This document shows positions 1 through 58,342 of a DNA stretch of 58,342 bases, one piece after another. The notes beneath the pieces are model-generated. The model was given only the letters and a program-made list of their open reading frames with translations. It made no database searches and had not been told where the DNA came from. Every line of letters starts with the position of its first letter. The first letter of the stretch is position 1. This DNA is from Alistipes sp. (GTDB lineage: Bacteria; Bacteroidota; Bacteroidia; Bacteroidales; Rikenellaceae), in NCBI GenBank assembly GCA_017624955.1, contig JAGAMA010000013.1, forward strand, positions 1-58,342, given 5' to 3'. Both the position numbers and the translations under genes were made by a program.

Positions 1-32
1 CAACGAATTTTGCGCTTTTTTACCATAAAAAA

Positions 33-68
33 TAGAGATTAGTAGAAACCGGTTTCTACTAATCTCTA
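33..68. terminator. perfect 36-bp palindrome, possible terminator
   Basis: TAGAGATTAGTAGAAACC is followed at once by its exact reverse complement, with no spacer. Read on the minus strand it is followed by TTTTTT, so it could end the transcript of the EF-G2 gene about 275 bp upstream. A zero-spacer palindrome could equally be a dimeric operator. Confidence 0.5.
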
Positions 69-150
69 AAATATCGCTGTAATTTGCAAATAAACAGCCA
101 CTTACATTTTTATCCAAGCGCCGCTTTTGGCATCATTACCCTTTTTTTGT

Positions 151-250
151 TTGAAAGGCGACTAAAGGTGGCTAAAGGGGATTAAAGGGTGCTAAAGGCG
201 ACTAAAGGAAACCCTTAAGCACCTTTAAGTACCCTTAAGAAACCTTAAGG
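151..250. repeat. decanucleotide tandem array 1
   Basis: Ten degenerate 10-bp units in strict register. The first six carry a core like CTAAAGG and the last four the opposite orientation, CCTTAAG or CCTTTAAG, so the whole array can fold into an imperfect hairpin. Related arrays lie at 2621-2730, 22831-22890, 32951-33017 and 38021-38060. Confidence 0.8.
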
Positions 251-274
251 AACTTTTGCTCTTTGCTCTTTGCA
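251..274. repeat. short heptanucleotide array
   Basis: GCTCTTT units in 7-bp register directly follow decamer array 1. The same pairing of decamers with CTCTTT-type heptamers occurs at 22831-22927. Confidence 0.55.
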
Positions 275-343
275 CTAAAAACAAGAGAGCGGGGTGCCTC
301 ACGGCGCTCCGCTCCCTCTCGCTTATAGTTGGTTGGTAAGGTT

Positions 344-2497
344 CTAATCCTCGTCCTCGTCGGTGTAAGCCTTCAGCAGCTTATCCTGTACATCGGCCGG
401 AACCTGCTCATACGAAGCGAACTTCATCGAGTAGGTCGCCGAACCCGACGTGAGCGACGACAGGGTGGTCGAGTAGCGATAGAGCTCGGCCAGAGGCACC
501 GTAGCGCTCAGGCGATCGAAGCCCTTATCCGACTCCATACCCAGAATCATGGCGCGGCGGTTCTGCAGGTCAGACATCACCGAACCCATATACTCGCTCG
601 GCACGAGCACCTCGACGTTGTAGATCGGCTCCATGATCTTCGGGCCGGCGTTGCGGAAGGCCTCCTTGAAGGCGTTGCGGGCAGCCAGCTTGAACGAGAT
701 CTCATTCGAATCTACCGGGTGCATCTTACCGTCGTAGATCACTACGCGGATATCGCGGGCATACGAACCCGTCAGCGGGCCCTGGTCCATCTTCTCCATC
801 ACACCCTTCAGGATGGCGGGCATGAAGCGGGCGTCGATGGCACCACCTACGATGGCCGAGTAGAACTGGAGCTTACCACCCCATGCGAGGTCGTACTCCT
901 CCTTGTTCTTGATGTTTACAACCAGCTCACCCTTGCCGGCCTTGTAGCTCTTCGGCTCGGGCATACCCTCGTAGTAGGGCTCGATGACCATGTGTACCTC
1001 ACCGAACTGACCGGCACCACCCGACTGCTTCTTGTGGCGGTAATCGGCCTGAGCCACCTTCGTAATGGTCTCACGGTAGGGAATCTTCGGAGCGATATAG
1101 TCGTAAGCAATCTTATTCTCGGCGAGGATGCGCGAACGCAGGATATTGAGGTGGTGCTCACCCTGACCCTGGATAATGGTCTGCTTAAGCTCCTTCGAGT
1201 AATCAACCAAAATCGTGGGATCCTCGTTCTTGGCATCGTTCAGGATCTTACCCAGCTTCTCCTCATCCGACTGCTCCTTGCACTTGATGGCGGCACGGTA
1301 GCGCGGCTCGGGGAATACGATCGGCTCGATGGTCACGGGGGCAGCAGGCGCAGCCAGCGTGTCGTTGGCCTTCGTGCCCTTGAGCTTCACCGTGCAACCG
1401 ATATCGCCGGCCGACAGCTCGGTAACCTTCACGCGGTTCTTGCCGGCAACGGCGAAGAGCTGCGAAATCTTCTCCTTGTTCTGCGTGCGGGTGTTGATAA
1501 CCTCGGCACCCTCCGTAATCTTACCACGGATCACGCGGAAGTAGGTGATCTCGCCAATGTGCTGCTCTACCTGGCTCTTGAAGACGAAAGCTACGGCGGG
1601 AGCGGCCTCGTCGGCTACGATCTCGGCACCCTCGGTCGAGAGGAATGCGGGAGCCTTCAGCGGGCCCGGAGCTACGTTGATGATGAACTCCATCAGACGC
1701 TTCGTACCGATGTCGCGCTTACCACTTGCGCAGAAGATCGGCATCACCTCGCGGTTGGCTACACCAATCTTCAGACCGGCACGGATATCGTCCTGCGTCA
1801 GCGTACCCTTGTCGAAGTAGAGCTCCATGAGGGCCTCATCGTGCTCGGCGGCCATCTCGACCAGCTCACGGTTCAGCTCCTGAGCCTTATCCATCTCCTC
1901 GGCCGGAATCTCCAGCTCCTCACGGTGGCCGTCATGATCCTTGAAACGGTACATCTTCATCAGCAGTACGTCGATGAAGGCGCTGAACTCCGTACCCTGA
2001 TTTACGGGGTACTGCACGATGACGGGCTTCACACGCGAAGCGGCCTTGATCGACTCAAAGGCGGCCTCGAAGTTGGCCTTGTCGCTATCGAGTTGGTTGA
2101 TCACACCGATCACGGGCTTGTTCAGCAGGCGGGCATAACGAGCCTGAATCTCGCTACCTACCTCCCAACCATTGGCTGCGTTGAAGCAGAAGACACCCAC
2201 GTCACCCACCTTGAAGGCCGAGAAGAGGCTTCCGCAGAAGTCGTCCGAACCCGGGCAGTCGATGATGTTGAGCTTGCGCTCCATAAACTCGGTGAAAAGG
2301 ATGGTCGAATAGATCGAGCGCTTGTATTCATGCTCGATATCCGTATTATCCGAGAGCGTGTTGTTCGTCTCGATACTACCCCTGCGGTCGATCACTTTAC
2401 CTTCATAAGCCATCGCTTCGGCAAGGGTAGTTTTTCCCGAGCCGGGCGCACCAATCAGAACGATGTTCTTAATCTCTTTTGCTGAATAGTTTTTCAT
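344..2497 (-). CDS. fusA2: EF-G2-type translational GTPase paralogue
   Basis: This 717-residue protein has the five-domain layout of elongation factor G. The P-loop GAPGSGKT is intact (residues 16-23), but the G3 motif reads DCPGSDDF (80-87) where housekeeping EF-G has DTPGHVDF, so the catalytic histidine is serine. The G4 motif is NQLD (134-137) instead of NKxD. These changes match EF-G2 of gut Bacteroides, reported as an EF-G paralogue that supports translation without GTP hydrolysis and is needed for gut colonisation. TetM-type ribosome protection proteins are a less likely alternative, because they keep the DTPGH motif. The gene stands alone, flanked by decamer arrays on both sides. No clear TAnnTTTG promoter was found upstream. 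Confidence 0.88.
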   Translation of the reverse strand: MKNYSAKEIKNIVLIGAPGSGKTTLAEAMAYEGKVIDRRGSIETNNTLSDNTDIEHEYKRSIYSTILFTEFMERKLNIIDCPGSDDFCGSLFSAFKVGDVGVFCFNAANGWEVGSEIQARYARLLNKPVIGVINQLDSDKANFEAAFESIKAASRVKPVIVQYPVNQGTEFSAFIDVLLMKMYRFKDHDGHREELEIPAEEMDKAQELNRELVEMAAEHDEALMELYFDKGTLTQDDIRAGLKIGVANREVMPIFCASGKRDIGTKRLMEFIINVAPGPLKAPAFLSTEGAEIVADEAAPAVAFVFKSQVEQHIGEITYFRVIRGKITEGAEVINTRTQNKEKISQLFAVAGKNRVKVTELSAGDIGCTVKLKGTKANDTLAAPAAPVTIEPIVFPEPRYRAAIKCKEQSDEEKLGKILNDAKNEDPTILVDYSKELKQTIIQGQGEHHLNILRSRILAENKIAYDYIAPKIPYRETITKVAQADYRHKKQSGGAGQFGEVHMVIEPYYEGMPEPKSYKAGKGELVVNIKNKEEYDLAWGGKLQFYSAIVGGAIDARFMPAILKGVMEKMDQGPLTGSYARDIRVVIYDGKMHPVDSNEISFKLAARNAFKEAFRNAGPKIMEPIYNVEVLVPSEYMGSVMSDLQNRRAMILGMESDKGFDRLSATVPLAELYRYSTTLSSLTSGSATYSMKFASYEQVPADVQDKLLKAYTDEDED

Positions 2498-2620
2498 ATA
2501 GATTCGTTTTAGGTTTTTCGGTTAAATGTTTTACGGAGTATAAAATTACAAAAAAATCGACAAAAGCAAGCCATAAACGTAAAAAATCGCCTTAAATGGG
2601 ACGATTTTTTATAAAAGAGG

Positions 2621-2730
2621 AAAAGTTCCTTAAAGTTACTTAAGGGTGCTTAAAGGAGCTTAAGGGTTTCGCTTTAGTCGCCTTTAGCTACCTTTAGTAC
2701 CCTTTAATAACCTTTAGTAACCTTTACCAC
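2621..2730. repeat. decanucleotide tandem array 2
   Basis: Eleven 10-bp units in exact register. The left half carries CTTAAAGG or CTTAAGGG cores and the right half CCTTTAGnnn cores, so the array is a large imperfect inverted repeat centred near 2666. It mirrors array 1 on the other side of the EF-G2 gene. Confidence 0.82.
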
Positions 2731-2762
2731 GCCCGTTTTTTTCTGTCAAGCTTAACGCAAAG

Positions 2763-2784
2763 GCCCGCTCTTAGCGGGCTTTTT
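2763..2784. terminator. rho-independent terminator-like hairpin
   Basis: GCCCGC (2763-2768) and GCGGGC (2774-2779) form a 6-bp GC stem with a 5-nt loop, followed by TTTTT on the plus strand. The only gene ending nearby is pepP on the minus strand, for which the T-run is on the wrong side. It may therefore belong to the adjoining dispersed element. Confidence 0.6.
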
Positions 2785-2847
2785 CATTTTAGGCGAGAAG
2801 ATTTCGCGCTTCGTGAAGTAAGCCCCGGATGGTAGTACTTAACGTAC
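2775..2847 (-). repeat. 73-bp dispersed intergenic element, copy B
   Basis: Read on the minus strand, this aligns without gaps to 58081-58153, with about 41 of 73 bases identical by eye. Both ends are much better conserved than the middle. In the shared frame both copies translate to a short peptide with TYVxY near the start and AKSxxLK near the end; copy B stops just after it. Both copies adjoin a hairpin with a T-run. Confidence 0.6.
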
Positions 2848-2901
2848 GTTCCATTCGGGGCTTGCGAGGGAAGTGCGGAAGGTTCCGCATAAAATGGAAA
2901 A

Positions 2902-4296
2902 CTATCGTCCGATGACGGCTTCAAGTTCGGCTATCGTCACAGGTATTTTCTTCTCGCCACCAATCATGCGATTACCCGTAGCGGTCACGATCAGATCATC
3001 CTCGATGCGGATGCCGCCGAAGTCGTAATAGTCGAGCAGGCGGTCATAATCGACAATGCCCTTATACTTACCCTCGGCCTTGCACTTCTCGATCAGGGCA
3101 GGGATGAAGTAGAGACCCGGCTCGTCGGTGAGGATTGTACCCTCCTCCAGGCGCCAGGTGGCGCGGTGGATGCAGGTGGCCGACTTGGCGGCACGGTCGG
3201 CAATCGACGAGAAGTCGAAGGAGCGCTCGCCCATCGCCTCGCAGTCGTGCACATCCATACCGAGGCCGTGACCCAGGCCGTGGGGCATGAGCATCGTCAT
3301 TGCGCCTGCCGCTACGGCATCCTCGGCCGTGCCATGCAGCAGACCCAGGCCGATGAGACCCTCGGCCAGCGTGAGGTAGGAGGCGCGGTGCACCTCGGTA
3401 TACATCATGTGGGGAGCTACGAGGTTGGCCACATCGTCGTGGGCCTTCAATACTATATTATATATGTCGCGCTGCTTGTCGCTAAACTTGCCGCTCACGG
3501 GGTAGGTACGCGTATGATCCGAGCAGTAACCGCTCAAGGTCTCGCCACCGCCATCGACCAGGAGCAGACAACCCGCCTCCAGCACGCCGTCGCAATTCAG
3601 ATTGTGGAGCGTCTCGCCATGCTGCGACACGATGGTCGGGAACGACACACCCTGGCCATGCGCCTTCACGATGCCCTCCACAGCACCTGCAATCTCGCGC
3701 TCGATGACACCCGGACGGCACATCTTCATCGCCAGCGTGTGCATCGCATAGCCCAGCTCGAAGGCCTTCTCCATCTCAACGATCTCCTCCTCGGACTTCT
3801 TCTCACGCATCTCGGCCACGGCCATCATCAGATCGACCGACTTGTAGTCGTGTAGCTTGGCGGCGTTGTAGCCCAGGAGCTCCATGAGTTGCAGTTTCGT
3901 CTCGCCACGATAGGGGGGCAGGTAGTGGATACGGCGACCCAGGCGGATGGCCTCGGCAAGGTGGTCGGCCAGCGTCGCGAAGGGATAGGTCTTCACGACC
4001 CCCACCTCGGCACCCATCTCATGCAGTGTCGGCTGCGGGCCGGTCCAGATGATATCCTCCACCGTGAAGTCGTCGCCATAGAGCGCCGCCTCGCCCGACT
4101 CGGCATCGATCAAACCCATCAGGGTCGGGGTATTGAGGCCGAAGTAGTAGCGGAAGGTGGAGTCCTGGCGGAAGTAGTAGGCGTTGTTGGGGTAGTTATT
4201 GGGCGAGAAGGTGTTGCCCGGCAGGAGAATCAGACCTGAGCCAATCTTCTCACAAAGCGTCTTGCGACGTGCGATGTAGGTCGAAGGTGCAAACAT
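2902..4296 (-). CDS. pepP: Xaa-Pro aminopeptidase (M24B)
   Basis: A cytoplasmic dinuclear metallopeptidase that removes an N-terminal residue preceding proline. At 464 residues it has the aminopeptidase P layout: an N-terminal creatinase-like domain (about 1-160) and a C-terminal pita-bread domain. Metal ligands are visible as D248 (LLVDGGG), D260 (CSDHTRTYP) and H343 (HGLGHGLGMDVHD), with later glutamates in TDEPGLY and RIEDD. There is no signal peptide. It is the last gene of a minus-strand run with the U32 and MFS genes, but a TAnnTTTG box at 4322-4329 suggests its own promoter. Confidence 0.93.
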   Translation of the reverse strand: MFAPSTYIARRKTLCEKIGSGLILLPGNTFSPNNYPNNAYYFRQDSTFRYYFGLNTPTLMGLIDAESGEAALYGDDFTVEDIIWTGPQPTLHEMGAEVGVVKTYPFATLADHLAEAIRLGRRIHYLPPYRGETKLQLMELLGYNAAKLHDYKSVDLMMAVAEMREKKSEEEIVEMEKAFELGYAMHTLAMKMCRPGVIEREIAGAVEGIVKAHGQGVSFPTIVSQHGETLHNLNCDGVLEAGCLLLVDGGGETLSGYCSDHTRTYPVSGKFSDKQRDIYNIVLKAHDDVANLVAPHMMYTEVHRASYLTLAEGLIGLGLLHGTAEDAVAAGAMTMLMPHGLGHGLGMDVHDCEAMGERSFDFSSIADRAAKSATCIHRATWRLEEGTILTDEPGLYFIPALIEKCKAEGKYKGIVDYDRLLDYYDFGGIRIEDDLIVTATGNRMIGGEKKIPVTIAELEAVIGR

Positions 4297-4321
4297 AGCG
4301 GTTCTATTTTTACAATTTTCT

Positions 4322-4329
4322 CAAAGGTA
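4322..4329 (-). promoter_or_regulatory. -7 box (TACCTTTG) before pepP
   Basis: Matches the Bacteroidota -7 consensus TAnnTTTG on the minus strand, 25 bp before the pepP ATG. No good -33 TTTG is visible. Confidence 0.5.
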
Positions 4330-4334
4330 ACGAT

Positions 4335-5762
4335 TTATTTTGGATTTTCGTCACTCCGTCCCCATTTTTTCGGTTGCAGCGCCTCGGGCAGGGGGAGTCC
4401 CAGGCGCGAGAAGCTCACCACGGCACCCAGCGCGGCAAAGATGGCTGCAAGCCACATCGCCACGCGCGGCCCCTCCTCGCCCATGAGGTGGAAGAGCAGT
4501 GCCACCAGAGCGGCACCCGTCGTCTGCCCCAAAAGGCGTGCCGTAGCCTGCACACCGCTTGCCGCACCGCTACGCGAGGTGGGCGACGAGGCGATCAGGA
4601 CGCTGTTATTGGGCGACTGGAAGAGGGCAAAGCCTGCACCGCAGAGCACCATGCGCCACACAAAGTCCCACTCGGTCGGGCTGTCGGGCATCCACCCCAG
4701 GAGGGCAGCACCTGCGGCCATCATCGTCAGGCCGAGACCACCCAACCACCCCGCATGCACCCGCTCGACGAGCCACCCTGCCAAGGGCGAGAGCAGAATC
4801 GTCACCGCAGGCCAGGCCGTGAGAAGCAGCCCCGTGGAGAGCTCCGTATAGCCGTAGTGCAGTTGCAGGTAGAAGGGAAGCGCCACGAGGGCCGACATCT
4901 GTCCCAGGTAGGAGCAGACGGAGGTAAGTACCGTTACCGAGAAGAGCCTGTCGCGCATCAAATCGAACGGCAGGAGCGGATAGCGGGCACGCAGCTGTCC
5001 GCGCAGATACCACACCGCCACGACACCAAAAATCACGGCCAGCAGCAGCAACCACCCCGCATCCAGCCCGTGCGAGAGACCCTCGACGAGCGAAAACAGC
5101 AGCCCAAAGAAGAGGGCATTGAGCAGCGCCTCGCGCAGGTTGAAGCGGCGCGCCGTGCGCCCTTCGGGATTCTCGGGCAGGAAGGCATAGCTCAGGGCGA
5201 AGGCCACCACCGAGATCGGCACATTGATCGCAAAGAGCCACTCCCACGAGGCGACGGAGAGGATGGCGGCCGCCACCGTCGGGCCGGCCACCGAGGCCAG
5301 GGCTACGACCGTGGCATTGATCCCCATCCCGCGCCCGAGTTGCGAGGCGGGGAAGATCAGCCGGATCAGCGTGGAGTTGATCGAGCAGAGGGCGGCAGCA
5401 CCCAACCCCTGCACCACGCGCATCGCAATCAACAGCGGAAGCGTATGCGCCACAGCGCACCCCACCGAGGCGACACCGAAGAGGGCAATACCCCACAGAT
5501 AGACCCTGCGGTAACCCACCGTGTCGCCCAGCGACGAGAGGGGCAAGAGAAAGAGAATCGTAGCAATCTGATAGGCATTGACCACCCAGATCGAGGCGGC
5601 CTCCGAGATTCGTAGATCGCGGGCAATGGAGGGCAGCGCCACGTTGGCAATCGTGGCATCCAGAACAGAAACACCGATCGAAAGGGCTATGGCCAAGATG
5701 GCCCACAGCCGACGAGGCATCGGAAGGCCGTCGCTCACAGGGGTATGGAGTCGGGCCGTCAT
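4335..5762 (-). CDS. MFS transporter, DHA2-like drug exporter
   Basis: A 475-residue inner-membrane protein with about 12-14 hydrophobic segments. The segment LDATIANVALPSIARDL after the first membrane span is the hallmark motif of the 14-span EmrB/QacA (DHA2) drug:proton antiporters. The substrate cannot be read from sequence. The start is 6 bp after the U32 stop codon, so the two are probably co-transcribed. An internal ATG at residue 15 (MPRRLW) is an alternative start that removes a polar N-terminus. Confidence 0.85.
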   Translation of the reverse strand: MTARLHTPVSDGLPMPRRLWAILAIALSIGVSVLDATIANVALPSIARDLRISEAASIWVVNAYQIATILFLLPLSSLGDTVGYRRVYLWGIALFGVASVGCAVAHTLPLLIAMRVVQGLGAAALCSINSTLIRLIFPASQLGRGMGINATVVALASVAGPTVAAAILSVASWEWLFAINVPISVVAFALSYAFLPENPEGRTARRFNLREALLNALFFGLLFSLVEGLSHGLDAGWLLLLAVIFGVVAVWYLRGQLRARYPLLPFDLMRDRLFSVTVLTSVCSYLGQMSALVALPFYLQLHYGYTELSTGLLLTAWPAVTILLSPLAGWLVERVHAGWLGGLGLTMMAAGAALLGWMPDSPTEWDFVWRMVLCGAGFALFQSPNNSVLIASSPTSRSGAASGVQATARLLGQTTGAALVALLFHLMGEEGPRVAMWLAAIFAALGAVVSFSRLGLPLPEALQPKKWGRSDENPK

Positions 5763-5768
5763 GCGCTT

Positions 5769-7013
5769 TTATTCGGCCGGTACGAACTTATAGAGTTGGT
5801 CGCCACGACGAATCAGCTCCGTGGTGCGGATGGCACAAAGCTCGCCCTGCTCCACGCGGCGCGTAATCTCGCCATCGGGCCCGTGCAACTCCTCGCACTT
5901 CTGCTCCACGACACCCGTCGTCGGGCCGAGGAAGAAGATCTCCTCCGTCACCTCCAGCGGCGCGGCCTCGACCAGCACTTCGGCTACCGAGATCTTCTTG
6001 TAGAAATTGACCACCTTGCCCACATAGACCTTGCGGCGCGTGGCAGCCGAGCCGTAGTGCTCGCTATGCTCCGCCATGGGACGACCCGCGTAGTAGCCCT
6101 CCCAGAAGCCACGGTTGAAGACCTCCTGAAGTCGCTCCTTGAGGGCGGCGGCCGTCGTGGGGTTGTATTCGCCACTCTCCATCAGGCGCAGGGCACGGTC
6201 GTAGCTCTCGACCACACGCTTGACATACTCCGCACCACGGGCGCGCCCCTCGATTTTGAGCACCTTCACACCGCTTTGGATGAAACGGTCTAAGAAGTCG
6301 ATCGTGCAGAGGTCTTTGGGCGAGAGAACATAGCGGCCGTCGATATCGAGTTCGGCCCCTGTCTCCTTGTCGCGGACGGTATATTTCCTACGGCACAACT
6401 GGCGACAAGCACCGCGATTGGCCGAGCAGTTGGTTTCGTAGAGCGAAAGATAGCATTTACCCGAGATCGACATGCAGAGTGCACCGTGGGCGAACATCTC
6501 GATCTCGACCAGCTCCCCCTTCGGGCCACGGATATCGTTTTCGATGATCTCGCGGTGGATCGCGGCGACCTGCTCGAGCGTAAGCTCACGCGCCAGGACC
6601 ACCGTATCGGCCCACTGGGCAAAGAAGCGAACCGCCTCGGAGTTCGAGATGTTGCTCTGGGTCGAGATGTGCACCTCCTGCCCGATACGGCGGGCATAGA
6701 GAATCGCCGCCATATCGGTTGCAATGATGGCATCCACCCCCTCGCGGCGGGCGCGGTCGATCACCTCCTGCATCGTGCGGATCTCATCCTCATAGACCAC
6801 CGTATTGACCGTCAAGTAGGCCTTTACGCCTGCTGCATGGGCCGTGGCAACGATCTGCGCCAGGTCGTCGAGCGTAAAGTTGGCGGCCGAGGCCGAACGC
6901 ATGTTGAGCTTCCCGACCCCGAAATAGACCGAGTCGGCACCCGCCTCAATGGCGGCTGCAAGCGCTTCGTATGACCCCACGGGAGCCATCAGTTCAATGT
7001 CGCTACGCTTCAT
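5769..7013 (-). CDS. U32 family protein (YegQ/TrhP-like)
   Basis: A 414-residue member of peptidase family U32. Bacterial members of this type (YegQ/TrhP, RlhA) act in hydroxylation of tRNA uridine-34 or 23S rRNA rather than as peptidases. The family pattern is clear: N-terminal ELMAPVGSYEALAAAIEAGA, and a cysteine cluster around residues 210-235 (GALCMSISGKCYLS, then ANRGACRQLCRR) of the kind that binds an iron-sulfur cluster. The short C-terminal beta domain favours the TrhP branch. It lies between the polyprenyl synthase and MFS genes on the same strand; the choice between TrhP and RlhA is open. Confidence 0.88.
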   Translation of the reverse strand: MKRSDIELMAPVGSYEALAAAIEAGADSVYFGVGKLNMRSASAANFTLDDLAQIVATAHAAGVKAYLTVNTVVYEDEIRTMQEVIDRARREGVDAIIATDMAAILYARRIGQEVHISTQSNISNSEAVRFFAQWADTVVLARELTLEQVAAIHREIIENDIRGPKGELVEIEMFAHGALCMSISGKCYLSLYETNCSANRGACRQLCRRKYTVRDKETGAELDIDGRYVLSPKDLCTIDFLDRFIQSGVKVLKIEGRARGAEYVKRVVESYDRALRLMESGEYNPTTAAALKERLQEVFNRGFWEGYYAGRPMAEHSEHYGSAATRRKVYVGKVVNFYKKISVAEVLVEAAPLEVTEEIFFLGPTTGVVEQKCEELHGPDGEITRRVEQGELCAIRTTELIRRGDQLYKFVPAE

Positions 7014-7060
7014 CGAAAATTCGTTATAACGAGTTTTAGTCGTAATTCTAAATGTTGACT

Positions 7061-8032
7061 TTACTTGTTTCGTCCCATGAGGCTCTTGGCATACTCACGG
7101 AGGTGCTCCACGCGTGCCGGATCAACCTGCAACGTGTCGAGCTGTGCCAGGGCACGCTCAAAGCGCACGGCAATCTGCTGCTCGGTCAGGTGCGGCACAT
7201 CGAGCGCGTTGTAGAGGGTCTTGATGCGGTCGATCTTCTCCTGATCCGAGAGCTTCGGATCGAGGTGGGTCGAGCGCAGCACCTCGCGCTGCCCCTCATC
7301 GGCACGGCTCATGGCCGTAATCATCAGGTAGGTCTTCTTGCCCTCCAGGATATCGCCACCGATCGCCTTGCCCAGGCGCTCGTCACCGTAGCTGTCGAGC
7401 AGATCATCCTGCAACTGGAAGGCCAGACCCAGCTCGATGGCAAAGCGACGTAATGCCTTGCAATCCTCCTCCGAAGCACCGCCCAGCATCGCGCCAATCA
7501 CCACTGCACCGGCCAACAGCACCGAGGTCTTAAGCTCGATCATGCGCATATACTCCACAACCGAGACCTTCTGCTTCGTCTCGAAGTCCATGTCGTACTG
7601 CTGACCCTCGCACACCTCGAGCGCCGTCTGCGAGAACACGGAGAGTATCGGCGACAGGTTGTCGGTCTGCGTGCGACCCAGCAGGCGGTAGGCCTCGATC
7701 ATCATCGCATCGCCCGACAAGATGGCCACATTCTTCCCCCACTTGGCATAGACCGAGGGCTTGCCTCGACGCAGCAGGGCGTTATCCATGATGTCGTCGT
7801 GCAGAAGCGTAAAGTTGTGGAACACCTCGATTGCCGCAGCCGCCGGCAGGGCGCGCTGGTAGTCGTCGGCAAAGAGCGAATAGGTGAGCATCAGCAGCAC
7901 AGGGCGCAGGCGCTTACCGCCCCCCTGCATCGAGTAGCTGATTGGGGTATAAAGCAGCTCCGGCTCGGCCGGCATCTCCATCTGTGCCAGGTAATTTTCC
8001 ACCTGGTCAAGCATTTTTTCGGCGTATAACAT
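7061..8032 (-). CDS. polyprenyl diphosphate synthase
   Basis: A trans-prenyltransferase of 323 residues that condenses isopentenyl diphosphate with allylic diphosphates. The first aspartate-rich motif is DDIMD (in LLHDDIMDNALLRRGKPSV) and the second is QDDLLDSYGD, both required for magnesium-diphosphate binding. The length is typical of short- to medium-chain synthases (farnesyl, geranylgeranyl or octaprenyl); chain length cannot be decided by eye. It heads a minus-strand run and has its own -7 box at 8067-8074, divergent from the ROK kinase gene. Confidence 0.93.
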   Translation of the reverse strand: MLYAEKMLDQVENYLAQMEMPAEPELLYTPISYSMQGGGKRLRPVLLMLTYSLFADDYQRALPAAAAIEVFHNFTLLHDDIMDNALLRRGKPSVYAKWGKNVAILSGDAMMIEAYRLLGRTQTDNLSPILSVFSQTALEVCEGQQYDMDFETKQKVSVVEYMRMIELKTSVLLAGAVVIGAMLGGASEEDCKALRRFAIELGLAFQLQDDLLDSYGDERLGKAIGGDILEGKKTYLMITAMSRADEGQREVLRSTHLDPKLSDQEKIDRIKTLYNALDVPHLTEQQIAVRFERALAQLDTLQVDPARVEHLREYAKSLMGRNK

Positions 8033-8066
8033 CTCTTAAAAGACCTTATAAGGTTGAATTCTGACC

Positions 8067-8074
8067 CAAAAATA
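8067..8074 (-). promoter_or_regulatory. -7 box (TATTTTTG) for polyprenyl synthase
   Basis: Reverse-strand match to TAnnTTTG, 34 bp before the ATG, in the divergent region shared with the ROK kinase gene. Confidence 0.55.
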
Positions 8075-8083
8075 GGAAAAATC

Positions 8084-8114
8084 TTTGTTCCTGCCGAATT
8101 TTGCCGTAACTTTG
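8084..8114 (+). promoter_or_regulatory. full Bacteroidota promoter before ROK kinase
   Basis: TTTG (8084-8087), 19 bp spacer, then TAACTTTG (8107-8114). This is the exact -33/-7 architecture of the Bacteroidota primary sigma factor, 34 bp before the ATG. Confidence 0.8.
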
Positions 8115-8148
8115 GTGTCAGAAATTTATATAAAAACAATAAAACCCT

Positions 8149-9150
8149 ATGAAAAAACTTGCAATCGGTATCGATATCGGCGGTATCAACACCGCATTCG
8201 GTATGGTAGATGAGCAAGGCGACGTATACGCCGAATCGGTCATCTCGACCCGCAAATACCCCCTTTTAGAAGATTACCCCACCTATGTCAGCGACCTCTG
8301 CAATGCCCTGCGCACGATGATCAAGAGCATCTCGTTCGAGCATGAGCTGGTCGGCATCGGCATCGGCGCTCCCAATGCCAACATCTACTCGGGCATGATC
8401 GAGCAGCCCGCCAACCTTTGGAAGTTCAGCGAGGAGGAGCAGAACCGCGACGAGAAGCGTCGTTTCTTCCCCCTGGCCGACGATATCTCGAAGGCCTTCG
8501 GTGGCGTGAAGGTACTCATCACGAACGATGCCAACGCCGCCACGATCGGCGAGATGGTTTACGGCAACGCCAAGGGGATGAAGGATTTCATCATGATCAC
8601 CCTCGGCACGGGCCTCGGCTCGGGCTTTGTGGCCAACGGGCAGATGATCTACGGCCACGACGGCTTTGCCGGCGAGTTCGGCCACATCATCGTGGAGCGT
8701 GACGGCCGCGTATGCGGTTGCGGTCGCAAGGGCTGTCTGGAGACCTACGTTTCGGCTACGGGTATCAAGCGCACGGCCTTCGAACTGATGGCCACAATGC
8801 CCGATCGCAGCAAGCTGCGTGAGATTCCCTTTGCCGACTTCGATGCCTCGATGATCTCGGCAGCCGCCGAGGAGGGCGACCCGATTGCCAAGGAGTGTTT
8901 CCGACTGACGGGTGAGCGCCTGGGGCGCGCCCTGGCCGATGCCGCCACGGTAACTTCGCCCGAGGCGATCTTCCTCTTCGGAGGTCTGGCCAAGGCCGGC
9001 AAGCTGCTCTTCGAGCCTACGCAGTGGTACATGGAGGAGAACATGATGTTCGCATACAAGAACAAAATCAAGCTTCTGCCGAGCGGTATCCAGGGCAAGA
9101 ATGCAGCCATCTTGGGCGCATCGGCGCTGATTTGGCAGGCTCAGGCTTAA
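8149..9150 (+). CDS. ROK family glucokinase-like sugar kinase
   Basis: Predicted to phosphorylate glucose or a related hexose with ATP in the cytoplasm. The 333-residue sequence has the ATP-binding loop GIDIGGINTAFGMVD at the N-terminus, the phosphate motif LGTGLGSGFVANG, and the ROK zinc site CGCGRKGCLE after the GHI histidine. The C-terminal FGGLAKAG motif completes the fold. ROK repressors carry an N-terminal HTH; this protein has none, so it is an enzyme. It is first in a run with uppP, truB and perhaps queA. Confidence 0.92.
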   Translation: MKKLAIGIDIGGINTAFGMVDEQGDVYAESVISTRKYPLLEDYPTYVSDLCNALRTMIKSISFEHELVGIGIGAPNANIYSGMIEQPANLWKFSEEEQNRDEKRRFFPLADDISKAFGGVKVLITNDANAATIGEMVYGNAKGMKDFIMITLGTGLGSGFVANGQMIYGHDGFAGEFGHIIVERDGRVCGCGRKGCLETYVSATGIKRTAFELMATMPDRSKLREIPFADFDASMISAAAEEGDPIAKECFRLTGERLGRALADAATVTSPEAIFLFGGLAKAGKLLFEPTQWYMEENMMFAYKNKIKLLPSGIQGKNAAILGASALIWQAQA

Positions 9151-9165
9151 ACCCCGTCACACGCT

Positions 9166-9948
9166 ATGGATACCATACAAGCCATCCTGCTCGGTATCGT
9201 GCAGGGTATTACCGAATTTTTACCCGTGTCGTCGAGCGGTCACCTGCAGATTGCCAAAGAGCTGCTGGGCGTGGAGATTGACAACAACATCACCTTCGAC
9301 GTGACGTTGCACGCCGCCACGGTATGCAGCACGATCGTTGTCCTGTGGCGTGAGCTGTGGAAGCTCCTCAAAGGGTGCTTCTCGACCCGCTTTAACGAGG
9401 AGCAGGCCTATGTTTTGAAGGTCATCGTTTCGATGATTCCGGCCGGTATCATCGGCGTACTCTTTGCCGATGAGATCGAGGCGCTCTTCTCGTCGCTGTG
9501 GTTCGTGGGGCTGATGCTCCTCCTGACGGCTGCGCTGCTGAGCTTTGCCTACTACGCCAAGCCGCGCCAGAAGAGCGAAATCTCCTACCGCGATGCCTTT
9601 CTGATCGGTGTGGCACAGGCTGCCGCCACGATGCCCGGCCTCTCGCGTTCGGGCTCGACAATCGCCACGGGTCTTTTGCTCGGCAACGAAAAGAGCTCGG
9701 TCGCCAACTTCTCGTTCATCATGGTCATCCCGGTCATCCTGGGCAAGATGCTCCTGGATATCCTTTCGGGCGAAATGGCCTCGATGAGCGTTCCGACCGA
9801 GGCCCTTGTAAGCGGCTTCCTGGCCGCCTTCATCTCGGGTGCCCTGGCCTGCAAATTCATGATCGAGATTGTCAAGCGCGGCAAGCTCATCTGGTTTGCC
9901 GTCTACTGCCTCGCAGCCGGTCTTATCTGTCTGATTGGAACAATTTAA
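9166..9948 (+). CDS. uppP: undecaprenyl-diphosphatase (BacA/UppP)
   Basis: A membrane enzyme that dephosphorylates undecaprenyl diphosphate to recycle the carrier lipid for peptidoglycan and other cell-surface glycans. The 260-residue protein carries both family signatures: GITEFLPVSSSGHLQI near residue 15-30 and PGLSRSGSTIATGLLLG in the middle, which form the facing active-site loops. About eight hydrophobic segments are visible. It starts 15 bp after the ROK kinase and ends 4 bp before truB. Confidence 0.96.
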   Translation: MDTIQAILLGIVQGITEFLPVSSSGHLQIAKELLGVEIDNNITFDVTLHAATVCSTIVVLWRELWKLLKGCFSTRFNEEQAYVLKVIVSMIPAGIIGVLFADEIEALFSSLWFVGLMLLLTAALLSFAYYAKPRQKSEISYRDAFLIGVAQAAATMPGLSRSGSTIATGLLLGNEKSSVANFSFIMVIPVILGKMLLDILSGEMASMSVPTEALVSGFLAAFISGALACKFMIEIVKRGKLIWFAVYCLAAGLICLIGTI

Positions 9949-9952
9949 CGCC

Positions 9953-10669
9953 ATGGCTGACACGCAAGATTTGCGCGGACTGAACTTCGAAGAGGGCTAC
10001 ATCGCCGTCATCGACAAGCCCCTCTATTGGACCTCGGCCGATGTGGTGCGCAAGATTAAATACGCCCTGCGCCGTTGCGGCTACCGCAAGATCAAGGTGG
10101 GCCATGCCGGTACGCTCGATCCGTTAGCTACGGGTGTGCTGCTGGTCTGCATCGGTCGCGCCACGAAACTCGTCGATCAACTCCAAGCCGAGGAGAAGGA
10201 GTATGTGACCGAGCTGAAGTTCGGAGCCACTACGCCGAGCTACGACTGCGAACATACGATCGACCACACCTACCCCTGGCGACACATCACGCCGGAGGCA
10301 CTCGAAAAGGCCCTCGCTTCTCTTTCGGGTGAGCGACTGCAATCGCCCCCGCTCTACTCGGCCAAGAAGGTCGAGGGGTTGCGCGCCTACGAGATAGCCC
10401 GTGCAGGCGAGACGGTCGAGCTGAAGCTGTCGCTCATTAACATCTACGAGATGCAGATCGAGCAGTGCGAGCTGCCGTCGCTGACCCTCCGTGTCCGATG
10501 CAGCCGTGGCACCTACATCCGTTCGCTGGCCCACGAAATCGGCTGTGCCGTAGGGAGTGGAGCACACCTCAAAACGCTGCGCAGAACCCGAAGTGGCGGC
10601 TTTACGGCCGAAAATGGCTGGAATTTGGAGGATTTTTTAGAAAAACTGAAAGAATTTGAAACAAAATAG
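9953..10669 (+). CDS. truB: tRNA pseudouridine-55 synthase
   Basis: Makes pseudouridine 55 in the T-loop of tRNAs. The motif GHAGTLDPLATGVLLV contains the catalytic aspartate, and AVIDKPLYWTS is the TruB motif I. I chose the ATG at 9953, four bases after the uppP stop; a longer start at 9935 would overlap uppP. The product is about 238 residues, with no PUA domain, which is normal for Bacteroidota. Confidence 0.95.
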   Translation: MADTQDLRGLNFEEGYIAVIDKPLYWTSADVVRKIKYALRRCGYRKIKVGHAGTLDPLATGVLLVCIGRATKLVDQLQAEEKEYVTELKFGATTPSYDCEHTIDHTYPWRHITPEALEKALASLSGERLQSPPLYSAKKVEGLRAYEIARAGETVELKLSLINIYEMQIEQCELPSLTLRVRCSRGTYIRSLAHEIGCAVGSGAHLKTLRRTRSGGFTAENGWNLEDFLEKLKEFETK

Positions 10670-10722
10670 TCGTTTTTGCGTATTGTATTAGATTGTTTTA
10701 ACCCCAAAAGCACAGATTACTT

Positions 10723-11769
10723 ATGAAACTTTCGCAATACGGATACGACTTTACGCCCGAGATGGCGCAATATCCGACCATCAACCGTGACGATTCGCGG
10801 CTGATGGTCGTTCATCGTTCTACGGGTGAGATCGAGCACCGCATCTTCAAGGATATCCTGGAGTACTTCGACGAGCAGGACCTCTTCGTCTTCAACGACA
10901 CGAAGGTATTTCCGGCCCGCTTGTACGGTAACAAGGAGAAGACCGGCGCCGAGATCGAGATCTTCCTGCTCCGCGAGCTGAACCGCGAACTGCGTCTGTG
11001 GGACGTGCTGGTTGATCCGGCCCGCAAGATCCGCATCGGCAACAAACTCTATTTCGGCGACGACGATCTGTTGGTGGCCGAGGTAATCGACAACACCACT
11101 TCGCGCGGCCGCACGCTGCGCTTCCTCTTCGATGGTTCGTACGAGGAGTTCAAGGAGGCACTTTTTGCCCTGGGCGAGACCCCGCTGCCGCGCTGGGTAC
11201 GCGAGAAGGTGGAGCCCGAGGATGCCGAGCGCTACCAGACCATCTTCGCCGCGAAGGAGGGTGCCGTAGCCGCTCCGACGGCCGGCATGCACTTCTCGAA
11301 GCACCTGCTGAAGCGCATGGAGATCAAGGGTGTAGATAGCGCCTTCCTCACGCTGCATGTCGGTCTGGGCAACTTCCGCACGGTCGATGTCGAGGACCTC
11401 TCGAAGCACAAGATGGACTCCGAGCAGTACTTCGTTTCGGCGGAGACGGCCGAGGCCGTAAACCGCGCCAAGCGCGAGGGTCGCAAGATCCTGTCGGTCG
11501 GTACGACCGTCATGCGCACGCTCGAAACGGTCACCTCGACCGGTGGTCAGATCAAGGCCGACGAGGGTTGGACCAACAAATTCATCTTCGCACCCCACGA
11601 CTTCTCGGTGGCCGATGCCATGGTATCAAACTTCCACCTCCCCTACTCGACGCAGCTGATGATGGTGGCCGCGTTCGGTGGTTACGACCTGGTGATGAAG
11701 GCCTACGAGGTGGCCCACAACGAGGGTTACCGCTTCGGCACCTACGGTGATGCGATGCTGATTTTGTAA
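10723..11769 (+). CDS. queA: tRNA preQ1(34) S-adenosylmethionine ribosyltransferase-isomerase
   Basis: Transfers and isomerises the ribosyl group of S-adenosylmethionine onto preQ1 in tRNA to give epoxyqueuosine. The 348-residue protein is full length and holds the family segments [21 protein letters not shown] and [10 protein letters not shown]. The gene is 53 bp downstream of truB, so tRNA modification genes are grouped here. Confidence 0.95.
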
Positions 11770-11850
11770 AAAGCACCCAAAAAGCGCCACGAAGCTCCTT
11801 TTTTGCCCCTTTCGAGCGGCAAAAAGAGGGCAAAATTCGGAAAAATTCAC

Positions 11851-11858
11851 TATCTTTG
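11851..11858 (+). promoter_or_regulatory. -7 box (TATCTTTG) before GT5-like gene
   Basis: Exact TAnnTTTG match 20 bp before the ATG at 11879; no -33 TTTG at the ideal spacing. Confidence 0.6.
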
Positions 11859-11878
11859 CACATGTAAAACCAGCAAAT

Positions 11879-12688
11879 ATGGCCAACAAGATTCTGTATA
11901 TGTGTCAGGAGATTACTCCCTATCTGCCCGAGACGGAGTGCTCCACGCTTTGCCGCCAGCTGACCCAGGCGATGCAGGAGCGCGGTAACGAGATCCGCTC
12001 CTTCATGCCGCGTTACGGCTGTATCAACGAGCGCCGCCACCAGCTGCACGAGGTGATTCGCCTGTCGGGCATGAACCTCATCATCGACGACAACGACCAC
12101 CAGCTGATTATCAAGGTCGCCTCGATCCCTTCGGCCCGCGTACAGATCTACTTTATCGACAACGACGACTACTTTGCCCGCAAGGCAGCCCTGGTAAATC
12201 CCGAGACGGGTGAGGGCTTTGCGGATAACGACGAGCGCGCCATCTTCTTCGCACGCGGTGTGTTGGAGACGGTCAAGAAGCTGCGCTGGGCACCTACGGT
12301 GGTGCACTGCCACGGCTGGCTCACGGCAGTAGGCCCGGTCTATCTGAAGCGTGTCTTCTCGGACGACCCGATCTTCCGCGATGTAAAGGTCGTTGTCTCG
12401 CTCTACGGTGACGAGCTCCCCGGCAAACTCGACCCCGCATTTGCCGCCAAGATCGCCAGCGAGGGCGTTTCGGACAAAAATCTGGAAATTTTGAAGGATC
12501 CTTCATACGAAAATCTCTGCCGCTTCGTTCTTGATTATGCCGATGGCGTAGTGCTTGCTTCGGACAAGATCTCGGACGAGGTGCTGAAGATCGTCCGCGA
12601 GAGCGGGAAACCGACCCTGGAGTACCAGTCGCCCGAGGCAGCAGACTTTTTCGATAACTACAACAGATTCTATGATGAAATTCAATAA
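11879..12688 (+). CDS. stand-alone GT5 (glycogen/starch synthase) N-terminal domain protein
   Basis: The 269-residue sequence resembles only the N-terminal Rossmann domain of ADP-glucose-dependent glycogen synthases: ILYMCQEITPYLPETECSTL, PRYGCINERRHQL and VVHCHGWLTAVGPVYLK. The C-terminal half that binds the nucleotide sugar is absent, so synthase activity is doubtful. Such half-length proteins beside a DUF4270 gene recur in Bacteroidota, which points to a conserved role rather than recent decay. Its 3' end overlaps the DUF4270 gene by 17 bp, so the two are translationally linked. Confidence 0.8.
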   Translation: MANKILYMCQEITPYLPETECSTLCRQLTQAMQERGNEIRSFMPRYGCINERRHQLHEVIRLSGMNLIIDDNDHQLIIKVASIPSARVQIYFIDNDDYFARKAALVNPETGEGFADNDERAIFFARGVLETVKKLRWAPTVVHCHGWLTAVGPVYLKRVFSDDPIFRDVKVVVSLYGDELPGKLDPAFAAKIASEGVSDKNLEILKDPSYENLCRFVLDYADGVVLASDKISDEVLKIVRESGKPTLEYQSPEAADFFDNYNRFYDEIQ

Positions 12689-14273
12689 ATATCGTCGGGC
12701 TCTCCTCACCCCGAGTATCGTACTGGCCGTCTTTGCCGCTTTGGCGCTGACGGCCTGCGATGTCATGGTGGATGAGACGCTCGGCTCGAACCTCGTGCCC
12801 GATAACCAGCAGATGAAGGCCGGTTACCTGGCAATCGACAACCTCAACCCGCGTCGCTATGTCGAGACGCGCCTCTACCAGACCGACTCGATCGTCAGCT
12901 CGAACCTCTCGTATGGTTACCTCGGTTCGATGAAGGATGAGCGCATGGGTCGCCGTGAGGCCGCCTTCCTGACGCAGTACACGAACTACTACACGGTCGA
13001 TTCGGGTTATTTCGGCTACCTGCCGATCTTCGACTCGGCGCTGCTGATGCTCGCCATCGATCAGTGGGATGGCGACACGACCATCGTGCAGCAGTTCGGC
13101 ATCTTCGAGGTCACCTCGAACGACTACCTCAACGAGAGCGAGGATACGACCTTCTACCTGCGCTTCGACCCCGAGGCACAGGGCGTGGTGGACGAGGAGC
13201 CGCTCTTTACCTTTGAGTTGGGTGGCGACAAGGGCCCCGCAACGACCGCCGTCACGCTGACCCCGACCGAGACGGGTCTGCAGTTCATGGATCGACTCTT
13301 CCTCAAGGAGGGTAAGTACAAGGGCGACTATTCGGTCTACAGCCCCGACAGCACGAAGCAGTGGCTCGAGGAGTTCAAGGGTCTCTACATCAAGTCGATG
13401 GCCGAGCCCGAGGGCGAGGGTGCCGTTTACGCTACGAAGCTCGATGAGTCGGCTCTCTCGATCTATGGCCGTAACCGCCGCAAGGAGGACCCCTCGCTGA
13501 TCCAGGATACGGTCGGCATGGTCTTCTACTTCATCGATGCCTACAAGCTCAATTCGAATGTCTCGATCAACCACATCAAGCACGACTACACCCAAGGTTC
13601 GATGAACCTCGACGTAGCGGCCGTGAACGAGCAGCAGGAGGTGCGCGCCGAAAGTTCGGAGCTCATCATCGAGGGTATGGGCGGTGTCGTTTCGGAGCTG
13701 AAGTTTACGCAGTCGTTCTTCGATCGCCTGGAGCAGATTCTCAAGGAGGAGTACGCCGCCTCGAAGAAGGAGTTCACGACCTTTGCCTTCTCGCAGGCGA
13801 TGATCTACTTCTACCTCCCGTCGAGTATCTACGACTACCTCTCGATCTCGCCTTCGATGGGCGAGCAGTACGATCAGCTGATCAAGGAGATGGACGAGTC
13901 GCAGAGCCGCTTGGGCCTCTACACCGATTATAAGAAGCTCACCGGCATCTCGGATTATGCCTACGCCTACGAGGAGAACTCGGCACTGGACTACGACGGC
14001 TACATCAACCGCAGCCACGGACGCTACGCGATGAACATCACGGGCTTCATGCAGCAGCTTTGGAACTCCTATCGTCGGGAGTGCGAGGCCGCCAAGGAGG
14101 AGGGTCGGGCCGTCGATCTGGACAAGGTGAAGGGTCGCACGATCTACCTCGGTCCGGAGGCTTACAGCCTATACACGCTCTCGTATAGTTTCGTCCAGGG
14201 AGCGAACAACGATGCGGAGGAGGAGCTCACGGCTCCGATCCGATTCGAGTTCACCTACAACATGATCCGATAA
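12672..14273 (+). CDS. DUF4270 lipoprotein
   Basis: A 533-residue predicted lipoprotein: charged start, a long hydrophobic stretch and a lipobox ending LALTAC at about residue 29. The rest is soluble and beta-rich with many aromatic and charged residues; sequences such as GSNLVPDNQ after the cysteine fit the Bacteroidota DUF4270 family, whose function is unknown. A second ATG at 12675 may be the actual start. The overlap with the GT5-like gene suggests the two proteins work together at or across the envelope. Confidence 0.82.
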   Translation: MMKFNKYRRALLTPSIVLAVFAALALTACDVMVDETLGSNLVPDNQQMKAGYLAIDNLNPRRYVETRLYQTDSIVSSNLSYGYLGSMKDERMGRREAAFLTQYTNYYTVDSGYFGYLPIFDSALLMLAIDQWDGDTTIVQQFGIFEVTSNDYLNESEDTTFYLRFDPEAQGVVDEEPLFTFELGGDKGPATTAVTLTPTETGLQFMDRLFLKEGKYKGDYSVYSPDSTKQWLEEFKGLYIKSMAEPEGEGAVYATKLDESALSIYGRNRRKEDPSLIQDTVGMVFYFIDAYKLNSNVSINHIKHDYTQGSMNLDVAAVNEQQEVRAESSELIIEGMGGVVSELKFTQSFFDRLEQILKEEYAASKKEFTTFAFSQAMIYFYLPSSIYDYLSISPSMGEQYDQLIKEMDESQSRLGLYTDYKKLTGISDYAYAYEENSALDYDGYINRSHGRYAMNITGFMQQLWNSYRRECEAAKEEGRAVDLDKVKGRTIYLGPEAYSLYTLSYSFVQGANNDAEEELTAPIRFEFTYNMIR

Positions 14274-14298
14274 GGGTCTGAAAAACAAGCCAAAGGCG

Positions 14299-14324
14299 AA
14301 ACCTGAGTCCCGGACTTGGGTTTT
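14299..14324 (+). terminator. hairpin terminator after DUF4270 gene
   Basis: AAACCTGAGTCC pairs with GGACTTGGGTTT (12 bp with two G-T pairs) across a 1-nt spacer, followed by a T-run. It lies 25 bp after the stop codon and before topA. Confidence 0.65.
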
Positions 14325-14384
14325 CGTGTTTTAATAACTCGCCGCCCCATAGGGGAGGCCCTAAGAGAAGATACACAGTCTGTT

Positions 14385-16688
14385 ATGCAGGAAAATTTAG
14401 TTATTGTCGAGTCACCGGCCAAGGCCAAAACGATCGAGAAATTTCTGGGTGGAGATTTCATGGTGCGATCCAGTTTCGGCCACATCCGCGACCTGGCCAA
14501 GAAGGGGTTGGGTATCGAGGTAGAGTCGGGCTTTGCCCCCGTCTATGAGATCCCGACCGACAAGCGCAAGGTGGTCAGCGAACTCTCGAAGCTGGCAAAG
14601 GATCGCACGGTTTGGTTGGCTTCCGATGAAGACCGCGAAGGAGAGGCCATCGCATGGCACCTGACCGAAGTGTTGGGTCTCCCGATCGACAAGACGAAGC
14701 GCATCGTCTTCCACGAAATCACGAAGAAGGCCATCCTGGAGGCTATCGAGCAGCCCCGCACGGTGAATATGGATCTGGTCAATGCCCAGCAGGCTCGCCG
14801 CGTGTTGGACCGTCTGGTGGGCTTTGAGCTCTCGCCCGTGCTTTGGAAGAAGGTTCGTCCGTCACTCTCGGCCGGCCGCGTGCAGTCGGTGGCCGTACGC
14901 CTGATTGTGGAGCGTGAGCGCGAGATCATCGCCTTCCACTCGACCCCCTATTTCCGCGTCGTAGCGCAGTTCTTCGCCCAGAACGACCCCGAGAAGAGTC
15001 TCTTCCGCGCCGAGCTGACGAAGCGTTTCGATACGGCCGAGGAGGCCGAGGCCTTCCTGCGTTCGTGCAAGGGGGCCTCGTTCCGCGTCGTAAAGAGCGA
15101 GGAGAAGCCCGCACAGCGCTTCCCCGCCCCTCCCTTCACGACCTCCACGCTGCAGCAGGAGGCCGGCCGCAAGCTCGGCATGAGTGTTTCGCAGACGATG
15201 TCCGTGGCGCAGCACCTCTACGAGCAGGGTCTTATTACCTACATGCGTACCGACTCGGTGAATCTGGCCGTGCAGGCCTTGGCGCAGTGCAAGGAGGAGG
15301 TCACGAAGCTCTTTGGCGAGGAGTACCACCGCTGGTTCAACTATAAGACCAAGAGCAAGGGTGCTCAGGAGGCGCACGAGGCGATTCGTCCGTCGTACAT
15401 CAACCGTCAAACGATTGACGGCACGACGGCCGAGAAGCGTCTCTACGACCTGATCTGGAAGCGCACCGTAGCTTCGCAGATGGTACCTGCCGAGCTGGAT
15501 CGCACGACCATCACGATCGAGATCGACGGCTCGGAGTATCAGTTTGTCGCCCAGGGTGAGGTGATCCGCTTCGACGGCTTCCTGAAGCTCTACTCGGAAT
15601 CTACGGACGAGGAGCAGGCTGCCGAGCAGGGTGAGGGCCTGCTGCCCAAGCTCACGGCGGGCGATCCGCTCACGGCCAAGCAGATCACGGCCACGGAGCG
15701 TTTCACAATGGCTCCCGCGCGCTACAACGAGGCATCGCTCGTCAAGCGCATGGAGGAGCTCGGCATCGGTCGTCCTTCGACCTACGCCCCGACCATCACG
15801 ACGATCATCAACCGCGGCTATGTCGAGAAGCAGAACCGCGAGGGCCACAAGCGCAGCTATCAGCAATTTACCCTTTCGGGCAACAAGCTCACCTCGAAGC
15901 AGATGAGCGAGAGTGTCGGCAAGGAGCGCAACCGCCTCTCGCCGACCGATATCGGCATGCTGGTCAATGACTACCTCGAGACGCAGTTCGGTCCCATCCT
16001 GGATTACAACTTCACGGCCTCGGTCGAGAAGGAGTTCGACCGCGTAGCCGAGGGTGAGATCACCTGGTCGAAGATGATTGACGACTTCTATGGCCCCTTC
16101 CACAAGATGGTCGATGAGGCCATCGGCACGCAGACCGACCGCACGAGCCAGGTGCGTGAGCTGGGTGTAGATCCCGCGACGGGTCACATCGTACGCGCCC
16201 GCATCGGTCGCTACGGCCCGATGGTCGAGATCGAAAGTGGCGAGGAGGGCAAGAACCGCTTTGCCTCGCTCAAGAAGGGTCAGCTCATCGAGTCGATCAC
16301 GCTCGAGGAGGCCCTCGAGCTCTTTGCCCTGCCGCGCACGGTGGGTGAGCTGGATGGCGAGGAGCTGGTCGTAGGTATCGGCCGCTTCGGTGCCTACATC
16401 CGCCACGGCAAGTCGTTCACCTCGCTGCAGAAGGGCGACGATCCCTACACGGTAAGCTACGAGCGTTGCGTGGAGCTGGTCAAGGCCAAGGAGGCTTCGG
16501 CAGCCGCCTCGCGTACGCCGCTGCGCACCTTCGAGGAGGAGAAGGATCTGCTCATCAAGCAGGGTCCCTATGGTGCCTACATCGCCTACAAAGGGAAGAA
16601 CTACCGCCTGCCGAAGGGCGCGAAGGTCGAGGAGCTGACACATGAGCAGTGCCTCGATATCATTGCCAAATCAAAGAAAAGATCATAA
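14385..16688 (+). CDS. topA: DNA topoisomerase I (type IA)
   Basis: Relaxes negatively supercoiled DNA through a transient 5' phosphotyrosine. The start is set at 14385 (MQENLVIVESPAKAKT) because that is where the Toprim domain begins; the frame is open 69 bp further upstream but without homology. DEDREGEAIAWHL is the Toprim acidic motif, and the catalytic tyrosine is Y286 in ITYMRTDS. The 767-residue protein ends in three TOPO_C-type repeats (GRYGPMVE, GRFGAYIRHG, GPYGAYIAYKG) and lacks the four-cysteine zinc fingers of the E. coli enzyme. Confidence 0.96.
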   Translation: MQENLVIVESPAKAKTIEKFLGGDFMVRSSFGHIRDLAKKGLGIEVESGFAPVYEIPTDKRKVVSELSKLAKDRTVWLASDEDREGEAIAWHLTEVLGLPIDKTKRIVFHEITKKAILEAIEQPRTVNMDLVNAQQARRVLDRLVGFELSPVLWKKVRPSLSAGRVQSVAVRLIVEREREIIAFHSTPYFRVVAQFFAQNDPEKSLFRAELTKRFDTAEEAEAFLRSCKGASFRVVKSEEKPAQRFPAPPFTTSTLQQEAGRKLGMSVSQTMSVAQHLYEQGLITYMRTDSVNLAVQALAQCKEEVTKLFGEEYHRWFNYKTKSKGAQEAHEAIRPSYINRQTIDGTTAEKRLYDLIWKRTVASQMVPAELDRTTITIEIDGSEYQFVAQGEVIRFDGFLKLYSESTDEEQAAEQGEGLLPKLTAGDPLTAKQITATERFTMAPARYNEASLVKRMEELGIGRPSTYAPTITTIINRGYVEKQNREGHKRSYQQFTLSGNKLTSKQMSESVGKERNRLSPTDIGMLVNDYLETQFGPILDYNFTASVEKEFDRVAEGEITWSKMIDDFYGPFHKMVDEAIGTQTDRTSQVRELGVDPATGHIVRARIGRYGPMVEIESGEEGKNRFASLKKGQLIESITLEEALELFALPRTVGELDGEELVVGIGRFGAYIRHGKSFTSLQKGDDPYTVSYERCVELVKAKEASAAASRTPLRTFEEEKDLLIKQGPYGAYIAYKGKNYRLPKGAKVEELTHEQCLDIIAKSKKRS

Positions 16689-16708
16689 ACCTTAAAACCC
16701 AATTAGCT

Positions 16709-17911
16709 ATGAAGAAGATGCTTACTCTGCTCGTTGCGCTGTGCGGCACAATGGCTGCATGGGCACAAGCTCCCGAGGCGAAGGCTGCGGAGGGCTACCA
16801 GTTCACCGATGTCAAGGTGATCGAGACGACGCCTGTCAAGAATCAGAACCGCAGTGGTACCTGCTGGTGCTACTCGACGATGACCTTCCTCGAGGCCGAG
16901 ATTCTGCGTGCCGGTGGTGAGGCTGTACACCTGTCGGAGATGTTCGCCGTGCGCCACGCCTATATGAAGAAGGCCGAGATGTATGTACGCATGCACGGCC
17001 ACCTAAACTTTGCCGAGGGTGGTGCTGCCCACGACGTTACGGAGGTCATCAAGGAGTACGGTATCGTACCCAACGAGGTATATACGGGTATGAACTACGG
17101 CACGGAGTTGGCCGATTTCCACGAGATTACCCCCGTCATGACGGCCTACCTGGATGCTGTGATCAAGGCCGGTGACACCTCGCGCCGTCCCCTGACGACC
17201 GCTTGGAAGCGCGGTTTCAACGCCATCCTGGATGAGTACTTCGGCGAGCTGCCCGAGACCTTCGTATGGAAGGGCAAGGAGTACACCCCGAAGTCGTTTG
17301 CCGAGTCGCTGCCGATCGATATGGACGACTATATCGACCTGAGCTCGTTCACGCACCACCCCTTCTACGAGCAGTTCGTGCTGGAGGTTCCCGACAACTG
17401 GATGTGGGGCCAGGTATATAACCTGCCGATGGAGGAGATGATGCGCGTGGTTGATCACGCCCTGGAGAATGGCTACACGCTGGCCTGGGGTACGGATGTA
17501 AGCGAGAAGGGCTTCAGCCGCACGAAGGCTATCGGTGTGATTCCCGAGACCGATCCCAAGTCGATGAGCGGCACGGAGGCTGAGCGCTGGGGCTCGCTGA
17601 CGGCCAAGGAGCGTGAGGCTGCCCTCTACTCGTTCGAGAAGCCGACGAAGGAGCGCGAGATCACGCAGGAGATGCGCCAGGAGGCTTTCGACAACTACGA
17701 GACGACCGACGACCACGGCATGGTTATCGTGGGTACGGCCAAGGATCAGAACGGCACGATCTATTATAAGGTGCAGAACTCGTGGGATACGGTAAAGCCG
17801 TATGACGGTTTCTGGTACTTCTCGAAGCCCTTCGTGGCCTACAAGACCACCGACCTGATGGTCAATAAGAAGGCGCTGCCGAAGGATATCGCCAAGAAGC
17901 TCGGCCTGTAA
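16709..17911 (+). CDS. secreted C1-family cysteine peptidase (bleomycin hydrolase-like)
   Basis: A papain-fold peptidase of the C1B (PepC/bleomycin hydrolase) branch. The start at 16709 gives a signal peptide MKKMLTLLVALCGTMAAWAQ. The catalytic residues are C52 (QNRSGTCWCYST), H336 (DDHGMVIVG) and N357 (VQNSWD). Classical PepC is cytosolic, so the signal peptide puts this 400-residue protein in the periplasm or outside, as in other Bacteroidota homologues. It starts 20 bp after topA and ends before a strong bidirectional terminator. Confidence 0.92.
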   Translation: MKKMLTLLVALCGTMAAWAQAPEAKAAEGYQFTDVKVIETTPVKNQNRSGTCWCYSTMTFLEAEILRAGGEAVHLSEMFAVRHAYMKKAEMYVRMHGHLNFAEGGAAHDVTEVIKEYGIVPNEVYTGMNYGTELADFHEITPVMTAYLDAVIKAGDTSRRPLTTAWKRGFNAILDEYFGELPETFVWKGKEYTPKSFAESLPIDMDDYIDLSSFTHHPFYEQFVLEVPDNWMWGQVYNLPMEEMMRVVDHALENGYTLAWGTDVSEKGFSRTKAIGVIPETDPKSMSGTEAERWGSLTAKEREAALYSFEKPTKEREITQEMRQEAFDNYETTDDHGMVIVGTAKDQNGTIYYKVQNSWDTVKPYDGFWYFSKPFVAYKTTDLMVNKKALPKDIAKKLGL

Positions 17912-17926
17912 AAGCAGACCAACAAC

Positions 17927-17960
17927 AAAAAAGAGCGACCCGTTTGGGTCGCTCTTTTTT
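17927..17960. terminator. bidirectional terminator
   Basis: A perfect 15-bp stem (AAAAAAGAGCGACCC and its complement) with loop GTTT. It serves the C1 peptidase on the plus strand and the phosphopantetheinyl transferase on the minus strand. Confidence 0.93.
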
Positions 17961-17962
17961 AT

Positions 17963-17980
17963 GGTAATGATGCCAAAAGC
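17963..17980 (-). repeat. 18-bp sequence shared with 123-140
   Basis: GGTAATGATGCCAAAAGC is the exact reverse complement of 123-140. Both copies sit next to heptamer or decamer arrays in intergenic DNA. Confidence 0.55.
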
Positions 17981-17983
17981 ACG

Positions 17984-18018
17984 AAAAACTCTCAACTTTC
18001 AACTTTTAACTTTCAACT
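17984..18018. repeat. heptanucleotide array (TTCAACT type)
   Basis: Five 7-bp units (AAAAACT, CTCAACT, TTCAACT, TTTAACT, TTCAACT). The array ends exactly at the stop codon of the phosphopantetheinyl transferase gene. Confidence 0.75.
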
Positions 18019-18582
18019 CTACTCCAGGTAGACCAAGATGTGCTCCTCGTCGGGGTACTCGATCTTTAGCTCCACCTCCTCGCCGCCCCGAATCCGAGCC
18101 GTGAGGCGATTCGCCGTAAAGCTACAAATCTCCACCTCCTCGAAGCTCAACCCCTCGATGCCGGCCCACTTATAGATCGCCTCCTTGGCACACCATGCGG
18201 CAGCCGGATAGAGCCGATCCTCCGACAGGGCCTGCTCCTTCGGGGTAAGGTACTTAGATAAAATGCGCTGATAGCGACGGTCGAGTCGCTCAATATCGAC
18301 ACCCACCCGCCGATGGGCAATCGCCACGGCTACGCAATCGGCAGCGTGGCTGACCGAGAGTTGCTCCTCACGGTTCAACAACACGGGAGCACCCACTTCA
18401 TTGTAGGCGATCTGCACCTCCGCCCCCAAAAACTCGCGCACCACGGCACGCCAGGTCAGAAATTCGCAGCGACGATGCTCCGAAGCGAACGACGAGGCCA
18501 CCTTCTGCTCCTCCTCGGTAACCCACCGAGCAGCCTCGGCCTCGCTCATGAGCCGCCTGACGAGGAGCTTGCAGTCGCTCAT
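18019..18582 (-). CDS. 4'-phosphopantetheinyl transferase (Sfp type)
   Basis: Transfers phosphopantetheine from coenzyme A to a carrier-protein serine. In 187 residues it has GVDIERLDRR (the magnesium-binding D and E) and the second motif WCAKEAIYKW. The N-terminal half is divergent, as usual in this family. Its ATG overlaps the gldE stop codon (ATGA), so translation is coupled. No carrier protein or synthase is nearby, so it probably serves the whole cell. Confidence 0.87.
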   Translation of the reverse strand: MSDCKLLVRRLMSEAEAARWVTEEEQKVASSFASEHRRCEFLTWRAVVREFLGAEVQIAYNEVGAPVLLNREEQLSVSHAADCVAVAIAHRRVGVDIERLDRRYQRILSKYLTPKEQALSEDRLYPAAAWCAKEAIYKWAGIEGLSFEEVEICSFTANRLTARIRGGEEVELKIEYPDEEHILVYLE

Positions 18583-19856
18583 AATACCTCCACCTTGATT
18601 TTGTCGATGCGGTGATTCTCCATCTCGGTCACCGTGAAACGCAGGTTGTGCGCCATGAAAGAGTCGCCCTTGCGCGGGAAGTCGCGCTTGATCTCGAGCA
18701 TCATACCCGCCAACGTCTCCGCCTCGCCACGCACATCGGAGAAGGTATCCTCATCCAGCTCCAGGATACGCTCGAAATCGACGATGTGGCTCTTACCCTC
18801 GAAGAGGTAAGTATTAGGGCCGAGCTGCGTGTAGAGCTTCTCATCGGCATCGCTCTCGTCCGAGATCTCGCCGATAATCTCCTCGATGATATCCTCCAAC
18901 GAGACCAGACCGAGGGTCGAACCATACTCATCAACCACAATGGCCATGTGTACCTTGTTCGACTGGAAATCCTCCAGCAGGTCGTTGATCTTCTTATGCT
19001 CGGGGATAAAGTAGGGCTTGCGAATCAGCTGCTGCCAGCCGAACTCGTTGCCACGATTCAGGTGCGGCACCAGGTCCTTGACATAGAGCGTACCGCGGAT
19101 GTTGTCGATATCCTCGTCATAGACGGGAATGCGCGAGAAGCCCGAATCGATGATGCGGCGCTTCACGGTTTCGTAGTCGTCGGTCAGCTCGACGGCCGTA
19201 ATATCGACACGCGGCTTCATGATGGCAGCCGCCTCCGTATTGACAAAATTGACGATACCCGACAGCATCACGCGCTCCTCGTCGCTCTCGGTCTGGGTCA
19301 TATCGACCGCATCGGCCAGCTCATCGAGCGAGATTTCACGGCGCAACGAGGCGCGCTCGCTGATGTGGTTACCCGTGCGAACAAGAATCATCGAGATCGG
19401 GCGGAAGATCGATCTTAAGATCGTCATCGGGCGCACGGCAAACGAAGCAAAGCGGCCCGGGGAGGTCTGGGCAAAGACCTTGGGCAACACCTCGCCAAAG
19501 AGCAACAAGAGGAAGGTCACGAGGACCGTCTTGAAGAGAAAGTCGAAGCGATGGAAGACAAAGAGTGTATCGATGATCGTGGCCGTGAGAATCGTGATGC
19601 AGATATTGACCAGGTTGTTCACCACCAGGATCGTCGCCAACAGCAGATCGACATCGCCCAAGAGGCCCACAATGCGATCCGCCGTCTCCGAGTCGCGCTG
19701 CTTGAGGCTCTGCAGGTCCTTATGCGAGAGGGAGAAGAAGGCGGTTTCGGAGCCCGAAACAAAGGCCGACACACAAAGCAAGAGCAGCGTGATGAGTATC
19801 ATGCCCACTACGCTACCCTCAAAGCCATTAAAGACTATCCACGGAGTCTCCGCCAT
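18579..19856 (-). CDS. gldE: GldE-like CNNM/CBS-domain membrane protein
   Basis: A 425-residue inner-membrane protein: N-terminal DUF21 (CNNM) domain with about four membrane segments (residues about 15-165), a CBS pair (about 205-330) with SRIPVYDEDIDNIRG and VVDEYGSTLGLVSLEDIIEEI, and a C-terminal CorC/HlyC domain. This is the CorC/hemolysin C type called GldE in gliding Bacteroidota; non-gliding gut relatives keep it, so gliding need not be its role and ion transport is possible. It starts 6 bp after ftsZ, which places it in the division-gene run. Confidence 0.85.
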   Translation of the reverse strand: MAETPWIVFNGFEGSVVGMILITLLLLCVSAFVSGSETAFFSLSHKDLQSLKQRDSETADRIVGLLGDVDLLLATILVVNNLVNICITILTATIIDTLFVFHRFDFLFKTVLVTFLLLLFGEVLPKVFAQTSPGRFASFAVRPMTILRSIFRPISMILVRTGNHISERASLRREISLDELADAVDMTQTESDEERVMLSGIVNFVNTEAAAIMKPRVDITAVELTDDYETVKRRIIDSGFSRIPVYDEDIDNIRGTLYVKDLVPHLNRGNEFGWQQLIRKPYFIPEHKKINDLLEDFQSNKVHMAIVVDEYGSTLGLVSLEDIIEEIIGEISDESDADEKLYTQLGPNTYLFEGKSHIVDFERILELDEDTFSDVRGEAETLAGMMLEIKRDFPRKGDSFMAHNLRFTVTEMENHRIDKIKVEVL

Positions 19857-19862
19857 ACGCCC

Positions 19863-21197
19863 TTATTCTGCTTTAAACAACTCGTTCTGCGCCTGTGTTT
19901 TCGGCTCGGCCGATTCTACCGGCTCCTCACGCAGTACATCCTTCGCCTTCGTATTGGTCTTGACGATCATCTTCACGTTGCGCGCCTTGAAGGCGGGGGT
20001 GGCCTTAAGCTGATCGATCTTGTCGTAGCGATTCGAGCGGGCACCCAGCACGGCAGGCTCCTGCGGGCGCTGCGGCTGCTTGGGCTGCACGGGTTTGATC
20101 GGCTCCAGCACGGGGCGCTCCTCCTGCTCGACGCTCTTCACCGGCTCCACAACAGGGCCGGTCACGATGCGCTCCATGGCCGAATTGACATCCTCGTTTT
20201 CGCCCTCGAAGCCCGTAGCCACGAGCACAATCTCCAGCTGATCGCCCAGGGCGGGCTTCACGCTGTTACCCCAGATGATGTTGGCCGTGTGGATCACGCC
20301 GTTTTCGTCACGCACGCTGGCGTGCTGCTGAATGAAGGTCAGCACCTCGATCACCTCGTCGTAGATCAGGTGATCCTCGTCATCGACCGAGATATTGAGC
20401 AGGATGTTCTTCGCACCGGCAATCTGGTTGTGATCCAGCAGGGGCGAGTTGAGCGTAGCGGCTGCTGCCTCCATGGCGCGGTTCTCGCCCGAGGCCGAAG
20501 CTACGGCCATGTGGGCACGACCACTGCCACTCATCACCTTCGATACATCGGCAAAATCGACATTGACCTGCGGACTCTCTACGGTAATAATCTCGGCGAT
20601 ACCCTTCGTGGCGAGCGACAGCACCTCATCGGCCTTACCGAAGGCCTGACCGAGCGACATGCGGCCATAGAGCTCACGGATATTCTCGTTGTTGATGATC
20701 AGCAGCGAATCGACCGTCTTGCGCAACTTCTCGATACCCTCCTGGGCCTGCTTGTAGCGGTCGGCACCCTCCAGGGCGAGGGGCGAAGTGACGATGGCGA
20801 CGGTCAAAAGGCCCATCTCCTTCGCCAGCTCGGCGATCACGGGCGATGCACCCGTACCCGTACCACCACCCATACCGGCGGTGATGAAGACCATGCGTGC
20901 ACCGGCCTCCACGAGTGCCTGACGCACCTCGTCGAGCGACTCGATAGCCAGGTCGCGGCCCTTCTCGGGGTCGTTACCGGCACCCAGACCATCCTTACCG
21001 AGCTGAATCTTCAGCTCCACATCATTCTTATTGAGTGCCTGGCGGTCGGTATTACATACCATAAATGTCACGCCCTCGATACCCATGTTCCACATGCGCT
21101 TCACGGCATTGCCACCGGCACCGCCGATACCCATGACCGTGATGATCGATTTCGAGCCGCGCTCGGCCTTTACCTGCGCCATTAAATCCTCTGCCAT
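19863..21197 (-). CDS. ftsZ: cell division protein FtsZ
   Basis: The tubulin-like GTPase that forms the cytokinetic ring. [13 protein letters not shown] lies at residues 23-35 and the GTP-binding loop GMGGGTGTG at 108-116. The GTPase core ends near residue 330, followed by a proline/glutamine-rich linker of about 70 residues and a C-terminal tail. The 444-residue length is usual for Bacteroidota. It follows ftsA by 78 bp. Confidence 0.97.
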
Positions 21198-21275
21198 ATC
21201 TCTTTCTCTATCCTTGTTCCCGATCCACCCTCAGGCGGGACGGGCTTTGATTCATTGTTTCGTTTTCTTGACGGA

Positions 21276-22808
21276 TTAAATCTCCTCGTCACCCGGAGCC
21301 TCAAAACGCTTCGTGATATCTTCCAGCCAACCACCGAAGCTCCACTTCTTACGCTTCTTCTCGGGCTTCTCGTAGATATCGGTCTCCTCCTCCTCGACCT
21401 CATCCTCCTCCTTCTTCAGGTCGGTAGCGGGTACCACGGGGGGCACATAGGGGCGCTGCTCGATCGGCGGCACGGGCTTCTCCTCCTGCTTCTGCTCGCT
21501 TGGCTGCGCAGGTTGTGAAGCGGGTTGCGTGGCCGGGGTCGTCTTGGGTTGCGGCATCGGCTGCGGCTCCACCTTGCGAACCGGCTCTGCCACCACGGGA
21601 CGTGCTACGGCGGGCAGCGCCACCTGGCTCTGCGTCGAACCGCGCATCAAGAGACCTACCACCGTGGCATAGGTCGGATCGTTCACCTTCGCGCACGACT
21701 CCTCGGTCAGGTTCATATCGGGCTGGGCGATGCGCACATCGAGCTTCGTACCGAGGCGGAACAGCTCGTCGATATCCTTCAGGTTGGCCGAGCCACCCGT
21801 CAGCACGATGCCGTAGCCGAGCTTGCCGGCGTAACCCGAGATCTTCAGCTCCTCGTTCACCAGGTCGATGATATCCATCACGCGCGCCTCGATCACCGAC
21901 GAGAGGTTGCGCAGCAGAATCTCGCGCGACTCGCGGGCCGTGCGACCCGTCACGCGAATCAGCTTATCCTCCGAAACGCGCTCCGAAACGGCCGAGCCGT
22001 ACTTCTGCTTCAGGCTCTCGACAAAGCGCTCGGGAACACCCATCGTGCGGATATCGTAGTTGATGGCCGAAGCACCGATCGGAATCGAGGCCACATAGCG
22101 CACGATGTTGCGGTAGTAGACCGTCACATCCGTCACGCCGCCACCGATATCGACCACAGCGACACCCTCCTCCTTCTCATCGGCCGAGAGCACCGCCTCG
22201 GCCGTAGCCATGGCGTTGGGAATCACACCCAGCAGCTCGACACCGACACGCTTCAGGGCCATCTCCAGGCGCTGAATCGGCGTGCGCTGGCAGAGGACGA
22301 AGTTGAAGGTCGACGAGAGCTTCGAACCAAACGAACCGATCGGGTTCTGCACCTCCTGGTTCTGGTCGATGACATAATTTTGGGGGATGCGCTCCATGAT
22401 CGTCTCATCGTCGGGAGCCTGCAGGTTGCGCATGCGATCGAACAAGCCGGCCAGGTCCTGCTTGCTCACTCCGTTCTTCGGGTCGGCCACAAAGACATAA
22501 TCCGTATGGCGGGCGCAACGCACGAAGTCACCCGAGATACCGGCATAGGCCGATGCGATGCGGATACCGGCCTGCTGCCCGGCCTCCTCGAAGGCCTTGC
22601 CCAGCACGGTGCTCACATCCTCGATATTCTCGATGCGGCCGGCAGCGACACCCTTCACGGGTTTCGACACCAGCGCCTGAATCTCCATCGTTCCATCTTC
22701 GGCTTTCGAGGCGACACCCACCACGACGGCCGTAGAGCCCAAATCGACGGCTACCACATAATTTTTCTTTTCCACGGTCTCTATATTGTTTTTTATTTTT
22801 TCGTCCAA
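21276..22808 (-). CDS. ftsA: cell division protein FtsA
   Basis: An actin-like protein that anchors FtsZ to the membrane. The N-terminal phosphate loop is VAVDLGSTAVVVGVA, and an SHS2-type 1C domain follows. After the core comes a proline/glutamine-rich linker of about 80 residues, then a basic, tryptophan-containing amphipathic tail (KRKKWSFGGWLEDITKRF) that would bind the membrane. No ATG exists at the start: the frame opens with TTG at 22808, and a GTG at 22775 (giving MEKKNYVVAVDLGST) is the more natural initiation codon by comparison with homologues. Confidence 0.95.
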   Translation of the reverse strand: MDEKIKNNIETVEKKNYVVAVDLGSTAVVVGVASKAEDGTMEIQALVSKPVKGVAAGRIENIEDVSTVLGKAFEEAGQQAGIRIASAYAGISGDFVRCARHTDYVFVADPKNGVSKQDLAGLFDRMRNLQAPDDETIMERIPQNYVIDQNQEVQNPIGSFGSKLSSTFNFVLCQRTPIQRLEMALKRVGVELLGVIPNAMATAEAVLSADEKEEGVAVVDIGGGVTDVTVYYRNIVRYVASIPIGASAINYDIRTMGVPERFVESLKQKYGSAVSERVSEDKLIRVTGRTARESREILLRNLSSVIEARVMDIIDLVNEELKISGYAGKLGYGIVLTGGSANLKDIDELFRLGTKLDVRIAQPDMNLTEESCAKVNDPTYATVVGLLMRGSTQSQVALPAVARPVVAEPVRKVEPQPMPQPKTTPATQPASQPAQPSEQKQEEKPVPPIEQRPYVPPVVPATDLKKEEDEVEEEETDIYEKPEKKRKKWSFGGWLEDITKRFEAPGDEEI

Positions 22809-22830
22809 TCAATCGGAGGTAAAGGGCGAG

Positions 22831-22890
22831 TTTGCTTAAGGGGTTTGTAAAGTACCTTAAGGGGACTTAAAGGTACTTAAGGTTCCTTCA
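22831..22890. repeat. decanucleotide tandem array 3
   Basis: Six 10-bp units with CTTAAGG, CTTAAAGG or CCTTAAGG cores, between ftsA and ftsQ inside the division operon. It is joined directly to a heptamer array. Confidence 0.75.
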
Positions 22891-22892
22891 TG

Positions 22893-22927
22893 TTTTTTGC
22901 TCTTTGCTCTCTCCTCTTTCCTCTTAT
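22893..22927. repeat. heptanucleotide array (CTCTTTG/CTCTTTC type)
   Basis: Five 7-bp units (TTTTTTG, CTCTTTG, CTCTCTC, CTCTTTC, CTCTTAT). The last unit overlaps the ftsQ stop codon at 22924-22926. Confidence 0.7.
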
Positions 22928-24027
22928 CTACACACTACGCGGTCCGAGAAGCGTAGATCCACCTCGTGGTAGCGATCCCAGCCCAAGGCCGGAAGCCCCT
23001 TGCGGTAGAAGCGATCGAGCTTTTCGAACTTGTACTCTATCTCCTCCAGACGGCCGAAACGGATCGTAAAGCGGCCACTGCGGGGTATAAACGACAATTC
23101 CAATGCACCACCGGGGGTTCTCGTCGCTAAAATTTCCACCAACTCCGACCTCCAGAATGCATCCTGCTCGATATGTTCTACAAAGGTAAGGAGTTTCATG
23201 AAATCTTCGTAGTATTTTTCCAACTTTTTTTGCTCACGGCGCAACGCCTCCTGCTCCTCGCCCAACTTATCGATGCGGGCCTGGATCTGACGACCGACAT
23301 AACGCAGGTGGCGACGAGCCGCCGCCTTCTCTTTGCGGGTCTGCTCCACGCGGAGATCGAACTCCTCCTCCGTCTCGCGGTTAATCAGAAATCCGCGGCG
23401 CTTAATACGGTAGCGACGCACCGAGTCGATGCGGCGATCGTTCTCGCGCTCAGCCCGGTAGTGAGGATATTTCGCCCGCTCCAAGGCCACGATGACCGAG
23501 TCCAGCTGCTCTTGCCGACGATCCACCTCCTCGCGCAGCGACCCGTTGAAATCCACCGCTACGGGGGGACGATAATCGCCCGTTAGAACAGGCACATAGA
23601 GCGATGAGCGGGGCGGCGTGGTGAAGATATACCCCTCGCGCGTGGCGTAGCTGTTCATGCCACCCGAGAGGAGGCGCAACATGGGACGGCGCTCACTGAC
23701 CTCGATACACAAAACCCCCTCCTCGCGCATATAGGCACGCACCTCGTCCACAAAGCCGTTGCGGCGCAGGGTCTCCTCAATGGCATGGAGCGCCACGCTG
23801 TCGATCGGTCGATCGGTCAGCTTCAGGCCGCTGCGGCGCAACCGTTCGCTGACCTCCCTGCGGCCGATGAGCGATCCGCCGGAGGTGCTGTCGAGCACCT
23901 CGATCCGAATCTCACGCACCTGCTGCGTGCCCCGCGCACGACGGCTCAGGGTCGCCGCATAAAAGATATATGCTGCCACCAAGAGCCACAGAAGGGCCAC
24001 CAACACGATACGCAGGATTCGTTGCAT
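22924..24027 (-). CDS. ftsQ: FtsQ/DivIB-like division protein with coiled-coil insertion
   Basis: A bitopic inner-membrane division protein: short cytoplasmic N-terminus, one membrane segment (about residues 4-26), a POTRA-like region, then a beta domain with the Bacteroidota-type ending (EYKFEKLDRFYRKGLPALGW). Position between murC and ftsA supports the name. At 367 residues it is over 100 longer than the roughly 250 usual in Bacteroides. The excess is a highly charged, arginine/glutamate-rich segment at about 165-270 that looks like a coiled coil and splits the beta domain. Confidence 0.88.
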   Translation of the reverse strand: MQRILRIVLVALLWLLVAAYIFYAATLSRRARGTQQVREIRIEVLDSTSGGSLIGRREVSERLRRSGLKLTDRPIDSVALHAIEETLRRNGFVDEVRAYMREEGVLCIEVSERRPMLRLLSGGMNSYATREGYIFTTPPRSSLYVPVLTGDYRPPVAVDFNGSLREEVDRRQEQLDSVIVALERAKYPHYRAERENDRRIDSVRRYRIKRRGFLINRETEEEFDLRVEQTRKEKAAARRHLRYVGRQIQARIDKLGEEQEALRREQKKLEKYYEDFMKLLTFVEHIEQDAFWRSELVEILATRTPGGALELSFIPRSGRFTIRFGRLEEIEYKFEKLDRFYRKGLPALGWDRYHEVDLRFSDRVVCR

Positions 24028-24039
24028 TGTGTTTTCTCC

Positions 24040-25428
24040 TTACTCGGTTTTTGCTTTCAACACCTCGGCCACCCGTTCGCAGCAGGCATCGATGTTGCCC
24101 GCACCGAAGGTAACCACCACATCGGTCTTCATCTTGCGGAGCTCGTCATGCAGCACCTCGCGCTCGACAATGCGGCACGGCGCAGTGACGCGCTCGGCAA
24201 TCAGCTCGCTCGTAACCCCCTCGATCGGAAGCTCGCGCGCCGGATAGATCGGCAGCAGAATCACCTCATCGGCCTCCGAAAGGGCCGCAGCGAACTCCTC
24301 GTAGAAGTCGCGCGTGCGGGTGTAGAGGTGGGGCTGGAAGACCGCCGTCACATGTCGCTCGGGGAACATGCGGCAGACCGAGGTCAGGGCTGCCGAGAGC
24401 TCGCGCGGATGGTGGGCATAGTCGTCCATATAGACCTGACGGGGCGTATTGAGGTAGAACTCGAAGCGACGCTTCACGCCCGAGAAGTCGGCCAGGGCCT
24501 GCTTTAGGCGGGCGCTATCGAACGCCACCCCCTCCTGTCGGGCGGCACACCAGGCGGCAGCGACCGCGGCCACGGCATTTTCGATATTGACCCACCCCGG
24601 AATGCCGAGCGTGCAATCCTCGACTACGCCGTCGGGCAGCACCAGGTCGAAGCGGTAGTGCCCACCGCCCACCAGGCGGATGTTGGTGGCGTAGAAATCG
24701 GCCACCTCGTCATAGGCATAGCGATAGCGGGTAATTTCGGAATTGTCGAAGGTAAGCTCGACCCCCTTTTTCAGGATCAGCGCACCGCCCGGTTTGATGC
24801 GCTCGATGAACTGCCCGAAGGCCTCCTTCACCGCCTCGTAGGTGCCATAGATGTCGAGGTGGTCGGGGTCACACGAGGTGACAACCGCCACATCGGGGCT
24901 CAGGCGCAGGAACGAGCGGTCGAACTCGTCGGCCTCCACGGCCAGGCGATCCCCCTCGCCCAGGACGAGGTTGCCCGAAAAATTCTTCGAGATACCCCCC
25001 AGGAAGGCCGATCCGCCCCCCGTAAGTGCACGGTTGAGCCACGCCACCAGGGTCGAAGTGGTCGTCTTGCCATGCGTACCGGCTACGGCCATCACGCGCT
25101 TTCGCTCCGAGAGGTAACCGAGCATCTGCGAACGCTTCTCGATGCGGAAGCCCTGCTCCACAAAGTAGCGATACTCGGCATGGTCGGTCGGCACGGCCGG
25201 CGTGTAGACCACAATCGTCGTCTGTGGGTCGCGCATCTCCACGGGAATCGCCTCCACGGACTCTTCGTAGTGAATCTCGGCCCCCTCCTTCTCCAGCTCG
25301 GCCGTCAGACGGGTCGGGGTGCGGTCGTAACCCGCCACGCGACACCCCTCATGGAGGAAGTAACGCGCCAAGGCACTCATGCCGATACCGCCGATACCCA
25401 AAAAGTAGTAATGCATCTTTTGCATCAT
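24040..25428 (-). CDS. murC: UDP-N-acetylmuramate--L-alanine ligase
   Basis: Adds the first amino acid of the peptidoglycan stem peptide in the cytoplasm, using ATP. GIGGIGMSALARYF near the N-terminus is the UDP-binding glycine motif, AGTHGKTTTSTLVAWL the ATP loop, and DDYAHHPREL lies in the C-terminal Mur ligase domain. I chose the ATG at 25428, one base after the murG stop codon; the frame extends to a TTG at 25437, and an ATG at 25416 (MHYYFLGIGG) is the tightest option. The end lies 12 bp before ftsQ. Confidence 0.96.
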   Translation of the reverse strand: MMQKMHYYFLGIGGIGMSALARYFLHEGCRVAGYDRTPTRLTAELEKEGAEIHYEESVEAIPVEMRDPQTTIVVYTPAVPTDHAEYRYFVEQGFRIEKRSQMLGYLSERKRVMAVAGTHGKTTTSTLVAWLNRALTGGGSAFLGGISKNFSGNLVLGEGDRLAVEADEFDRSFLRLSPDVAVVTSCDPDHLDIYGTYEAVKEAFGQFIERIKPGGALILKKGVELTFDNSEITRYRYAYDEVADFYATNIRLVGGGHYRFDLVLPDGVVEDCTLGIPGWVNIENAVAAVAAAWCAARQEGVAFDSARLKQALADFSGVKRRFEFYLNTPRQVYMDDYAHHPRELSAALTSVCRMFPERHVTAVFQPHLYTRTRDFYEEFAAALSEADEVILLPIYPARELPIEGVTSELIAERVTAPCRIVEREVLHDELRKMKTDVVVTFGAGNIDACCERVAEVLKAKTE

Positions 25429-25429
25429 G

Positions 25430-26542
25430 CTATTCAATCAATTTCAAAATTTCATCCACAATATCCTCCGCAGCCTGCGGGCGGGCCAGGCGCTCCAGGT
25501 TCGCGCTCATCGCCTGCAGGGCCTTTTCATCGGAGAGCAGGCGGAGCGCCTCCCCTACCGCCTTGTCGAGACACTCCCGATCGGCCACCATCGCTGCAGC
25601 CCCCTCCTTGACCAGCGCACGGGCGTTGGCCGTCTGATGATCCTCGGCCACATTGGGCGAGGGGACAAACAGGACGGGCTTGGCCACCAGGCAGAGCTCC
25701 GAGACCGTACCTGCACCGCTACGCGAGATGACCAGGTCGGCAGCCGCATAGGCGTAATCCATGCGGTCGATAAAGGCCCCCTGCCAGATGTGCTTGGTGG
25801 GGTGCTCGGCGAGGAATTGCTGCATCTCGCGCTCGTAATATTTGCCCGTCTGCCAGATCACCTGCACGGGGCATTCACCGTTCAGCTCCGTGATCCAGCG
25901 CTTCATCATCTCGTTCAGCGTGCGCGTACCGAGTGAGCCGCCCACCACCAGAATCGTCTTGCGCTCGGCCGTGAAGCCGAAGTGCGCAAGCGCCTCCTTT
26001 CGATCGGCCCCCTCCTTCGAGAAGCGACCACGCAGAGGGTTACCCGTCAGGCGAATGCGCTCCTTGGGGAAGAATCGCTCCATCCCCTCGTAGGCGGTGC
26101 AGATCTTCTTGGCCCGCTTGGCAAGGATCTTATTCGTCAGACCCGCGTAGGAGTTCTGCTCCTGGATCAGGGTCTTGACCCCCATCTGCTGGGCAGCCCA
26201 CAGAATCGGGGCGCTGGCATAACCGCCAAAGCCCACCACCACATCGGCCTTAAAGTCGCGGATCGTGCGGCGCGCCTTCGCCAGGCTCTTCAACACCTTA
26301 AAGGGGACCAGGAGGTTGCGCCAATCGAGTCGTCGTTGCAGACCGGCAATCGGCAGACCGACAATGCGATACCCCAACGCGGGGACCTTCTCCATCTCCA
26401 TCTTACCCTCGGCACCGACAAACAACAGCTCCACCTTGTCGCCCAAACGGCGCTTCAGGACCTCGGCAACCGCCACGGCCGGATAGATGTGGCCACCCGT
26501 GCCACCACCCGAAAGAATCACTCGTTTCATAAAATCTATCAT
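25430..26542 (-). CDS. murG: UDP-GlcNAc:lipid I N-acetylglucosaminyltransferase
   Basis: Makes lipid II at the inner face of the membrane. The 370-residue GT28 enzyme has the glycine loop GGGTGGHIYPAVAVAEVL at the start and the C-terminal donor site ISRSGAGTVSELCLVAKP with NVAEDHQTANA. The ATG at 26530 (MKRVILSGGG) is an equally plausible start. It is the first cell-wall gene of this cluster; upstream is comM rather than the usual ftsW and murD. Confidence 0.96.
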   Translation of the reverse strand: MIDFMKRVILSGGGTGGHIYPAVAVAEVLKRRLGDKVELLFVGAEGKMEMEKVPALGYRIVGLPIAGLQRRLDWRNLLVPFKVLKSLAKARRTIRDFKADVVVGFGGYASAPILWAAQQMGVKTLIQEQNSYAGLTNKILAKRAKKICTAYEGMERFFPKERIRLTGNPLRGRFSKEGADRKEALAHFGFTAERKTILVVGGSLGTRTLNEMMKRWITELNGECPVQVIWQTGKYYEREMQQFLAEHPTKHIWQGAFIDRMDYAYAAADLVISRSGAGTVSELCLVAKPVLFVPSPNVAEDHQTANARALVKEGAAAMVADRECLDKAVGEALRLLSDEKALQAMSANLERLARPQAAEDIVDEILKLIE

Positions 26543-26559
26543 CGAAAGGCTCTCAAGCC

Positions 26560-26594
26560 CTAATTCTTAATCCTTAATTCTTAATTCTTAATTG
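26560..26594. repeat. heptanucleotide array (TTAATTC type)
   Basis: Five 7-bp units (CTAATTC, TTAATCC, TTAATTC, TTAATTC, TTAATTG) between murG and the end of comM, stopping 3 bp from the comM stop codon. Confidence 0.75.
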
Positions 26595-26597
26595 CGG

Positions 26598-28133
26598 TCA
26601 CACGCCCCAATTACCTCTGTCGAGCGAGCGGTAGCCGATCGCCTCGGCAATATCGCTCTGCGCAATCGCATCGCGCCCGGCCAGGTCGGCAATCGTACGC
26701 GCCACCTTCAGGATGCGGTCATAGGCGCGCGCCGAGAGCGACAAACGCTCCATAGCCCGCTTCAGGAGTTGCTCCGACGGAGCATCCAAGACACAATACT
26801 CACGCACCATGGCGGCATTCATGCGGGCATTCGTATGCACCCCTTCGATCCCCTCAAAGCGGCGGCGCTGCACCTCACGGGCACGCATCACACGCTCACG
26901 AATCACGGCGCTGCGCTCCCCCTCGGCTGCCGACTGCAGCTCAGTAGGATCGACCGGCGTAACCTCGATGTGCATGTCGATACGATCCATCAAGGGACCC
27001 GAGATGCGCCCCATGTAGCGAAGCACCGAGGTCTGTGAGCAGACACACTCCTTCGTGGGGTGGTTGTAGTAACCGCAGGGGCAGGGGTTCATCGCCGCCA
27101 CCAGCGTAAAGTTGGCCGGATAGGCGACACTATAACGGGCGCGCGAAACGACAATCTCCCGATCCTCCAACGGCTGGCGCAGCACCTCCAACACCGAGCG
27201 CCCGAACTCGGGCAGCTCATCCAGGAAGAGGATGCCGTTGTGTGCCAACGACACCTCACCGGGTCGGGGCGACTGACCGCCACCGATGAGCGACACGGGC
27301 GAGGCGGTATGGTGTGGTGCGCGGAAGGGGCGACAACGCATCAATCCGTCGAAGCGTTGCAGACCCGCCACCGAGTGGATCTTCGTGGTCTCCAACGCCT
27401 CCTCGCTCTGCAGGGGTGGCAGGATGGTCGGCAGGCGACGGGCCAACATCGTCTTACCCGAGCCCGGGGAGCCGATCATCAGCACATTGTGGCCGCCTGC
27501 GGCAGCAATCTCCAGGGCGCGCTTGACATGCACCTGTCCCTTGACATCGGCAAAATCCTCGGCATAACGCCCCACACCCTCCTCCACGGAGGGCTCTTCG
27601 GCCACGGCCGGTTGCAGGTTGATTTCGCCATTGAGAAAGTCGATCGTTTGGCGCAAACTCTTCACGCCCAAAATCTCCAACTCCCCCACCACGGAGGCCT
27701 CGGCCACATTCTCCTCGGCGAGGATCATGCGCTTAAGCCCCGCCTTGCGGGCCGCCAAAGCCAACGACAAGACACCGCGCACGGGCTTCACCGACCCGTC
27801 GAGCGACAACTCGCCCGCCAGCATCGTCTCCTCCAGCATCGGCACCTCCACGCGCCCCATGGCGGCCAGGATGCCGATTGCGATCGGCAGGTCGAAGGCC
27901 GCACCCTCCTTCTTCAGGTCGGCCGGGGCAAGGTTTACGACCACCTTGCGCCCCGAGAAACGCTCCTCGGAGTTCTCAAAGGCGGCACGGATGCGCTCCT
28001 CGCTCTCCTTGACGGCATTATCCGGCAGGCCGACCAGGTAAAGACCCAATCCGCCACCGGCGATATTGACCTCCACACTGACCGGTACGGCATCAATTCC
28101 GACCAGCGCTCCGGCATGGGTGCGAACAAACAT
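26598..28133 (-). CDS. comM: YifB/ComM-like AAA+ ATPase (Mg-chelatase family)
   Basis: A 511-residue protein with an N-terminal Lon-protease-like domain, a central AAA+ domain and a C-terminal Mg-chelatase lid. Walker A is GSPGSGKTMLARRLP and Walker B is LFLDELPEF; a cysteine cluster (PCPCGYYNHPTKECVCS) follows. ComM of naturally competent bacteria is a hexameric helicase that extends branch migration during integration of foreign DNA; the same family occurs widely in non-competent species. It starts 25 bp after dnaB and a comF-like gene lies nearby, but no uptake machinery is visible. Confidence 0.92.
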   Translation of the reverse strand: MFVRTHAGALVGIDAVPVSVEVNIAGGGLGLYLVGLPDNAVKESEERIRAAFENSEERFSGRKVVVNLAPADLKKEGAAFDLPIAIGILAAMGRVEVPMLEETMLAGELSLDGSVKPVRGVLSLALAARKAGLKRMILAEENVAEASVVGELEILGVKSLRQTIDFLNGEINLQPAVAEEPSVEEGVGRYAEDFADVKGQVHVKRALEIAAAGGHNVLMIGSPGSGKTMLARRLPTILPPLQSEEALETTKIHSVAGLQRFDGLMRCRPFRAPHHTASPVSLIGGGQSPRPGEVSLAHNGILFLDELPEFGRSVLEVLRQPLEDREIVVSRARYSVAYPANFTLVAAMNPCPCGYYNHPTKECVCSQTSVLRYMGRISGPLMDRIDMHIEVTPVDPTELQSAAEGERSAVIRERVMRAREVQRRRFEGIEGVHTNARMNAAMVREYCVLDAPSEQLLKRAMERLSLSARAYDRILKVARTIADLAGRDAIAQSDIAEAIGYRSLDRGNWGV

Positions 28134-28158
28134 CGTTGCTTGAATTTAGGGTTATCGA

Positions 28159-29757
28159 CTAAAAGGGCACATCGTCATCCACCTTCGGGGGTGCCGGATT
28201 AAAGGGCTGCGCCCCGGCAGGCGGCAGGCCGAACTCGTCACCTCCCGTAGCAGCACCCAGGCCACCGCCCAGCGCTCCGCCACCGCCACCATTGGCACCG
28301 CTGGCGTAGTCGTCGTAGGCCTGGTTCATATCGGCCGCCTGTTGCGGAGGCAGCATCGCATCGTCGGGGTCCATAAAGCGGGCCTGATCCTTCACGAAGC
28401 GCAGGTTCACATCGCACACCGCACCGTTACGGTGCTTGGCCAGGATGATCTCGGCCATGCCGGCTGTCGGCATACCGTTCTCGTCCTGGTGGATGCCGTA
28501 GTACTCGGGGCGGTGGATGAAGGCCACGATATCGGCATCCTGCTCGATGGCTCCCGACTCACGCAGGTCGGAGAGCTGCGGACGCTTCGAACCACCGCGC
28601 ATCTCGGTCTGGCGGCTCAGCTGCGACAGGGCGATGATCGGCACATTGAGCTCCTTGGCAATCGCCTTCAGCGTACGCGAGATGAAGGCCACCTCCTGCT
28701 CACGGTTGCCATTCTTGGTCTCGGTGCTACCCGTCATGAGCTGCAGGTAGTCGATGATGATGATCTTAATGTCGTTGTGAATCTTCAGACGGCGCGCCTT
28801 GGAGCGGAACTCGAAGACCGACAGGGCGGGCGTATCGTCGATAAAGAGCGGCGCATTCGAGAGGGGCTTGGTGGCCGACTCGAGGTGGCGCCACTGCTCG
28901 GGCGAGAGGCGACCCGACTTCACATCGTTGCCCTGCAGACCCGTCTCGGCGACGATGAGTCGCATCATGAGCTGCACGGCCGACATCTCGAGCGAGAAGA
29001 AGGCTACACCCTGGTCGTAATCTACGGCCATGTTGCGCGCCATCGAGAGCACGAAGGCGGTCTTACCCATCGAAGGACGGGCCGCCACGATGATCAGGTC
29101 CGAGAGCTGCCAACCGAGTGTCACGCGGTCGATCGCCATGAAGCCCGACGGCACACCGTTGAGCGACGAGGAGTTCTTCGAAGCCTCCTCGATCTGCTCC
29201 AGGGCACGGCGCAGGATATCCTTCGAACTTTGCACCGAGCGCTTCACATGGCCCTCCGAGACCTTGAAAATCTCGCCCTCGGCATAGCTGATCAGCTCCG
29301 TCACATCGGTCGATTCGTCGTAGGAGCGGCGCTGAATCTCCGTAGCCGAGCGAATCAGCTCGCGCTGCACATACTTCTGCGCCACGATCTTGGCGTGGAA
29401 CTCCACGTTGGCCGCCGCGGCCACCTTCTGGGTCAGCTGTGCCAGGTAGACCGCACCGCCCACCTTCTTCAGCTCCTGCTTCACTTTGAGGCGCTCGGTC
29501 ACGGTGTAGAGGTCGATCGGTTTCAGCTCGGTCGAGAGTTCGCTGATGGCACGGTAGATCAGGCGGTGCTCCTCGGTGTAGAAGGCATCGGCCGTGAGGT
29601 ACTCCTGCACGGCAATGATGGCATCCTTCTCCAGCATCAGGGCACCCAGCACCGCCTCCTCCAGCTCGACAGCCTGGGGTGGTACGTTGCCCGAAACTTC
29701 GGTCATTGCTTCATAAGCCGCCCTATTGCGGGCAGCGGGGGTATATTCTTTCGCCAT
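28159..29757 (-). CDS. dnaB: replicative DNA helicase DnaB with SSB-like C-terminal tail
   Basis: The hexameric 5'-3' helicase of the replication fork. It has the usual N-terminal domain (VPPQAVELEEAVLGALMLE) and RecA-like domain with Walker A ARPSMGKTAF and the segment IIDYLQLM; no intein is present. At 532 residues it is longer than the usual 450-470 because of a C-terminal tail: a glycine-rich stretch (about 487-506), then a proline-rich stretch, ending in KVDDDVPF. That ending closely copies the DDDIPF tip of single-stranded DNA binding protein. A full promoter lies 26 bp upstream (29784-29814). Confidence 0.95.
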   Translation of the reverse strand: MAKEYTPAARNRAAYEAMTEVSGNVPPQAVELEEAVLGALMLEKDAIIAVQEYLTADAFYTEEHRLIYRAISELSTELKPIDLYTVTERLKVKQELKKVGGAVYLAQLTQKVAAAANVEFHAKIVAQKYVQRELIRSATEIQRRSYDESTDVTELISYAEGEIFKVSEGHVKRSVQSSKDILRRALEQIEEASKNSSSLNGVPSGFMAIDRVTLGWQLSDLIIVAARPSMGKTAFVLSMARNMAVDYDQGVAFFSLEMSAVQLMMRLIVAETGLQGNDVKSGRLSPEQWRHLESATKPLSNAPLFIDDTPALSVFEFRSKARRLKIHNDIKIIIIDYLQLMTGSTETKNGNREQEVAFISRTLKAIAKELNVPIIALSQLSRQTEMRGGSKRPQLSDLRESGAIEQDADIVAFIHRPEYYGIHQDENGMPTAGMAEIILAKHRNGAVCDVNLRFVKDQARFMDPDDAMLPPQQAADMNQAYDDYASGANGGGGGALGGGLGAATGGDEFGLPPAGAQPFNPAPPKVDDDVPF

Positions 29758-29783
29758 GTCGGGGATTTGTTTTCAACAAAAAA

Positions 29784-29814
29784 CAAAAGTAGCAAATCGG
29801 GATGACATTTCAAA
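29784..29814 (-). promoter_or_regulatory. full Bacteroidota promoter before dnaB
   Basis: Minus-strand TTTG (29811-29814), 19-bp spacer, TACTTTTG (29784-29791). An exact match to the -33/-7 consensus and spacing. Confidence 0.8.
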
Positions 29815-29816
29815 GC

Positions 29817-29832
29817 CGAACCTTTAGGTTCG
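29817..29832. other. small hairpin upstream of the dnaB promoter
   Basis: CGAACC-TTTA-GGTTCG, a perfect 6-bp stem with 4-nt loop between comF and dnaB. It has no T-run and its role is unknown. Confidence 0.4.
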
Positions 29833-29912
29833 ATGTCAAAAAGTGTGTTGATAACCTCCCAAAATCCTCCCGATGGTCGCTATGGGTCGGATTCGGATGT
29901 GGAAAAGTTTTG

Positions 29913-29929
29913 AAAAAAGCCCGATCGGG
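29913..29929 (-). terminator. possible terminator after comF
   Basis: On the minus strand CCCGATCGGG is followed by C and TTTTTT, 10 bp after the comF stop codon. The stem is short. Confidence 0.4.
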
Positions 29930-29938
29930 AACAACGAA

Positions 29939-30658
29939 TCACTCCAAACCGAGCTCACGGCGCGGGGCAGCCAGGGCCGCCACGCTCACCTTCAGATCGG
30001 GCACTTCGGCCTGCATCGCCTCGATCAGCGCCACGATCGTGCTTCCCGTCGTGAGCACATCATCCACCACCAGCACATGCCGCCCTCGAAGCCGTTCGAT
30101 ATCGCTGACGGCAAAGGCTCCGGCTACATTTTCGGCACGTTTGCGGCGCGGAGTTTGTGCCTGTGAGGAGGTGTAACGCACACGCCTGACGGCTCGTCGC
30201 TCCACCTTGACGCCCAGCCCCTCAGCAACCCCTTCAGCGAGGTAGGAGGCTTGGTTATAACCGCGCCAAAGTTGCTTGAAGGGGTGCAGCGGCATCGGAA
30301 TTACCAGATCCACATCTTCGTAGAGGCCGCTCGCTTTGAGGCGCGCACCATACCAGCGCCCCATCTCGAGGGCCAAACGCCACGCCTCGTGGTACTTAAA
30401 GCCGTGGATCAGGCGTTGCCAACCGCTCCCCTGCTGAAAGAAAAGCATCACCGAGGCGCGCTCCACGGGGACCAGACCCGCGAATTTTTCCACCACCGGA
30501 TTGTAGTACTCGCGCTCGTAATTGGTCAGGGGAGCCGTGGCACGACACAGCGTGCAGAGCCACTCCTCGCCCTCGGCCAGGGGTTCACCGCAGACGGCAC
30601 AAAGGGGCGGAAAGAAGAGCGCGCGAAAATCGCGGTAGAGCTTACTGAGGATCGACAT
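29939..30658 (-). CDS. ComF family phosphoribosyltransferase-like protein
   Basis: A 239-residue ComF/GntX family protein. The start at 30658 (MSILSKLYRDFRALFFPP) is the family N-terminus. Two CxxC pairs (LCAVCGE and LCTLCRA) form a predicted zinc finger, and VLVVDDVLTTGSTI near residue 200 is the PRPP-binding loop of type I phosphoribosyltransferases. ComF takes part in DNA uptake in competent species; elsewhere its substrate is unknown. Its start overlaps the end of priA by 17 bp, so the genes are co-translated. Confidence 0.9.
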   Translation of the reverse strand: MSILSKLYRDFRALFFPPLCAVCGEPLAEGEEWLCTLCRATAPLTNYEREYYNPVVEKFAGLVPVERASVMLFFQQGSGWQRLIHGFKYHEAWRLALEMGRWYGARLKASGLYEDVDLVIPMPLHPFKQLWRGYNQASYLAEGVAEGLGVKVERRAVRRVRYTSSQAQTPRRKRAENVAGAFAVSDIERLRGRHVLVVDDVLTTGSTIVALIEAMQAEVPDLKVSVAALAAPRRELGLE

Positions 30659-32894
30659 TGAGCGAGATCGTGAGGGATTTTTGATCGGGCTGACGGCGGC
30701 TCTTCTCGATCTCCTCGGCAAGCATAGCATTGGCCTTCAGGCGCGATGCCGAGCTCTCGATTTTGAGCATGAGCTGCATCAGGTACTCGCCCCGAATACG
30801 ATCCACGGCCGGAGCAATCGGGCCCAACAAGCGTCGCCCGAATCGCTTGCGCAGGCGATCTCCCAACTCGGCTGCCGCACGGCGCACGATCTGCACATCG
30901 ACATGGCGCAACGTGATAACCGTCAGGCGGGCATAGGGGGGATAAAGGTAGCTTTGGCGCTCGGCCAACTGCTCGTGGGCCATCGCCCGAAAATCATCGT
31001 TAAGCACCTGCCGCAACACGGGGTTGGTCGGATCGGCAGTCTGGATCACCACCTCGCCACCTGCGCCCCGTCGTCCGGCACGACCGGCCACCTGTTGCAA
31101 GAGCTGAAAGGCTCGCTCCGAAGCGCGGAAATCGGGGTTCAGCAGCAGGTTGTCGGCATTGAGTACGCCCACCAGCGAAACAGCCTCGAAATCAAAGCCT
31201 TTCGTAATCATCTGCGTACCTACCAGGATGTCGGTACGGTGTGCCGAGAAATCCTCGATGATGCGGTTCAGGGCACTCTCCGAGGTGAGCTGATCGCGGT
31301 CCAGGCGCGCCACACGCGCCTCGGGGAAGAGCTCGGCAATCTGCTCCTCGATCTTCTCCGTACCGAAGCCCATGGGTTGCAGATCGACCACCTTGCACGA
31401 GGGGCAACGTGTTACGACCGGCTCACTGTGACCGCAGTAGTGGCAGACGAGTTGTGCGCGGTATTTGTGGTAGCTGAGTGTCACGTTGCAATGGGGGCAA
31501 CGCGCCGTCCAACCACATTGGGGGCACTCCAGGTAGGGGGCAAAACCGCGCCGATTCTGGAAGAGCATCACCTGCTCGCCACGCTCAAGCGCACCACCGA
31601 TTTTATCGATCAGGAGTTTATTGAAGTGGCCGTGGCGTTCGCCTCGTTGGGCGGCACGGCGTGTATCCGAGAGGTAGATTTGGGGCAGCTCGGCCTCGCC
31701 ATAGCGCTCCGTGAGGCGGGCGTGGCCATACTTACCCGTCGAGGCGTTGAGCCACGTCTCGAGCGAGGGGGTGGCACTGCCCAGAAGCGTACGACCGCCC
31801 GTTTGGTGCGCCATCCAGACCGCCACATCGCGCGCCGAATAGCGCGGTGCAGGGTCGGCCTGCTTGTAGCTCGCATCGTGCTCCTCATCGACGATAATAA
31901 GTTGCAAATGCTTCAAGGGCAGGAAGATCGACGAGCGAACGCCCACCACGAACTCGCCCCCCTGCGAGCGATTCAAACGCAGGTAGTTCTCCGAGCGGCG
32001 CTGGTTCGTCAGGCGCGAATGGTAGGCCGTGACACGCGAACCGAAGATGCGCTCCATGCGCTCGATGAGTTGGGCCGTGAGGGCAATTTCGGGAACCAGC
32101 AACAGCACATCCCCACCCCGCGCCAACACCTCGGCAACAAGATGGATATAGATCTCCGTCTTGCCCGATCCCGTCACGCCGTGCAGCAGGGCCGTCGTAC
32201 GCCCCGCGGCAAAGTCCGCGCGGAGCTTTTCGAGCGCCTCCTGCTGGTGCTCGGTCAAGATCGGCAGGCGGAACGAGGGGACACCATGCTCCTCATCGGG
32301 CGTATGCTCCGTGCGGCTCAGGATACCCTTCTTAACGAGTGTCTGCAAGGGGGTTGCATCGACCGAAAGGAGTCGGCGTGCCACCTCCTGCGTGCCCCGC
32401 TTATCCAACTCGGCGGCCACCTCCAGCAGCGCCTCATGCAGGCGCGGCGCACGGCGCTCCATGCGATCCAACGTCTCGTTTAGGAGCTGCTCATCGCGAT
32501 AGGCCTCCGAGAGGGCGTAGTAACGCTCCGTGCGGGGGTAGAAGGTCTCCTCCAAGAGCTGACTATCGCTATCGGCCGAGGGTTTAATGAGCGAGGGCAG
32601 GGCGCAACGCATCACCTCGCCGAGCGACGACATGTAGTAGGCCGCCACCCACTCCCACAAAGCTCGTCCGCGCTCGTCAATCAGGGGACGGTCATAAACC
32701 TTGCGCACGATCGGCTTCACCTGCTTCACCCGAGGGCGTTCGTCGTGCAGTCGCCAGACGATGCCCGTATAGTACTTCCGAAGACCGAACTGTACCGACA
32801 CAGCCTCCCCGACCTCCAACGCCATCCCCTCGGGAACGGCATAGGTGTAGGCCGGCTGAGCCAGCGGCAGGACGATATCGGCGTACAAATTCAA
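30642..32894 (-). CDS. priA: primosomal protein PriA (replication restart helicase)
   Basis: A 3'-5' helicase that reloads DnaB at stalled forks. Walker A is LLHGVTGSGKTEIYIH and Walker B is IIVDEEHDASYKQ; the zinc-binding cysteines follow (CPQCGWTARCPHC, then CHYCGHSEPVVTRCPSC). The 750-residue length is normal. There is no ATG in place: the frame begins TTG AAT TTG TAC, giving MNLYADIVLPLAQ if the TTG at 32894 is used. That TTG lies inside the first unit of a heptanucleotide array, so the repeats form the 5' leader. Confidence 0.95.
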   Translation of the reverse strand: MNLYADIVLPLAQPAYTYAVPEGMALEVGEAVSVQFGLRKYYTGIVWRLHDERPRVKQVKPIVRKVYDRPLIDERGRALWEWVAAYYMSSLGEVMRCALPSLIKPSADSDSQLLEETFYPRTERYYALSEAYRDEQLLNETLDRMERRAPRLHEALLEVAAELDKRGTQEVARRLLSVDATPLQTLVKKGILSRTEHTPDEEHGVPSFRLPILTEHQQEALEKLRADFAAGRTTALLHGVTGSGKTEIYIHLVAEVLARGGDVLLLVPEIALTAQLIERMERIFGSRVTAYHSRLTNQRRSENYLRLNRSQGGEFVVGVRSSIFLPLKHLQLIIVDEEHDASYKQADPAPRYSARDVAVWMAHQTGGRTLLGSATPSLETWLNASTGKYGHARLTERYGEAELPQIYLSDTRRAAQRGERHGHFNKLLIDKIGGALERGEQVMLFQNRRGFAPYLECPQCGWTARCPHCNVTLSYHKYRAQLVCHYCGHSEPVVTRCPSCKVVDLQPMGFGTEKIEEQIAELFPEARVARLDRDQLTSESALNRIIEDFSAHRTDILVGTQMITKGFDFEAVSLVGVLNADNLLLNPDFRASERAFQLLQQVAGRAGRRGAGGEVVIQTADPTNPVLRQVLNDDFRAMAHEQLAERQSYLYPPYARLTVITLRHVDVQIVRRAAAELGDRLRKRFGRRLLGPIAPAVDRIRGEYLMQLMLKIESSASRLKANAMLAEEIEKSRRQPDQKSLTISLNVDPQ

Positions 32895-32957
32895 AATTAA
32901 GAATTAAGAATTAAAAATTAAGAATTAGGGGGCAGGGGGGTTGGGGGCAAAAATTAA
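32888..32957. repeat. long heptanucleotide array (AATTAAG type) at the priA start
   Basis: About ten units in 7-bp register: AATTCAA, AATTAAG twice, AATTAAA, AATTAAG, AATTAGG, then G-rich units, then AAATTAA. The first unit overlaps the priA start codon and the array runs into decamer array 4. Confidence 0.75.
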
Positions 32958-33017
32958 AAGGGTGCTGAAAGAGAACCCTTAAGAACCTTTCAGTACCCTT
33001 AAGTACCCCTCTTATCC
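32951..33017. repeat. decanucleotide tandem array 4
   Basis: Six to seven 10-bp units with CCCTTAAGnn and CCTTTCAGnn cores between priA and the YitT gene, continuous with the heptamer array. Confidence 0.7.
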
Positions 33018-33029
33018 CAAATGAGGCGA

Positions 33030-33923
33030 TTAGATCTTGTTCAGCGTTTCGAAGCCCTGGCCATAGACACCCATAACCGAACCAACGGTCATAAAGGCAC
33101 CCGGATCGACCGACTTGACATACTTCAACAGCATCGGTGTCTCGCGCTTGCGGCACACCACCATCACCACCTTCGTATCCTTCTTCGAGTACCAGCCCTG
33201 GGCATCGAGCAGTGTCACGCCACGGTGCACATTGTTGGCAATGGCCTCGGCCATCTTCTCGGGATCCTGCGACACGATAAGCACCTGATTCGACTGCTGA
33301 CTACCGGCCTGGATCATATCGACCGTATAACCTACGACGGCCGTCATGATGTAACCGTAGATCACCGTGGCGATGTCGTAGCCCACGAACAGGGCCGAAC
33401 CGATGATAAAGAGGTCGCTATAGATCAAAATCTTACCGTAGCTTACCGTGCGGTAGTGGTTGATGATCACGGCTGCGATATCCGTACCACCCGTCGAGCC
33501 ACCCTGCGCAAAGCAGATCACGATACCCAAACCGGCGCAGACACCACCCAGCACAATGGCCACGATCGGATCCTGCAGGCCAAGGAAGTTACCCGGAGGC
33601 AGCAACTCGATCCACATGTTCATACTCATCGAGAGCACCACCACGCAGTAGATGGTCTTAAAGCCGAAGTTCCACCCCACGATAAAGCCCGATATAAGGA
33701 GCAGGATCGCGTTGATGATCAGCACCATCGTACCGATTTGCAGGTCGGCAATACCGGCTTGTGCCAACGCCTTGCAAAGCACCAGGGCAAGACCCGAAGC
33801 ACCACCGCCCGTACCATCATTGGGAAGGATACAGGCCACCCAACCAAACGAGTAGAACAACATACCGGCAGCCATGAAGATATACTCCTTGGCTACCTTG
33901 AAAATTTTATCAAACGAACTCAT
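33030..33923 (-). CDS. YitT family membrane protein (DUF161/DUF2179)
   Basis: A 297-residue protein with about five hydrophobic segments in the first two thirds (GGTGGGASGLALVLC and QGGSTGGTDIAAVII are typical glycine-rich spans) and a soluble C-terminal DUF2179 domain containing the usual GVTLLDAQGWYSKKDTKVVM. The family is widespread, with no settled biochemical function. It ends a minus-strand run beginning at cdd. Confidence 0.87.
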   Translation of the reverse strand: MSSFDKIFKVAKEYIFMAAGMLFYSFGWVACILPNDGTGGGASGLALVLCKALAQAGIADLQIGTMVLIINAILLLISGFIVGWNFGFKTIYCVVVLSMSMNMWIELLPPGNFLGLQDPIVAIVLGGVCAGLGIVICFAQGGSTGGTDIAAVIINHYRTVSYGKILIYSDLFIIGSALFVGYDIATVIYGYIMTAVVGYTVDMIQAGSQQSNQVLIVSQDPEKMAEAIANNVHRGVTLLDAQGWYSKKDTKVVMVVCRKRETPMLLKYVKSVDPGAFMTVGSVMGVYGQGFETLNKI

Positions 33924-33954
33924 TGTCGCTTTGTTTAATGAATGATTCTCTTTT

Positions 33955-34917
33955 TTATCCCTTTTCTGTGGGCAAATTTATAAAAAATTCGCCTTGATAG
34001 GTACGCTTTTCGGCCAATCTTTTTTCGAGCATGGCCCACAACTGCTCGTTGCGGATCATTCCCCACGAAGGGCCTTCGCGAAAACGGGGCGGAGCCTCCG
34101 AGGCAAATCGCTCCACCACCAAATCGGGGCGCAGGCGTCTGAGCACCTCAACCATCAGGTCGATATACTCCTCCACCTCCCAAAAGCGGAAACGCTCGGG
34201 GTGCTGTCGATACTCCTCGGCCATCGCCGTCCGACGAAAGAGCTGCAACTGGTGAAATTTCACCGTCGTCAGCTTCAGGCTGTTGATCCGCTCCACTCCG
34301 GCGAGGATCATCTCCTCCGTCTCGCCGGGCAATCCCAGGATAAAGTGCGCGCCACAATGCAGCCCTCGCTCGGCCGTCATGCGTACCGCCTCCTCAGCCA
34401 CCCGAAAATCGTGTCCGCGATTTACCGCCCGAAGGGTCGCATCGTAGACCGACTCGATGCCGTACTCGACGGCTACATACTTCTCGCGCGCCAACTCGGC
34501 CAGGTAGTCCAACTTCTCCTCATCCACGCAGTCGGGACGGGTTCCGATCACCAAGCCATCGACCTCGGGGTGCGCAAGCGCCTCTTCGTACCGCTCACGC
34601 AACACATCGAGCGGTGCATAGGTGTTCGAGAAGGACTGAAAGTAGGCCAAATAGCGTTGTGCCTCCCGATAACGGCGACGGTGGAACGTGATTCCCTCCT
34701 CGATCTGCTCCCGAATCGACAACCCTCGCCGACAATAGGAGGGGGTAAAGGCATCGTTCGAACAGAAGGTGCAACCACCCGTCGAGAGTACGCCGTCGCG
34801 ATTAGGGCACGAGAAGCCCGCATCGACCGAAAGTTTCTGCATCCGTCGGCCCATGAGTCGCCTGAAGTACCCCGAATAGGAGTTGTAGCGGCGCTCGTCG
34901 CCCCACGGATAGCTCAT
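33955..34917 (-). CDS. TIGR01212 family radical SAM protein (YhcC-like)
   Basis: The 320-residue protein has the extended cluster motif of this family, CPNRDGVLSTGGCTFC, whose cysteines coordinate a 4Fe-4S cluster that cleaves S-adenosylmethionine. The segment VEYGIESVYDATLRAVNRGHD matches the Elp3/MiaB-like radical SAM fold. The E. coli homologue YhcC has no assigned reaction. It lies 21 bp after the nuclease gene and 31 bp before the YitT gene. Confidence 0.9.
   Translation of the reverse strand: MSYPWGDERRYNSYSGYFRRLMGRRMQKLSVDAGFSCPNRDGVLSTGGCTFCSNDAFTPSYCRRGLSIREQIEEGITFHRRRYREAQRYLAYFQSFSNTYAPLDVLRERYEEALAHPEVDGLVIGTRPDCVDEEKLDYLAELAREKYVAVEYGIESVYDATLRAVNRGHDFRVAEEAVRMTAERGLHCGAHFILGLPGETEEMILAGVERINSLKLTTVKFHQLQLFRRTAMAEEYRQHPERFRFWEVEEYIDLMVEVLRRLRPDLVVERFASEAPPRFREGPSWGMIRNEQLWAMLEKRLAEKRTYQGEFFINLPTEKG
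33973..33980 (-). promoter_or_regulatory. possible -7 box (TAAATTTG) before YitT gene
   Basis: Minus-strand TAnnTTTG match 49 bp before the YitT ATG, inside the 3' end of the radical SAM gene. Confidence 0.35.
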
Positions 34918-34938
34918 CTTCGGCCCCCTCGTTTGGTG

Positions 34939-36231
34939 TTAGAAGGTCCAGTCCGAAACAGTGTAGCTCTCCTTCGGCGCGTTGGGCACATTGCCGAAGA
35001 AGGTAAGGCCCGTAAGCTCCTCCATCTCCTTCACGGTCAGCAGCATGCCCTTCTTTTCGTAGTCGGCCGGCTTGGGCACTTCGCCCTTTTCGTAGGTGCG
35101 GTGCTCAACCAGCACGGCGATACACTGCAACTCATCCTTCGAGCACTCGACAACCCACTTATTCTTGTGGTTCTTCGTTCTGAGCAGCACTTTGTAGTAG
35201 TGGGTCGGGATGGTCGTGCCGCTCACCTTCTTCGGGCTCTCGGCAGGGTCCCAATAGCAACCGATGACCTGGTAGGTCGTATCGGCAGCACCTACCCACT
35301 GCTTGTCCACCCACTCTTCGAGTGTGTTCCAAGCACCACCACCCGTGTTGAAGTAGGTCGAGTGCTGCGGCGCGATGTTCGAGTAGTAGAATACCTGGTC
35401 GTTGGCCTTGCGGCTTACCAGGCGCTCGGCCGAACCAAGCAGGTGACCACGCGTATAACCCGACCACTTACCCGGCTGCGTAAAGTCGAAGTTCGGGTCG
35501 GTTGTGTAGTTATCCTGACGCGAGGTGTTCTTCGTGGCATAGAAGTCATGCATCGGTGCGGCGATCCAGATGGCGCACATCTTATCCGTCGAGTAGCAGG
35601 CCGAGTAGTTGCGGGCATAAGCACCGTTCGACTTCACGTCCGTAATGTGATAGGTGTAGTGCCATGCCGCATTGTCGATCGTCGTCGGCAGCTCGGCCCA
35701 ACCCGCTACGAGCGTATTGCCCGAGGGGGTCGGCGTGGGATCGGGATCAGGTGTGGGATCGGGGTCAGGGGTCGGATCCGGATCGGGCGTGGGGTCGGGA
35801 TCAGGCTCAGGCTCCCCCTCGCCGGCCGGCTGGCTGATCGTTACCACCACGGGCTCGCTATTGCCGTAGGTGATCGTCAACTCGGCCTTGCGTGCCTCGC
35901 CACGGTTTGCGGCAGCGGCATAGGTAATCGAGGCCGTGAAGGTGGGAAGACCGAGGCTGTTCGTACCCGTCTGACCCTTGGTCGAGATCGACGGATCGAT
36001 CCAGGCGGCCGAACTCTTGGCCACGGCAATCATCTCGCCATGAGGATTGACCACCGTGTAATCGATCACACCCTCCGTAGCGTTGGCACTCGGCAGGTTG
36101 ATCGTAGGCGAGCAGCTGATGCTCAATGCAGGGGCGAGGTTGGGTGCTACCACCTCGTCCGAATCGTCGCAGGCGTGGCTCAGCGTACCGACCACGGCCA
36201 GGGCGAAGACCCAAATAAGCAGTTTCTTCAT
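34939..36231 (-). CDS. surface lipoprotein nuclease: BACON domain plus DNA/RNA non-specific endonuclease
   Basis: The chosen start (36231) gives a lipoprotein signal ending LSHAC, with lipidated C21. The following DDSDE is the acidic stretch that directs Bacteroidota lipoproteins to the cell surface. A BACON-like domain spans about 33-136, then a low-complexity linker of proline-aspartate repeats (about 141-168), then the nuclease domain (172-430). The nuclease motif reads TRGH with H263 where family members usually have DRGH; YYSNIAPQ and the downstream EEWV support the NucA/NUC1 fold. It likely degrades extracellular DNA or RNA at the cell surface. Confidence 0.87.
   Translation of the reverse strand: MKKLLIWVFALAVVGTLSHACDDSDEVVAPNLAPALSISCSPTINLPSANATEGVIDYTVVNPHGEMIAVAKSSAAWIDPSISTKGQTGTNSLGLPTFTASITYAAAANRGEARKAELTITYGNSEPVVVTISQPAGEGEPEPDPDPTPDPDPTPDPDPTPDPDPTPTPSGNTLVAGWAELPTTIDNAAWHYTYHITDVKSNGAYARNYSACYSTDKMCAIWIAAPMHDFYATKNTSRQDNYTTDPNFDFTQPGKWSGYTRGHLLGSAERLVSRKANDQVFYYSNIAPQHSTYFNTGGGAWNTLEEWVDKQWVGAADTTYQVIGCYWDPAESPKKVSGTTIPTHYYKVLLRTKNHKNKWVVECSKDELQCIAVLVEHRTYEKGEVPKPADYEKKGMLLTVKEMEELTGLTFFGNVPNAPKESYTVSDWTF
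35728..35811 (-). repeat. coding tandem repeat for the Pro-Asp linker
   Basis: Imperfect repeats of about 12-24 bp encode DPDPTP units in the surface nuclease. Codons vary between copies (GAT/GAC and different proline codons), so the array is not freshly expanded. Confidence 0.7.
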
Positions 36232-36287
36232 AATGGTTTTTATTTTTGTTTCTCTCTTTTGTCGTTGTTTAGGCATAGGCGCACCGC

Positions 36288-36737
36288 TTAGCGGTTTTTT
36301 GAGTCGATCCAAATCGTCACCGGACCATCATTGACCAGCGAAATCTGCATATCGGCACCAAACTCGCCCGTCTGCACCTTGCGCCCCGTCAGCGACTCCA
36401 TGCGCTGCACGAAACGCTCATACATCGGGCGCGAGACCGCCTCCGGCGCGGCGGCAATGTAGCTCGGCCGATTCCCCTTGCGGGTCGAGGCCTGGAGCGT
36501 AAACTGACTCACAATCAGCAACTCTCCACCGACCTGCTGCAGATCAAGGTTCATCACCCCGTTCTCGTCATCGAAGAGGCGAATCTTCAGCAGTTTCTGC
36601 GCCAGGTACTCCAAATCCTCCTCCGTGTCCTCATGCGTGACACCGACCAGGACCAGGAATCCCTTTTCGATCGCCCCCTTTACCGTCCCCTCGATCTCGA
36701 CCGAGGCGCGACTTACGCGTTGTATTAAGAGTCGCAT
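36288..36737 (-). CDS. dtd: D-aminoacyl-tRNA deacylase
   Basis: Hydrolyses D-amino acids mischarged onto tRNA. The 149-residue protein has the family active-site motifs SQFTLQAS and NDGPVTIWID, the latter holding the cross-subunit Gly-cisPro element. It starts 2 bp after the RluA-type gene, within the cdd run. A small hairpin (ACCGC-TTA-GCGGT) overlaps its stop codon. Confidence 0.96.
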   Translation of the reverse strand: MRLLIQRVSRASVEIEGTVKGAIEKGFLVLVGVTHEDTEEDLEYLAQKLLKIRLFDDENGVMNLDLQQVGGELLIVSQFTLQASTRKGNRPSYIAAAPEAVSRPMYERFVQRMESLTGRKVQTGEFGADMQISLVNDGPVTIWIDSKNR

Positions 36738-36739
36738 CG

Positions 36740-37426
36740 CTACAAAGTTTCAAAGTGAGCCCATAGGTTATCCCCCTTCGGCACGGGTGCCGTCACCTCC
36801 ACCAACTCGTGGCGCACGGGGTGGTCGAAGCAGACCCTGCGCGAGTGGAGCGAGATGCCGCCTCCGGGGATCGAACGCTTGGCCCCATACTTCAAATCGC
36901 CCCGAATCGGGCAACCGATGGCCGAGAGCTGGGCGCGAATCTGGTGGTGGCGACCCGTCAGGAGCTCCACCTCGAGGAGCGTGTAGTGGGTACCCGCCCC
37001 CTTCATCGCATAGTTCAGGCGCGCCTCCTTGGCATCGCCCTTGGGCTGCGCGTAGGCCTTCGATCGGTTCGTGCGTCCGTCACGCAGGATGTAGTGCTTG
37101 AGTGCACCCTCCTCCTGCTCGGGGCGGTTCTCGACCAGGGCCCAATAGTATTTCTTGATCTCCCCCTCACGGATCATCTCATTGAGGCGCACCAACGCCT
37201 TCGAGGTCTTGGCAAAGACCACCGCACCACTTACGGGGCGGTCGATGCGGTGCACCACGCCCAGGAAAACCCGTCCGGGCTTCGCATCGCGCACCTTAAT
37301 ATAAGCCTTGATCTGATCCTCCAGGGCACTCTCGCCCGAGGGGTCGGGTTGCACCAGATCGCCGCTGTGTTTATTGACCACCAGCAGGTGGTTGTCTTCG
37401 TAGAGTATGTCGTCGGGTGAAAACAT
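36740..37426 (-). CDS. RluA-family pseudouridine synthase
   Basis: A 228-residue RNA pseudouridine synthase. HRIDRPVSGAVVFAKTS carries the catalytic aspartate of the RluA/RsuA HRxD motif, and TGRHHQIRAQLSAIGCPIRGD is the second family segment. There is no N-terminal S4 domain. The exact rRNA or tRNA target is not readable. The gene lies 6 bp after cdd and 2 bp before dtd. Confidence 0.92.
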   Translation of the reverse strand: MFSPDDILYEDNHLLVVNKHSGDLVQPDPSGESALEDQIKAYIKVRDAKPGRVFLGVVHRIDRPVSGAVVFAKTSKALVRLNEMIREGEIKKYYWALVENRPEQEEGALKHYILRDGRTNRSKAYAQPKGDAKEARLNYAMKGAGTHYTLLEVELLTGRHHQIRAQLSAIGCPIRGDLKYGAKRSIPGGGISLHSRRVCFDHPVRHELVEVTAPVPKGDNLWAHFETL

Positions 37427-37432
37427 CGTCGT

Positions 37433-37888
37433 TTAGAGGATAAAGGTGAAGGGCAGGAGCAGCTCGGTCGAACGCACCACACTGGCCGATCCGCCGCCAT
37501 ACATGATGACGCGAATCGAGGATTTTTGGCGACGTTCGGTATCGACCAACACCTGACGACACTGCCCGCAGGGGTAGCACTCGCGCTCCGAGGGGTCGGA
37601 GGCGATCGCCAGCGTGACGATCGGGTCGTCGGCATGGTTGGCCTGGTGGTAGAAGAGGAGCGAGCGCTCGGCACACAACCCTGCAGGGAAGACCTCGCTC
37701 TCAATGTTGCTACCCGTCAGGATGCGCCCGCTACGCAGGCGTGCCGCCGCCCCGACATGGAATTTCGAGTAGGGAGCAATGGCACTGCGGGTGGCCCTCA
37801 CGGCCGCCTCGACCAGCTGACGATCCTCCTCGGCCATCTCACCGAGGGAGGCGTAAGCCTCGTATTGAAAGACAAACTGCTTTTCCAT
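37433..37888 (-). CDS. cdd: cytidine deaminase
   Basis: Deaminates cytidine and deoxycytidine for pyrimidine salvage. In 151 residues it has the zinc site of the small tetrameric class: GLCAERSLLF (cysteine ligand with the catalytic glutamate) and YPCGQCRQVL (two more cysteine ligands). It begins a minus-strand run of six genes and has a -7 box at 37916-37923. Confidence 0.95.
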   Translation of the reverse strand: MEKQFVFQYEAYASLGEMAEEDRQLVEAAVRATRSAIAPYSKFHVGAAARLRSGRILTGSNIESEVFPAGLCAERSLLFYHQANHADDPIVTLAIASDPSERECYPCGQCRQVLVDTERRQKSSIRVIMYGGGSASVVRSTELLLPFTFIL

Positions 37889-37915
37889 AGCCTTTCACTT
37901 AAGTTGATAATCGGT

Positions 37916-37923
37916 CAAAGATA
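37916..37923 (-). promoter_or_regulatory. -7 box (TATCTTTG) before cdd
   Basis: Exact TAnnTTTG on the minus strand, 27 bp before the ATG. The -33 position falls in the AATTAAG heptamer array. Confidence 0.6.
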
Positions 37924-37931
37924 GCAATTTT

Positions 37932-37966
37932 AATTAAGAATTAAAAATTAACGGTTAAAAATTGAT
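37932..37966. repeat. heptanucleotide array (AATTAAG type)
   Basis: Five 7-bp units: AATTAAG, AATTAAA, AATTAAC, GGTTAAA, AATTGAT. It lies in the divergent region between cdd and uvrD. Confidence 0.7.
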
Positions 37967-38020
37967 ACAGACACGACTAAAAGGGGATTCTTGGATTCTC
38001 GAAAACGAGCGGGAGGATAA

Positions 38021-38060
38021 CTTTCGTGACCCTTAGCATCCCTCAGTCATCCTTTCAACG
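38021..38060. repeat. degenerate decanucleotide array 5
   Basis: Four in-register 10-bp units (CTTTCGTGAC, CCTTAGCATC, CCTCAGTCAT, CCTTTCAACG), sandwiched between two heptamer arrays. Confidence 0.55.
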
Positions 38061-38094
38061 AATTTTTAATTTTAATTCTCAATTTTTAATTTGG
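38061..38094. repeat. heptanucleotide array (AATTTTT type)
   Basis: Five units (AATTTTT, AATTTT, AATTCTC, AATTTTT, AATTTGG), one a base short, ending just before the uvrD -7 box. Confidence 0.6.
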
Positions 38095-38101
38095 AAAAGC
38101 G

Positions 38102-38109
38102 TATCTTTG
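38102..38109 (+). promoter_or_regulatory. -7 box (TATCTTTG) before uvrD/pcrA
   Basis: Exact TAnnTTTG match, 23 bp before the chosen ATG at 38133. The promoter thus lies inside the upstream part of the longer open frame, which supports the shorter start. Confidence 0.65.
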
Positions 38110-38132
38110 TTTTCCAAAACCGAAAGAAAAGT

Positions 38133-40649
38133 ATGCAATCCGAGATATTAAAGGGGCTGAGCGAAGCGCAAAGAGCTGCTGTTGAGAACTTTGAGCAGCC
38201 GTCGCTCATCATTGCCGGTGCCGGATCGGGCAAGACGCGTGTTTTGACCTCGCGCATCGCCTACATGATCGAGCGCGGCGTGAAGCCGTGGCAGATCCTC
38301 GCCCTGACGTTTACAAACAAGGCGGCCGCCGAGATGCGTGAGCGCATCGAACGGATGGTGGGCGACGGAAGTCGCTATATCCGCATGGGTACGTTCCACT
38401 CCGTCTTTTCGCGCATCCTGCGTGAGAATGCCGAGCGCATCGGCTACCCCACCACGTTTACCATCTACGAGCCGAACGACGTAAAGAGCCTGCTAAAGAC
38501 CATCATCAAGGAGATGCAGCTCTCGGACGACAAGTATAAACCCAACGTCATTGCCTCGCGTATCTCGATGGCCAAAAATGCCCTCATCACGCCGGGGGCC
38601 TACCTGGCCAAGACCATCTATGCCACCGAGGATCGTCAGGCGCAGATTCCCGAGTTCGGCAACATCTACAACGAATACTGCCGTCGCTGCAAGCGCAACG
38701 GTGCGATGGATTTCGATGACCTGCTGCTGCAGACCAACATCCTGCTAAAAGATTGCCCCGATGTGCTGGCCAAATACCAAGAGCAGTTTCAATATATCCT
38801 CGTGGATGAGTATCAGGACACGAACTACGCCCAATACATCATCATCCGCCGCCTCTCGCAGCTCCACGGTCGGGTCTGCGTCGTAGGCGACGATGCGCAG
38901 TCGATCTACTCGTTCCGCGGAGCAAAGATCGAGAACATCCTCTCGTTCCGCAACGACTACCCTGCGGCACAGGTCTTTAAGCTCGAGCAGAACTACCGCT
39001 CGACCCGCACGATTGTCAATGCGGCCAACTCGATCATCAAGAAGAATGCCCGCCAGCTGGAGAAGACCTGCTTTTCGCAGGGCGACGAGGGCGATAAAAT
39101 CCGCGTTCTGAAGGCCTACACCGACCGCGAGGAGGCCGAGCTGGTGGTCGGCGATCTGCGGGACAAGATCCGCGAGACGGGCGACAAGTGGTCCGAGGCG
39201 GTCATCCTCTACCGCACGAACAACCAATCGGCCGTCCTGGAGGATAACCTCCGCCGCCGCGGTATCCCCTACCGTATCTATAAAGGTTCGTCGTTCTACG
39301 ACCACAAGGAGATCCGCGACCTGATGGGCTACATCCGCCTGGTGATCAATCCACGCGACGACGAGGCCTTCAAGCGCATCGTAAACTACCCTGCGCGCGG
39401 CATTGGCGACACGACCGTCGAGCGCATCGCCCAACTTGCCGCTGCGCGCCAAACCTCGATGTGGGAGGCGGTGGATCAGCTCGTCGAGGAGCCCGTGGAG
39501 GATGCCGTGCAGCGCGCCATCGTCCGCAAGGTCAAGGAGTTTGTCAATCTGATCCGCACCCTCTCGTTGGCGCGTACCACGATGGGGCTCTATGACTTCG
39601 GTCTGGAGATTGCCAACAAATCGGGCATCCTGCCCCTCTATCGCCAGGACAACTCGCCCGAGAATGCCTCGGCGCTCTCGAACATCGAGGAGCTGTTGAA
39701 CTCGATGCAGGAGTTCAAGGAGCGGGTCGATGCCGAGATTCGCAACGGCGAGCGTGACGAGATGGAGGAGGCCACCATCGAGGAGTGGCTGCAGGGGGTC
39801 ATGCTGATGACCGATATGGATTCGGACGACCCCGACGACCAGAACAAGGTAACGCTCATGACAGTCCACTCGGCCAAGGGGCTGGAGTATAAATATGTCT
39901 ATATTGTCGGCCTGGAGGAGAACCTCTTCCCCTCGATGCGTGCCGCCGAGTCGGCTGAAGGGATCGAGGAGGAGCGCCGCCTCTTCTATGTCGCCCTGAC
40001 ACGCGCCAAGTGTGCCGCCACGATCTCCTATGCCGAGATGCGTTTCAAGTGGGGCAACATGGAGTTCTCGCGCCCGAGCATGTTCCTGCGCGAAATCGAC
40101 CCCGCCTACATCGAATCGGAGGTCGATTTCCGTGCCGAGCGCCAGCGCCCCGCCCCCAGCGAGGAGGGTGCGCAGGCCATCGACGAGCTGCGCCGCCGCT
40201 TCGACTACCGTTTCCAGCAGAAACGGCAGGAGGGGGCTTCGGCAGGCGGCTACGGCCAGCGCAACGGCTATGGCAACAGCTACCGCACCTCGGATGGCGA
40301 GTCGGGACGTGTGCAACGCTTCACGCGCCAGAATGATCCCTACCGCAAGCAGGGGTCAACAAGCTACCCCAACACCCGCACCCAATTTGACGGGCAGGTA
40401 AAAAATGCCGTCGAGACACTCAAGGGCGAGCCGCGCCGCCTGGTGAGCACCGCCACCGTCGCGCCGACGAGTGCCCCCCTCACCGACTGCGCCTTCCACG
40501 CCGGCGATCGGGTCGAGCACGCCCTCTTCGGACGGGGTGAGATTCTGCGCATCGAGCGCGCAAACGGCGATTGGAAGCTGGTGGTCGATTTCCCCAACGC
40601 AGGGCAGAAAACCCTGCTGACTAAATTTGCCAAACTCAGAAAGTTATAG
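38133..40649 (+). CDS. UvrD/PcrA-type superfamily 1 DNA helicase
   Basis: A 3'-5' helicase for repair and for removing proteins from DNA. The start MQSEILKGLSEAQ is chosen because the frame upstream overlaps the promoter. Walker A is AGAGSGKT (28-35), Walker B is ILVDEYQDTNYAQY, and LEQNYRST, VHSAKGLEYKYVYI and FYVALTRAK are later SF1A motifs. The 838-residue protein ends, after a disordered region, in a small beta domain (DRVEHALFGRGEILRI) like the RNA-polymerase-binding Tudor domain of PcrA. nth starts 2 bp downstream. Confidence 0.93.
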   Translation: MQSEILKGLSEAQRAAVENFEQPSLIIAGAGSGKTRVLTSRIAYMIERGVKPWQILALTFTNKAAAEMRERIERMVGDGSRYIRMGTFHSVFSRILRENAERIGYPTTFTIYEPNDVKSLLKTIIKEMQLSDDKYKPNVIASRISMAKNALITPGAYLAKTIYATEDRQAQIPEFGNIYNEYCRRCKRNGAMDFDDLLLQTNILLKDCPDVLAKYQEQFQYILVDEYQDTNYAQYIIIRRLSQLHGRVCVVGDDAQSIYSFRGAKIENILSFRNDYPAAQVFKLEQNYRSTRTIVNAANSIIKKNARQLEKTCFSQGDEGDKIRVLKAYTDREEAELVVGDLRDKIRETGDKWSEAVILYRTNNQSAVLEDNLRRRGIPYRIYKGSSFYDHKEIRDLMGYIRLVINPRDDEAFKRIVNYPARGIGDTTVERIAQLAAARQTSMWEAVDQLVEEPVEDAVQRAIVRKVKEFVNLIRTLSLARTTMGLYDFGLEIANKSGILPLYRQDNSPENASALSNIEELLNSMQEFKERVDAEIRNGERDEMEEATIEEWLQGVMLMTDMDSDDPDDQNKVTLMTVHSAKGLEYKYVYIVGLEENLFPSMRAAESAEGIEEERRLFYVALTRAKCAATISYAEMRFKWGNMEFSRPSMFLREIDPAYIESEVDFRAERQRPAPSEEGAQAIDELRRRFDYRFQQKRQEGASAGGYGQRNGYGNSYRTSDGESGRVQRFTRQNDPYRKQGSTSYPNTRTQFDGQVKNAVETLKGEPRRLVSTATVAPTSAPLTDCAFHAGDRVEHALFGRGEILRIERANGDWKLVVDFPNAGQKTLLTKFAKLRKL

Positions 40650-40651
40650 CC

Positions 40652-41299
40652 ATGACCCTGCAAGAACGATATGCCGGTATCATCGCCTATTTTCAGCGCG
40701 AGATGCCCTCGGCCGAGAGTGAGCTGAACTTCGAAAATCCCTGGCAGCTGTTGGTGGCGGTCGTCCTTTCGGCCCAATGCACCGACAAGCGGGTCAATAT
40801 GACCACCCCAGCCCTCTTTGCGGCCTATCCCACCCCCGAAAAGATGGCCGAGGCCTCGGCCGAGGAGATCTACACTTTCATCCGCTCGATCTCCTACCCC
40901 AACAACAAGGCCAAGCACCTGGCCGCCGCTGCCCGCATGCTCGTCGAGGAGTTCGGGGGCGAGGTGCCTGACGACCTGGAGCAGCTGCAACGCCTGCCGG
41001 GCGTAGGGCGCAAGACGGCCAACGTGCTCGGTGCGGTGCTTTGGCAGCGGGAGGTGATGCCCGTCGATACGCATGTATTCCGCGTAGCGGAGCGCATCGG
41101 CCTGACGTACCACTCCAAGACCCCGCTTCAGACCGAAAAGACCCTCTCGAAACATATCCCGGGCCATCTTCTGCCCGTAGCACACCATTGGCTCATCCTG
41201 CACGGTCGATACACCTGCATTGCCCGCAACCCCAAGTGCGACAAGTGCGGCATCACGGCGTGGTGCCGACACTTTGAAAAGGAGGCTATTGGCCGTTAA
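40652..41299 (+). CDS. nth: endonuclease III (DNA glycosylase/AP lyase)
   Basis: Removes oxidised pyrimidines in base-excision repair. The helix-hairpin-helix segment LQRLPGVGRKTANVL contains the catalytic lysine, VDTHVFRVAERIGL contains the catalytic aspartate, and CIARNPKCDKCGITAWC supplies the 4Fe-4S cysteines. At 215 residues it is full length. Adjacency to uvrD/pcrA makes a DNA-repair pair. Confidence 0.96.
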   Translation: MTLQERYAGIIAYFQREMPSAESELNFENPWQLLVAVVLSAQCTDKRVNMTTPALFAAYPTPEKMAEASAEEIYTFIRSISYPNNKAKHLAAAARMLVEEFGGEVPDDLEQLQRLPGVGRKTANVLGAVLWQREVMPVDTHVFRVAERIGLTYHSKTPLQTEKTLSKHIPGHLLPVAHHWLILHGRYTCIARNPKCDKCGITAWCRHFEKEAIGR

Positions 41300-41318
41300 G
41301 ATTTTTTTACTATCTTTG
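41289..41318 (+). promoter_or_regulatory. promoter giving a very short leader for nrnA
   Basis: TTG (41289-41291), 19-bp spacer, TATCTTTG (41311-41318). The ATG is only 7 bp after the -7 box, so the mRNA is nearly leaderless. Confidence 0.65.
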
Positions 41319-41325
41319 CAAAAGT

Positions 41326-42354
41326 ATGGAGTTCCAACGCGCACATATCGAACAGCTCAAAACCTGGCTCGGAGAGCGTCCGATGAAGATCGTCACCGTC
41401 TCGCACACCAATCCGGACGGCGATGCCATCGGCTCGTCGCTGGCCTGGGCCGAGCTTTTGCGCACGATGGGGCACACGGTTACGTCGATCGTGCCGAATC
41501 GTCACCCCTACTTCCTGAATTGGATGCCCCACATCAAGGATTTGGTAATCTTCAAATTCGACTCGGAGCGGGCGCTGGAGGCGATTCGGGAGGCCGATAT
41601 GATCTTCTGCCTCGACTTCAACGCCCTGTCACGTCTGGAGATTCTGACCGATGCCCTGTCGGAAAACAGCCACGCCCGTCGCGTGCTGATCGACCACCAC
41701 CTCTCGCCCGAGGAGGGTTTCGACCTCTACTTCTCCTTCCCCGAGGCATCGAGCACCTGCTTTCTGGTCTATGAAATCATCGAGGCGATGGCCGGTGTGG
41801 AGGCAATCAGCAAGGAGATGGCCGAACTGCTCTATGTCGGCATGATGACCGACACGGGCAACTTTGCCTTCTCGCACCTCACGCCCGAGCTGTTCCGTGC
41901 CGTGGCCGTCCTGCTCGAGCGCGGCATCGTGATTCCCGATATTCACAACAGTGTCTATAACGCCTACACGGCCGGACGAGCCCGCCTCTTCGGCTATGTC
42001 ATCAACCGCAAAATGGAGCTGATCCATGGTGGCCGCGTGGCCTATATGTCGCTCAACGAGCAGGAGATGCGCCGCTTCGGTTTCCAGCAGGGAGACTCGG
42101 AAGGATTCGTCAATTATCCGCTGACAATCAAGAAGATGAAGATGTCGGCCATGTTTATCGAGCAGAACGGATTTATCCGTATCTCGTTGCGCTCGCGTGG
42201 CAAGGTCGATGTCAATCTCTTTGCCCGCAAATACTTCAACGGCGGCGGCCACAAGAACGCCGCAGGAGGTAAATCGTTCGACCCGATGGAGCAGACCCTC
42301 CGCCGCTACGAAGAGGCGGTCGAGGAGTTCGCCGCCGAGGGTGGGTTAGGATAA
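41326..42354 (+). CDS. nrnA: DHH-family nanoRNase/pAp phosphatase
   Basis: Degrades short oligoribonucleotides and dephosphorylates pAp. The 342-residue protein carries SHTNPDGDAIGSSLAW (motif I), CLDFNALSRLE (motif II), IDHHLSPEEG (the DHH motif), and the C-terminal DHHA1 signature GGGHKNAAGG. It lies 26 bp after nth with its own promoter, and ends at a strong terminator. Confidence 0.93.
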   Translation: MEFQRAHIEQLKTWLGERPMKIVTVSHTNPDGDAIGSSLAWAELLRTMGHTVTSIVPNRHPYFLNWMPHIKDLVIFKFDSERALEAIREADMIFCLDFNALSRLEILTDALSENSHARRVLIDHHLSPEEGFDLYFSFPEASSTCFLVYEIIEAMAGVEAISKEMAELLYVGMMTDTGNFAFSHLTPELFRAVAVLLERGIVIPDIHNSVYNAYTAGRARLFGYVINRKMELIHGGRVAYMSLNEQEMRRFGFQQGDSEGFVNYPLTIKKMKMSAMFIEQNGFIRISLRSRGKVDVNLFARKYFNGGGHKNAAGGKSFDPMEQTLRRYEEAVEEFAAEGGLG

Positions 42355-42384
42355 AAAAAGAGAGCCGCGGGGCTCTCTTTTTTT
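42353..42384. terminator. bidirectional terminator
   Basis: A 14-bp perfect stem (AAAAAAAGAGAGCC and complement) with loop GCGG. It starts within the nrnA stop codon and also faces the convergent GH28-like gene. Confidence 0.93.
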
Positions 42385-42440
42385 AGCAGTCAGCAGTCAG
42401 CTATTAGCAATCAGCTATCAGCAGTCAGCAGTCTGCTGTC
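42385..42440. repeat. heptanucleotide array (AGCAGTC type)
   Basis: Eight consecutive 7-bp units: AGCAGTC twice, AGCTATT, AGCAATC, AGCTATC, AGCAGTC twice, TGCTGTC. It follows the terminator directly and ends 15 bp from the GH28-like gene. Confidence 0.85.
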
Positions 42441-42455
42441 GGTAGGGGGTCGACT

Positions 42456-44027
42456 TTAGAATGCGAAGTTGCAATTCTCCAGGCGCAGGTGCTGATTCTC
42501 ATGGCCCGAAAGTTCGGTTTTCAGCTTGCCGCCATCGACCGTAATGTGGAAATTCTCCAGTGTCAGGTTGCGCACATCGGTTACGCGGAACTCCTCTTTA
42601 TTGGTCACCACCTCGAAGTTGCGCAGCGTTACCCCATCGGCATCGACCATATCCACCACATAGGGCTTCGGCTGGGGCTTGTAGTGGCCGTAAGCCGACT
42701 GCGACTCATCGCGGCGCGTATCGGCCTTCACATGCTCAATCAGGATATGCTTGGCGGGGCTTTCGGGGATACCCTGCACATAGAGGAGCATGCGGCAGCC
42801 CTCCACCTCGATATCGCGGATCGTCACCCCACGGAACGAGGGGGTGAGGTGCGTGAGCGGGGGTGCGGGCAGACGCGAAGCCAGACCACCCACGAAATTT
42901 GCTGTGCCGAGCATCTCCCAGGCCATGGCCTCGGCCTCGGTCTTGAGGCGCACACGCTCGAAGTAGAGGTTCTCGCCACCACCACCGCGCGGACGGCGGG
43001 TCTTCAGACGAATACCTACGCGCGTACCCTCGCACACGCAGTCATGCGCATAGACATTACGGCACCAGCCGCCCGTCTCCGAGCCGACCGTAAGGCCGCC
43101 CATGCCTCGCAGCGAGAGACAGTTACGCACCACGATATTCTCCGAGGGACGACCTACGCGGTAGCCGAATTCGTTACGACCACCCTTGACGGCAATGTTG
43201 TCATCGCCGCAGTCCGTGGTCACATACTCCACCAGCACATAGCGGCAGCAGGTGATATCCACGCCATCGCCACAGGGCTGACCGAACGACGAAATGCTGA
43301 TACCGCGAATCACGACATTTTCGCAATAGACCGGAGCCACATTCCAGAAGGCGGTCTGCTCGAACGAGACACCCTCGAGATAGACATTTTTGCAGTTGAT
43401 CGGGCCGAAGAAGGTCGGGAGCTGGATCGCGCGCCCCTTCTTGCCATCGAAGATACGCTCCTCAACGGGGGTGTCGGGGTCAATCTCGCCATCGTTCTGC
43501 GGACGACCCTCCCGGATCGAACCACCCTTGGCAGGGCCGATCAGGCGACCCTTACCCGTCAGGGCAATGTTCTCCGCCCCGTTGGCATAGATGCAGGCTC
43601 CGAGCGAGTAGAGCTCCACACCCGCATTGGTCGTAAAGACCACGGGGAGGAAATCCTCCACCTCGCCGCTAAAGCGCACGGTCGTACCCTCCTCGGTGTG
43701 GAGTTCGACGTTGCTTTTCAGCGTGATACGTCCCGTCCAAAAGTCACCCTTCGCAAGCGTTACGCGACCTCCGCCCTGCTTCGAGAGGCGGTCGATCGCC
43801 TGCTGAATCTCGCGGGTCTGCATGCGACCATCCGTAGCAGGAAGAATCGTAATTTCACGGTCGGGGAAGACGGGCTTTTGGAGTTGCGGCATGTAGAACG
43901 GGGCCTCGATCGGGGCGATCGTCTCCGGAAGGCAGGCAGCACCCACCTCCTCGTGCGTAGGGATATGAACCTGGGCCGAGGCGGCAACCGTTACCAACCC
44001 CAGCAACAATGTCAGCAGTCGTTTCAT
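42456..44027 (-). CDS. secreted GH28-like (polygalacturonase family) beta-helix protein
   Basis: A 523-residue protein with a signal peptide (MKRLLTLLLGLVTVAASAQ) and a pectate-lyase-like right-handed beta-helix of the GH28 family. Catalytic aspartates are recognisable as D257 (GDGVDI) and D275/D276 (CGDDNIAVKGG); R340 and K342 form the RxK site. The GHG motif, whose histidine is otherwise strongly conserved, reads GMG at 308-310. It may therefore have altered specificity or activity. It starts 12 bp after the cyclophilin gene and is convergent with nrnA; a glycosidase operon lies divergently behind. Confidence 0.85.
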   Translation of the reverse strand: MKRLLTLLLGLVTVAASAQVHIPTHEEVGAACLPETIAPIEAPFYMPQLQKPVFPDREITILPATDGRMQTREIQQAIDRLSKQGGGRVTLAKGDFWTGRITLKSNVELHTEEGTTVRFSGEVEDFLPVVFTTNAGVELYSLGACIYANGAENIALTGKGRLIGPAKGGSIREGRPQNDGEIDPDTPVEERIFDGKKGRAIQLPTFFGPINCKNVYLEGVSFEQTAFWNVAPVYCENVVIRGISISSFGQPCGDGVDITCCRYVLVEYVTTDCGDDNIAVKGGRNEFGYRVGRPSENIVVRNCLSLRGMGGLTVGSETGGWCRNVYAHDCVCEGTRVGIRLKTRRPRGGGGENLYFERVRLKTEAEAMAWEMLGTANFVGGLASRLPAPPLTHLTPSFRGVTIRDIEVEGCRMLLYVQGIPESPAKHILIEHVKADTRRDESQSAYGHYKPQPKPYVVDMVDADGVTLRNFEVVTNKEEFRVTDVRNLTLENFHITVDGGKLKTELSGHENQHLRLENCNFAF

Positions 44028-44039
44028 GGCTGCAGGCGC

Positions 44040-44615
44040 TTATTTCTCCACGATGCGGATCGAGAGAATCTTATCGCCCGGGCGGATGTCGTCGATCACG
44101 TCCACGCCCTCAACCACCTTACCGAAGCAGGTGTGACGGCCGTCCAGGTGCTGCGTATTCTCGCGGTTGTGGCAGATGAAGAACTGCGAACCACCCGTAT
44201 CCTTACCGGCGTGAGCCATCGACAATACACCGCGGTCGTGGTACTGGCGCGGAGCCGACGTCTCGCACTTGATGCGGTAGCCCGGGCCACCCGTACCGTC
44301 ACCCTTCGGGCAACCACCCTGGATCACGAAGTCGGGAATCACGCGGTGGAACGTCAGGCCGTCGTAGAAGTTGTGGCTGGCCAAATCGACAAAGTTCTGC
44401 ACCGTGCCCGGCGTTTCGTTCGTGTAGAGTTCGGCCGTCATCGTACCCTTCTCGGTCTCGATTACGGCATACTGGATTTTTTGTGTCATAGTCGTAGTGT
44501 TTTGAATTTGTTGATCGACGGAGTGCTCCTTCATGCAGTTCATCGAGAACCAGAAGAGGAGGATCGTGGCGGCCAAAACGGCCAGCAGAAGCAGGAATTT
44601 TACCGATGTACGCAT
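44040..44615 (-). CDS. membrane-anchored cyclophilin-type peptidyl-prolyl isomerase
   Basis: Catalyses proline cis-trans isomerisation. The ATG at 44615 gives 191 residues with a single hydrophobic segment at about 6-25 that probably anchors the protein facing the periplasm. The cyclophilin core follows: [13 protein letters not shown] and GSQFFICHN carry the catalytic arginine and substrate-binding residues. A -7 box lies upstream at 44637-44644. Confidence 0.9.
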
Positions 44616-44636
44616 AGCTTTTGATTGCAATTTTAG

Positions 44637-44644
44637 CAAAGATA
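44637..44644 (-). promoter_or_regulatory. -7 box (TATCTTTG) for cyclophilin gene
   Basis: Exact minus-strand TAnnTTTG match 21 bp before the ATG, in the 116-bp divergent region shared with the glycosidase operon. Confidence 0.6.
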
Positions 44645-44689
44645 CGCGCTTTTTGGCACAAAGCGAAACGGAATCCCGATTTTTTTGCG

Positions 44690-44697
44690 TATCTTGC
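44690..44697 (+). promoter_or_regulatory. weak -7-like box before the glycosidase operon
   Basis: TATCTTGC departs from TAnnTTTG in the last two bases; it is 34 bp before the GH95 ATG. The weak match would suit an activated, inducible promoter. Confidence 0.3.
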
Positions 44698-44731
44698 AGT
44701 AGATTTTAACCCGACCAAACACCACATCAAG

Positions 44732-47221
44732 ATGAAAATAACGAAACTTCTCATTTTTACAATGGCCCTTTTCGCGTGCGCGCCCGCAACACGAGCGCAC
44801 CACCGCGTGGAGGCAGGCCACCTGAAGCTGTGGTACAAGCAGCCGGCCGCGAACTGGAACGAGGCGCTGCCTGTGGGCAATGGTCGCCTGGGTGCGATGA
44901 TCTTCGGCACGGCTGATGACGAGCTGCTGCAGCTCAACGAGAACACCCTCTACAGCGGTGACCCCGAGAGCCGTTGGAGCGACCTGGACATCACCTCGAC
45001 CTACCCCGAAATGGTCTTGCTGCTCGAGAGCGGCAAATACCTCGAGGCGGCCGAGCTGCTCAAGCAGTGGACGGGCCGTCTGCATGAGTGCTACCAGCCC
45101 CTGGGCGATTGGCACATCCACGACTACCGGGGCGGTAAGGCGAAGAGCTACCGTCGCTACCTCGACCTGGAGCGTTCGGTGGCCACCGTGCAGTATGAGC
45201 GCGACAACTACCAATTCCGCCGCGAGATCTTCGCCTCGCACCCCGACCAGGTGATCGTCATGCGTCTGACGACAAACTGCCCCGTAGGTTGGGATATCGC
45301 CCTGCGACTCTCCTCGCCCCACCCCGTGACGACCAAGATCGATGCCCGCAAAGGCGTGCTCAAGATGGGTGGTCAGGCCCCGGGCCGTGTCGATCGTCGC
45401 AACTACTCCGACTTCGAGGCGTGGGGACACGAGGAGCGCCACCCCTACCTCTTCAACGAGGATGGTTCGCGCACGGGTAAGCCCCGCGTACTCTACGGCG
45501 AGGATATTGACCACCGCGGCATGTTCTTCGAGGGTCGTCTGGAGGTGCGCGTGTCGAATCCCAAGTCGATGACCGACCTGGGTGGTCAGCTCCGCATCCG
45601 TGGCGAGAAGGAGATTCTGTTGATCTTCTCGGCCGCCACGAGCTACAACGGCCCCTTCCGCAGCCCCTCGAAAGAGGGCGTAGATGCCGCCAAGAAGGCC
45701 GAAGAGGCACTGAAGAGCGTGCGCACGAAGTCCTACGAGACGATGCTTGCCGCCCATGTGGAGGATTATCAGTCGCTCTTCAACCGCCTTGCGCTGACCC
45801 TGCCGTCGGATCCCGAGGCCGAGCTGCTGCCCACCGACCAGCGCATCCAGCGCTTTGCGCGCCAATTCCGTGCCACGGGCGCACCGACCGACCAGGAGCT
45901 TGTGACGCTTCTCTTCCAATATGGCCGCTACCTGATGATCAGCGGTTCGCGCGAGGGAGGTCAGCCCCTCAACCTGCAGGGTATCTGGAACAAGGATCTC
46001 ATCCCCTCGTGGAATTCGGGCTACACGGCCAACATCAATATCGAGATGAACTACTGGCCCTCGGAGGTGGCCAACCTCTCGGAGTGCCACCTGCCCCTCC
46101 TCGAGATGATCAAGGAGTGCGCCGAGACGGGCCGCGAGACGGCGCGCGGGATGTACCACCGTCGCGGCTGGGTGGGTCACCACAACTGCTCGATCTGGCG
46201 CGAGACCTACCCCAACGATGGCGGTGCCGCCACGGTCTTCTGGCCGATGATGGGTGCCTGGTTCTCGTCGCACCTCTGGGAGCACTACGCCTACACGGGG
46301 GACAAGGAGTTCCTCACGAAGGAGGCTTACCCCGTGATGAAGGGGGCTTCGGAGTTCTTCCTCGACTGGATGATTCAGGACAAGGATGGTCACTGGATCA
46401 CCCCCGTCAGCACCTCGCCCGAGAATCTCTTTATCGTGCCGGGCACGGATCAAGCCTGCGGTGTTTCGCAAGGCTCGACGGGCGATATGTCGATGATCCG
46501 CGAGCTCTTCACGCGCACCGTGGCAGCTGCCGAGGTGGCCGGTGTCGATGCCCCGTTCTGCGATACGCTGCGTAACCGCCTGCAACACCTGCTCCCCTTC
46601 CGCGTGGGCGCTTTCGGTCGTCTGCAGGAGTGGAACAAGGATTTCATGGATCAGGATATCCACCACCGCCACGTCACGCACCTCGTGTCGCTCTACCCCT
46701 TCGGGCAGATCAACCCCTCGACCCCCGAGCTCTTTGCGGCAGCCCGCAAGACACTCGAGATTCGTGGTGACGAGGCTACGGGCTGGTCGAGCGGCTGGAA
46801 GATCAACCTTTGGGCACGCCTCCTGGATGGTGAGCGCGCCTACAAGCTCATCGGTACGCTACTGCGCCCCGTCGGCTTCGGCCCCGAGCAGGAGCAGTCG
46901 TCGGGTGGCGGTGTCTATATGAACCTCTTCGATGCCCATCCCCCCTTCCAGATTGACGGCAACTTCGGCATGACGGCCGGTGTCTGCGAGATGCTGATGC
47001 AGAGCCACGAGGGGATGATCCGCCTCATGCCCGCCGTACCGGCCGTTTGGCGTACGGGTTCGGTGCGTGGTCTGAAGGCGCGTGGCGGCTACACGATCGA
47101 CATGGCCTGGGAGGATGGCAAGATCACCGAGCTGAAGATCCACTCAGCAACGGGCAAGCGCTGCAAGGTCAGCTCGGCATGGGCGCTGCCCGAGGGCGAC
47201 TACTTCGTAAACTGCAAATAA
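44732..47221 (+). CDS. GH95 family alpha-L-fucosidase/alpha-L-galactosidase
   Basis: A secreted inverting glycosidase, first gene of the operon. The ATG at 44732 gives a signal peptide (MKITKLLIFTMALFACAPA) with a possible lipidation cysteine, and 829 residues. GH95 hallmarks are WYKQPAANWNEALPVGNGRLGAMIFG at the N-terminal domain (shown here only by its ends WYKQPA and GRLGAMIFG), QPLNLQGIWN, INIEMNYWPSEVANLSE, and IDGNFGMTAGVCEMLMQSHE. The family hydrolyses alpha-L-fucosides, and some members alpha-L-galactosides as in rhamnogalacturonan II chain A; specificity cannot be read here. Confidence 0.93.
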   Translation: MKITKLLIFTMALFACAPATRAHHRVEAGHLKLWYKQPAANWNEALPVGNGRLGAMIFGTADDELLQLNENTLYSGDPESRWSDLDITSTYPEMVLLLESGKYLEAAELLKQWTGRLHECYQPLGDWHIHDYRGGKAKSYRRYLDLERSVATVQYERDNYQFRREIFASHPDQVIVMRLTTNCPVGWDIALRLSSPHPVTTKIDARKGVLKMGGQAPGRVDRRNYSDFEAWGHEERHPYLFNEDGSRTGKPRVLYGEDIDHRGMFFEGRLEVRVSNPKSMTDLGGQLRIRGEKEILLIFSAATSYNGPFRSPSKEGVDAAKKAEEALKSVRTKSYETMLAAHVEDYQSLFNRLALTLPSDPEAELLPTDQRIQRFARQFRATGAPTDQELVTLLFQYGRYLMISGSREGGQPLNLQGIWNKDLIPSWNSGYTANINIEMNYWPSEVANLSECHLPLLEMIKECAETGRETARGMYHRRGWVGHHNCSIWRETYPNDGGAATVFWPMMGAWFSSHLWEHYAYTGDKEFLTKEAYPVMKGASEFFLDWMIQDKDGHWITPVSTSPENLFIVPGTDQACGVSQGSTGDMSMIRELFTRTVAAAEVAGVDAPFCDTLRNRLQHLLPFRVGAFGRLQEWNKDFMDQDIHHRHVTHLVSLYPFGQINPSTPELFAAARKTLEIRGDEATGWSSGWKINLWARLLDGERAYKLIGTLLRPVGFGPEQEQSSGGGVYMNLFDAHPPFQIDGNFGMTAGVCEMLMQSHEGMIRLMPAVPAVWRTGSVRGLKARGGYTIDMAWEDGKITELKIHSATGKRCKVSSAWALPEGDYFVNCK

Positions 47222-47242
47222 TCAAACTAAAACCACAATACC

Positions 47243-49183
47243 ATGAAAAAACAATTCCTTTTGGGTGCTCTGCTGCTCGCAGGTCTGTGTTGGACACCGA
47301 GCGCCGAGGCACAGCAAGTCATCGAGGCTACGCCCGAAACCTTCAACGAGGCCGTCACGGCGCTTCGCAAGGCGGTAAAGAAGCAGAAAGAGGATGTGGA
47401 GTTGCGCCTGCATGGCGGCACCTACTACCTCGCACAGCCGCTCGTGATCGACGAGTCGCTGGGTGGCAAAAATGGCAAGAGTGTGAAGATCGCCTCGGTC
47501 AAGGGCGAGGAGGCCATCCTGAGCGGTGGTGTCGAGATCAAGGGCTGGGAGCAGGTGCATGGCAATCTCTACAAAGCCCCGTTTAACCACGATCAGAAGC
47601 TCCGCACGCTCATCGTCGGCGGTAAGCGCGCCCGCATGGCCGGCATGAACGAGCCGGTGCAGGCCCTGGGCAGCTACGGCCAGATCGAGATCACGGGCGA
47701 GGAGTCGTGGGCCTTTGGTGCCGGTACGACCCCCGAGGGAATCCTCTTCGAGCAGAGCTCCGAGGTGATGCCCTACCGCAACCCCGAAGATGTGGAGCTG
47801 ATCCAGAACAATGTCTGGACCGAGAAGATCCTCTGCGCGGCCGATGTACACAAGTGGGGCAAGCAGATCGCCATCGAGCTGCAGCAGCCCTACTCGGCCA
47901 TTCTGAATTCGCTGGCTTGGGCCGGTAAGACGAAGTTCGAGGGTTCGTTCCTCATCCGCAACGCCTTTGAGCTGCTCGATGAGCCGGGCGAGTTCTACTT
48001 CGACCGCGCCGAGCAGACGATCTACTACATGAGCCACGGCGAGAATCCGGCCGATGTAGCCGTCATCGCCCCGATGACCGAGGGTCTGCTGCGCATCAAG
48101 GGTACGAGCTGCTCGTCGAACGTGGAGAACGTGACGATCGAGAACCTCACCTTCTCGTATGATGCCTGGAATCTGGTCGAGGTGGAGGGTTCGCACGGCT
48201 TCGGCGGCATTCAGTCGCTGGGTCTGGCGATGAAGTACATCCCCAACGGCAACTGGCACCCCACGAAGTACAACAGCGTGGATGTTCCCGAGGGTACGAT
48301 CCAGGTGGAGAATGCCACGGGTATCCGCATCCTGCGCAACAAGTTCCTGCACCTGGGTTCGGCCGTTTCGGTAAATCTCTCGAACGATGTAACGAACTCG
48401 GAGGTGATGGGCAACTTCTTCAACGACTGCCTGGGTAATGCCGTGGCCGTAGGTCACCCGCAGCACTACGAGATCGGCGATGGCGACGAGGGTGCCGTCT
48501 ATGCACCGGGCATCGAGGGCCTGTGCGAGAACATCAACATCTCGAACAACCTGATCCGCAACGTATCGCTCGACTTCCGCCAGGTGGAGGCCATCGTCGG
48601 TTTCTTCTGCAAGAGCGTGAAGATCGACCACAACGACATCTACGGCACGCCCTATGGCGCTATCGCCTTAGGTTGGTGGTGGGGCAATGCCGGCATTCCC
48701 GAGTCGAAGAACGCCGGTAACAACTCGATCAGCTACAACCGTTGCGGCCACACGCACACGATGCTCACCGACGGTGGTATTATCTACATGCTCGGCCGTC
48801 AGCCGGGTTCGGTGGCTCGTCGCAACTACGTCTTCGACGGTCCGCGTTGCATCTATCCCGATGACGGTTCGTCGGGCTGGCTTATCGAGGAGAACTTCGT
48901 CGTGAGCCTCTACCAGCTCTGGCTGCACCTGGATTCGGATCGCAACTACGACATCCTGATCCGCAACAACCATGTCAAGGACAACCGCTTCTGCAACAGT
49001 GGTAACGGCACGATCGTCGAGGGTACGAAGATCTACCGCAACATCCCCTTCGGCGATGAGGCGCTGGCGATCCAGGATGCTTCGGGTCTGAGCCACGAGT
49101 ACCATGACCTGATGCCGCGCCGCGAGTACGATCCGATCGTCGTGATCCCGACCGTAGGTGCCAAGCGCAAGGCGGTGTTTTAA
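47243..49183 (+). CDS. secreted right-handed beta-helix protein, GH141-like
   Basis: A 646-residue protein with signal peptide MKKQFLLGALLLAGLCW ending near AEAQ. The N-terminal part has the pattern seen in GH141 and related beta-helix enzymes: GGTYYLAQPLVI, then ILSGGVEIKGW, then LIVGGKRARMAG. The C-terminal two thirds are parallel beta-helix repeats (NISNNLIRNV, KIDHNDIYGTPYGAIALG, TDGGIIYMLGRQPGSV, YPDDGSSGWLIEENFVV). GH141 includes an alpha-L-fucosidase acting on rhamnogalacturonan II. Family membership is tentative; a polysaccharide lyase or epimerase role cannot be excluded. It starts 21 bp after the GH95 gene. Confidence 0.65.
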   Translation: MKKQFLLGALLLAGLCWTPSAEAQQVIEATPETFNEAVTALRKAVKKQKEDVELRLHGGTYYLAQPLVIDESLGGKNGKSVKIASVKGEEAILSGGVEIKGWEQVHGNLYKAPFNHDQKLRTLIVGGKRARMAGMNEPVQALGSYGQIEITGEESWAFGAGTTPEGILFEQSSEVMPYRNPEDVELIQNNVWTEKILCAADVHKWGKQIAIELQQPYSAILNSLAWAGKTKFEGSFLIRNAFELLDEPGEFYFDRAEQTIYYMSHGENPADVAVIAPMTEGLLRIKGTSCSSNVENVTIENLTFSYDAWNLVEVEGSHGFGGIQSLGLAMKYIPNGNWHPTKYNSVDVPEGTIQVENATGIRILRNKFLHLGSAVSVNLSNDVTNSEVMGNFFNDCLGNAVAVGHPQHYEIGDGDEGAVYAPGIEGLCENINISNNLIRNVSLDFRQVEAIVGFFCKSVKIDHNDIYGTPYGAIALGWWWGNAGIPESKNAGNNSISYNRCGHTHTMLTDGGIIYMLGRQPGSVARRNYVFDGPRCIYPDDGSSGWLIEENFVVSLYQLWLHLDSDRNYDILIRNNHVKDNRFCNSGNGTIVEGTKIYRNIPFGDEALAIQDASGLSHEYHDLMPRREYDPIVVIPTVGAKRKAVF

Positions 49184-49185
49184 CA

Positions 49186-49213
49186 AATTAAGAATTAAAA
49201 ATTAAAAATTAAG
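49186..49213. repeat. heptanucleotide array (AATTAAG type) inside the operon
   Basis: Four units: AATTAAG, AATTAAA, AATTAAA, AATTAAG. It begins 2 bp after the beta-helix gene's stop codon, within the 51-bp gap before the beta-propeller gene. Confidence 0.75.
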
Positions 49214-49234
49214 CATTTAAGTTTTTGAGATAGC

Positions 49235-50878
49235 ATGAAGGTCTTTCGTTATCTGCTGGTGAGCATGCTCTCACTGCTCACCCTCTCGGCCGCCGCGTCG
49301 AGCCACTATAAGGCTGCACCCTACCGCGTCACGAAGGGCGGTGCAACCTTCACCACCACCACCTACACGAACCCCTTCACGGGTTCGGACTGCAGCGTGC
49401 TGCAACTCACACCCGAGATTGACGGTCTGCAGGGCTTCCGCCTTGCCGTCAACGAGCAGGGAGCCATGCTGCCCGCCACCGTGGAGCTGCAGCTGCAGCG
49501 CTCGGGTAACCTGCTCGTAGCCGCCACCTCGAAGGAGGCGGTCGAGGCCGTAGCCTGGGGCAAGGGCAAGCTCAACACGACCCCCGCACTGAAGCGCGCC
49601 CTGCGCGTGACGGAGTGCGAGGTGATGGATATCTACGCCGTGCGCTTCGCAGGTGGCAAGCAGACGATCACGATCCCTGCGGGCGTGAAGGGTCAGATTG
49701 CCGTGGTAGGTTACACCTCCGCCACGAAGTTTGCCGGCACGGATGCCGCCTTGGAGACGGGCACCGATTACCCCTCGTTTGTCATCGAGGGTTTCTCGGA
49801 GAAGCCCGCCCTGTTTGAGATCATCGGCGGTCAGGATGACCCCGTGGTAAACGAGGGCATGCCCGGCACGGAGGGTATCCAGGGTGGTTTCGAGGGTGGC
49901 CAGATGATCAAGGTCGGCGACACCTACCACATGTTCCCCACCGAGCGCGCCGGCGAGATTGGCAAGCCGGCCTATTACGACCGCATCAAGACCCGCATCG
50001 GCCACTGGACCTCGAAAGACGCGATCCATTGGGAGCGTCAATCGACCCTCTACCAGTCGAGCGGCAAGTATGCCATCTCGCACTACGACCACCCGATGAA
50101 CGACCGTCGTGCCGCCATCTGGTCCTACATGCCGATCTTCAACAAGGAGAAGAACCGCTGGCAGGGCCACTACCTGGCCTACACCTGCGACTTCGATGTA
50201 GCCCCCAACCACTCGTTCGGCCGCATCTGGCGTTGTGAGTCGGTAGTCGAGGGTATCGAGGGTATCGGTGGCCCGTACCGCGACTGCGGCATCGTCATCG
50301 AGCCGGGTCTCGACAGCCAGCTCTGGGAGGGTCGTCAGGGCGTTGCTTCGTTCTTCCCCTACCAGGTGGGCGATAAGTGGTACGGCTTTATCAGCGGTGC
50401 CTACCCCTACCAGACCAAGGCCGACTACCCCTTCGGTGGCAAGCCGACCCACTGGTATGTGGGTCTGGCCGAGTCGGACAACTTGGAGGGTCCCTTTACG
50501 CGCATGAAGGAGCTGAACCCCATCACCTCGATTCACCCCCGCTTTGTGGAGAACCCGATCGTATCGCAGCTCCCGAACGGTCTCTATATCGCCGTATTTG
50601 ACGGTGGTCCGGAGTGGTTGAAGTTGCCGAACATGATCGCCTACACCCTCTCGAAGGATGGTATCCACTGGAGCGAGGCCCACTACCTACCGATCGACAC
50701 GAAGGTCAAGAAGTGGTGGCACACGATGCGCACGCCGCTGGGTCTGATCCCCGAGGGCGACGATATCTATACGATTGTCTATGCCGCCGTGAACAACGAC
50801 ATGCGCTTCCACCCGATGGGTATGGTGCAGGTGAAGCTCAATCGCGAGGTGCTGGACGAGATTACGAAGAATCTGTAA
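49235..50878 (+). CDS. secreted beta-propeller glycoside hydrolase-like protein, candidate Dha hydrolase
   Basis: I do not recognise the exact family. The 547-residue protein has a signal peptide (residues about 1-21), an N-terminal beta-rich domain (about 22-190) and a C-terminal five-bladed beta-propeller in the style of GH43/GH32/GH117 enzymes, with blade motifs TSKDAIHWERQ, LAESDNLEGPF and LSKDGIHWSEA. Arginines placed at propeller positions (KTRIGHW, NDRRAAIW, GRIWRCES, HPRFVENP, HTMRTPLG) could bind a carboxylated sugar. In this operon, hydrolysis of an acidic 3-deoxy sugar such as Dha is a plausible role; as I recall, the known Dha hydrolase family GH143 is also a five-bladed propeller. 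Confidence 0.6.
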   Translation: MKVFRYLLVSMLSLLTLSAAASSHYKAAPYRVTKGGATFTTTTYTNPFTGSDCSVLQLTPEIDGLQGFRLAVNEQGAMLPATVELQLQRSGNLLVAATSKEAVEAVAWGKGKLNTTPALKRALRVTECEVMDIYAVRFAGGKQTITIPAGVKGQIAVVGYTSATKFAGTDAALETGTDYPSFVIEGFSEKPALFEIIGGQDDPVVNEGMPGTEGIQGGFEGGQMIKVGDTYHMFPTERAGEIGKPAYYDRIKTRIGHWTSKDAIHWERQSTLYQSSGKYAISHYDHPMNDRRAAIWSYMPIFNKEKNRWQGHYLAYTCDFDVAPNHSFGRIWRCESVVEGIEGIGGPYRDCGIVIEPGLDSQLWEGRQGVASFFPYQVGDKWYGFISGAYPYQTKADYPFGGKPTHWYVGLAESDNLEGPFTRMKELNPITSIHPRFVENPIVSQLPNGLYIAVFDGGPEWLKLPNMIAYTLSKDGIHWSEAHYLPIDTKVKKWWHTMRTPLGLIPEGDDIYTIVYAAVNNDMRFHPMGMVQVKLNREVLDEITKNL

Positions 50879-50893
50879 AAACAAAAATAGAAG

Positions 50894-51796
50894 ATGAGTA
50901 AGAGAAAGTATGCAGGCGTGGTCGTACCGATGGCCACCCCTGTCAAGGCCGGTTCGGTCGATTTGGAGGCCGTCGAGAAGATCATCCGCTCGTTTGCCGA
51001 GGCGGGTGTCGATGTCCTGGTGATGGGTACGACGGGCGAGGGCAACCTCGTTCCGCAGGCCGAGGGTATCGAGATGGTCGCTACGGCGGTGCGTGCCGCC
51101 GAGGGTAAGATTACGATCTACGCCGGCGTGACGGGCCTCTGCCTCAAGGAGCAGGTGGCCCAGATCAAGGGTTTCAAGGAGGCGGGTGCCGATGTGGCCG
51201 TGGCGATTCTGCCGAGCTACTACGCCCTCACCGAGGAGCAGATGGTGGCCTACTACACCGCTCTGGCCGAGGAGTCGGTGCTGCCCGTGATGCTTTACAA
51301 TATCCTCGCCACGACCCACCTTTCGATCCCCGTGGAGGCGGTGCGCAAATTGGCCGCCCACCCCAATATCGTAGGTCTGAAGGACTCGGAGCGCGACCTC
51401 GAGCGCATGGAGCAGTGCATCGCCATCAAGAATGAGGCGGAGGATTTCGCCTACTTCTGCGGCTGGGCTGCCCAGTCGGCTCACTCGCTGGAGCTGGGTG
51501 CTGATGGTATCGTGCCCTCGACGGGTAACTTCGTGCCGAAGCACTTCCAGAAACTCTATGAGGCTGCCGTAGCAGGCAACATGGAGGAGGCAAACCGCCT
51601 GCAGAAGCTCACCGACGAGATGGCCAAGGTCTATCAGCAGGGCCGCCCCTTAGGTAAGCAGCTCGCCGCCCTGAAGTGTATCATGCAGGGTATCGGGTTG
51701 TGCGGAACGGAGATGTTCGCCCCCCTGACCGAGCTTGCGGAGGAGGAGTATCGAACCATCCGCGAACAGATTGCCCAATTTGACCTCAACCTGTAA
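50894..51796 (+). CDS. DapA-family class I pyruvate aldolase
   Basis: A 300-residue TIM-barrel protein of the dihydrodipicolinate synthase/N-acetylneuraminate lyase family, whose members form a Schiff base between a lysine and pyruvate. The residues are present: MGTTGEG (44-50), Y135 (VMLYNIL) and K163 (IVGLKDSERD). Authentic DapA has an arginine shortly after the YN motif that binds aspartate semialdehyde; here the segment reads YNILATTHL, without it. It is therefore more likely an aldolase for a 2-keto-3-deoxy sugar acid. Operon position between the secreted hydrolases and the transporter supports a catabolic role. Confidence 0.85.
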   Translation: MSKRKYAGVVVPMATPVKAGSVDLEAVEKIIRSFAEAGVDVLVMGTTGEGNLVPQAEGIEMVATAVRAAEGKITIYAGVTGLCLKEQVAQIKGFKEAGADVAVAILPSYYALTEEQMVAYYTALAEESVLPVMLYNILATTHLSIPVEAVRKLAAHPNIVGLKDSERDLERMEQCIAIKNEAEDFAYFCGWAAQSAHSLELGADGIVPSTGNFVPKHFQKLYEAAVAGNMEEANRLQKLTDEMAKVYQQGRPLGKQLAALKCIMQGIGLCGTEMFAPLTELAEEEYRTIREQIAQFDLNL

Positions 51797-51829
51797 CCCC
51801 TAAAACCCAAACTTTTTCAAGAAACCACT

Positions 51830-53377
51830 ATGCATTGGATAGATATCACGCTGGTCATTGCCAGCATTGTATTTGTGATGCTCTTCGGTCTGAAGTTCGC
51901 CCACAAGCAGAACTCGACCGATAGCTACTTCGCCGCAGGCGGCTCGGTGCCGGCCTGGGCAATCGGTATGTCGATCTTCGCCACGCTCATCTCGTCCGTC
52001 ACATTCCTCGCCTATCCGGGTGCCGCCTACGGTGGCAGTTGGATCCTCCTGGTGCAGGGTCTAATGGTGCCGATTGTCCTGGTGGGTATGATCTGGTTTA
52101 TCGTACCCCTCTTCCGCAAGGCCATCAAACTCTCGACCTACGAGTATTTTGAGCGTCGTTTCGGCTTCGGTGCCCGTCTCTACGGCTCGATCGCCTTCCT
52201 GTTGACCCACTTCTCGAAGCTCGGTACGGTCTTCTTCCTCGTATCGCTCGCCATTTCGCAGTTCATGGGCTGGGATATCTACATGGTCATCGTCGTCATC
52301 GGTATTGCCGTGACCTTCATCACCCTGATCGGTGGTATGGAGGCCGTGATTTGGATGGATGTGATCCAGGGCTTTATCCTCATCGTGGGTGGTATCATCT
52401 GCGCGGCCCTGCTGCTCTTCACGCCCGAAGGCGGTCCGTCGGCCGTATGGGAGATTGCCATGCGCGACAACATGATCAACGTGGGCGAGTTCCACTGGAG
52501 TTTCGTGGAGCTGACCTTCTGGGTAATGGCCATCAACGGTGTCTTCTACGCCATTCAGAAGTATGGTACGGACCAGACGATCGTACAGCGCTACCTCACG
52601 GCCAAGGATGACCGCTCGGCCAAGCGTGCCGCCTACATCGGTGTAATGACCAGCGTGCCTGTTTGGACGCTCTTCATGTTTATCGGAACGTGCCTCTACG
52701 CCTACTACCAGATTGAGGGTGCCGAGGCGGTTGCCGGCATGAAGGCCGACGAGGTATTCCCCTACTTCATCGCCACGGAGTTGCCGATCGGTGTGAAGGG
52801 TCTGATCATCTCGGCCCTGGTGGCAGGTGCCATCTCGTCGCTCGACTCGGATTTGAACTGCTTTGCCGCAATCGGTGTACAGGACTACTACGTCCGCTTC
52901 CGTCCCGAGAGCACGGATCGTCAGCGCCTGGTATTGGGTCGTTGGATCGTCGGTCTGGCCGGTGTGGCTTCGATCGGTATCGCCTCGATCTACGCCTTCT
53001 GGGGTGGCGAGGGTATCCTCGGCGTGCTGTTTGGTCTCTACGCTATCTTCTCGTCGGGTATCGTCGGTCTGTTCCTGCTGGGTCTTTTGGTCAAGCGTGC
53101 CAACAAGCAGGGTCTGTGGGTCGGTCTTGTGGCCTGCATCCTCTTCACGGCTTATGCCGTACTCACCTCGTCGAAGTTCACGATCGACGGCGAGAAGCAG
53201 ATCCTTGTGGACCTCGGTGCCTGGAACTTCACGCACCACAAGTATATGTTGGGTGTCTACAGCCACCTGATCGTATTCTTTGTCGGTTGGGCCGCCTCGT
53301 ACCTCTTCCCCGCACCGAAGGTGGACGACAGCCTGACGATTTATGGTTATTTGAAGGAGCGCAAGGCCGCAAAATAA
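51830..53377 (+). CDS. sodium/solute symporter (SSS family)
   Basis: A 515-residue inner-membrane protein with about 13 hydrophobic segments of the LeuT-like SSS fold. N-terminal features are FAHKQNSTDSYFAAGG and ISSVTFLAYPGAAYGGSW, and SALVAGAISSLDSDLNCFAA in TM8/9 includes the conserved sodium-site serines. SSS members carry sugars, sialic acids and organic acids. Here it would import the sugar released by the secreted hydrolases, before the cytoplasmic aldolase. Confidence 0.9.
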   Translation: MHWIDITLVIASIVFVMLFGLKFAHKQNSTDSYFAAGGSVPAWAIGMSIFATLISSVTFLAYPGAAYGGSWILLVQGLMVPIVLVGMIWFIVPLFRKAIKLSTYEYFERRFGFGARLYGSIAFLLTHFSKLGTVFFLVSLAISQFMGWDIYMVIVVIGIAVTFITLIGGMEAVIWMDVIQGFILIVGGIICAALLLFTPEGGPSAVWEIAMRDNMINVGEFHWSFVELTFWVMAINGVFYAIQKYGTDQTIVQRYLTAKDDRSAKRAAYIGVMTSVPVWTLFMFIGTCLYAYYQIEGAEAVAGMKADEVFPYFIATELPIGVKGLIISALVAGAISSLDSDLNCFAAIGVQDYYVRFRPESTDRQRLVLGRWIVGLAGVASIGIASIYAFWGGEGILGVLFGLYAIFSSGIVGLFLLGLLVKRANKQGLWVGLVACILFTAYAVLTSSKFTIDGEKQILVDLGAWNFTHHKYMLGVYSHLIVFFVGWAASYLFPAPKVDDSLTIYGYLKERKAAK

Positions 53378-53385
53378 GAGAACCC

Positions 53386-54534
53386 ATGAAATTGATTACC
53401 TTACAACAACCCTCGCGCATCGTTCTGGGCGAGGGTGCTGCCGAGCGCTTTGCCGAAGAGTTCGCGGCGCACGGCTTTCAACGACTTTTCCTGCTCACCG
53501 CACCGCCGATTCGTCCGCTGATCGAGGGGATCCTCCAAAAGATCGAGGCGACGGGAGCTACGATTCAGATCTACGACCGCATCACGGCCGAGCCGGCCTT
53601 GGATGAGGTGGTAGGCATCATCGACGAGGCGCGCTCGTTCGGTGCCGACAGCGTGGCCGGTATCGGCGGCGGTTCGGTGCTCGACACGGCCAAGATTGTG
53701 GCCGCCTTCCTCAAGAGCAAGCAACAGGTGGCCGACTGCTTCGGCACGGGACTCATCAAGGAGCGCGGTGTATGGTGCGCCTGCCTCCCGACCACTTCGG
53801 GCACGGGTAGCGAGGTGTCGCCCAACGCCATTCTGTTGGATCGCGCCGAGAAGCTCAAGAAGGGCATCGTAAGCCCTTACCTCTTGGCCGATGCCGCCTA
53901 TATCGATCCCCTGCTGACGCTCACCGTACCGGCCAAGATCACGGCCGAGACGGGTATGGATGCCCTCTCGCACTGCATCGAGAGCTTCACGAATCGTCAC
54001 GCGCATCCCGTGGTAGATGCTTACGCCCTGCAGGGCATTGAGCTTATCGCCAAGAACCTGGAGCGCGCCGTGAAGAACGGGCAGGATCGCGAGGCGCGTG
54101 CCGCCCTTTCGCTCGGCAGCTACTACGGCGGTTTGTGCCTGGCTCCCGTGAATACGGCAGCCGTACACGCCCTCTCCTATCCGCTTGGTGGCGAGTACCA
54201 CATCTCGCACGGCTTGGCAAACGCCATCCTGCTGCCGCCCGTCATGCGCTTTAACCTCGAATCGAACCTCGAGAAGCACGCCGCCATTGCTCGCGCGATG
54301 GGTGTCGATTGCGAGGGCCTTACGACCGAGGAGGCCGCCAAGAAGGGAGTCGAGTTCGTAGCCGAGCTGGCTACGCGCTGCGGCATTCCCGCAACGCTCA
54401 CCGAGCTGGGTATCCCGCAGGACAAGGTGGAGGAGCTGGCCGATGCTGCGATGAAGGTGACGCGTCTGCTGGTGAACAACCCCCGCGAGGTGACGCGCGA
54501 AGATGCGATTGCAATCTATAACGAATTATACTAA
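53386..54534 (+). CDS. iron-dependent alcohol dehydrogenase
   Basis: A 382-residue group III dehydrogenase. The start is the ATG at 53386, 8 bp after the symporter; the frame is open far upstream but overlaps the symporter gene. The nucleotide loop is GIGGGSVLDTAK (92-103) and the metal ligands are D192, H196 (MDALSHCIES), H261 (VHALSYPLGG) and H275 (ISHGLANAI). Relatives reduce lactaldehyde, succinate semialdehyde and similar short aldehydes. In the proposed pathway it would reduce a four-carbon aldehyde acid to D-threonate. Confidence 0.9.
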   Translation: MKLITLQQPSRIVLGEGAAERFAEEFAAHGFQRLFLLTAPPIRPLIEGILQKIEATGATIQIYDRITAEPALDEVVGIIDEARSFGADSVAGIGGGSVLDTAKIVAAFLKSKQQVADCFGTGLIKERGVWCACLPTTSGTGSEVSPNAILLDRAEKLKKGIVSPYLLADAAYIDPLLTLTVPAKITAETGMDALSHCIESFTNRHAHPVVDAYALQGIELIAKNLERAVKNGQDREARAALSLGSYYGGLCLAPVNTAAVHALSYPLGGEYHISHGLANAILLPPVMRFNLESNLEKHAAIARAMGVDCEGLTTEEAAKKGVEFVAELATRCGIPATLTELGIPQDKVEELADAAMKVTRLLVNNPREVTREDAIAIYNELY

Positions 54535-54540
54535 AAAGCT

Positions 54541-55575
54541 ATGAATAACTTACCGATTTTAGCCATTACGATGGGTGATCCCGCGGGTGTAGGCCCCGAG
54601 ATTATCGCCATGTCGCTCGCCCAGGAGTATCCCTATACGGTTTGCCGCCCCGTGGTCATTGGCGATGCCAAGATGATGGAGTTAGGTGTAAAGTCCGCCA
54701 AGGTGGAGCTGCAGGTTCGTCCGATCGAGCAGGTGGCCGATGCAAAGTATGAGCGTGGCGTAATCGATGTGCTGGACCTGAAGCTGATCGACCCCGCAAC
54801 CTTCGCCTATGGCGAGGTGCAGGCGCAGTGCGGTCATGCCGCCTTTGAGGCAGTACGCACGGCTATCGAGCTGGCCATGAAGGGCGAGGTGGATGGTACG
54901 GTGACCGCACCGCTCAACAAGGAGGCACTGCATGTGGCAGGGCACAACTTTGCCGGCCACACGGAGATCTACGCCCACTACACCGATACGAAGAAGTATG
55001 CCATGCTGCTGGCCGACGATAAGATGCGTGTAATCCATGTTTCGACCCATGTTTCGCTGCGCGAGGCGTGCGATCGAGCCAAGAAGGAGCGCGTAATCGC
55101 CGTGACGGAGCTTATCCGCGAGGCCTGCCTGAGCTTCGGCATCGAGAACCCGAAGATCGGCATCGCGGGTCTGAATCCCCATGCCGGCGAGGGTGGTCTG
55201 TTTGGCGACGAGGAGATCCGCGAGATCATCCCCGCCATCGAGGAGATGAAGGCCAAAGGGTGGAATGTGGATGGTCCCGTGCCGCCCGATTCGCTCTTCT
55301 CGCGTGCCCGCTCGGGCCAGTTCGACGGCTGCGTAGCGATGTACCACGACCAGGGCCACATCGCCTTTAAGGTGGGTGGCTTCGAGTGGGATCGTGAGAC
55401 GCAACGCATGGTGGCCGTGAAGGGTGTGAACATCACGCTCGGCCTGCCGATTATCCGCGTTTCGGTCGATCACGGTACGGCCTTCGATGTGGCAGGTAAG
55501 GGCATCGCCAACCCCGATGCACTCCTCATGTCGATCGAGTACGCCGCCCTGATGGCCAAGAACCGTAAAAAGTAG
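54541..55575 (+). CDS. PdxA2-like 4-phospho-acid-sugar dehydrogenase
   Basis: A 344-residue PdxA family NAD-dependent oxidative decarboxylase. Family segments are TMGDPAGVGPEI, the metal-binding histidine region AGHNFAGHTEIYAHYT, GLNPHAGEGGLFGDEE and MYHDQGHIAFKVGGF. PdxA proper makes vitamin B6, but the direct fusion in transcript with a DUF1537 kinase (0-bp gap) is the signature of PdxA2. PdxA2 converts 4-phospho-D-threonate or 4-phospho-D-erythronate to dihydroxyacetone phosphate and CO2. No other pyridoxal genes are nearby. Confidence 0.9.
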   Translation: MNNLPILAITMGDPAGVGPEIIAMSLAQEYPYTVCRPVVIGDAKMMELGVKSAKVELQVRPIEQVADAKYERGVIDVLDLKLIDPATFAYGEVQAQCGHAAFEAVRTAIELAMKGEVDGTVTAPLNKEALHVAGHNFAGHTEIYAHYTDTKKYAMLLADDKMRVIHVSTHVSLREACDRAKKERVIAVTELIREACLSFGIENPKIGIAGLNPHAGEGGLFGDEEIREIIPAIEEMKAKGWNVDGPVPPDSLFSRARSGQFDGCVAMYHDQGHIAFKVGGFEWDRETQRMVAVKGVNITLGLPIIRVSVDHGTAFDVAGKGIANPDALLMSIEYAALMAKNRKK

Positions 55576-56712
55576 ATGCTGACACTCGTTATTGCCGATG
55601 ACCTGACGGGGGCCGCCGAGATTGCCGGTGTGGCCCACCGTTTGGGTTGTCGTGTGCGCCTCACAACCGCACTCGAACAGCTCACACCGCAGGATGAGGT
55701 GGTGGTCATCGCCACCGATACCCGCTCGATGACGCGCGAGGAGGCCCTGCAGGCAACGCAAGAGGTAATCGCACAGATTGCCCGCCTCGGCCTGCGCCCC
55801 GATCGCCTCTTCAAGAAGACCGACTCGGTGCTGCGCGGCCATGTGCGGTGCGAACTGGAGGCGTTGCAGGCGCTGAGCTATCAGCGCGCGCTGCTCCTAC
55901 CGGCCAACCCCTCGAAGGGGCGACTGATCCGCCGCCGCATCTACTCGATCGGAGGCACTCCCCTCACGCGCACCCTTTTTCGACACGATCCCGAGTTCCC
56001 GGCAACCACCTCGGATGTGGTACGCCTGGTGGGGGGCCATGCACCTTATATTTCTACGCGCACGCGACGCAAGACCCTTGCGGAGGGCGTTACGCTCGGC
56101 GAGGTGGGTTCGATGGAGGATTTGCGTTACTATGTAGCGCGATTCGACAGCCCCGAGGTGGTGCTGGCCGGTAGTTCGGACCTCTTTCAATGCCTTGTGG
56201 AGCACCACGGCAGGCAGCCGGTCGAGCGCCCCGCCTTTGCAGGATTCGGCACTCGCCGTTCGCTCATCGTGCTGGGAAGCACGGCACGTCACAACCTCCT
56301 GGAAGAGCCCTTCTTTCAGCGCAACCGCGTAGCGATCGCGCCGATGCCCGATGAGGTCTTCGCAGGGGGAGCAACCGAGGGTTGGGTGCGTGAGGCACAA
56401 CGTCTCCTCACCGAACACGACTCGCTCCTGCTGCGCATTCCGCAACAGATTTCGCACGACGAGGGGCGCGCCCTGCGACTTCGCCACCAGATGGCCGAGA
56501 CGGTCCTGGCACTCCTCGCCGATGGTGAATTTGAGGAGGTAATCATCGAGGGAGGTGCTACGGCCTTCACGATTTTGAAGGGGCTTCGGTGGGGCGAATT
56601 GACCATTGCCGATGAGATTGCCCCGGGTGTTGTGCGCCTGCACCACGCCCAAAGCGATACACACCTTACATTCAAACCCGGCAGCTACCCCTGGGGAGCT
56701 TGCTTTCGGTAG
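55576..56712 (+). CDS. DUF1537 four-carbon acid sugar kinase
   Basis: A 378-residue member of the acid-sugar kinase family defined by the D-threonate, D-erythronate and 3-oxo-tetronate kinases. The N-terminal substrate domain has VIADDLTGAAEIAGVA and FKKTDSVLRGHVRCELEAL; the C-terminal nucleotide domain ends GGATAFTILKGL and GVVRLHH. Its ATG directly follows the PdxA2 stop codon, so translation is coupled. It would phosphorylate O-4 of the four-carbon acid used by PdxA2. Confidence 0.92.
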   Translation: MLTLVIADDLTGAAEIAGVAHRLGCRVRLTTALEQLTPQDEVVVIATDTRSMTREEALQATQEVIAQIARLGLRPDRLFKKTDSVLRGHVRCELEALQALSYQRALLLPANPSKGRLIRRRIYSIGGTPLTRTLFRHDPEFPATTSDVVRLVGGHAPYISTRTRRKTLAEGVTLGEVGSMEDLRYYVARFDSPEVVLAGSSDLFQCLVEHHGRQPVERPAFAGFGTRRSLIVLGSTARHNLLEEPFFQRNRVAIAPMPDEVFAGGATEGWVREAQRLLTEHDSLLLRIPQQISHDEGRALRLRHQMAETVLALLADGEFEEVIIEGGATAFTILKGLRWGELTIADEIAPGVVRLHHAQSDTHLTFKPGSYPWGACFR

Positions 56713-56745
56713 AGGAAAGAGGAGAGAGGAAAGAGAGAATTAGAG
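56711..56745. repeat. heptanucleotide array (AGAGGAA type)
   Basis: Five 7-bp units (AGAGGAA, AGAGGAG, AGAGGAA, AGAGAGA, ATTAGAG). The first unit overlaps the kinase stop codon. Confidence 0.65.
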
Positions 56746-56764
56746 AAAGAGTTTTTAAGATAAC

Positions 56765-56845
56765 GAGATTAAAGATTTTAAGGAGATTAAGGAGCTATTC
56801 TTTAATCTCCTTAATTTCGTTATTATCCTTAATATCTTTGCTCTT
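56765..56845. repeat. nine-nucleotide inverted array between convergent genes
   Basis: Nine units in 9-bp register: three GAGATTAAG-like units, a transition unit, then units of the opposite sense (TTTAATCTC, CTTAATTTC, GTTATTATC, CTTAATATC). The two halves can pair into a long hairpin, so the array may end both transcripts. It stops at the stop codon of the SLOG-type gene. Confidence 0.65.
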
Positions 56846-57341
56846 ATTCAAACAATCTGGGATCGGGAAGGATCGCGGACGAGAGGTTGTGGAGCGCAAG
56901 ACCACGCTTCATCGCTCGGAGGAAGGTGTACTGCGTACCGCCACGCGAACCGTCATACCAGGCCACCAGCGCCGAGGCGTGATCGACCAGAAAGTCGTTG
57001 CGCTGTTGGTAGCAACCGCGGTGGTAGCTCGAAGCAAGCAGAATCACCTCATCGGCCTCGGCCAAGATGCGCCGAAAGCGGGCTCGATTCTCCTCCGTGA
57101 AGGAGGAGGACTGCGTAGCAAAGGGAATCACGGCGACGAGTTGCACCTTCAGCCCCTCGCTCCGCAGCGCTACGACCGCCTCGGCAGCGGCCAGATCAAA
57201 ACCCTCGGCCATGCCGCTCAGGAAGGTGGTGTAACCCTCCTGCGCCAAGCGACGAATCTCGGCACAAAGAGCCTCGCGGGCCTCCCCCGTATAGGTGCGG
57301 TGGCCCGTAAAGGCAACGGTATGGTGACGGTCGATAGCCAT
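56844..57341 (-). CDS. SLOG-superfamily protein (DUF1273/YpsA-like)
   Basis: A 165-residue protein from the ATG at 57341; a TTG 21 bp further upstream also opens the frame. It begins HHTVAFTGHRTY and continues with FLSGMAEGFDLAAAEAVVALR, the glycine-rich nucleotide-binding pattern of the DUF1273/SLOG fold related to DprA and YpsA. Ligand and role are unknown; SLOG proteins often sense or process nucleotides. It is transcribed towards the operon above. Confidence 0.82.
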   Translation of the reverse strand: MAIDRHHTVAFTGHRTYTGEAREALCAEIRRLAQEGYTTFLSGMAEGFDLAAAEAVVALRSEGLKVQLVAVIPFATQSSSFTEENRARFRRILAEADEVILLASSYHRGCYQQRNDFLVDHASALVAWYDGSRGGTQYTFLRAMKRGLALHNLSSAILPDPRLFE

Positions 57342-57350
57342 ATTCTTCCG

Positions 57351-57358
57351 CAAAAATA
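57351..57358 (-). promoter_or_regulatory. -7 box (TATTTTTG) with very short leader
   Basis: Minus-strand TAnnTTTG match only 9 bp before the ATG of the SLOG-type gene. Confidence 0.55.
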
Positions 57359-57415
57359 GCAATTTTGGCGCGTAGTTTGCTCGTTGGAGGGCTACACACC
57401 TTAAAAAAAGTTGCT

Positions 57416-57643
57416 ATGAAACACACAGGTATTTGTATGATTTCCCTCTTGGGAGGAATGATCGTTGGTTCGGCGTTGGCGATGCTCCTGACACCGCAGT
57501 CGGGCCCCGAGTTGCGCACGAAGATCAAAGAGTGGGCCGAGGAGGAGGTCGAGAAGGCCAAGACGAAGGCCGAGAAGTTGCAGCAGCAGATCAAGAGCCA
57601 GATCGAGGAGGCTCGCTGCCACTGCGAATCGAAGGAGGCTTAA
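57416..57643 (+). CDS. small YtxH-like membrane protein
   Basis: A 75-residue protein from the ATG at 57416. One hydrophobic segment (MISLLGGMIVGSALAMLLTP, residues about 7-26) is followed by PQSGPELR and a charged helix rich in glutamate, lysine and glutamine, the layout of YtxH/gas-vesicle-like stress proteins. It is followed 12 bp later by a second small membrane protein, so the two probably form an operon. Confidence 0.8.
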   Translation: MKHTGICMISLLGGMIVGSALAMLLTPQSGPELRTKIKEWAEEEVEKAKTKAEKLQQQIKSQIEEARCHCESKEA

Positions 57644-57655
57644 CGGCGCGGCAAG

Positions 57656-57985
57656 ATGGAGCGGACAACGAAGGTGGGCGGGCGGCTCATCACGGCCCTC
57701 TTTATCTTTGCCATCAGCCTCTTCTGCACCGTGCTGACCGCGATCGGGGCGCTGGTGATCTGGCTGGCCGAGCGCATCGGATCGCTCGTTACGGCGGCAC
57801 TCGTTGTCGCGCTCTTCTTCGCGGTGCTCACCACGGTCAGCTACCTGCTCTCGATCCGCGAGATGATCGCACGCTTTCGCGATGAGCTGGAGACGGTCTA
57901 CGAAATGGCCAACCACTTCCGCAAGGGCTATAGATGGTTTAGGCGACAACTCGGCTGGCTGATCGGAACAAAAGAGGAGCGTTGA
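57656..57985 (+). CDS. small two-span membrane protein, holin superfamily III-like
   Basis: A 109-residue protein with two hydrophobic segments (about 12-36 and 43-66), a short amphipathic linker and a basic C-terminal tail (RKGYRWFRRQLGW). This resembles the phage-holin-3-6/YqjE proteins that often follow YtxH-type proteins; there is no sign of a phage, so a membrane-stress role is likelier. It ends at the terminator at 57999-58033. Confidence 0.78.
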   Translation: MERTTKVGGRLITALFIFAISLFCTVLTAIGALVIWLAERIGSLVTAALVVALFFAVLTTVSYLLSIREMIARFRDELETVYEMANHFRKGYRWFRRQLGWLIGTKEER

Positions 57986-57998
57986 GCGATAAAAGTGA

Positions 57999-58033
57999 AA
58001 GCGGGTGTCCGACGATAGTCGTGACACCCGCTT
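57999..58033 (+). terminator. strong hairpin terminator
   Basis: An 11-bp perfect stem (AAGCGGGTGTC and complement) extended by an inner CGAC-GATA-GTCG stem, followed by ATTTTGC. It terminates the YtxH/holin-like pair. Confidence 0.9.
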
Positions 58034-58080
58034 ATTTTGCGTTGGGCGAGCAGTTCTCGTCTTGTCCATGCGCAACCAAT

Positions 58081-58153
58081 CGGTTTTTTGCTTTTTAGAG
58101 GAGCAGATTTTGCCACAACGCAGTTGAGCAAGGAGGGAGCATACTCGACGTAT
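58081..58153 (-). repeat. 73-bp dispersed intergenic element, copy A
   Basis: Aligns without gaps to 2775-2847, with ends best conserved. On the minus strand this copy has an open frame containing TYVEYAPSLLN and AKSAPLK with no start or family resemblance; I treat it as an element, not a gene. Confidence 0.6.
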
Positions 58154-58287
58154 GTGACCGACTTGATCGACAAGGCGGGGTGAAAGCTGCCCTATAAAAA
58201 CAAAAAAAGGGGCTTATTGGTCAAAATTAGTAGATAAAATCGGGGCAATTGATTGATTTTTATATATTTGCACTATTTGCGTTAGAA
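58154..58287. other. intergenic leader before the last gene
   Basis: Together with 57986-58153 this makes a gap of about 300 bp without a gene. Apart from the terminator, the dispersed element and the promoter at 58263-58270 I see nothing in it. Confidence 0.5.
58263..58270 (+). promoter_or_regulatory. -7 box (TATATTTG) before the last gene
   Basis: Exact TAnnTTTG match 17 bp before the ATG at 58288. Confidence 0.6.
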
Positions 58288-58342
58288 ATGGATAAAAAGT
58301 TTGTCCAAAATGTGGGCAACGAACCCTCGTCAGAGATGGCTA
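58288..58342 (+). CDS. start of a protein-coding gene, cut by the window end
   Basis: ATG followed by an open frame of 18 codons (MDKKFVQNVGNEPSSEMA) to the window edge, preceded by a good -7 box. Too short to identify. Confidence 0.5.
   Translation, partial: MDKKFVQNVGNEPSSEMA

Follow-up and report, generated by a model that had tools for sequence, protein, structure and literature searches.

A five-gene cassette in an Alistipes operon probably encodes the catabolism of the rhamnogalacturonan II sugar Dha

The last five genes of an eight-gene operon of Alistipes sp. probably constitute a catabolic pathway which, judging from the families of the encoded proteins, would convert Dha, a rare C7 sugar diacid of rhamnogalacturonan II (RG-II), to central metabolites. 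Gut bacteria use RG-II, one of the most complex polysaccharides of plants, and the way in which it is depolymerised has already been described. In the literature searched, however, we found neither a described catabolic pathway for Dha nor an account of its fate inside the cell. Comparative genomics lends strong support to the assignment to Dha, including the co-occurrence of the cassette with the Dha-releasing hydrolase family GH143 (PMC6811678).

Organization of the operon

The window, i.e. the whole stretch of 58,342 nt that was analyzed, corresponds to positions 1 to 58,342 of contig JAGAMA010000013.1 (Alistipes sp., assembly GCA_017624955.1, forward strand). The operon at 44732-56712 indeed consists of eight co-directional plus-strand genes, as a sequence-only reading had described, with gaps of 21, 51, 15, 33, 8, 6 and 0 bp in this order (Table 1). 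For FEADH, the ATG at 53386 was adopted as the start. Identities of 61-99% among congeners demonstrate that the eight genes are all real. Of the 36 other genomes of the genus, four retain the order GH95-GH141-PROP-DAPA-SSS-FEADH-PDXA-KIN, and in all four the GH28 gene on the opposite strand also adjoins the operon. In L009 the FEADH gene is 99% identical and overlaps an upstream-extended PDXA frame. Ten further ORFs of the contig were scanned and are mostly housekeeping genes.

Table 1. Genes of the operon and the adjoining GH28 gene (positions in the window).
Gene product	Position	Strand	Supporting match
GH95 family protein	44732-47221	+	Pfam GH95 catalytic, 565 bits; signal peptide-like N-terminus
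GH141-like protein, secreted type	47243-49183	+	Pfam GH141_M, 40.4 bits (cut-off 27)
PROP, secreted-type two-part protein (the “propeller” of the sequence-only reading)	49235-50878	+	0 Pfam matches at E 0.01
DAPA, DapA-type class I aldolase	50894-51796	+	DHDPS PF00701, 185 bits
SSS, SSS-family sodium:solute symporter	51830-53377	+	SSF PF00474, 142 bits
FEADH, Fe-dependent alcohol dehydrogenase (Fe-ADH)	53386-54534	+	PF00465, 133 bits; C-domain PF25137, 197 bits
PDXA, PdxA paralogue (PdxA2-type)	54541-55575	+	PF04166, 352 bits
KIN, short (378 aa) DUF1537 kinase	55576-56712	+	SBD_N, 118.5 bits (cut-off 25); NBD_C, 33.3 bits (cut-off 28.3)
GH28 galacturonidase-like protein	42456-44027	-	PF00295; 219 bits against the model of alpha-galacturonidase BT4155 (800 needed)

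The first three genes encode proteins that look secreted. The GH95 protein, which we take to be probably an alpha-L-fucosidase or galactosidase acting on RG-II or other pectin, is 40% identical to the GH95 protein of a locus in G201 (L110/L111) that also holds GH143 and a homologue of the aceric acid hydrolase. The second protein is assigned to GH141 by its GH141 insertion domain and its best PDB match, BT_1002 (5mqp, E 1.7e-35). The N-terminal domain of PROP (residues 53-183) resembles the C-terminal domain of BPa0997 (E 4.5e-4). PROP gave no sequence match to the GH143 structure BT1020 (5mqr) at E values up to 1, and a role as a Dha hydrolase is thus not supported. Its structure model has a mean pLDDT of 51.9 and an unusable C-terminal part, and a propeller fold was not confirmed. 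The proposal that this operon releases Dha is accordingly not supported; GH143 is encoded on another contig. Most likely, the three proteins attack different linkages of RG-II or pectin and share the operon because they serve the same polymer.

Conservation of the cassette

The cassette formed by DAPA, SSS, FEADH, PDXA and KIN is conserved well beyond the genus. A scan with a KDSER pattern yielded 234 named aldolase loci, 80 of which were kept. All five genes are present at 55 of the 80, and the SSS gene adjoins the aldolase gene at 77 (the exceptions are L172, L199 and L225). The gene order varies, but the gene content holds. Only in nine Alistipes/Rikenellaceae loci (L156-L164), four of which were taken to be from the same genomes as the four order-keeping congeners, are GH95, GH141 and PROP found beside the cassette; PROP accompanies it in all nine, and L161-L164 deviate in having the GH141 gene on the other strand. 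Strains of Palleniella and Prevotella are among the carriers of the cassette, and in some Prevotella, apiose-type genes adjoin it.

Two deviations from the complete arrangement were found. Six of the 80 loci have DAPA-SSS-PDXA-KIN without an Fe-ADH gene, and the Fe-ADHs that these genomes do encode are only 22-26% identical, so in these bacteria the corresponding step must have another enzyme or differ from the scheme proposed below. Fifteen loci showed only DAPA or DAPA-SSS. Eight of them are near contig ends; the genomes of the other seven contain FEADH-PDXA(-KIN) as a separate module away from the aldolase gene, with a cassette-type FEADH (58-65% identity) and PDXA in each case and KIN in view in six.

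Co-occurrence with GH143 and other RG-II enzymes

In a sample of 393 Bacteroidales genomes, a strong match to the cassette kinase was found in 12, and GH143, called at an identity of at least 52% over its domain (18 genomes), is present in all 12 but in only 6 of the remaining 381. The hypergeometric p, which is naive in that it ignores phylogeny, is 8e-19 by genome and 3e-12 by genus. For the kinase count, four weak matches among 16 matching genomes were dropped (G212, 4e-24; G154, G264 and G050, 1e-5 to 1e-7) and counted among the 381; for the GH143 count, 61 of 79 matching genomes were dropped, because they matched by GH142 only, over short stretches, or by a GH143 at 39-40% (G058, G212). 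Likewise, all 50 genomes that were selected by way of the cassette aldolase have GH143; they come from the 59 loci listed as cassette-bearing among the 80. The kinase is visible in 48 of them and all five genes in 44, L174 and L177 being cut by contig ends. Further, all 12 cassette genomes have two PdxA copies (the second copy is distant, with 84-91 bits, in G147, G247 and G393), while each of the six GH143 genomes without the cassette has one. Within the genus, the kinase is present in 5 of 37 genomes, and the RG-II enzyme GH138 exceeds its cut-off in the same five.

Gene neighborhoods point in the same direction. In G244, GH143-GH142-DAPA-SSS-FEADH-PDXA-KIN form one co-directional run, with the GH143/GH142 pair scoring 774 and 755 bits against the two halves of BT1020, and G144 has the same run with a LacI regulator gene between GH142 and DAPA. 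Genes for GH137 and GH138 are found near the cassette in L201, L206 and L217, a homologue of the aceric acid hydrolase (57%) precedes DAPA in L178, and GH138 lies behind KIN in L348. The majority of the 80 named loci, however, encode no RG-II enzyme within the flank covered. The genome containing the window encodes a BT1020-type GH143/142 protein (1803 bits) in an RG-II locus on another contig than the cassette and, each over its cut-off, GH137, GH138 and the aceric acid hydrolase, and thus has the enzyme set of an RG-II utiliser.

The link to RG-II and Dha drawn in the sequence-only reading is thus backed by the GH143 co-occurrence in both sets of genomes and by the same-strand GH143-GH142 genes in front of the cassette in two genomes. 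These are checks that had been suggested in that reading, and they came out positive.

At the level of the phylum (395 genomes), the picture is more varied. The five cassette genomes of this sample are that of the window and four from outside the order. Clear GH143 is present in two of the five, the window's genome included; of the other three, one has a 40% relative encoded some 9 kb away from the kinase gene and two have no GH143. Conversely, 17 of 19 GH143 genomes in this sample are without the cassette kinase. Here, 19 of 50 GH143 matches were kept (at least 47% identity over the GH143 half), and six of 11 genomes with a kinase were left out (G681 without DapA; G826, G660, G780, G542 and G730 with weak matches).

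The proposed pathway and its enzymes

From the gene families and the chemistry of Dha, we infer the substrates, the products and the transport step as follows. Free Dha would be released outside the cell by the activities of GH142 and then GH143, for which this genome has a separate locus, and would be imported by the SSS symporter. The aldolase would cut between C3 and C4, yielding pyruvate and a 2,3-dihydroxy-4-oxobutanoate, the aldehyde group of which would be reduced by the Fe-ADH to give D-threonate. The DUF1537 kinase would then form D-threonate 4-phosphate, and the PdxA paralogue would oxidise C3, the product losing CO2 to give DHAP. The C4 branch would cost one ATP and would be redox neutral, since the NAD(P)H used by the Fe-ADH would be regained in the PDXA step. 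As logic, the route via a C4 aldehyde acid and D-threonate, which had been suggested before, is supported. Our derivation by hand also agrees with the D-threo product: the D-lyxo configuration means C4 left, C5 left and C6 right, and after C3-C4 cleavage and reduction, the C4 acid turned round has C2 left and C3 right, as in D-threonate.

DAPA contains the catalytic GTTGE, Tyr-Asn and Lys motifs of DapA-fold class I aldolases, with Lys163 as the Schiff-base residue according to the family alignment; its structure model has a pLDDT of 90.8. It does not qualify as a biosynthetic dihydrodipicolinate synthase (169 bits of 206 for the dapA equivalog) or as an N-acetylneuraminate lyase (100 of 382 and 120 of 281 bits). 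Its hallmarks are KDSE(R/K) and TT(H/Q/K)..S. It is conceivable that Arg167 of the KDSER motif is a ligand of the distal carboxylate; this residue is Lys in G042, and its invariance at the named loci is partly selected, since they were found with the KDSER pattern. The genome encodes two other DapA-family copies, and in quick trees, one of which included one bad row (L128_x), the cassette aldolase clusters separately from DAPA2 (L040:12231-13133) as well as from four further copies. The RG-II locus of the same genome also encodes a second DapA next to a symporter, a candidate pair for Kdo. Second DapAs with at least 53% identity to DAPA2 are found in 10 of the 12 cassette genomes, and an SSS symporter gene adjoins them at six of seven loci examined (G000, G020, G033, G104, G144 and G244; not G100). 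RG-II has two 2-keto-3-deoxy sugars, Kdo and Dha, and two DapA-symporter pairs would thus be available for them. We propose on the basis of chemical logic that it is the cassette aldolase which takes Dha.

FEADH is proposed to reduce the C4 aldehyde acid to D-threonate, a step that is not universal among the cassettes. KIN is a DUF1537 four-carbon acid sugar kinase with both Pfam domains over their cut-offs, and its motifs ADD.TGA, KK.DS.LRG and KPGSY are common to 13 aligned members. Its best NCBIfam model, D-threonate kinase, reaches 85.4 bits of 450 and covers residues 3-160 only, which places KIN outside DtnK; a function like that of a D-threonate 4-kinase is proposed from sequence. Besides PDXA, the genome has one more PdxA copy, at G000:C21. 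PDXA exceeds the cut-off of the general pdxA model (340 bits, 290 needed), stays below the PdxA2 D-threonate 4-phosphate dehydrogenase equivalog (356 bits of 583) and scores slightly higher, with 379 bits of 470, against PRK03743, a general model for 4-hydroxythreonine-4-phosphate dehydrogenase. We propose that it acts as a D-threonate 4-phosphate dehydrogenase giving DHAP and CO2.

Taken further, it seems somewhat probable that many gut and rumen Bacteroidales use the cassette as a dedicated redox-neutral relay from Dha to pyruvate, DHAP and CO2, paired with a second DapA-symporter for Kdo, and that the relay also serves certain Bacteroidota outside this class for Dha-type acids of other polymers, e.g. 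those of algal scales.

Alternative explanations

RG-II contains Kdo as well as Dha (PMC12168206), so the GH143 co-occurrence alone cannot separate them. The aldolase could release pyruvate and D-arabinose from Kdo, and the other enzymes could process D-arabinose or D-arabinonate in a C5 analogue of the tetronate route; in our scheme, the specificity of KIN and PDXA is an assumption. We regard this as unlikely: D-arabinose needs no tetronate kinase, in two genomes the cassette follows GH143-GH142, the pair for chain D, and the second DapA and its symporter would be spare. A broader specificity is a more serious alternative, though still a tentative one, and overlaps with our main explanation: the cassette may act on several ulosonic and ulosaric acids including Dha and algal ones, and outside the order it may sometimes be fed by sialidase-type hydrolases instead of GH143. 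Dha has been reported from green algae, in their scales and theca (PMC10762512), and there are the two cassette genomes without GH143. Near the cassette, G552, which has no GH143, encodes a sulfatase as well as a BNR protein of the sialidase type, and G509 a BNR protein. Against this, only three such genomes were encountered, and the one scanned neighbor ORF of G654 is not of the sialidase or sulfatase type.

It is very improbable that KIN and PDXA are a general pair for D-threonate and D-erythronate, clustered by chance with an aldolase, symporter and Fe-ADH of an unrelated sugar acid pathway. G681 has DUF1537-PdxA with a KdgT permease and without the aldolase, and in the seven split genomes the modules are separate; yet those seven retain the cassette-type genes, and the complete five-gene sets and the constancy of content despite varying order argue against chance. 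Operons for sialic acid (nan) also combine a DapA family member with an SSS symporter, and the aldolase gives weak matches to N-acetylneuraminate lyase models. However, a Neu5Ac lyase operon can be practically dismissed, with scores under the lyase cut-offs, no ManNAc kinase or epimerase among the operon genes in the Pfam scan, and co-occurrence with a plant pectin hydrolase. A fucose route, with L-fucose from GH95/GH141, the aldolase acting on 2-keto-3-deoxy-L-fuconate and the Fe-ADH on lactaldehyde, was rejected because the operon has no sugar dehydrogenase or dehydratase and the kinase and PdxA would be left without a role. Apiose and aceric acid were also rejected as substrates, since by their chemistry they fit no cassette step.

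Significance and comparison with known systems

The catabolism of Dha by the cassette remains our preferred explanation. With five genes, a reaction order and many genomes named, the question becomes one of a few enzyme assays and one deletion. Functions are proposed for a so far unassigned DUF1537 subfamily and a DapA subfamily, and the enzymes could provide an enzymatic assay for Dha, a sugar for which standards are described as lacking (PMC12168206).

The cassette resembles D-threonate catabolism by DtnK and PdxA2 in having the two enzyme families side by side and the same proposed end reactions to DHAP and CO2. Its kinase, however, is shorter, divergent and under the DtnK equivalog cut-off, and it would be fed by an aldolase and an Fe-ADH instead of imported D-threonate. 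DapA-family aldolases are also used in non-phosphorylative 2-keto-3-deoxy acid pathways, e.g. for KDG and 2-keto-3-deoxy-L-fuconate, in which a class I aldolase likewise frees pyruvate and an aldehyde that is later reduced or oxidised. In contrast to these, the cassette has a C4 acid branch and lacks an upstream sugar dehydrogenase and dehydratase, which is expected if the substrate already is a 2-keto-3-deoxy sugar. With NanA/NanT it shares a DapA-fold lyase and an SSS symporter, but differs by the missing ManNAc enzymes, the low lyase model scores and the plant pectin context. Finally, the GH143/GH142, GH137, GH138 and aceric acid hydrolase genes of the genome correspond to the RG-II degradation system of Bacteroides (BT1020 and its partners). 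In the order sample, 6 of the 18 GH143 genomes lack the cassette kinase. The Bacteroides system accounts for depolymerisation, whereas the cassette would determine the intracellular fate of one of the released monosaccharides.

Operon structure and the conserved cassette

Re-examination of ORFs and domains in the window bore out the eight-gene operon of the sequence-only reading in both positions and gaps; its features and those of compared loci are compiled in the table below. The contig is the entire window (58,342 bp) and belongs to a draft genome of 2.1 Mb; ten other ORFs scanned on it are mostly housekeeping. Nine Alistipes/Rikenellaceae MAG loci are the closest to this contig among named records; six have titles that refer to the gut of goat, water buffalo or water deer. 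In its N-terminal domain the third secreted-type protein is similar to the C-terminal domain of BPa0997 and, weakly, to the end of the GH138 model.

Coordinates of features in the window and in compared genomes (G000, genome of the window; G, genome; C, contig; L, fetched locus)
Feature	Contig or locus	Position
Operon, eight genes, plus strand	window	44732-56712
Third secreted-type protein	window	49235-50878
N-terminal domain of third protein	window	49391-49783
Fe-ADH start, best placement	window	53386
Kinase (KIN)	window	55576-56712
Second DapA with own SSS	L040 (G000:C15)	12231-14658
464-aa protein	L039	6428-7822
BKACE and long DUF1537 kinase	L017 (G000:C41)	9540-11788
Upstream set, Prevotella-type	L166	4314-9182
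Upstream set, Prevotella-type	L176	1038-10008
Sulfatase and sialidase-type BNR proteins	L323 (together with L324)	2447-6430
Sulfatase and sialidase-type BNR proteins	L324	18548-19690
GH143-like protein	G100:C17	213154
GH143-like protein	G201:C3	69618
GH143-like protein	G058:C14	39295
GH143-like protein	G212:C101	7734
GH143-like protein	G668:C12	400269
GH143-like protein	G509:C5	178826

A kinase of the operon type occurs in four of 36 congeners, in each case within the identical eight genes and with GH28 on the opposite strand. PdxA is conserved at 94-98% across these congeners and the kinase at only 61-80%; the kinase evolves much faster than its operon partner. The distant genome G042 has the order LacI-FEADH-DAPA-PDXA-KIN-SSS-SusC-SusD. 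Therefore, the aldolase (DAPA), SSS symporter, Fe-ADH (FEADH), PdxA (PDXA) and kinase (KIN) form a conserved five-gene cassette, to which the three secreted-type proteins have been added locally.

Among the best 80 of 234 named aldolase loci, all five genes were in view in 55, FEADH alone was missing in six, DAPA or DAPA-SSS stood alone in 15 and four were otherwise partial. Seven of the 15, those with room downstream, were followed; FEADH-PDXA lay elsewhere in the genome for all seven, with KIN in view in six. No close Fe-ADH copy was found in the genomes of the six cassettes lacking it. Bacteroidales-like cassettes were also seen in records titled Paenibacillus and Staphylococcus MAGs (L190, L200), which are probably mislabelled.

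Proposed pathway

Splitting D-lyxo Dha at the C3-C4 bond and then reducing the aldehyde so formed would give D-threonate, the DtnK substrate; this stereochemistry, already proposed from the sequence, held. DtnK and PdxA2 together yield DHAP and CO2. The net yield would thus be pyruvate, DHAP and CO2 per one ATP, with reducing power balanced. The kinase and PdxA score below the cut-offs of the curated D-threonate models. DUF1537 kinases, including DtnK acting on D-threonate, and PdxA2 as a catabolic PdxA are described in PMC10971088 and PMC9997740, respectively. The literature searched, from which subscription papers were mostly absent so that absence is not proof, yielded neither an account of Dha catabolism nor a link of DUF1537/PdxA2 to RG-II.

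Co-occurrence with RG-II enzymes

According to PMC6811678, RG-II side chain D is dismantled by beta-L-arabinofuranosidase and Dha hydrolase, the enzyme not being named BT1020 there; BT_1020 is assigned to GH142 in PMC7263609. In the genome of the window, GH138 on contig C15 exceeds the curated cut-off, and an aceric acid hydrolase and GH137 exceed theirs. The contig also has GH78, GH106 and GH28, and it encodes a protein that matches BT1020 (5mqr) at 1803 bits, starting at residue 25 and continuing to its end. We take the unnamed chain-D enzyme and BT_1020 to be one protein, BT1020, carrying both activities. A 464-aa protein without Pfam match has relatives (36-52% identity) in RG-II loci of several other genomes.

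In the relatives set (61 genomes), GH138 exceeded the cut-off in seven and the kinase was present in six, all with GH138; the seventh is G055. Within the genus, both occur in the identical five of 37 genomes. The co-occurrence with GH143 suggested by the sequence-only reading was found in the order Bacteroidales (393 genomes), where all 12 genomes with a strong kinase, spanning nine genera and eight families, are among the 18 with GH143; probabilities for this overlap ignore shared ancestry and are indicative only. GH143 was likewise present in 50/50 cassette genomes reached via the aldolase. In the phylum set, five of 395 genomes have the cassette (G654 without adjoining symporter): GH143 is clear in two, one being that of the window, a third has a 40% relative, and GH143 was not found in the other two. 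Thus, the cassette implies GH143 in the sampled Bacteroidales, but less strictly beyond that order.

A genome with GH143 need not have the cassette: a DUF1537 match is absent from six of the 18 GH143 genomes of the order set, and 17 of the 19 GH143 genomes of the phylum set have no such kinase. Dha may be handled by another route in these bacteria, or left to others. Six GH143-like proteins are just 39-42% identical to the BT1020 type, possibly a second GH143 subgroup; that of G509 lies about 9 kb from the kinase.

Two aldolases, proposed for two sugars

The RG-II locus of the window's genome contains a second DapA type (DAPA2) with its own SSS. DAPA2 (at least 53% identity) was present in 12 of 18 GH143 genomes and 10 of 12 cassette genomes, and quick trees separate it from the cassette aldolase. 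Near the active site the latter has KDSE(R/K) and TT(H/Q/K), DAPA2 KDSS(A/S)(N/D) and a different loop. Kdo and Dha are the two 2-keto-3-deoxy sugars of RG-II, within plants reported solely from it in PMC12168206. Since only Dha of the pair gives a C4 acid by aldol cleavage, chemical logic would assign the cassette, as the carrier of the tetronate enzymes, to Dha, leaving DAPA2 for Kdo. DAPA2 and its SSS are thus a candidate Kdo module.

Physical linkage

On one strand, G244 has GH143, GH142, DAPA, SSS, FEADH, PDXA and KIN, then GH28; G144 is alike except that GH142 and DAPA are separated by a LacI regulator. GH143 lies about 16 kb from the kinase in G100. GH137-GH138 pairs occur near the cassette in three loci (L201, L206, L217), GH138 behind FEADH-PDXA-KIN in L348, and an aceric acid hydrolase homologue upstream in L178; L196 and L230 carry GH106 homologues (51% and 35%) no more than 10 kb from the cassette. 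No RG-II enzyme was found in the fetched flank of most of the best 80 of 234 loci. Sulfatase and sialidase-type BNR proteins lie near the cassette in genomes outside Bacteroidales; among these is G552, which has no GH143 and in which a sialidase-type protein and a sulfatase adjoin the cassette.

A beta-keto acid cleavage enzyme (BKACE) adjoins a long DUF1537 kinase in the window's genome, and both families are also beside the cassette in L176; they perhaps serve another odd RG-II sugar acid.

In Prevotella-type loci, split transketolase, FGGY kinase and a fucose-isomerase-type gene lie upstream of the cassette, the last in 12 of the best 80 of 234 loci. We take these three to be the set for D-apiose, another RG-II sugar. 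The arrangement looks like a D-apiose pathway joined to the proposed Dha pathway.
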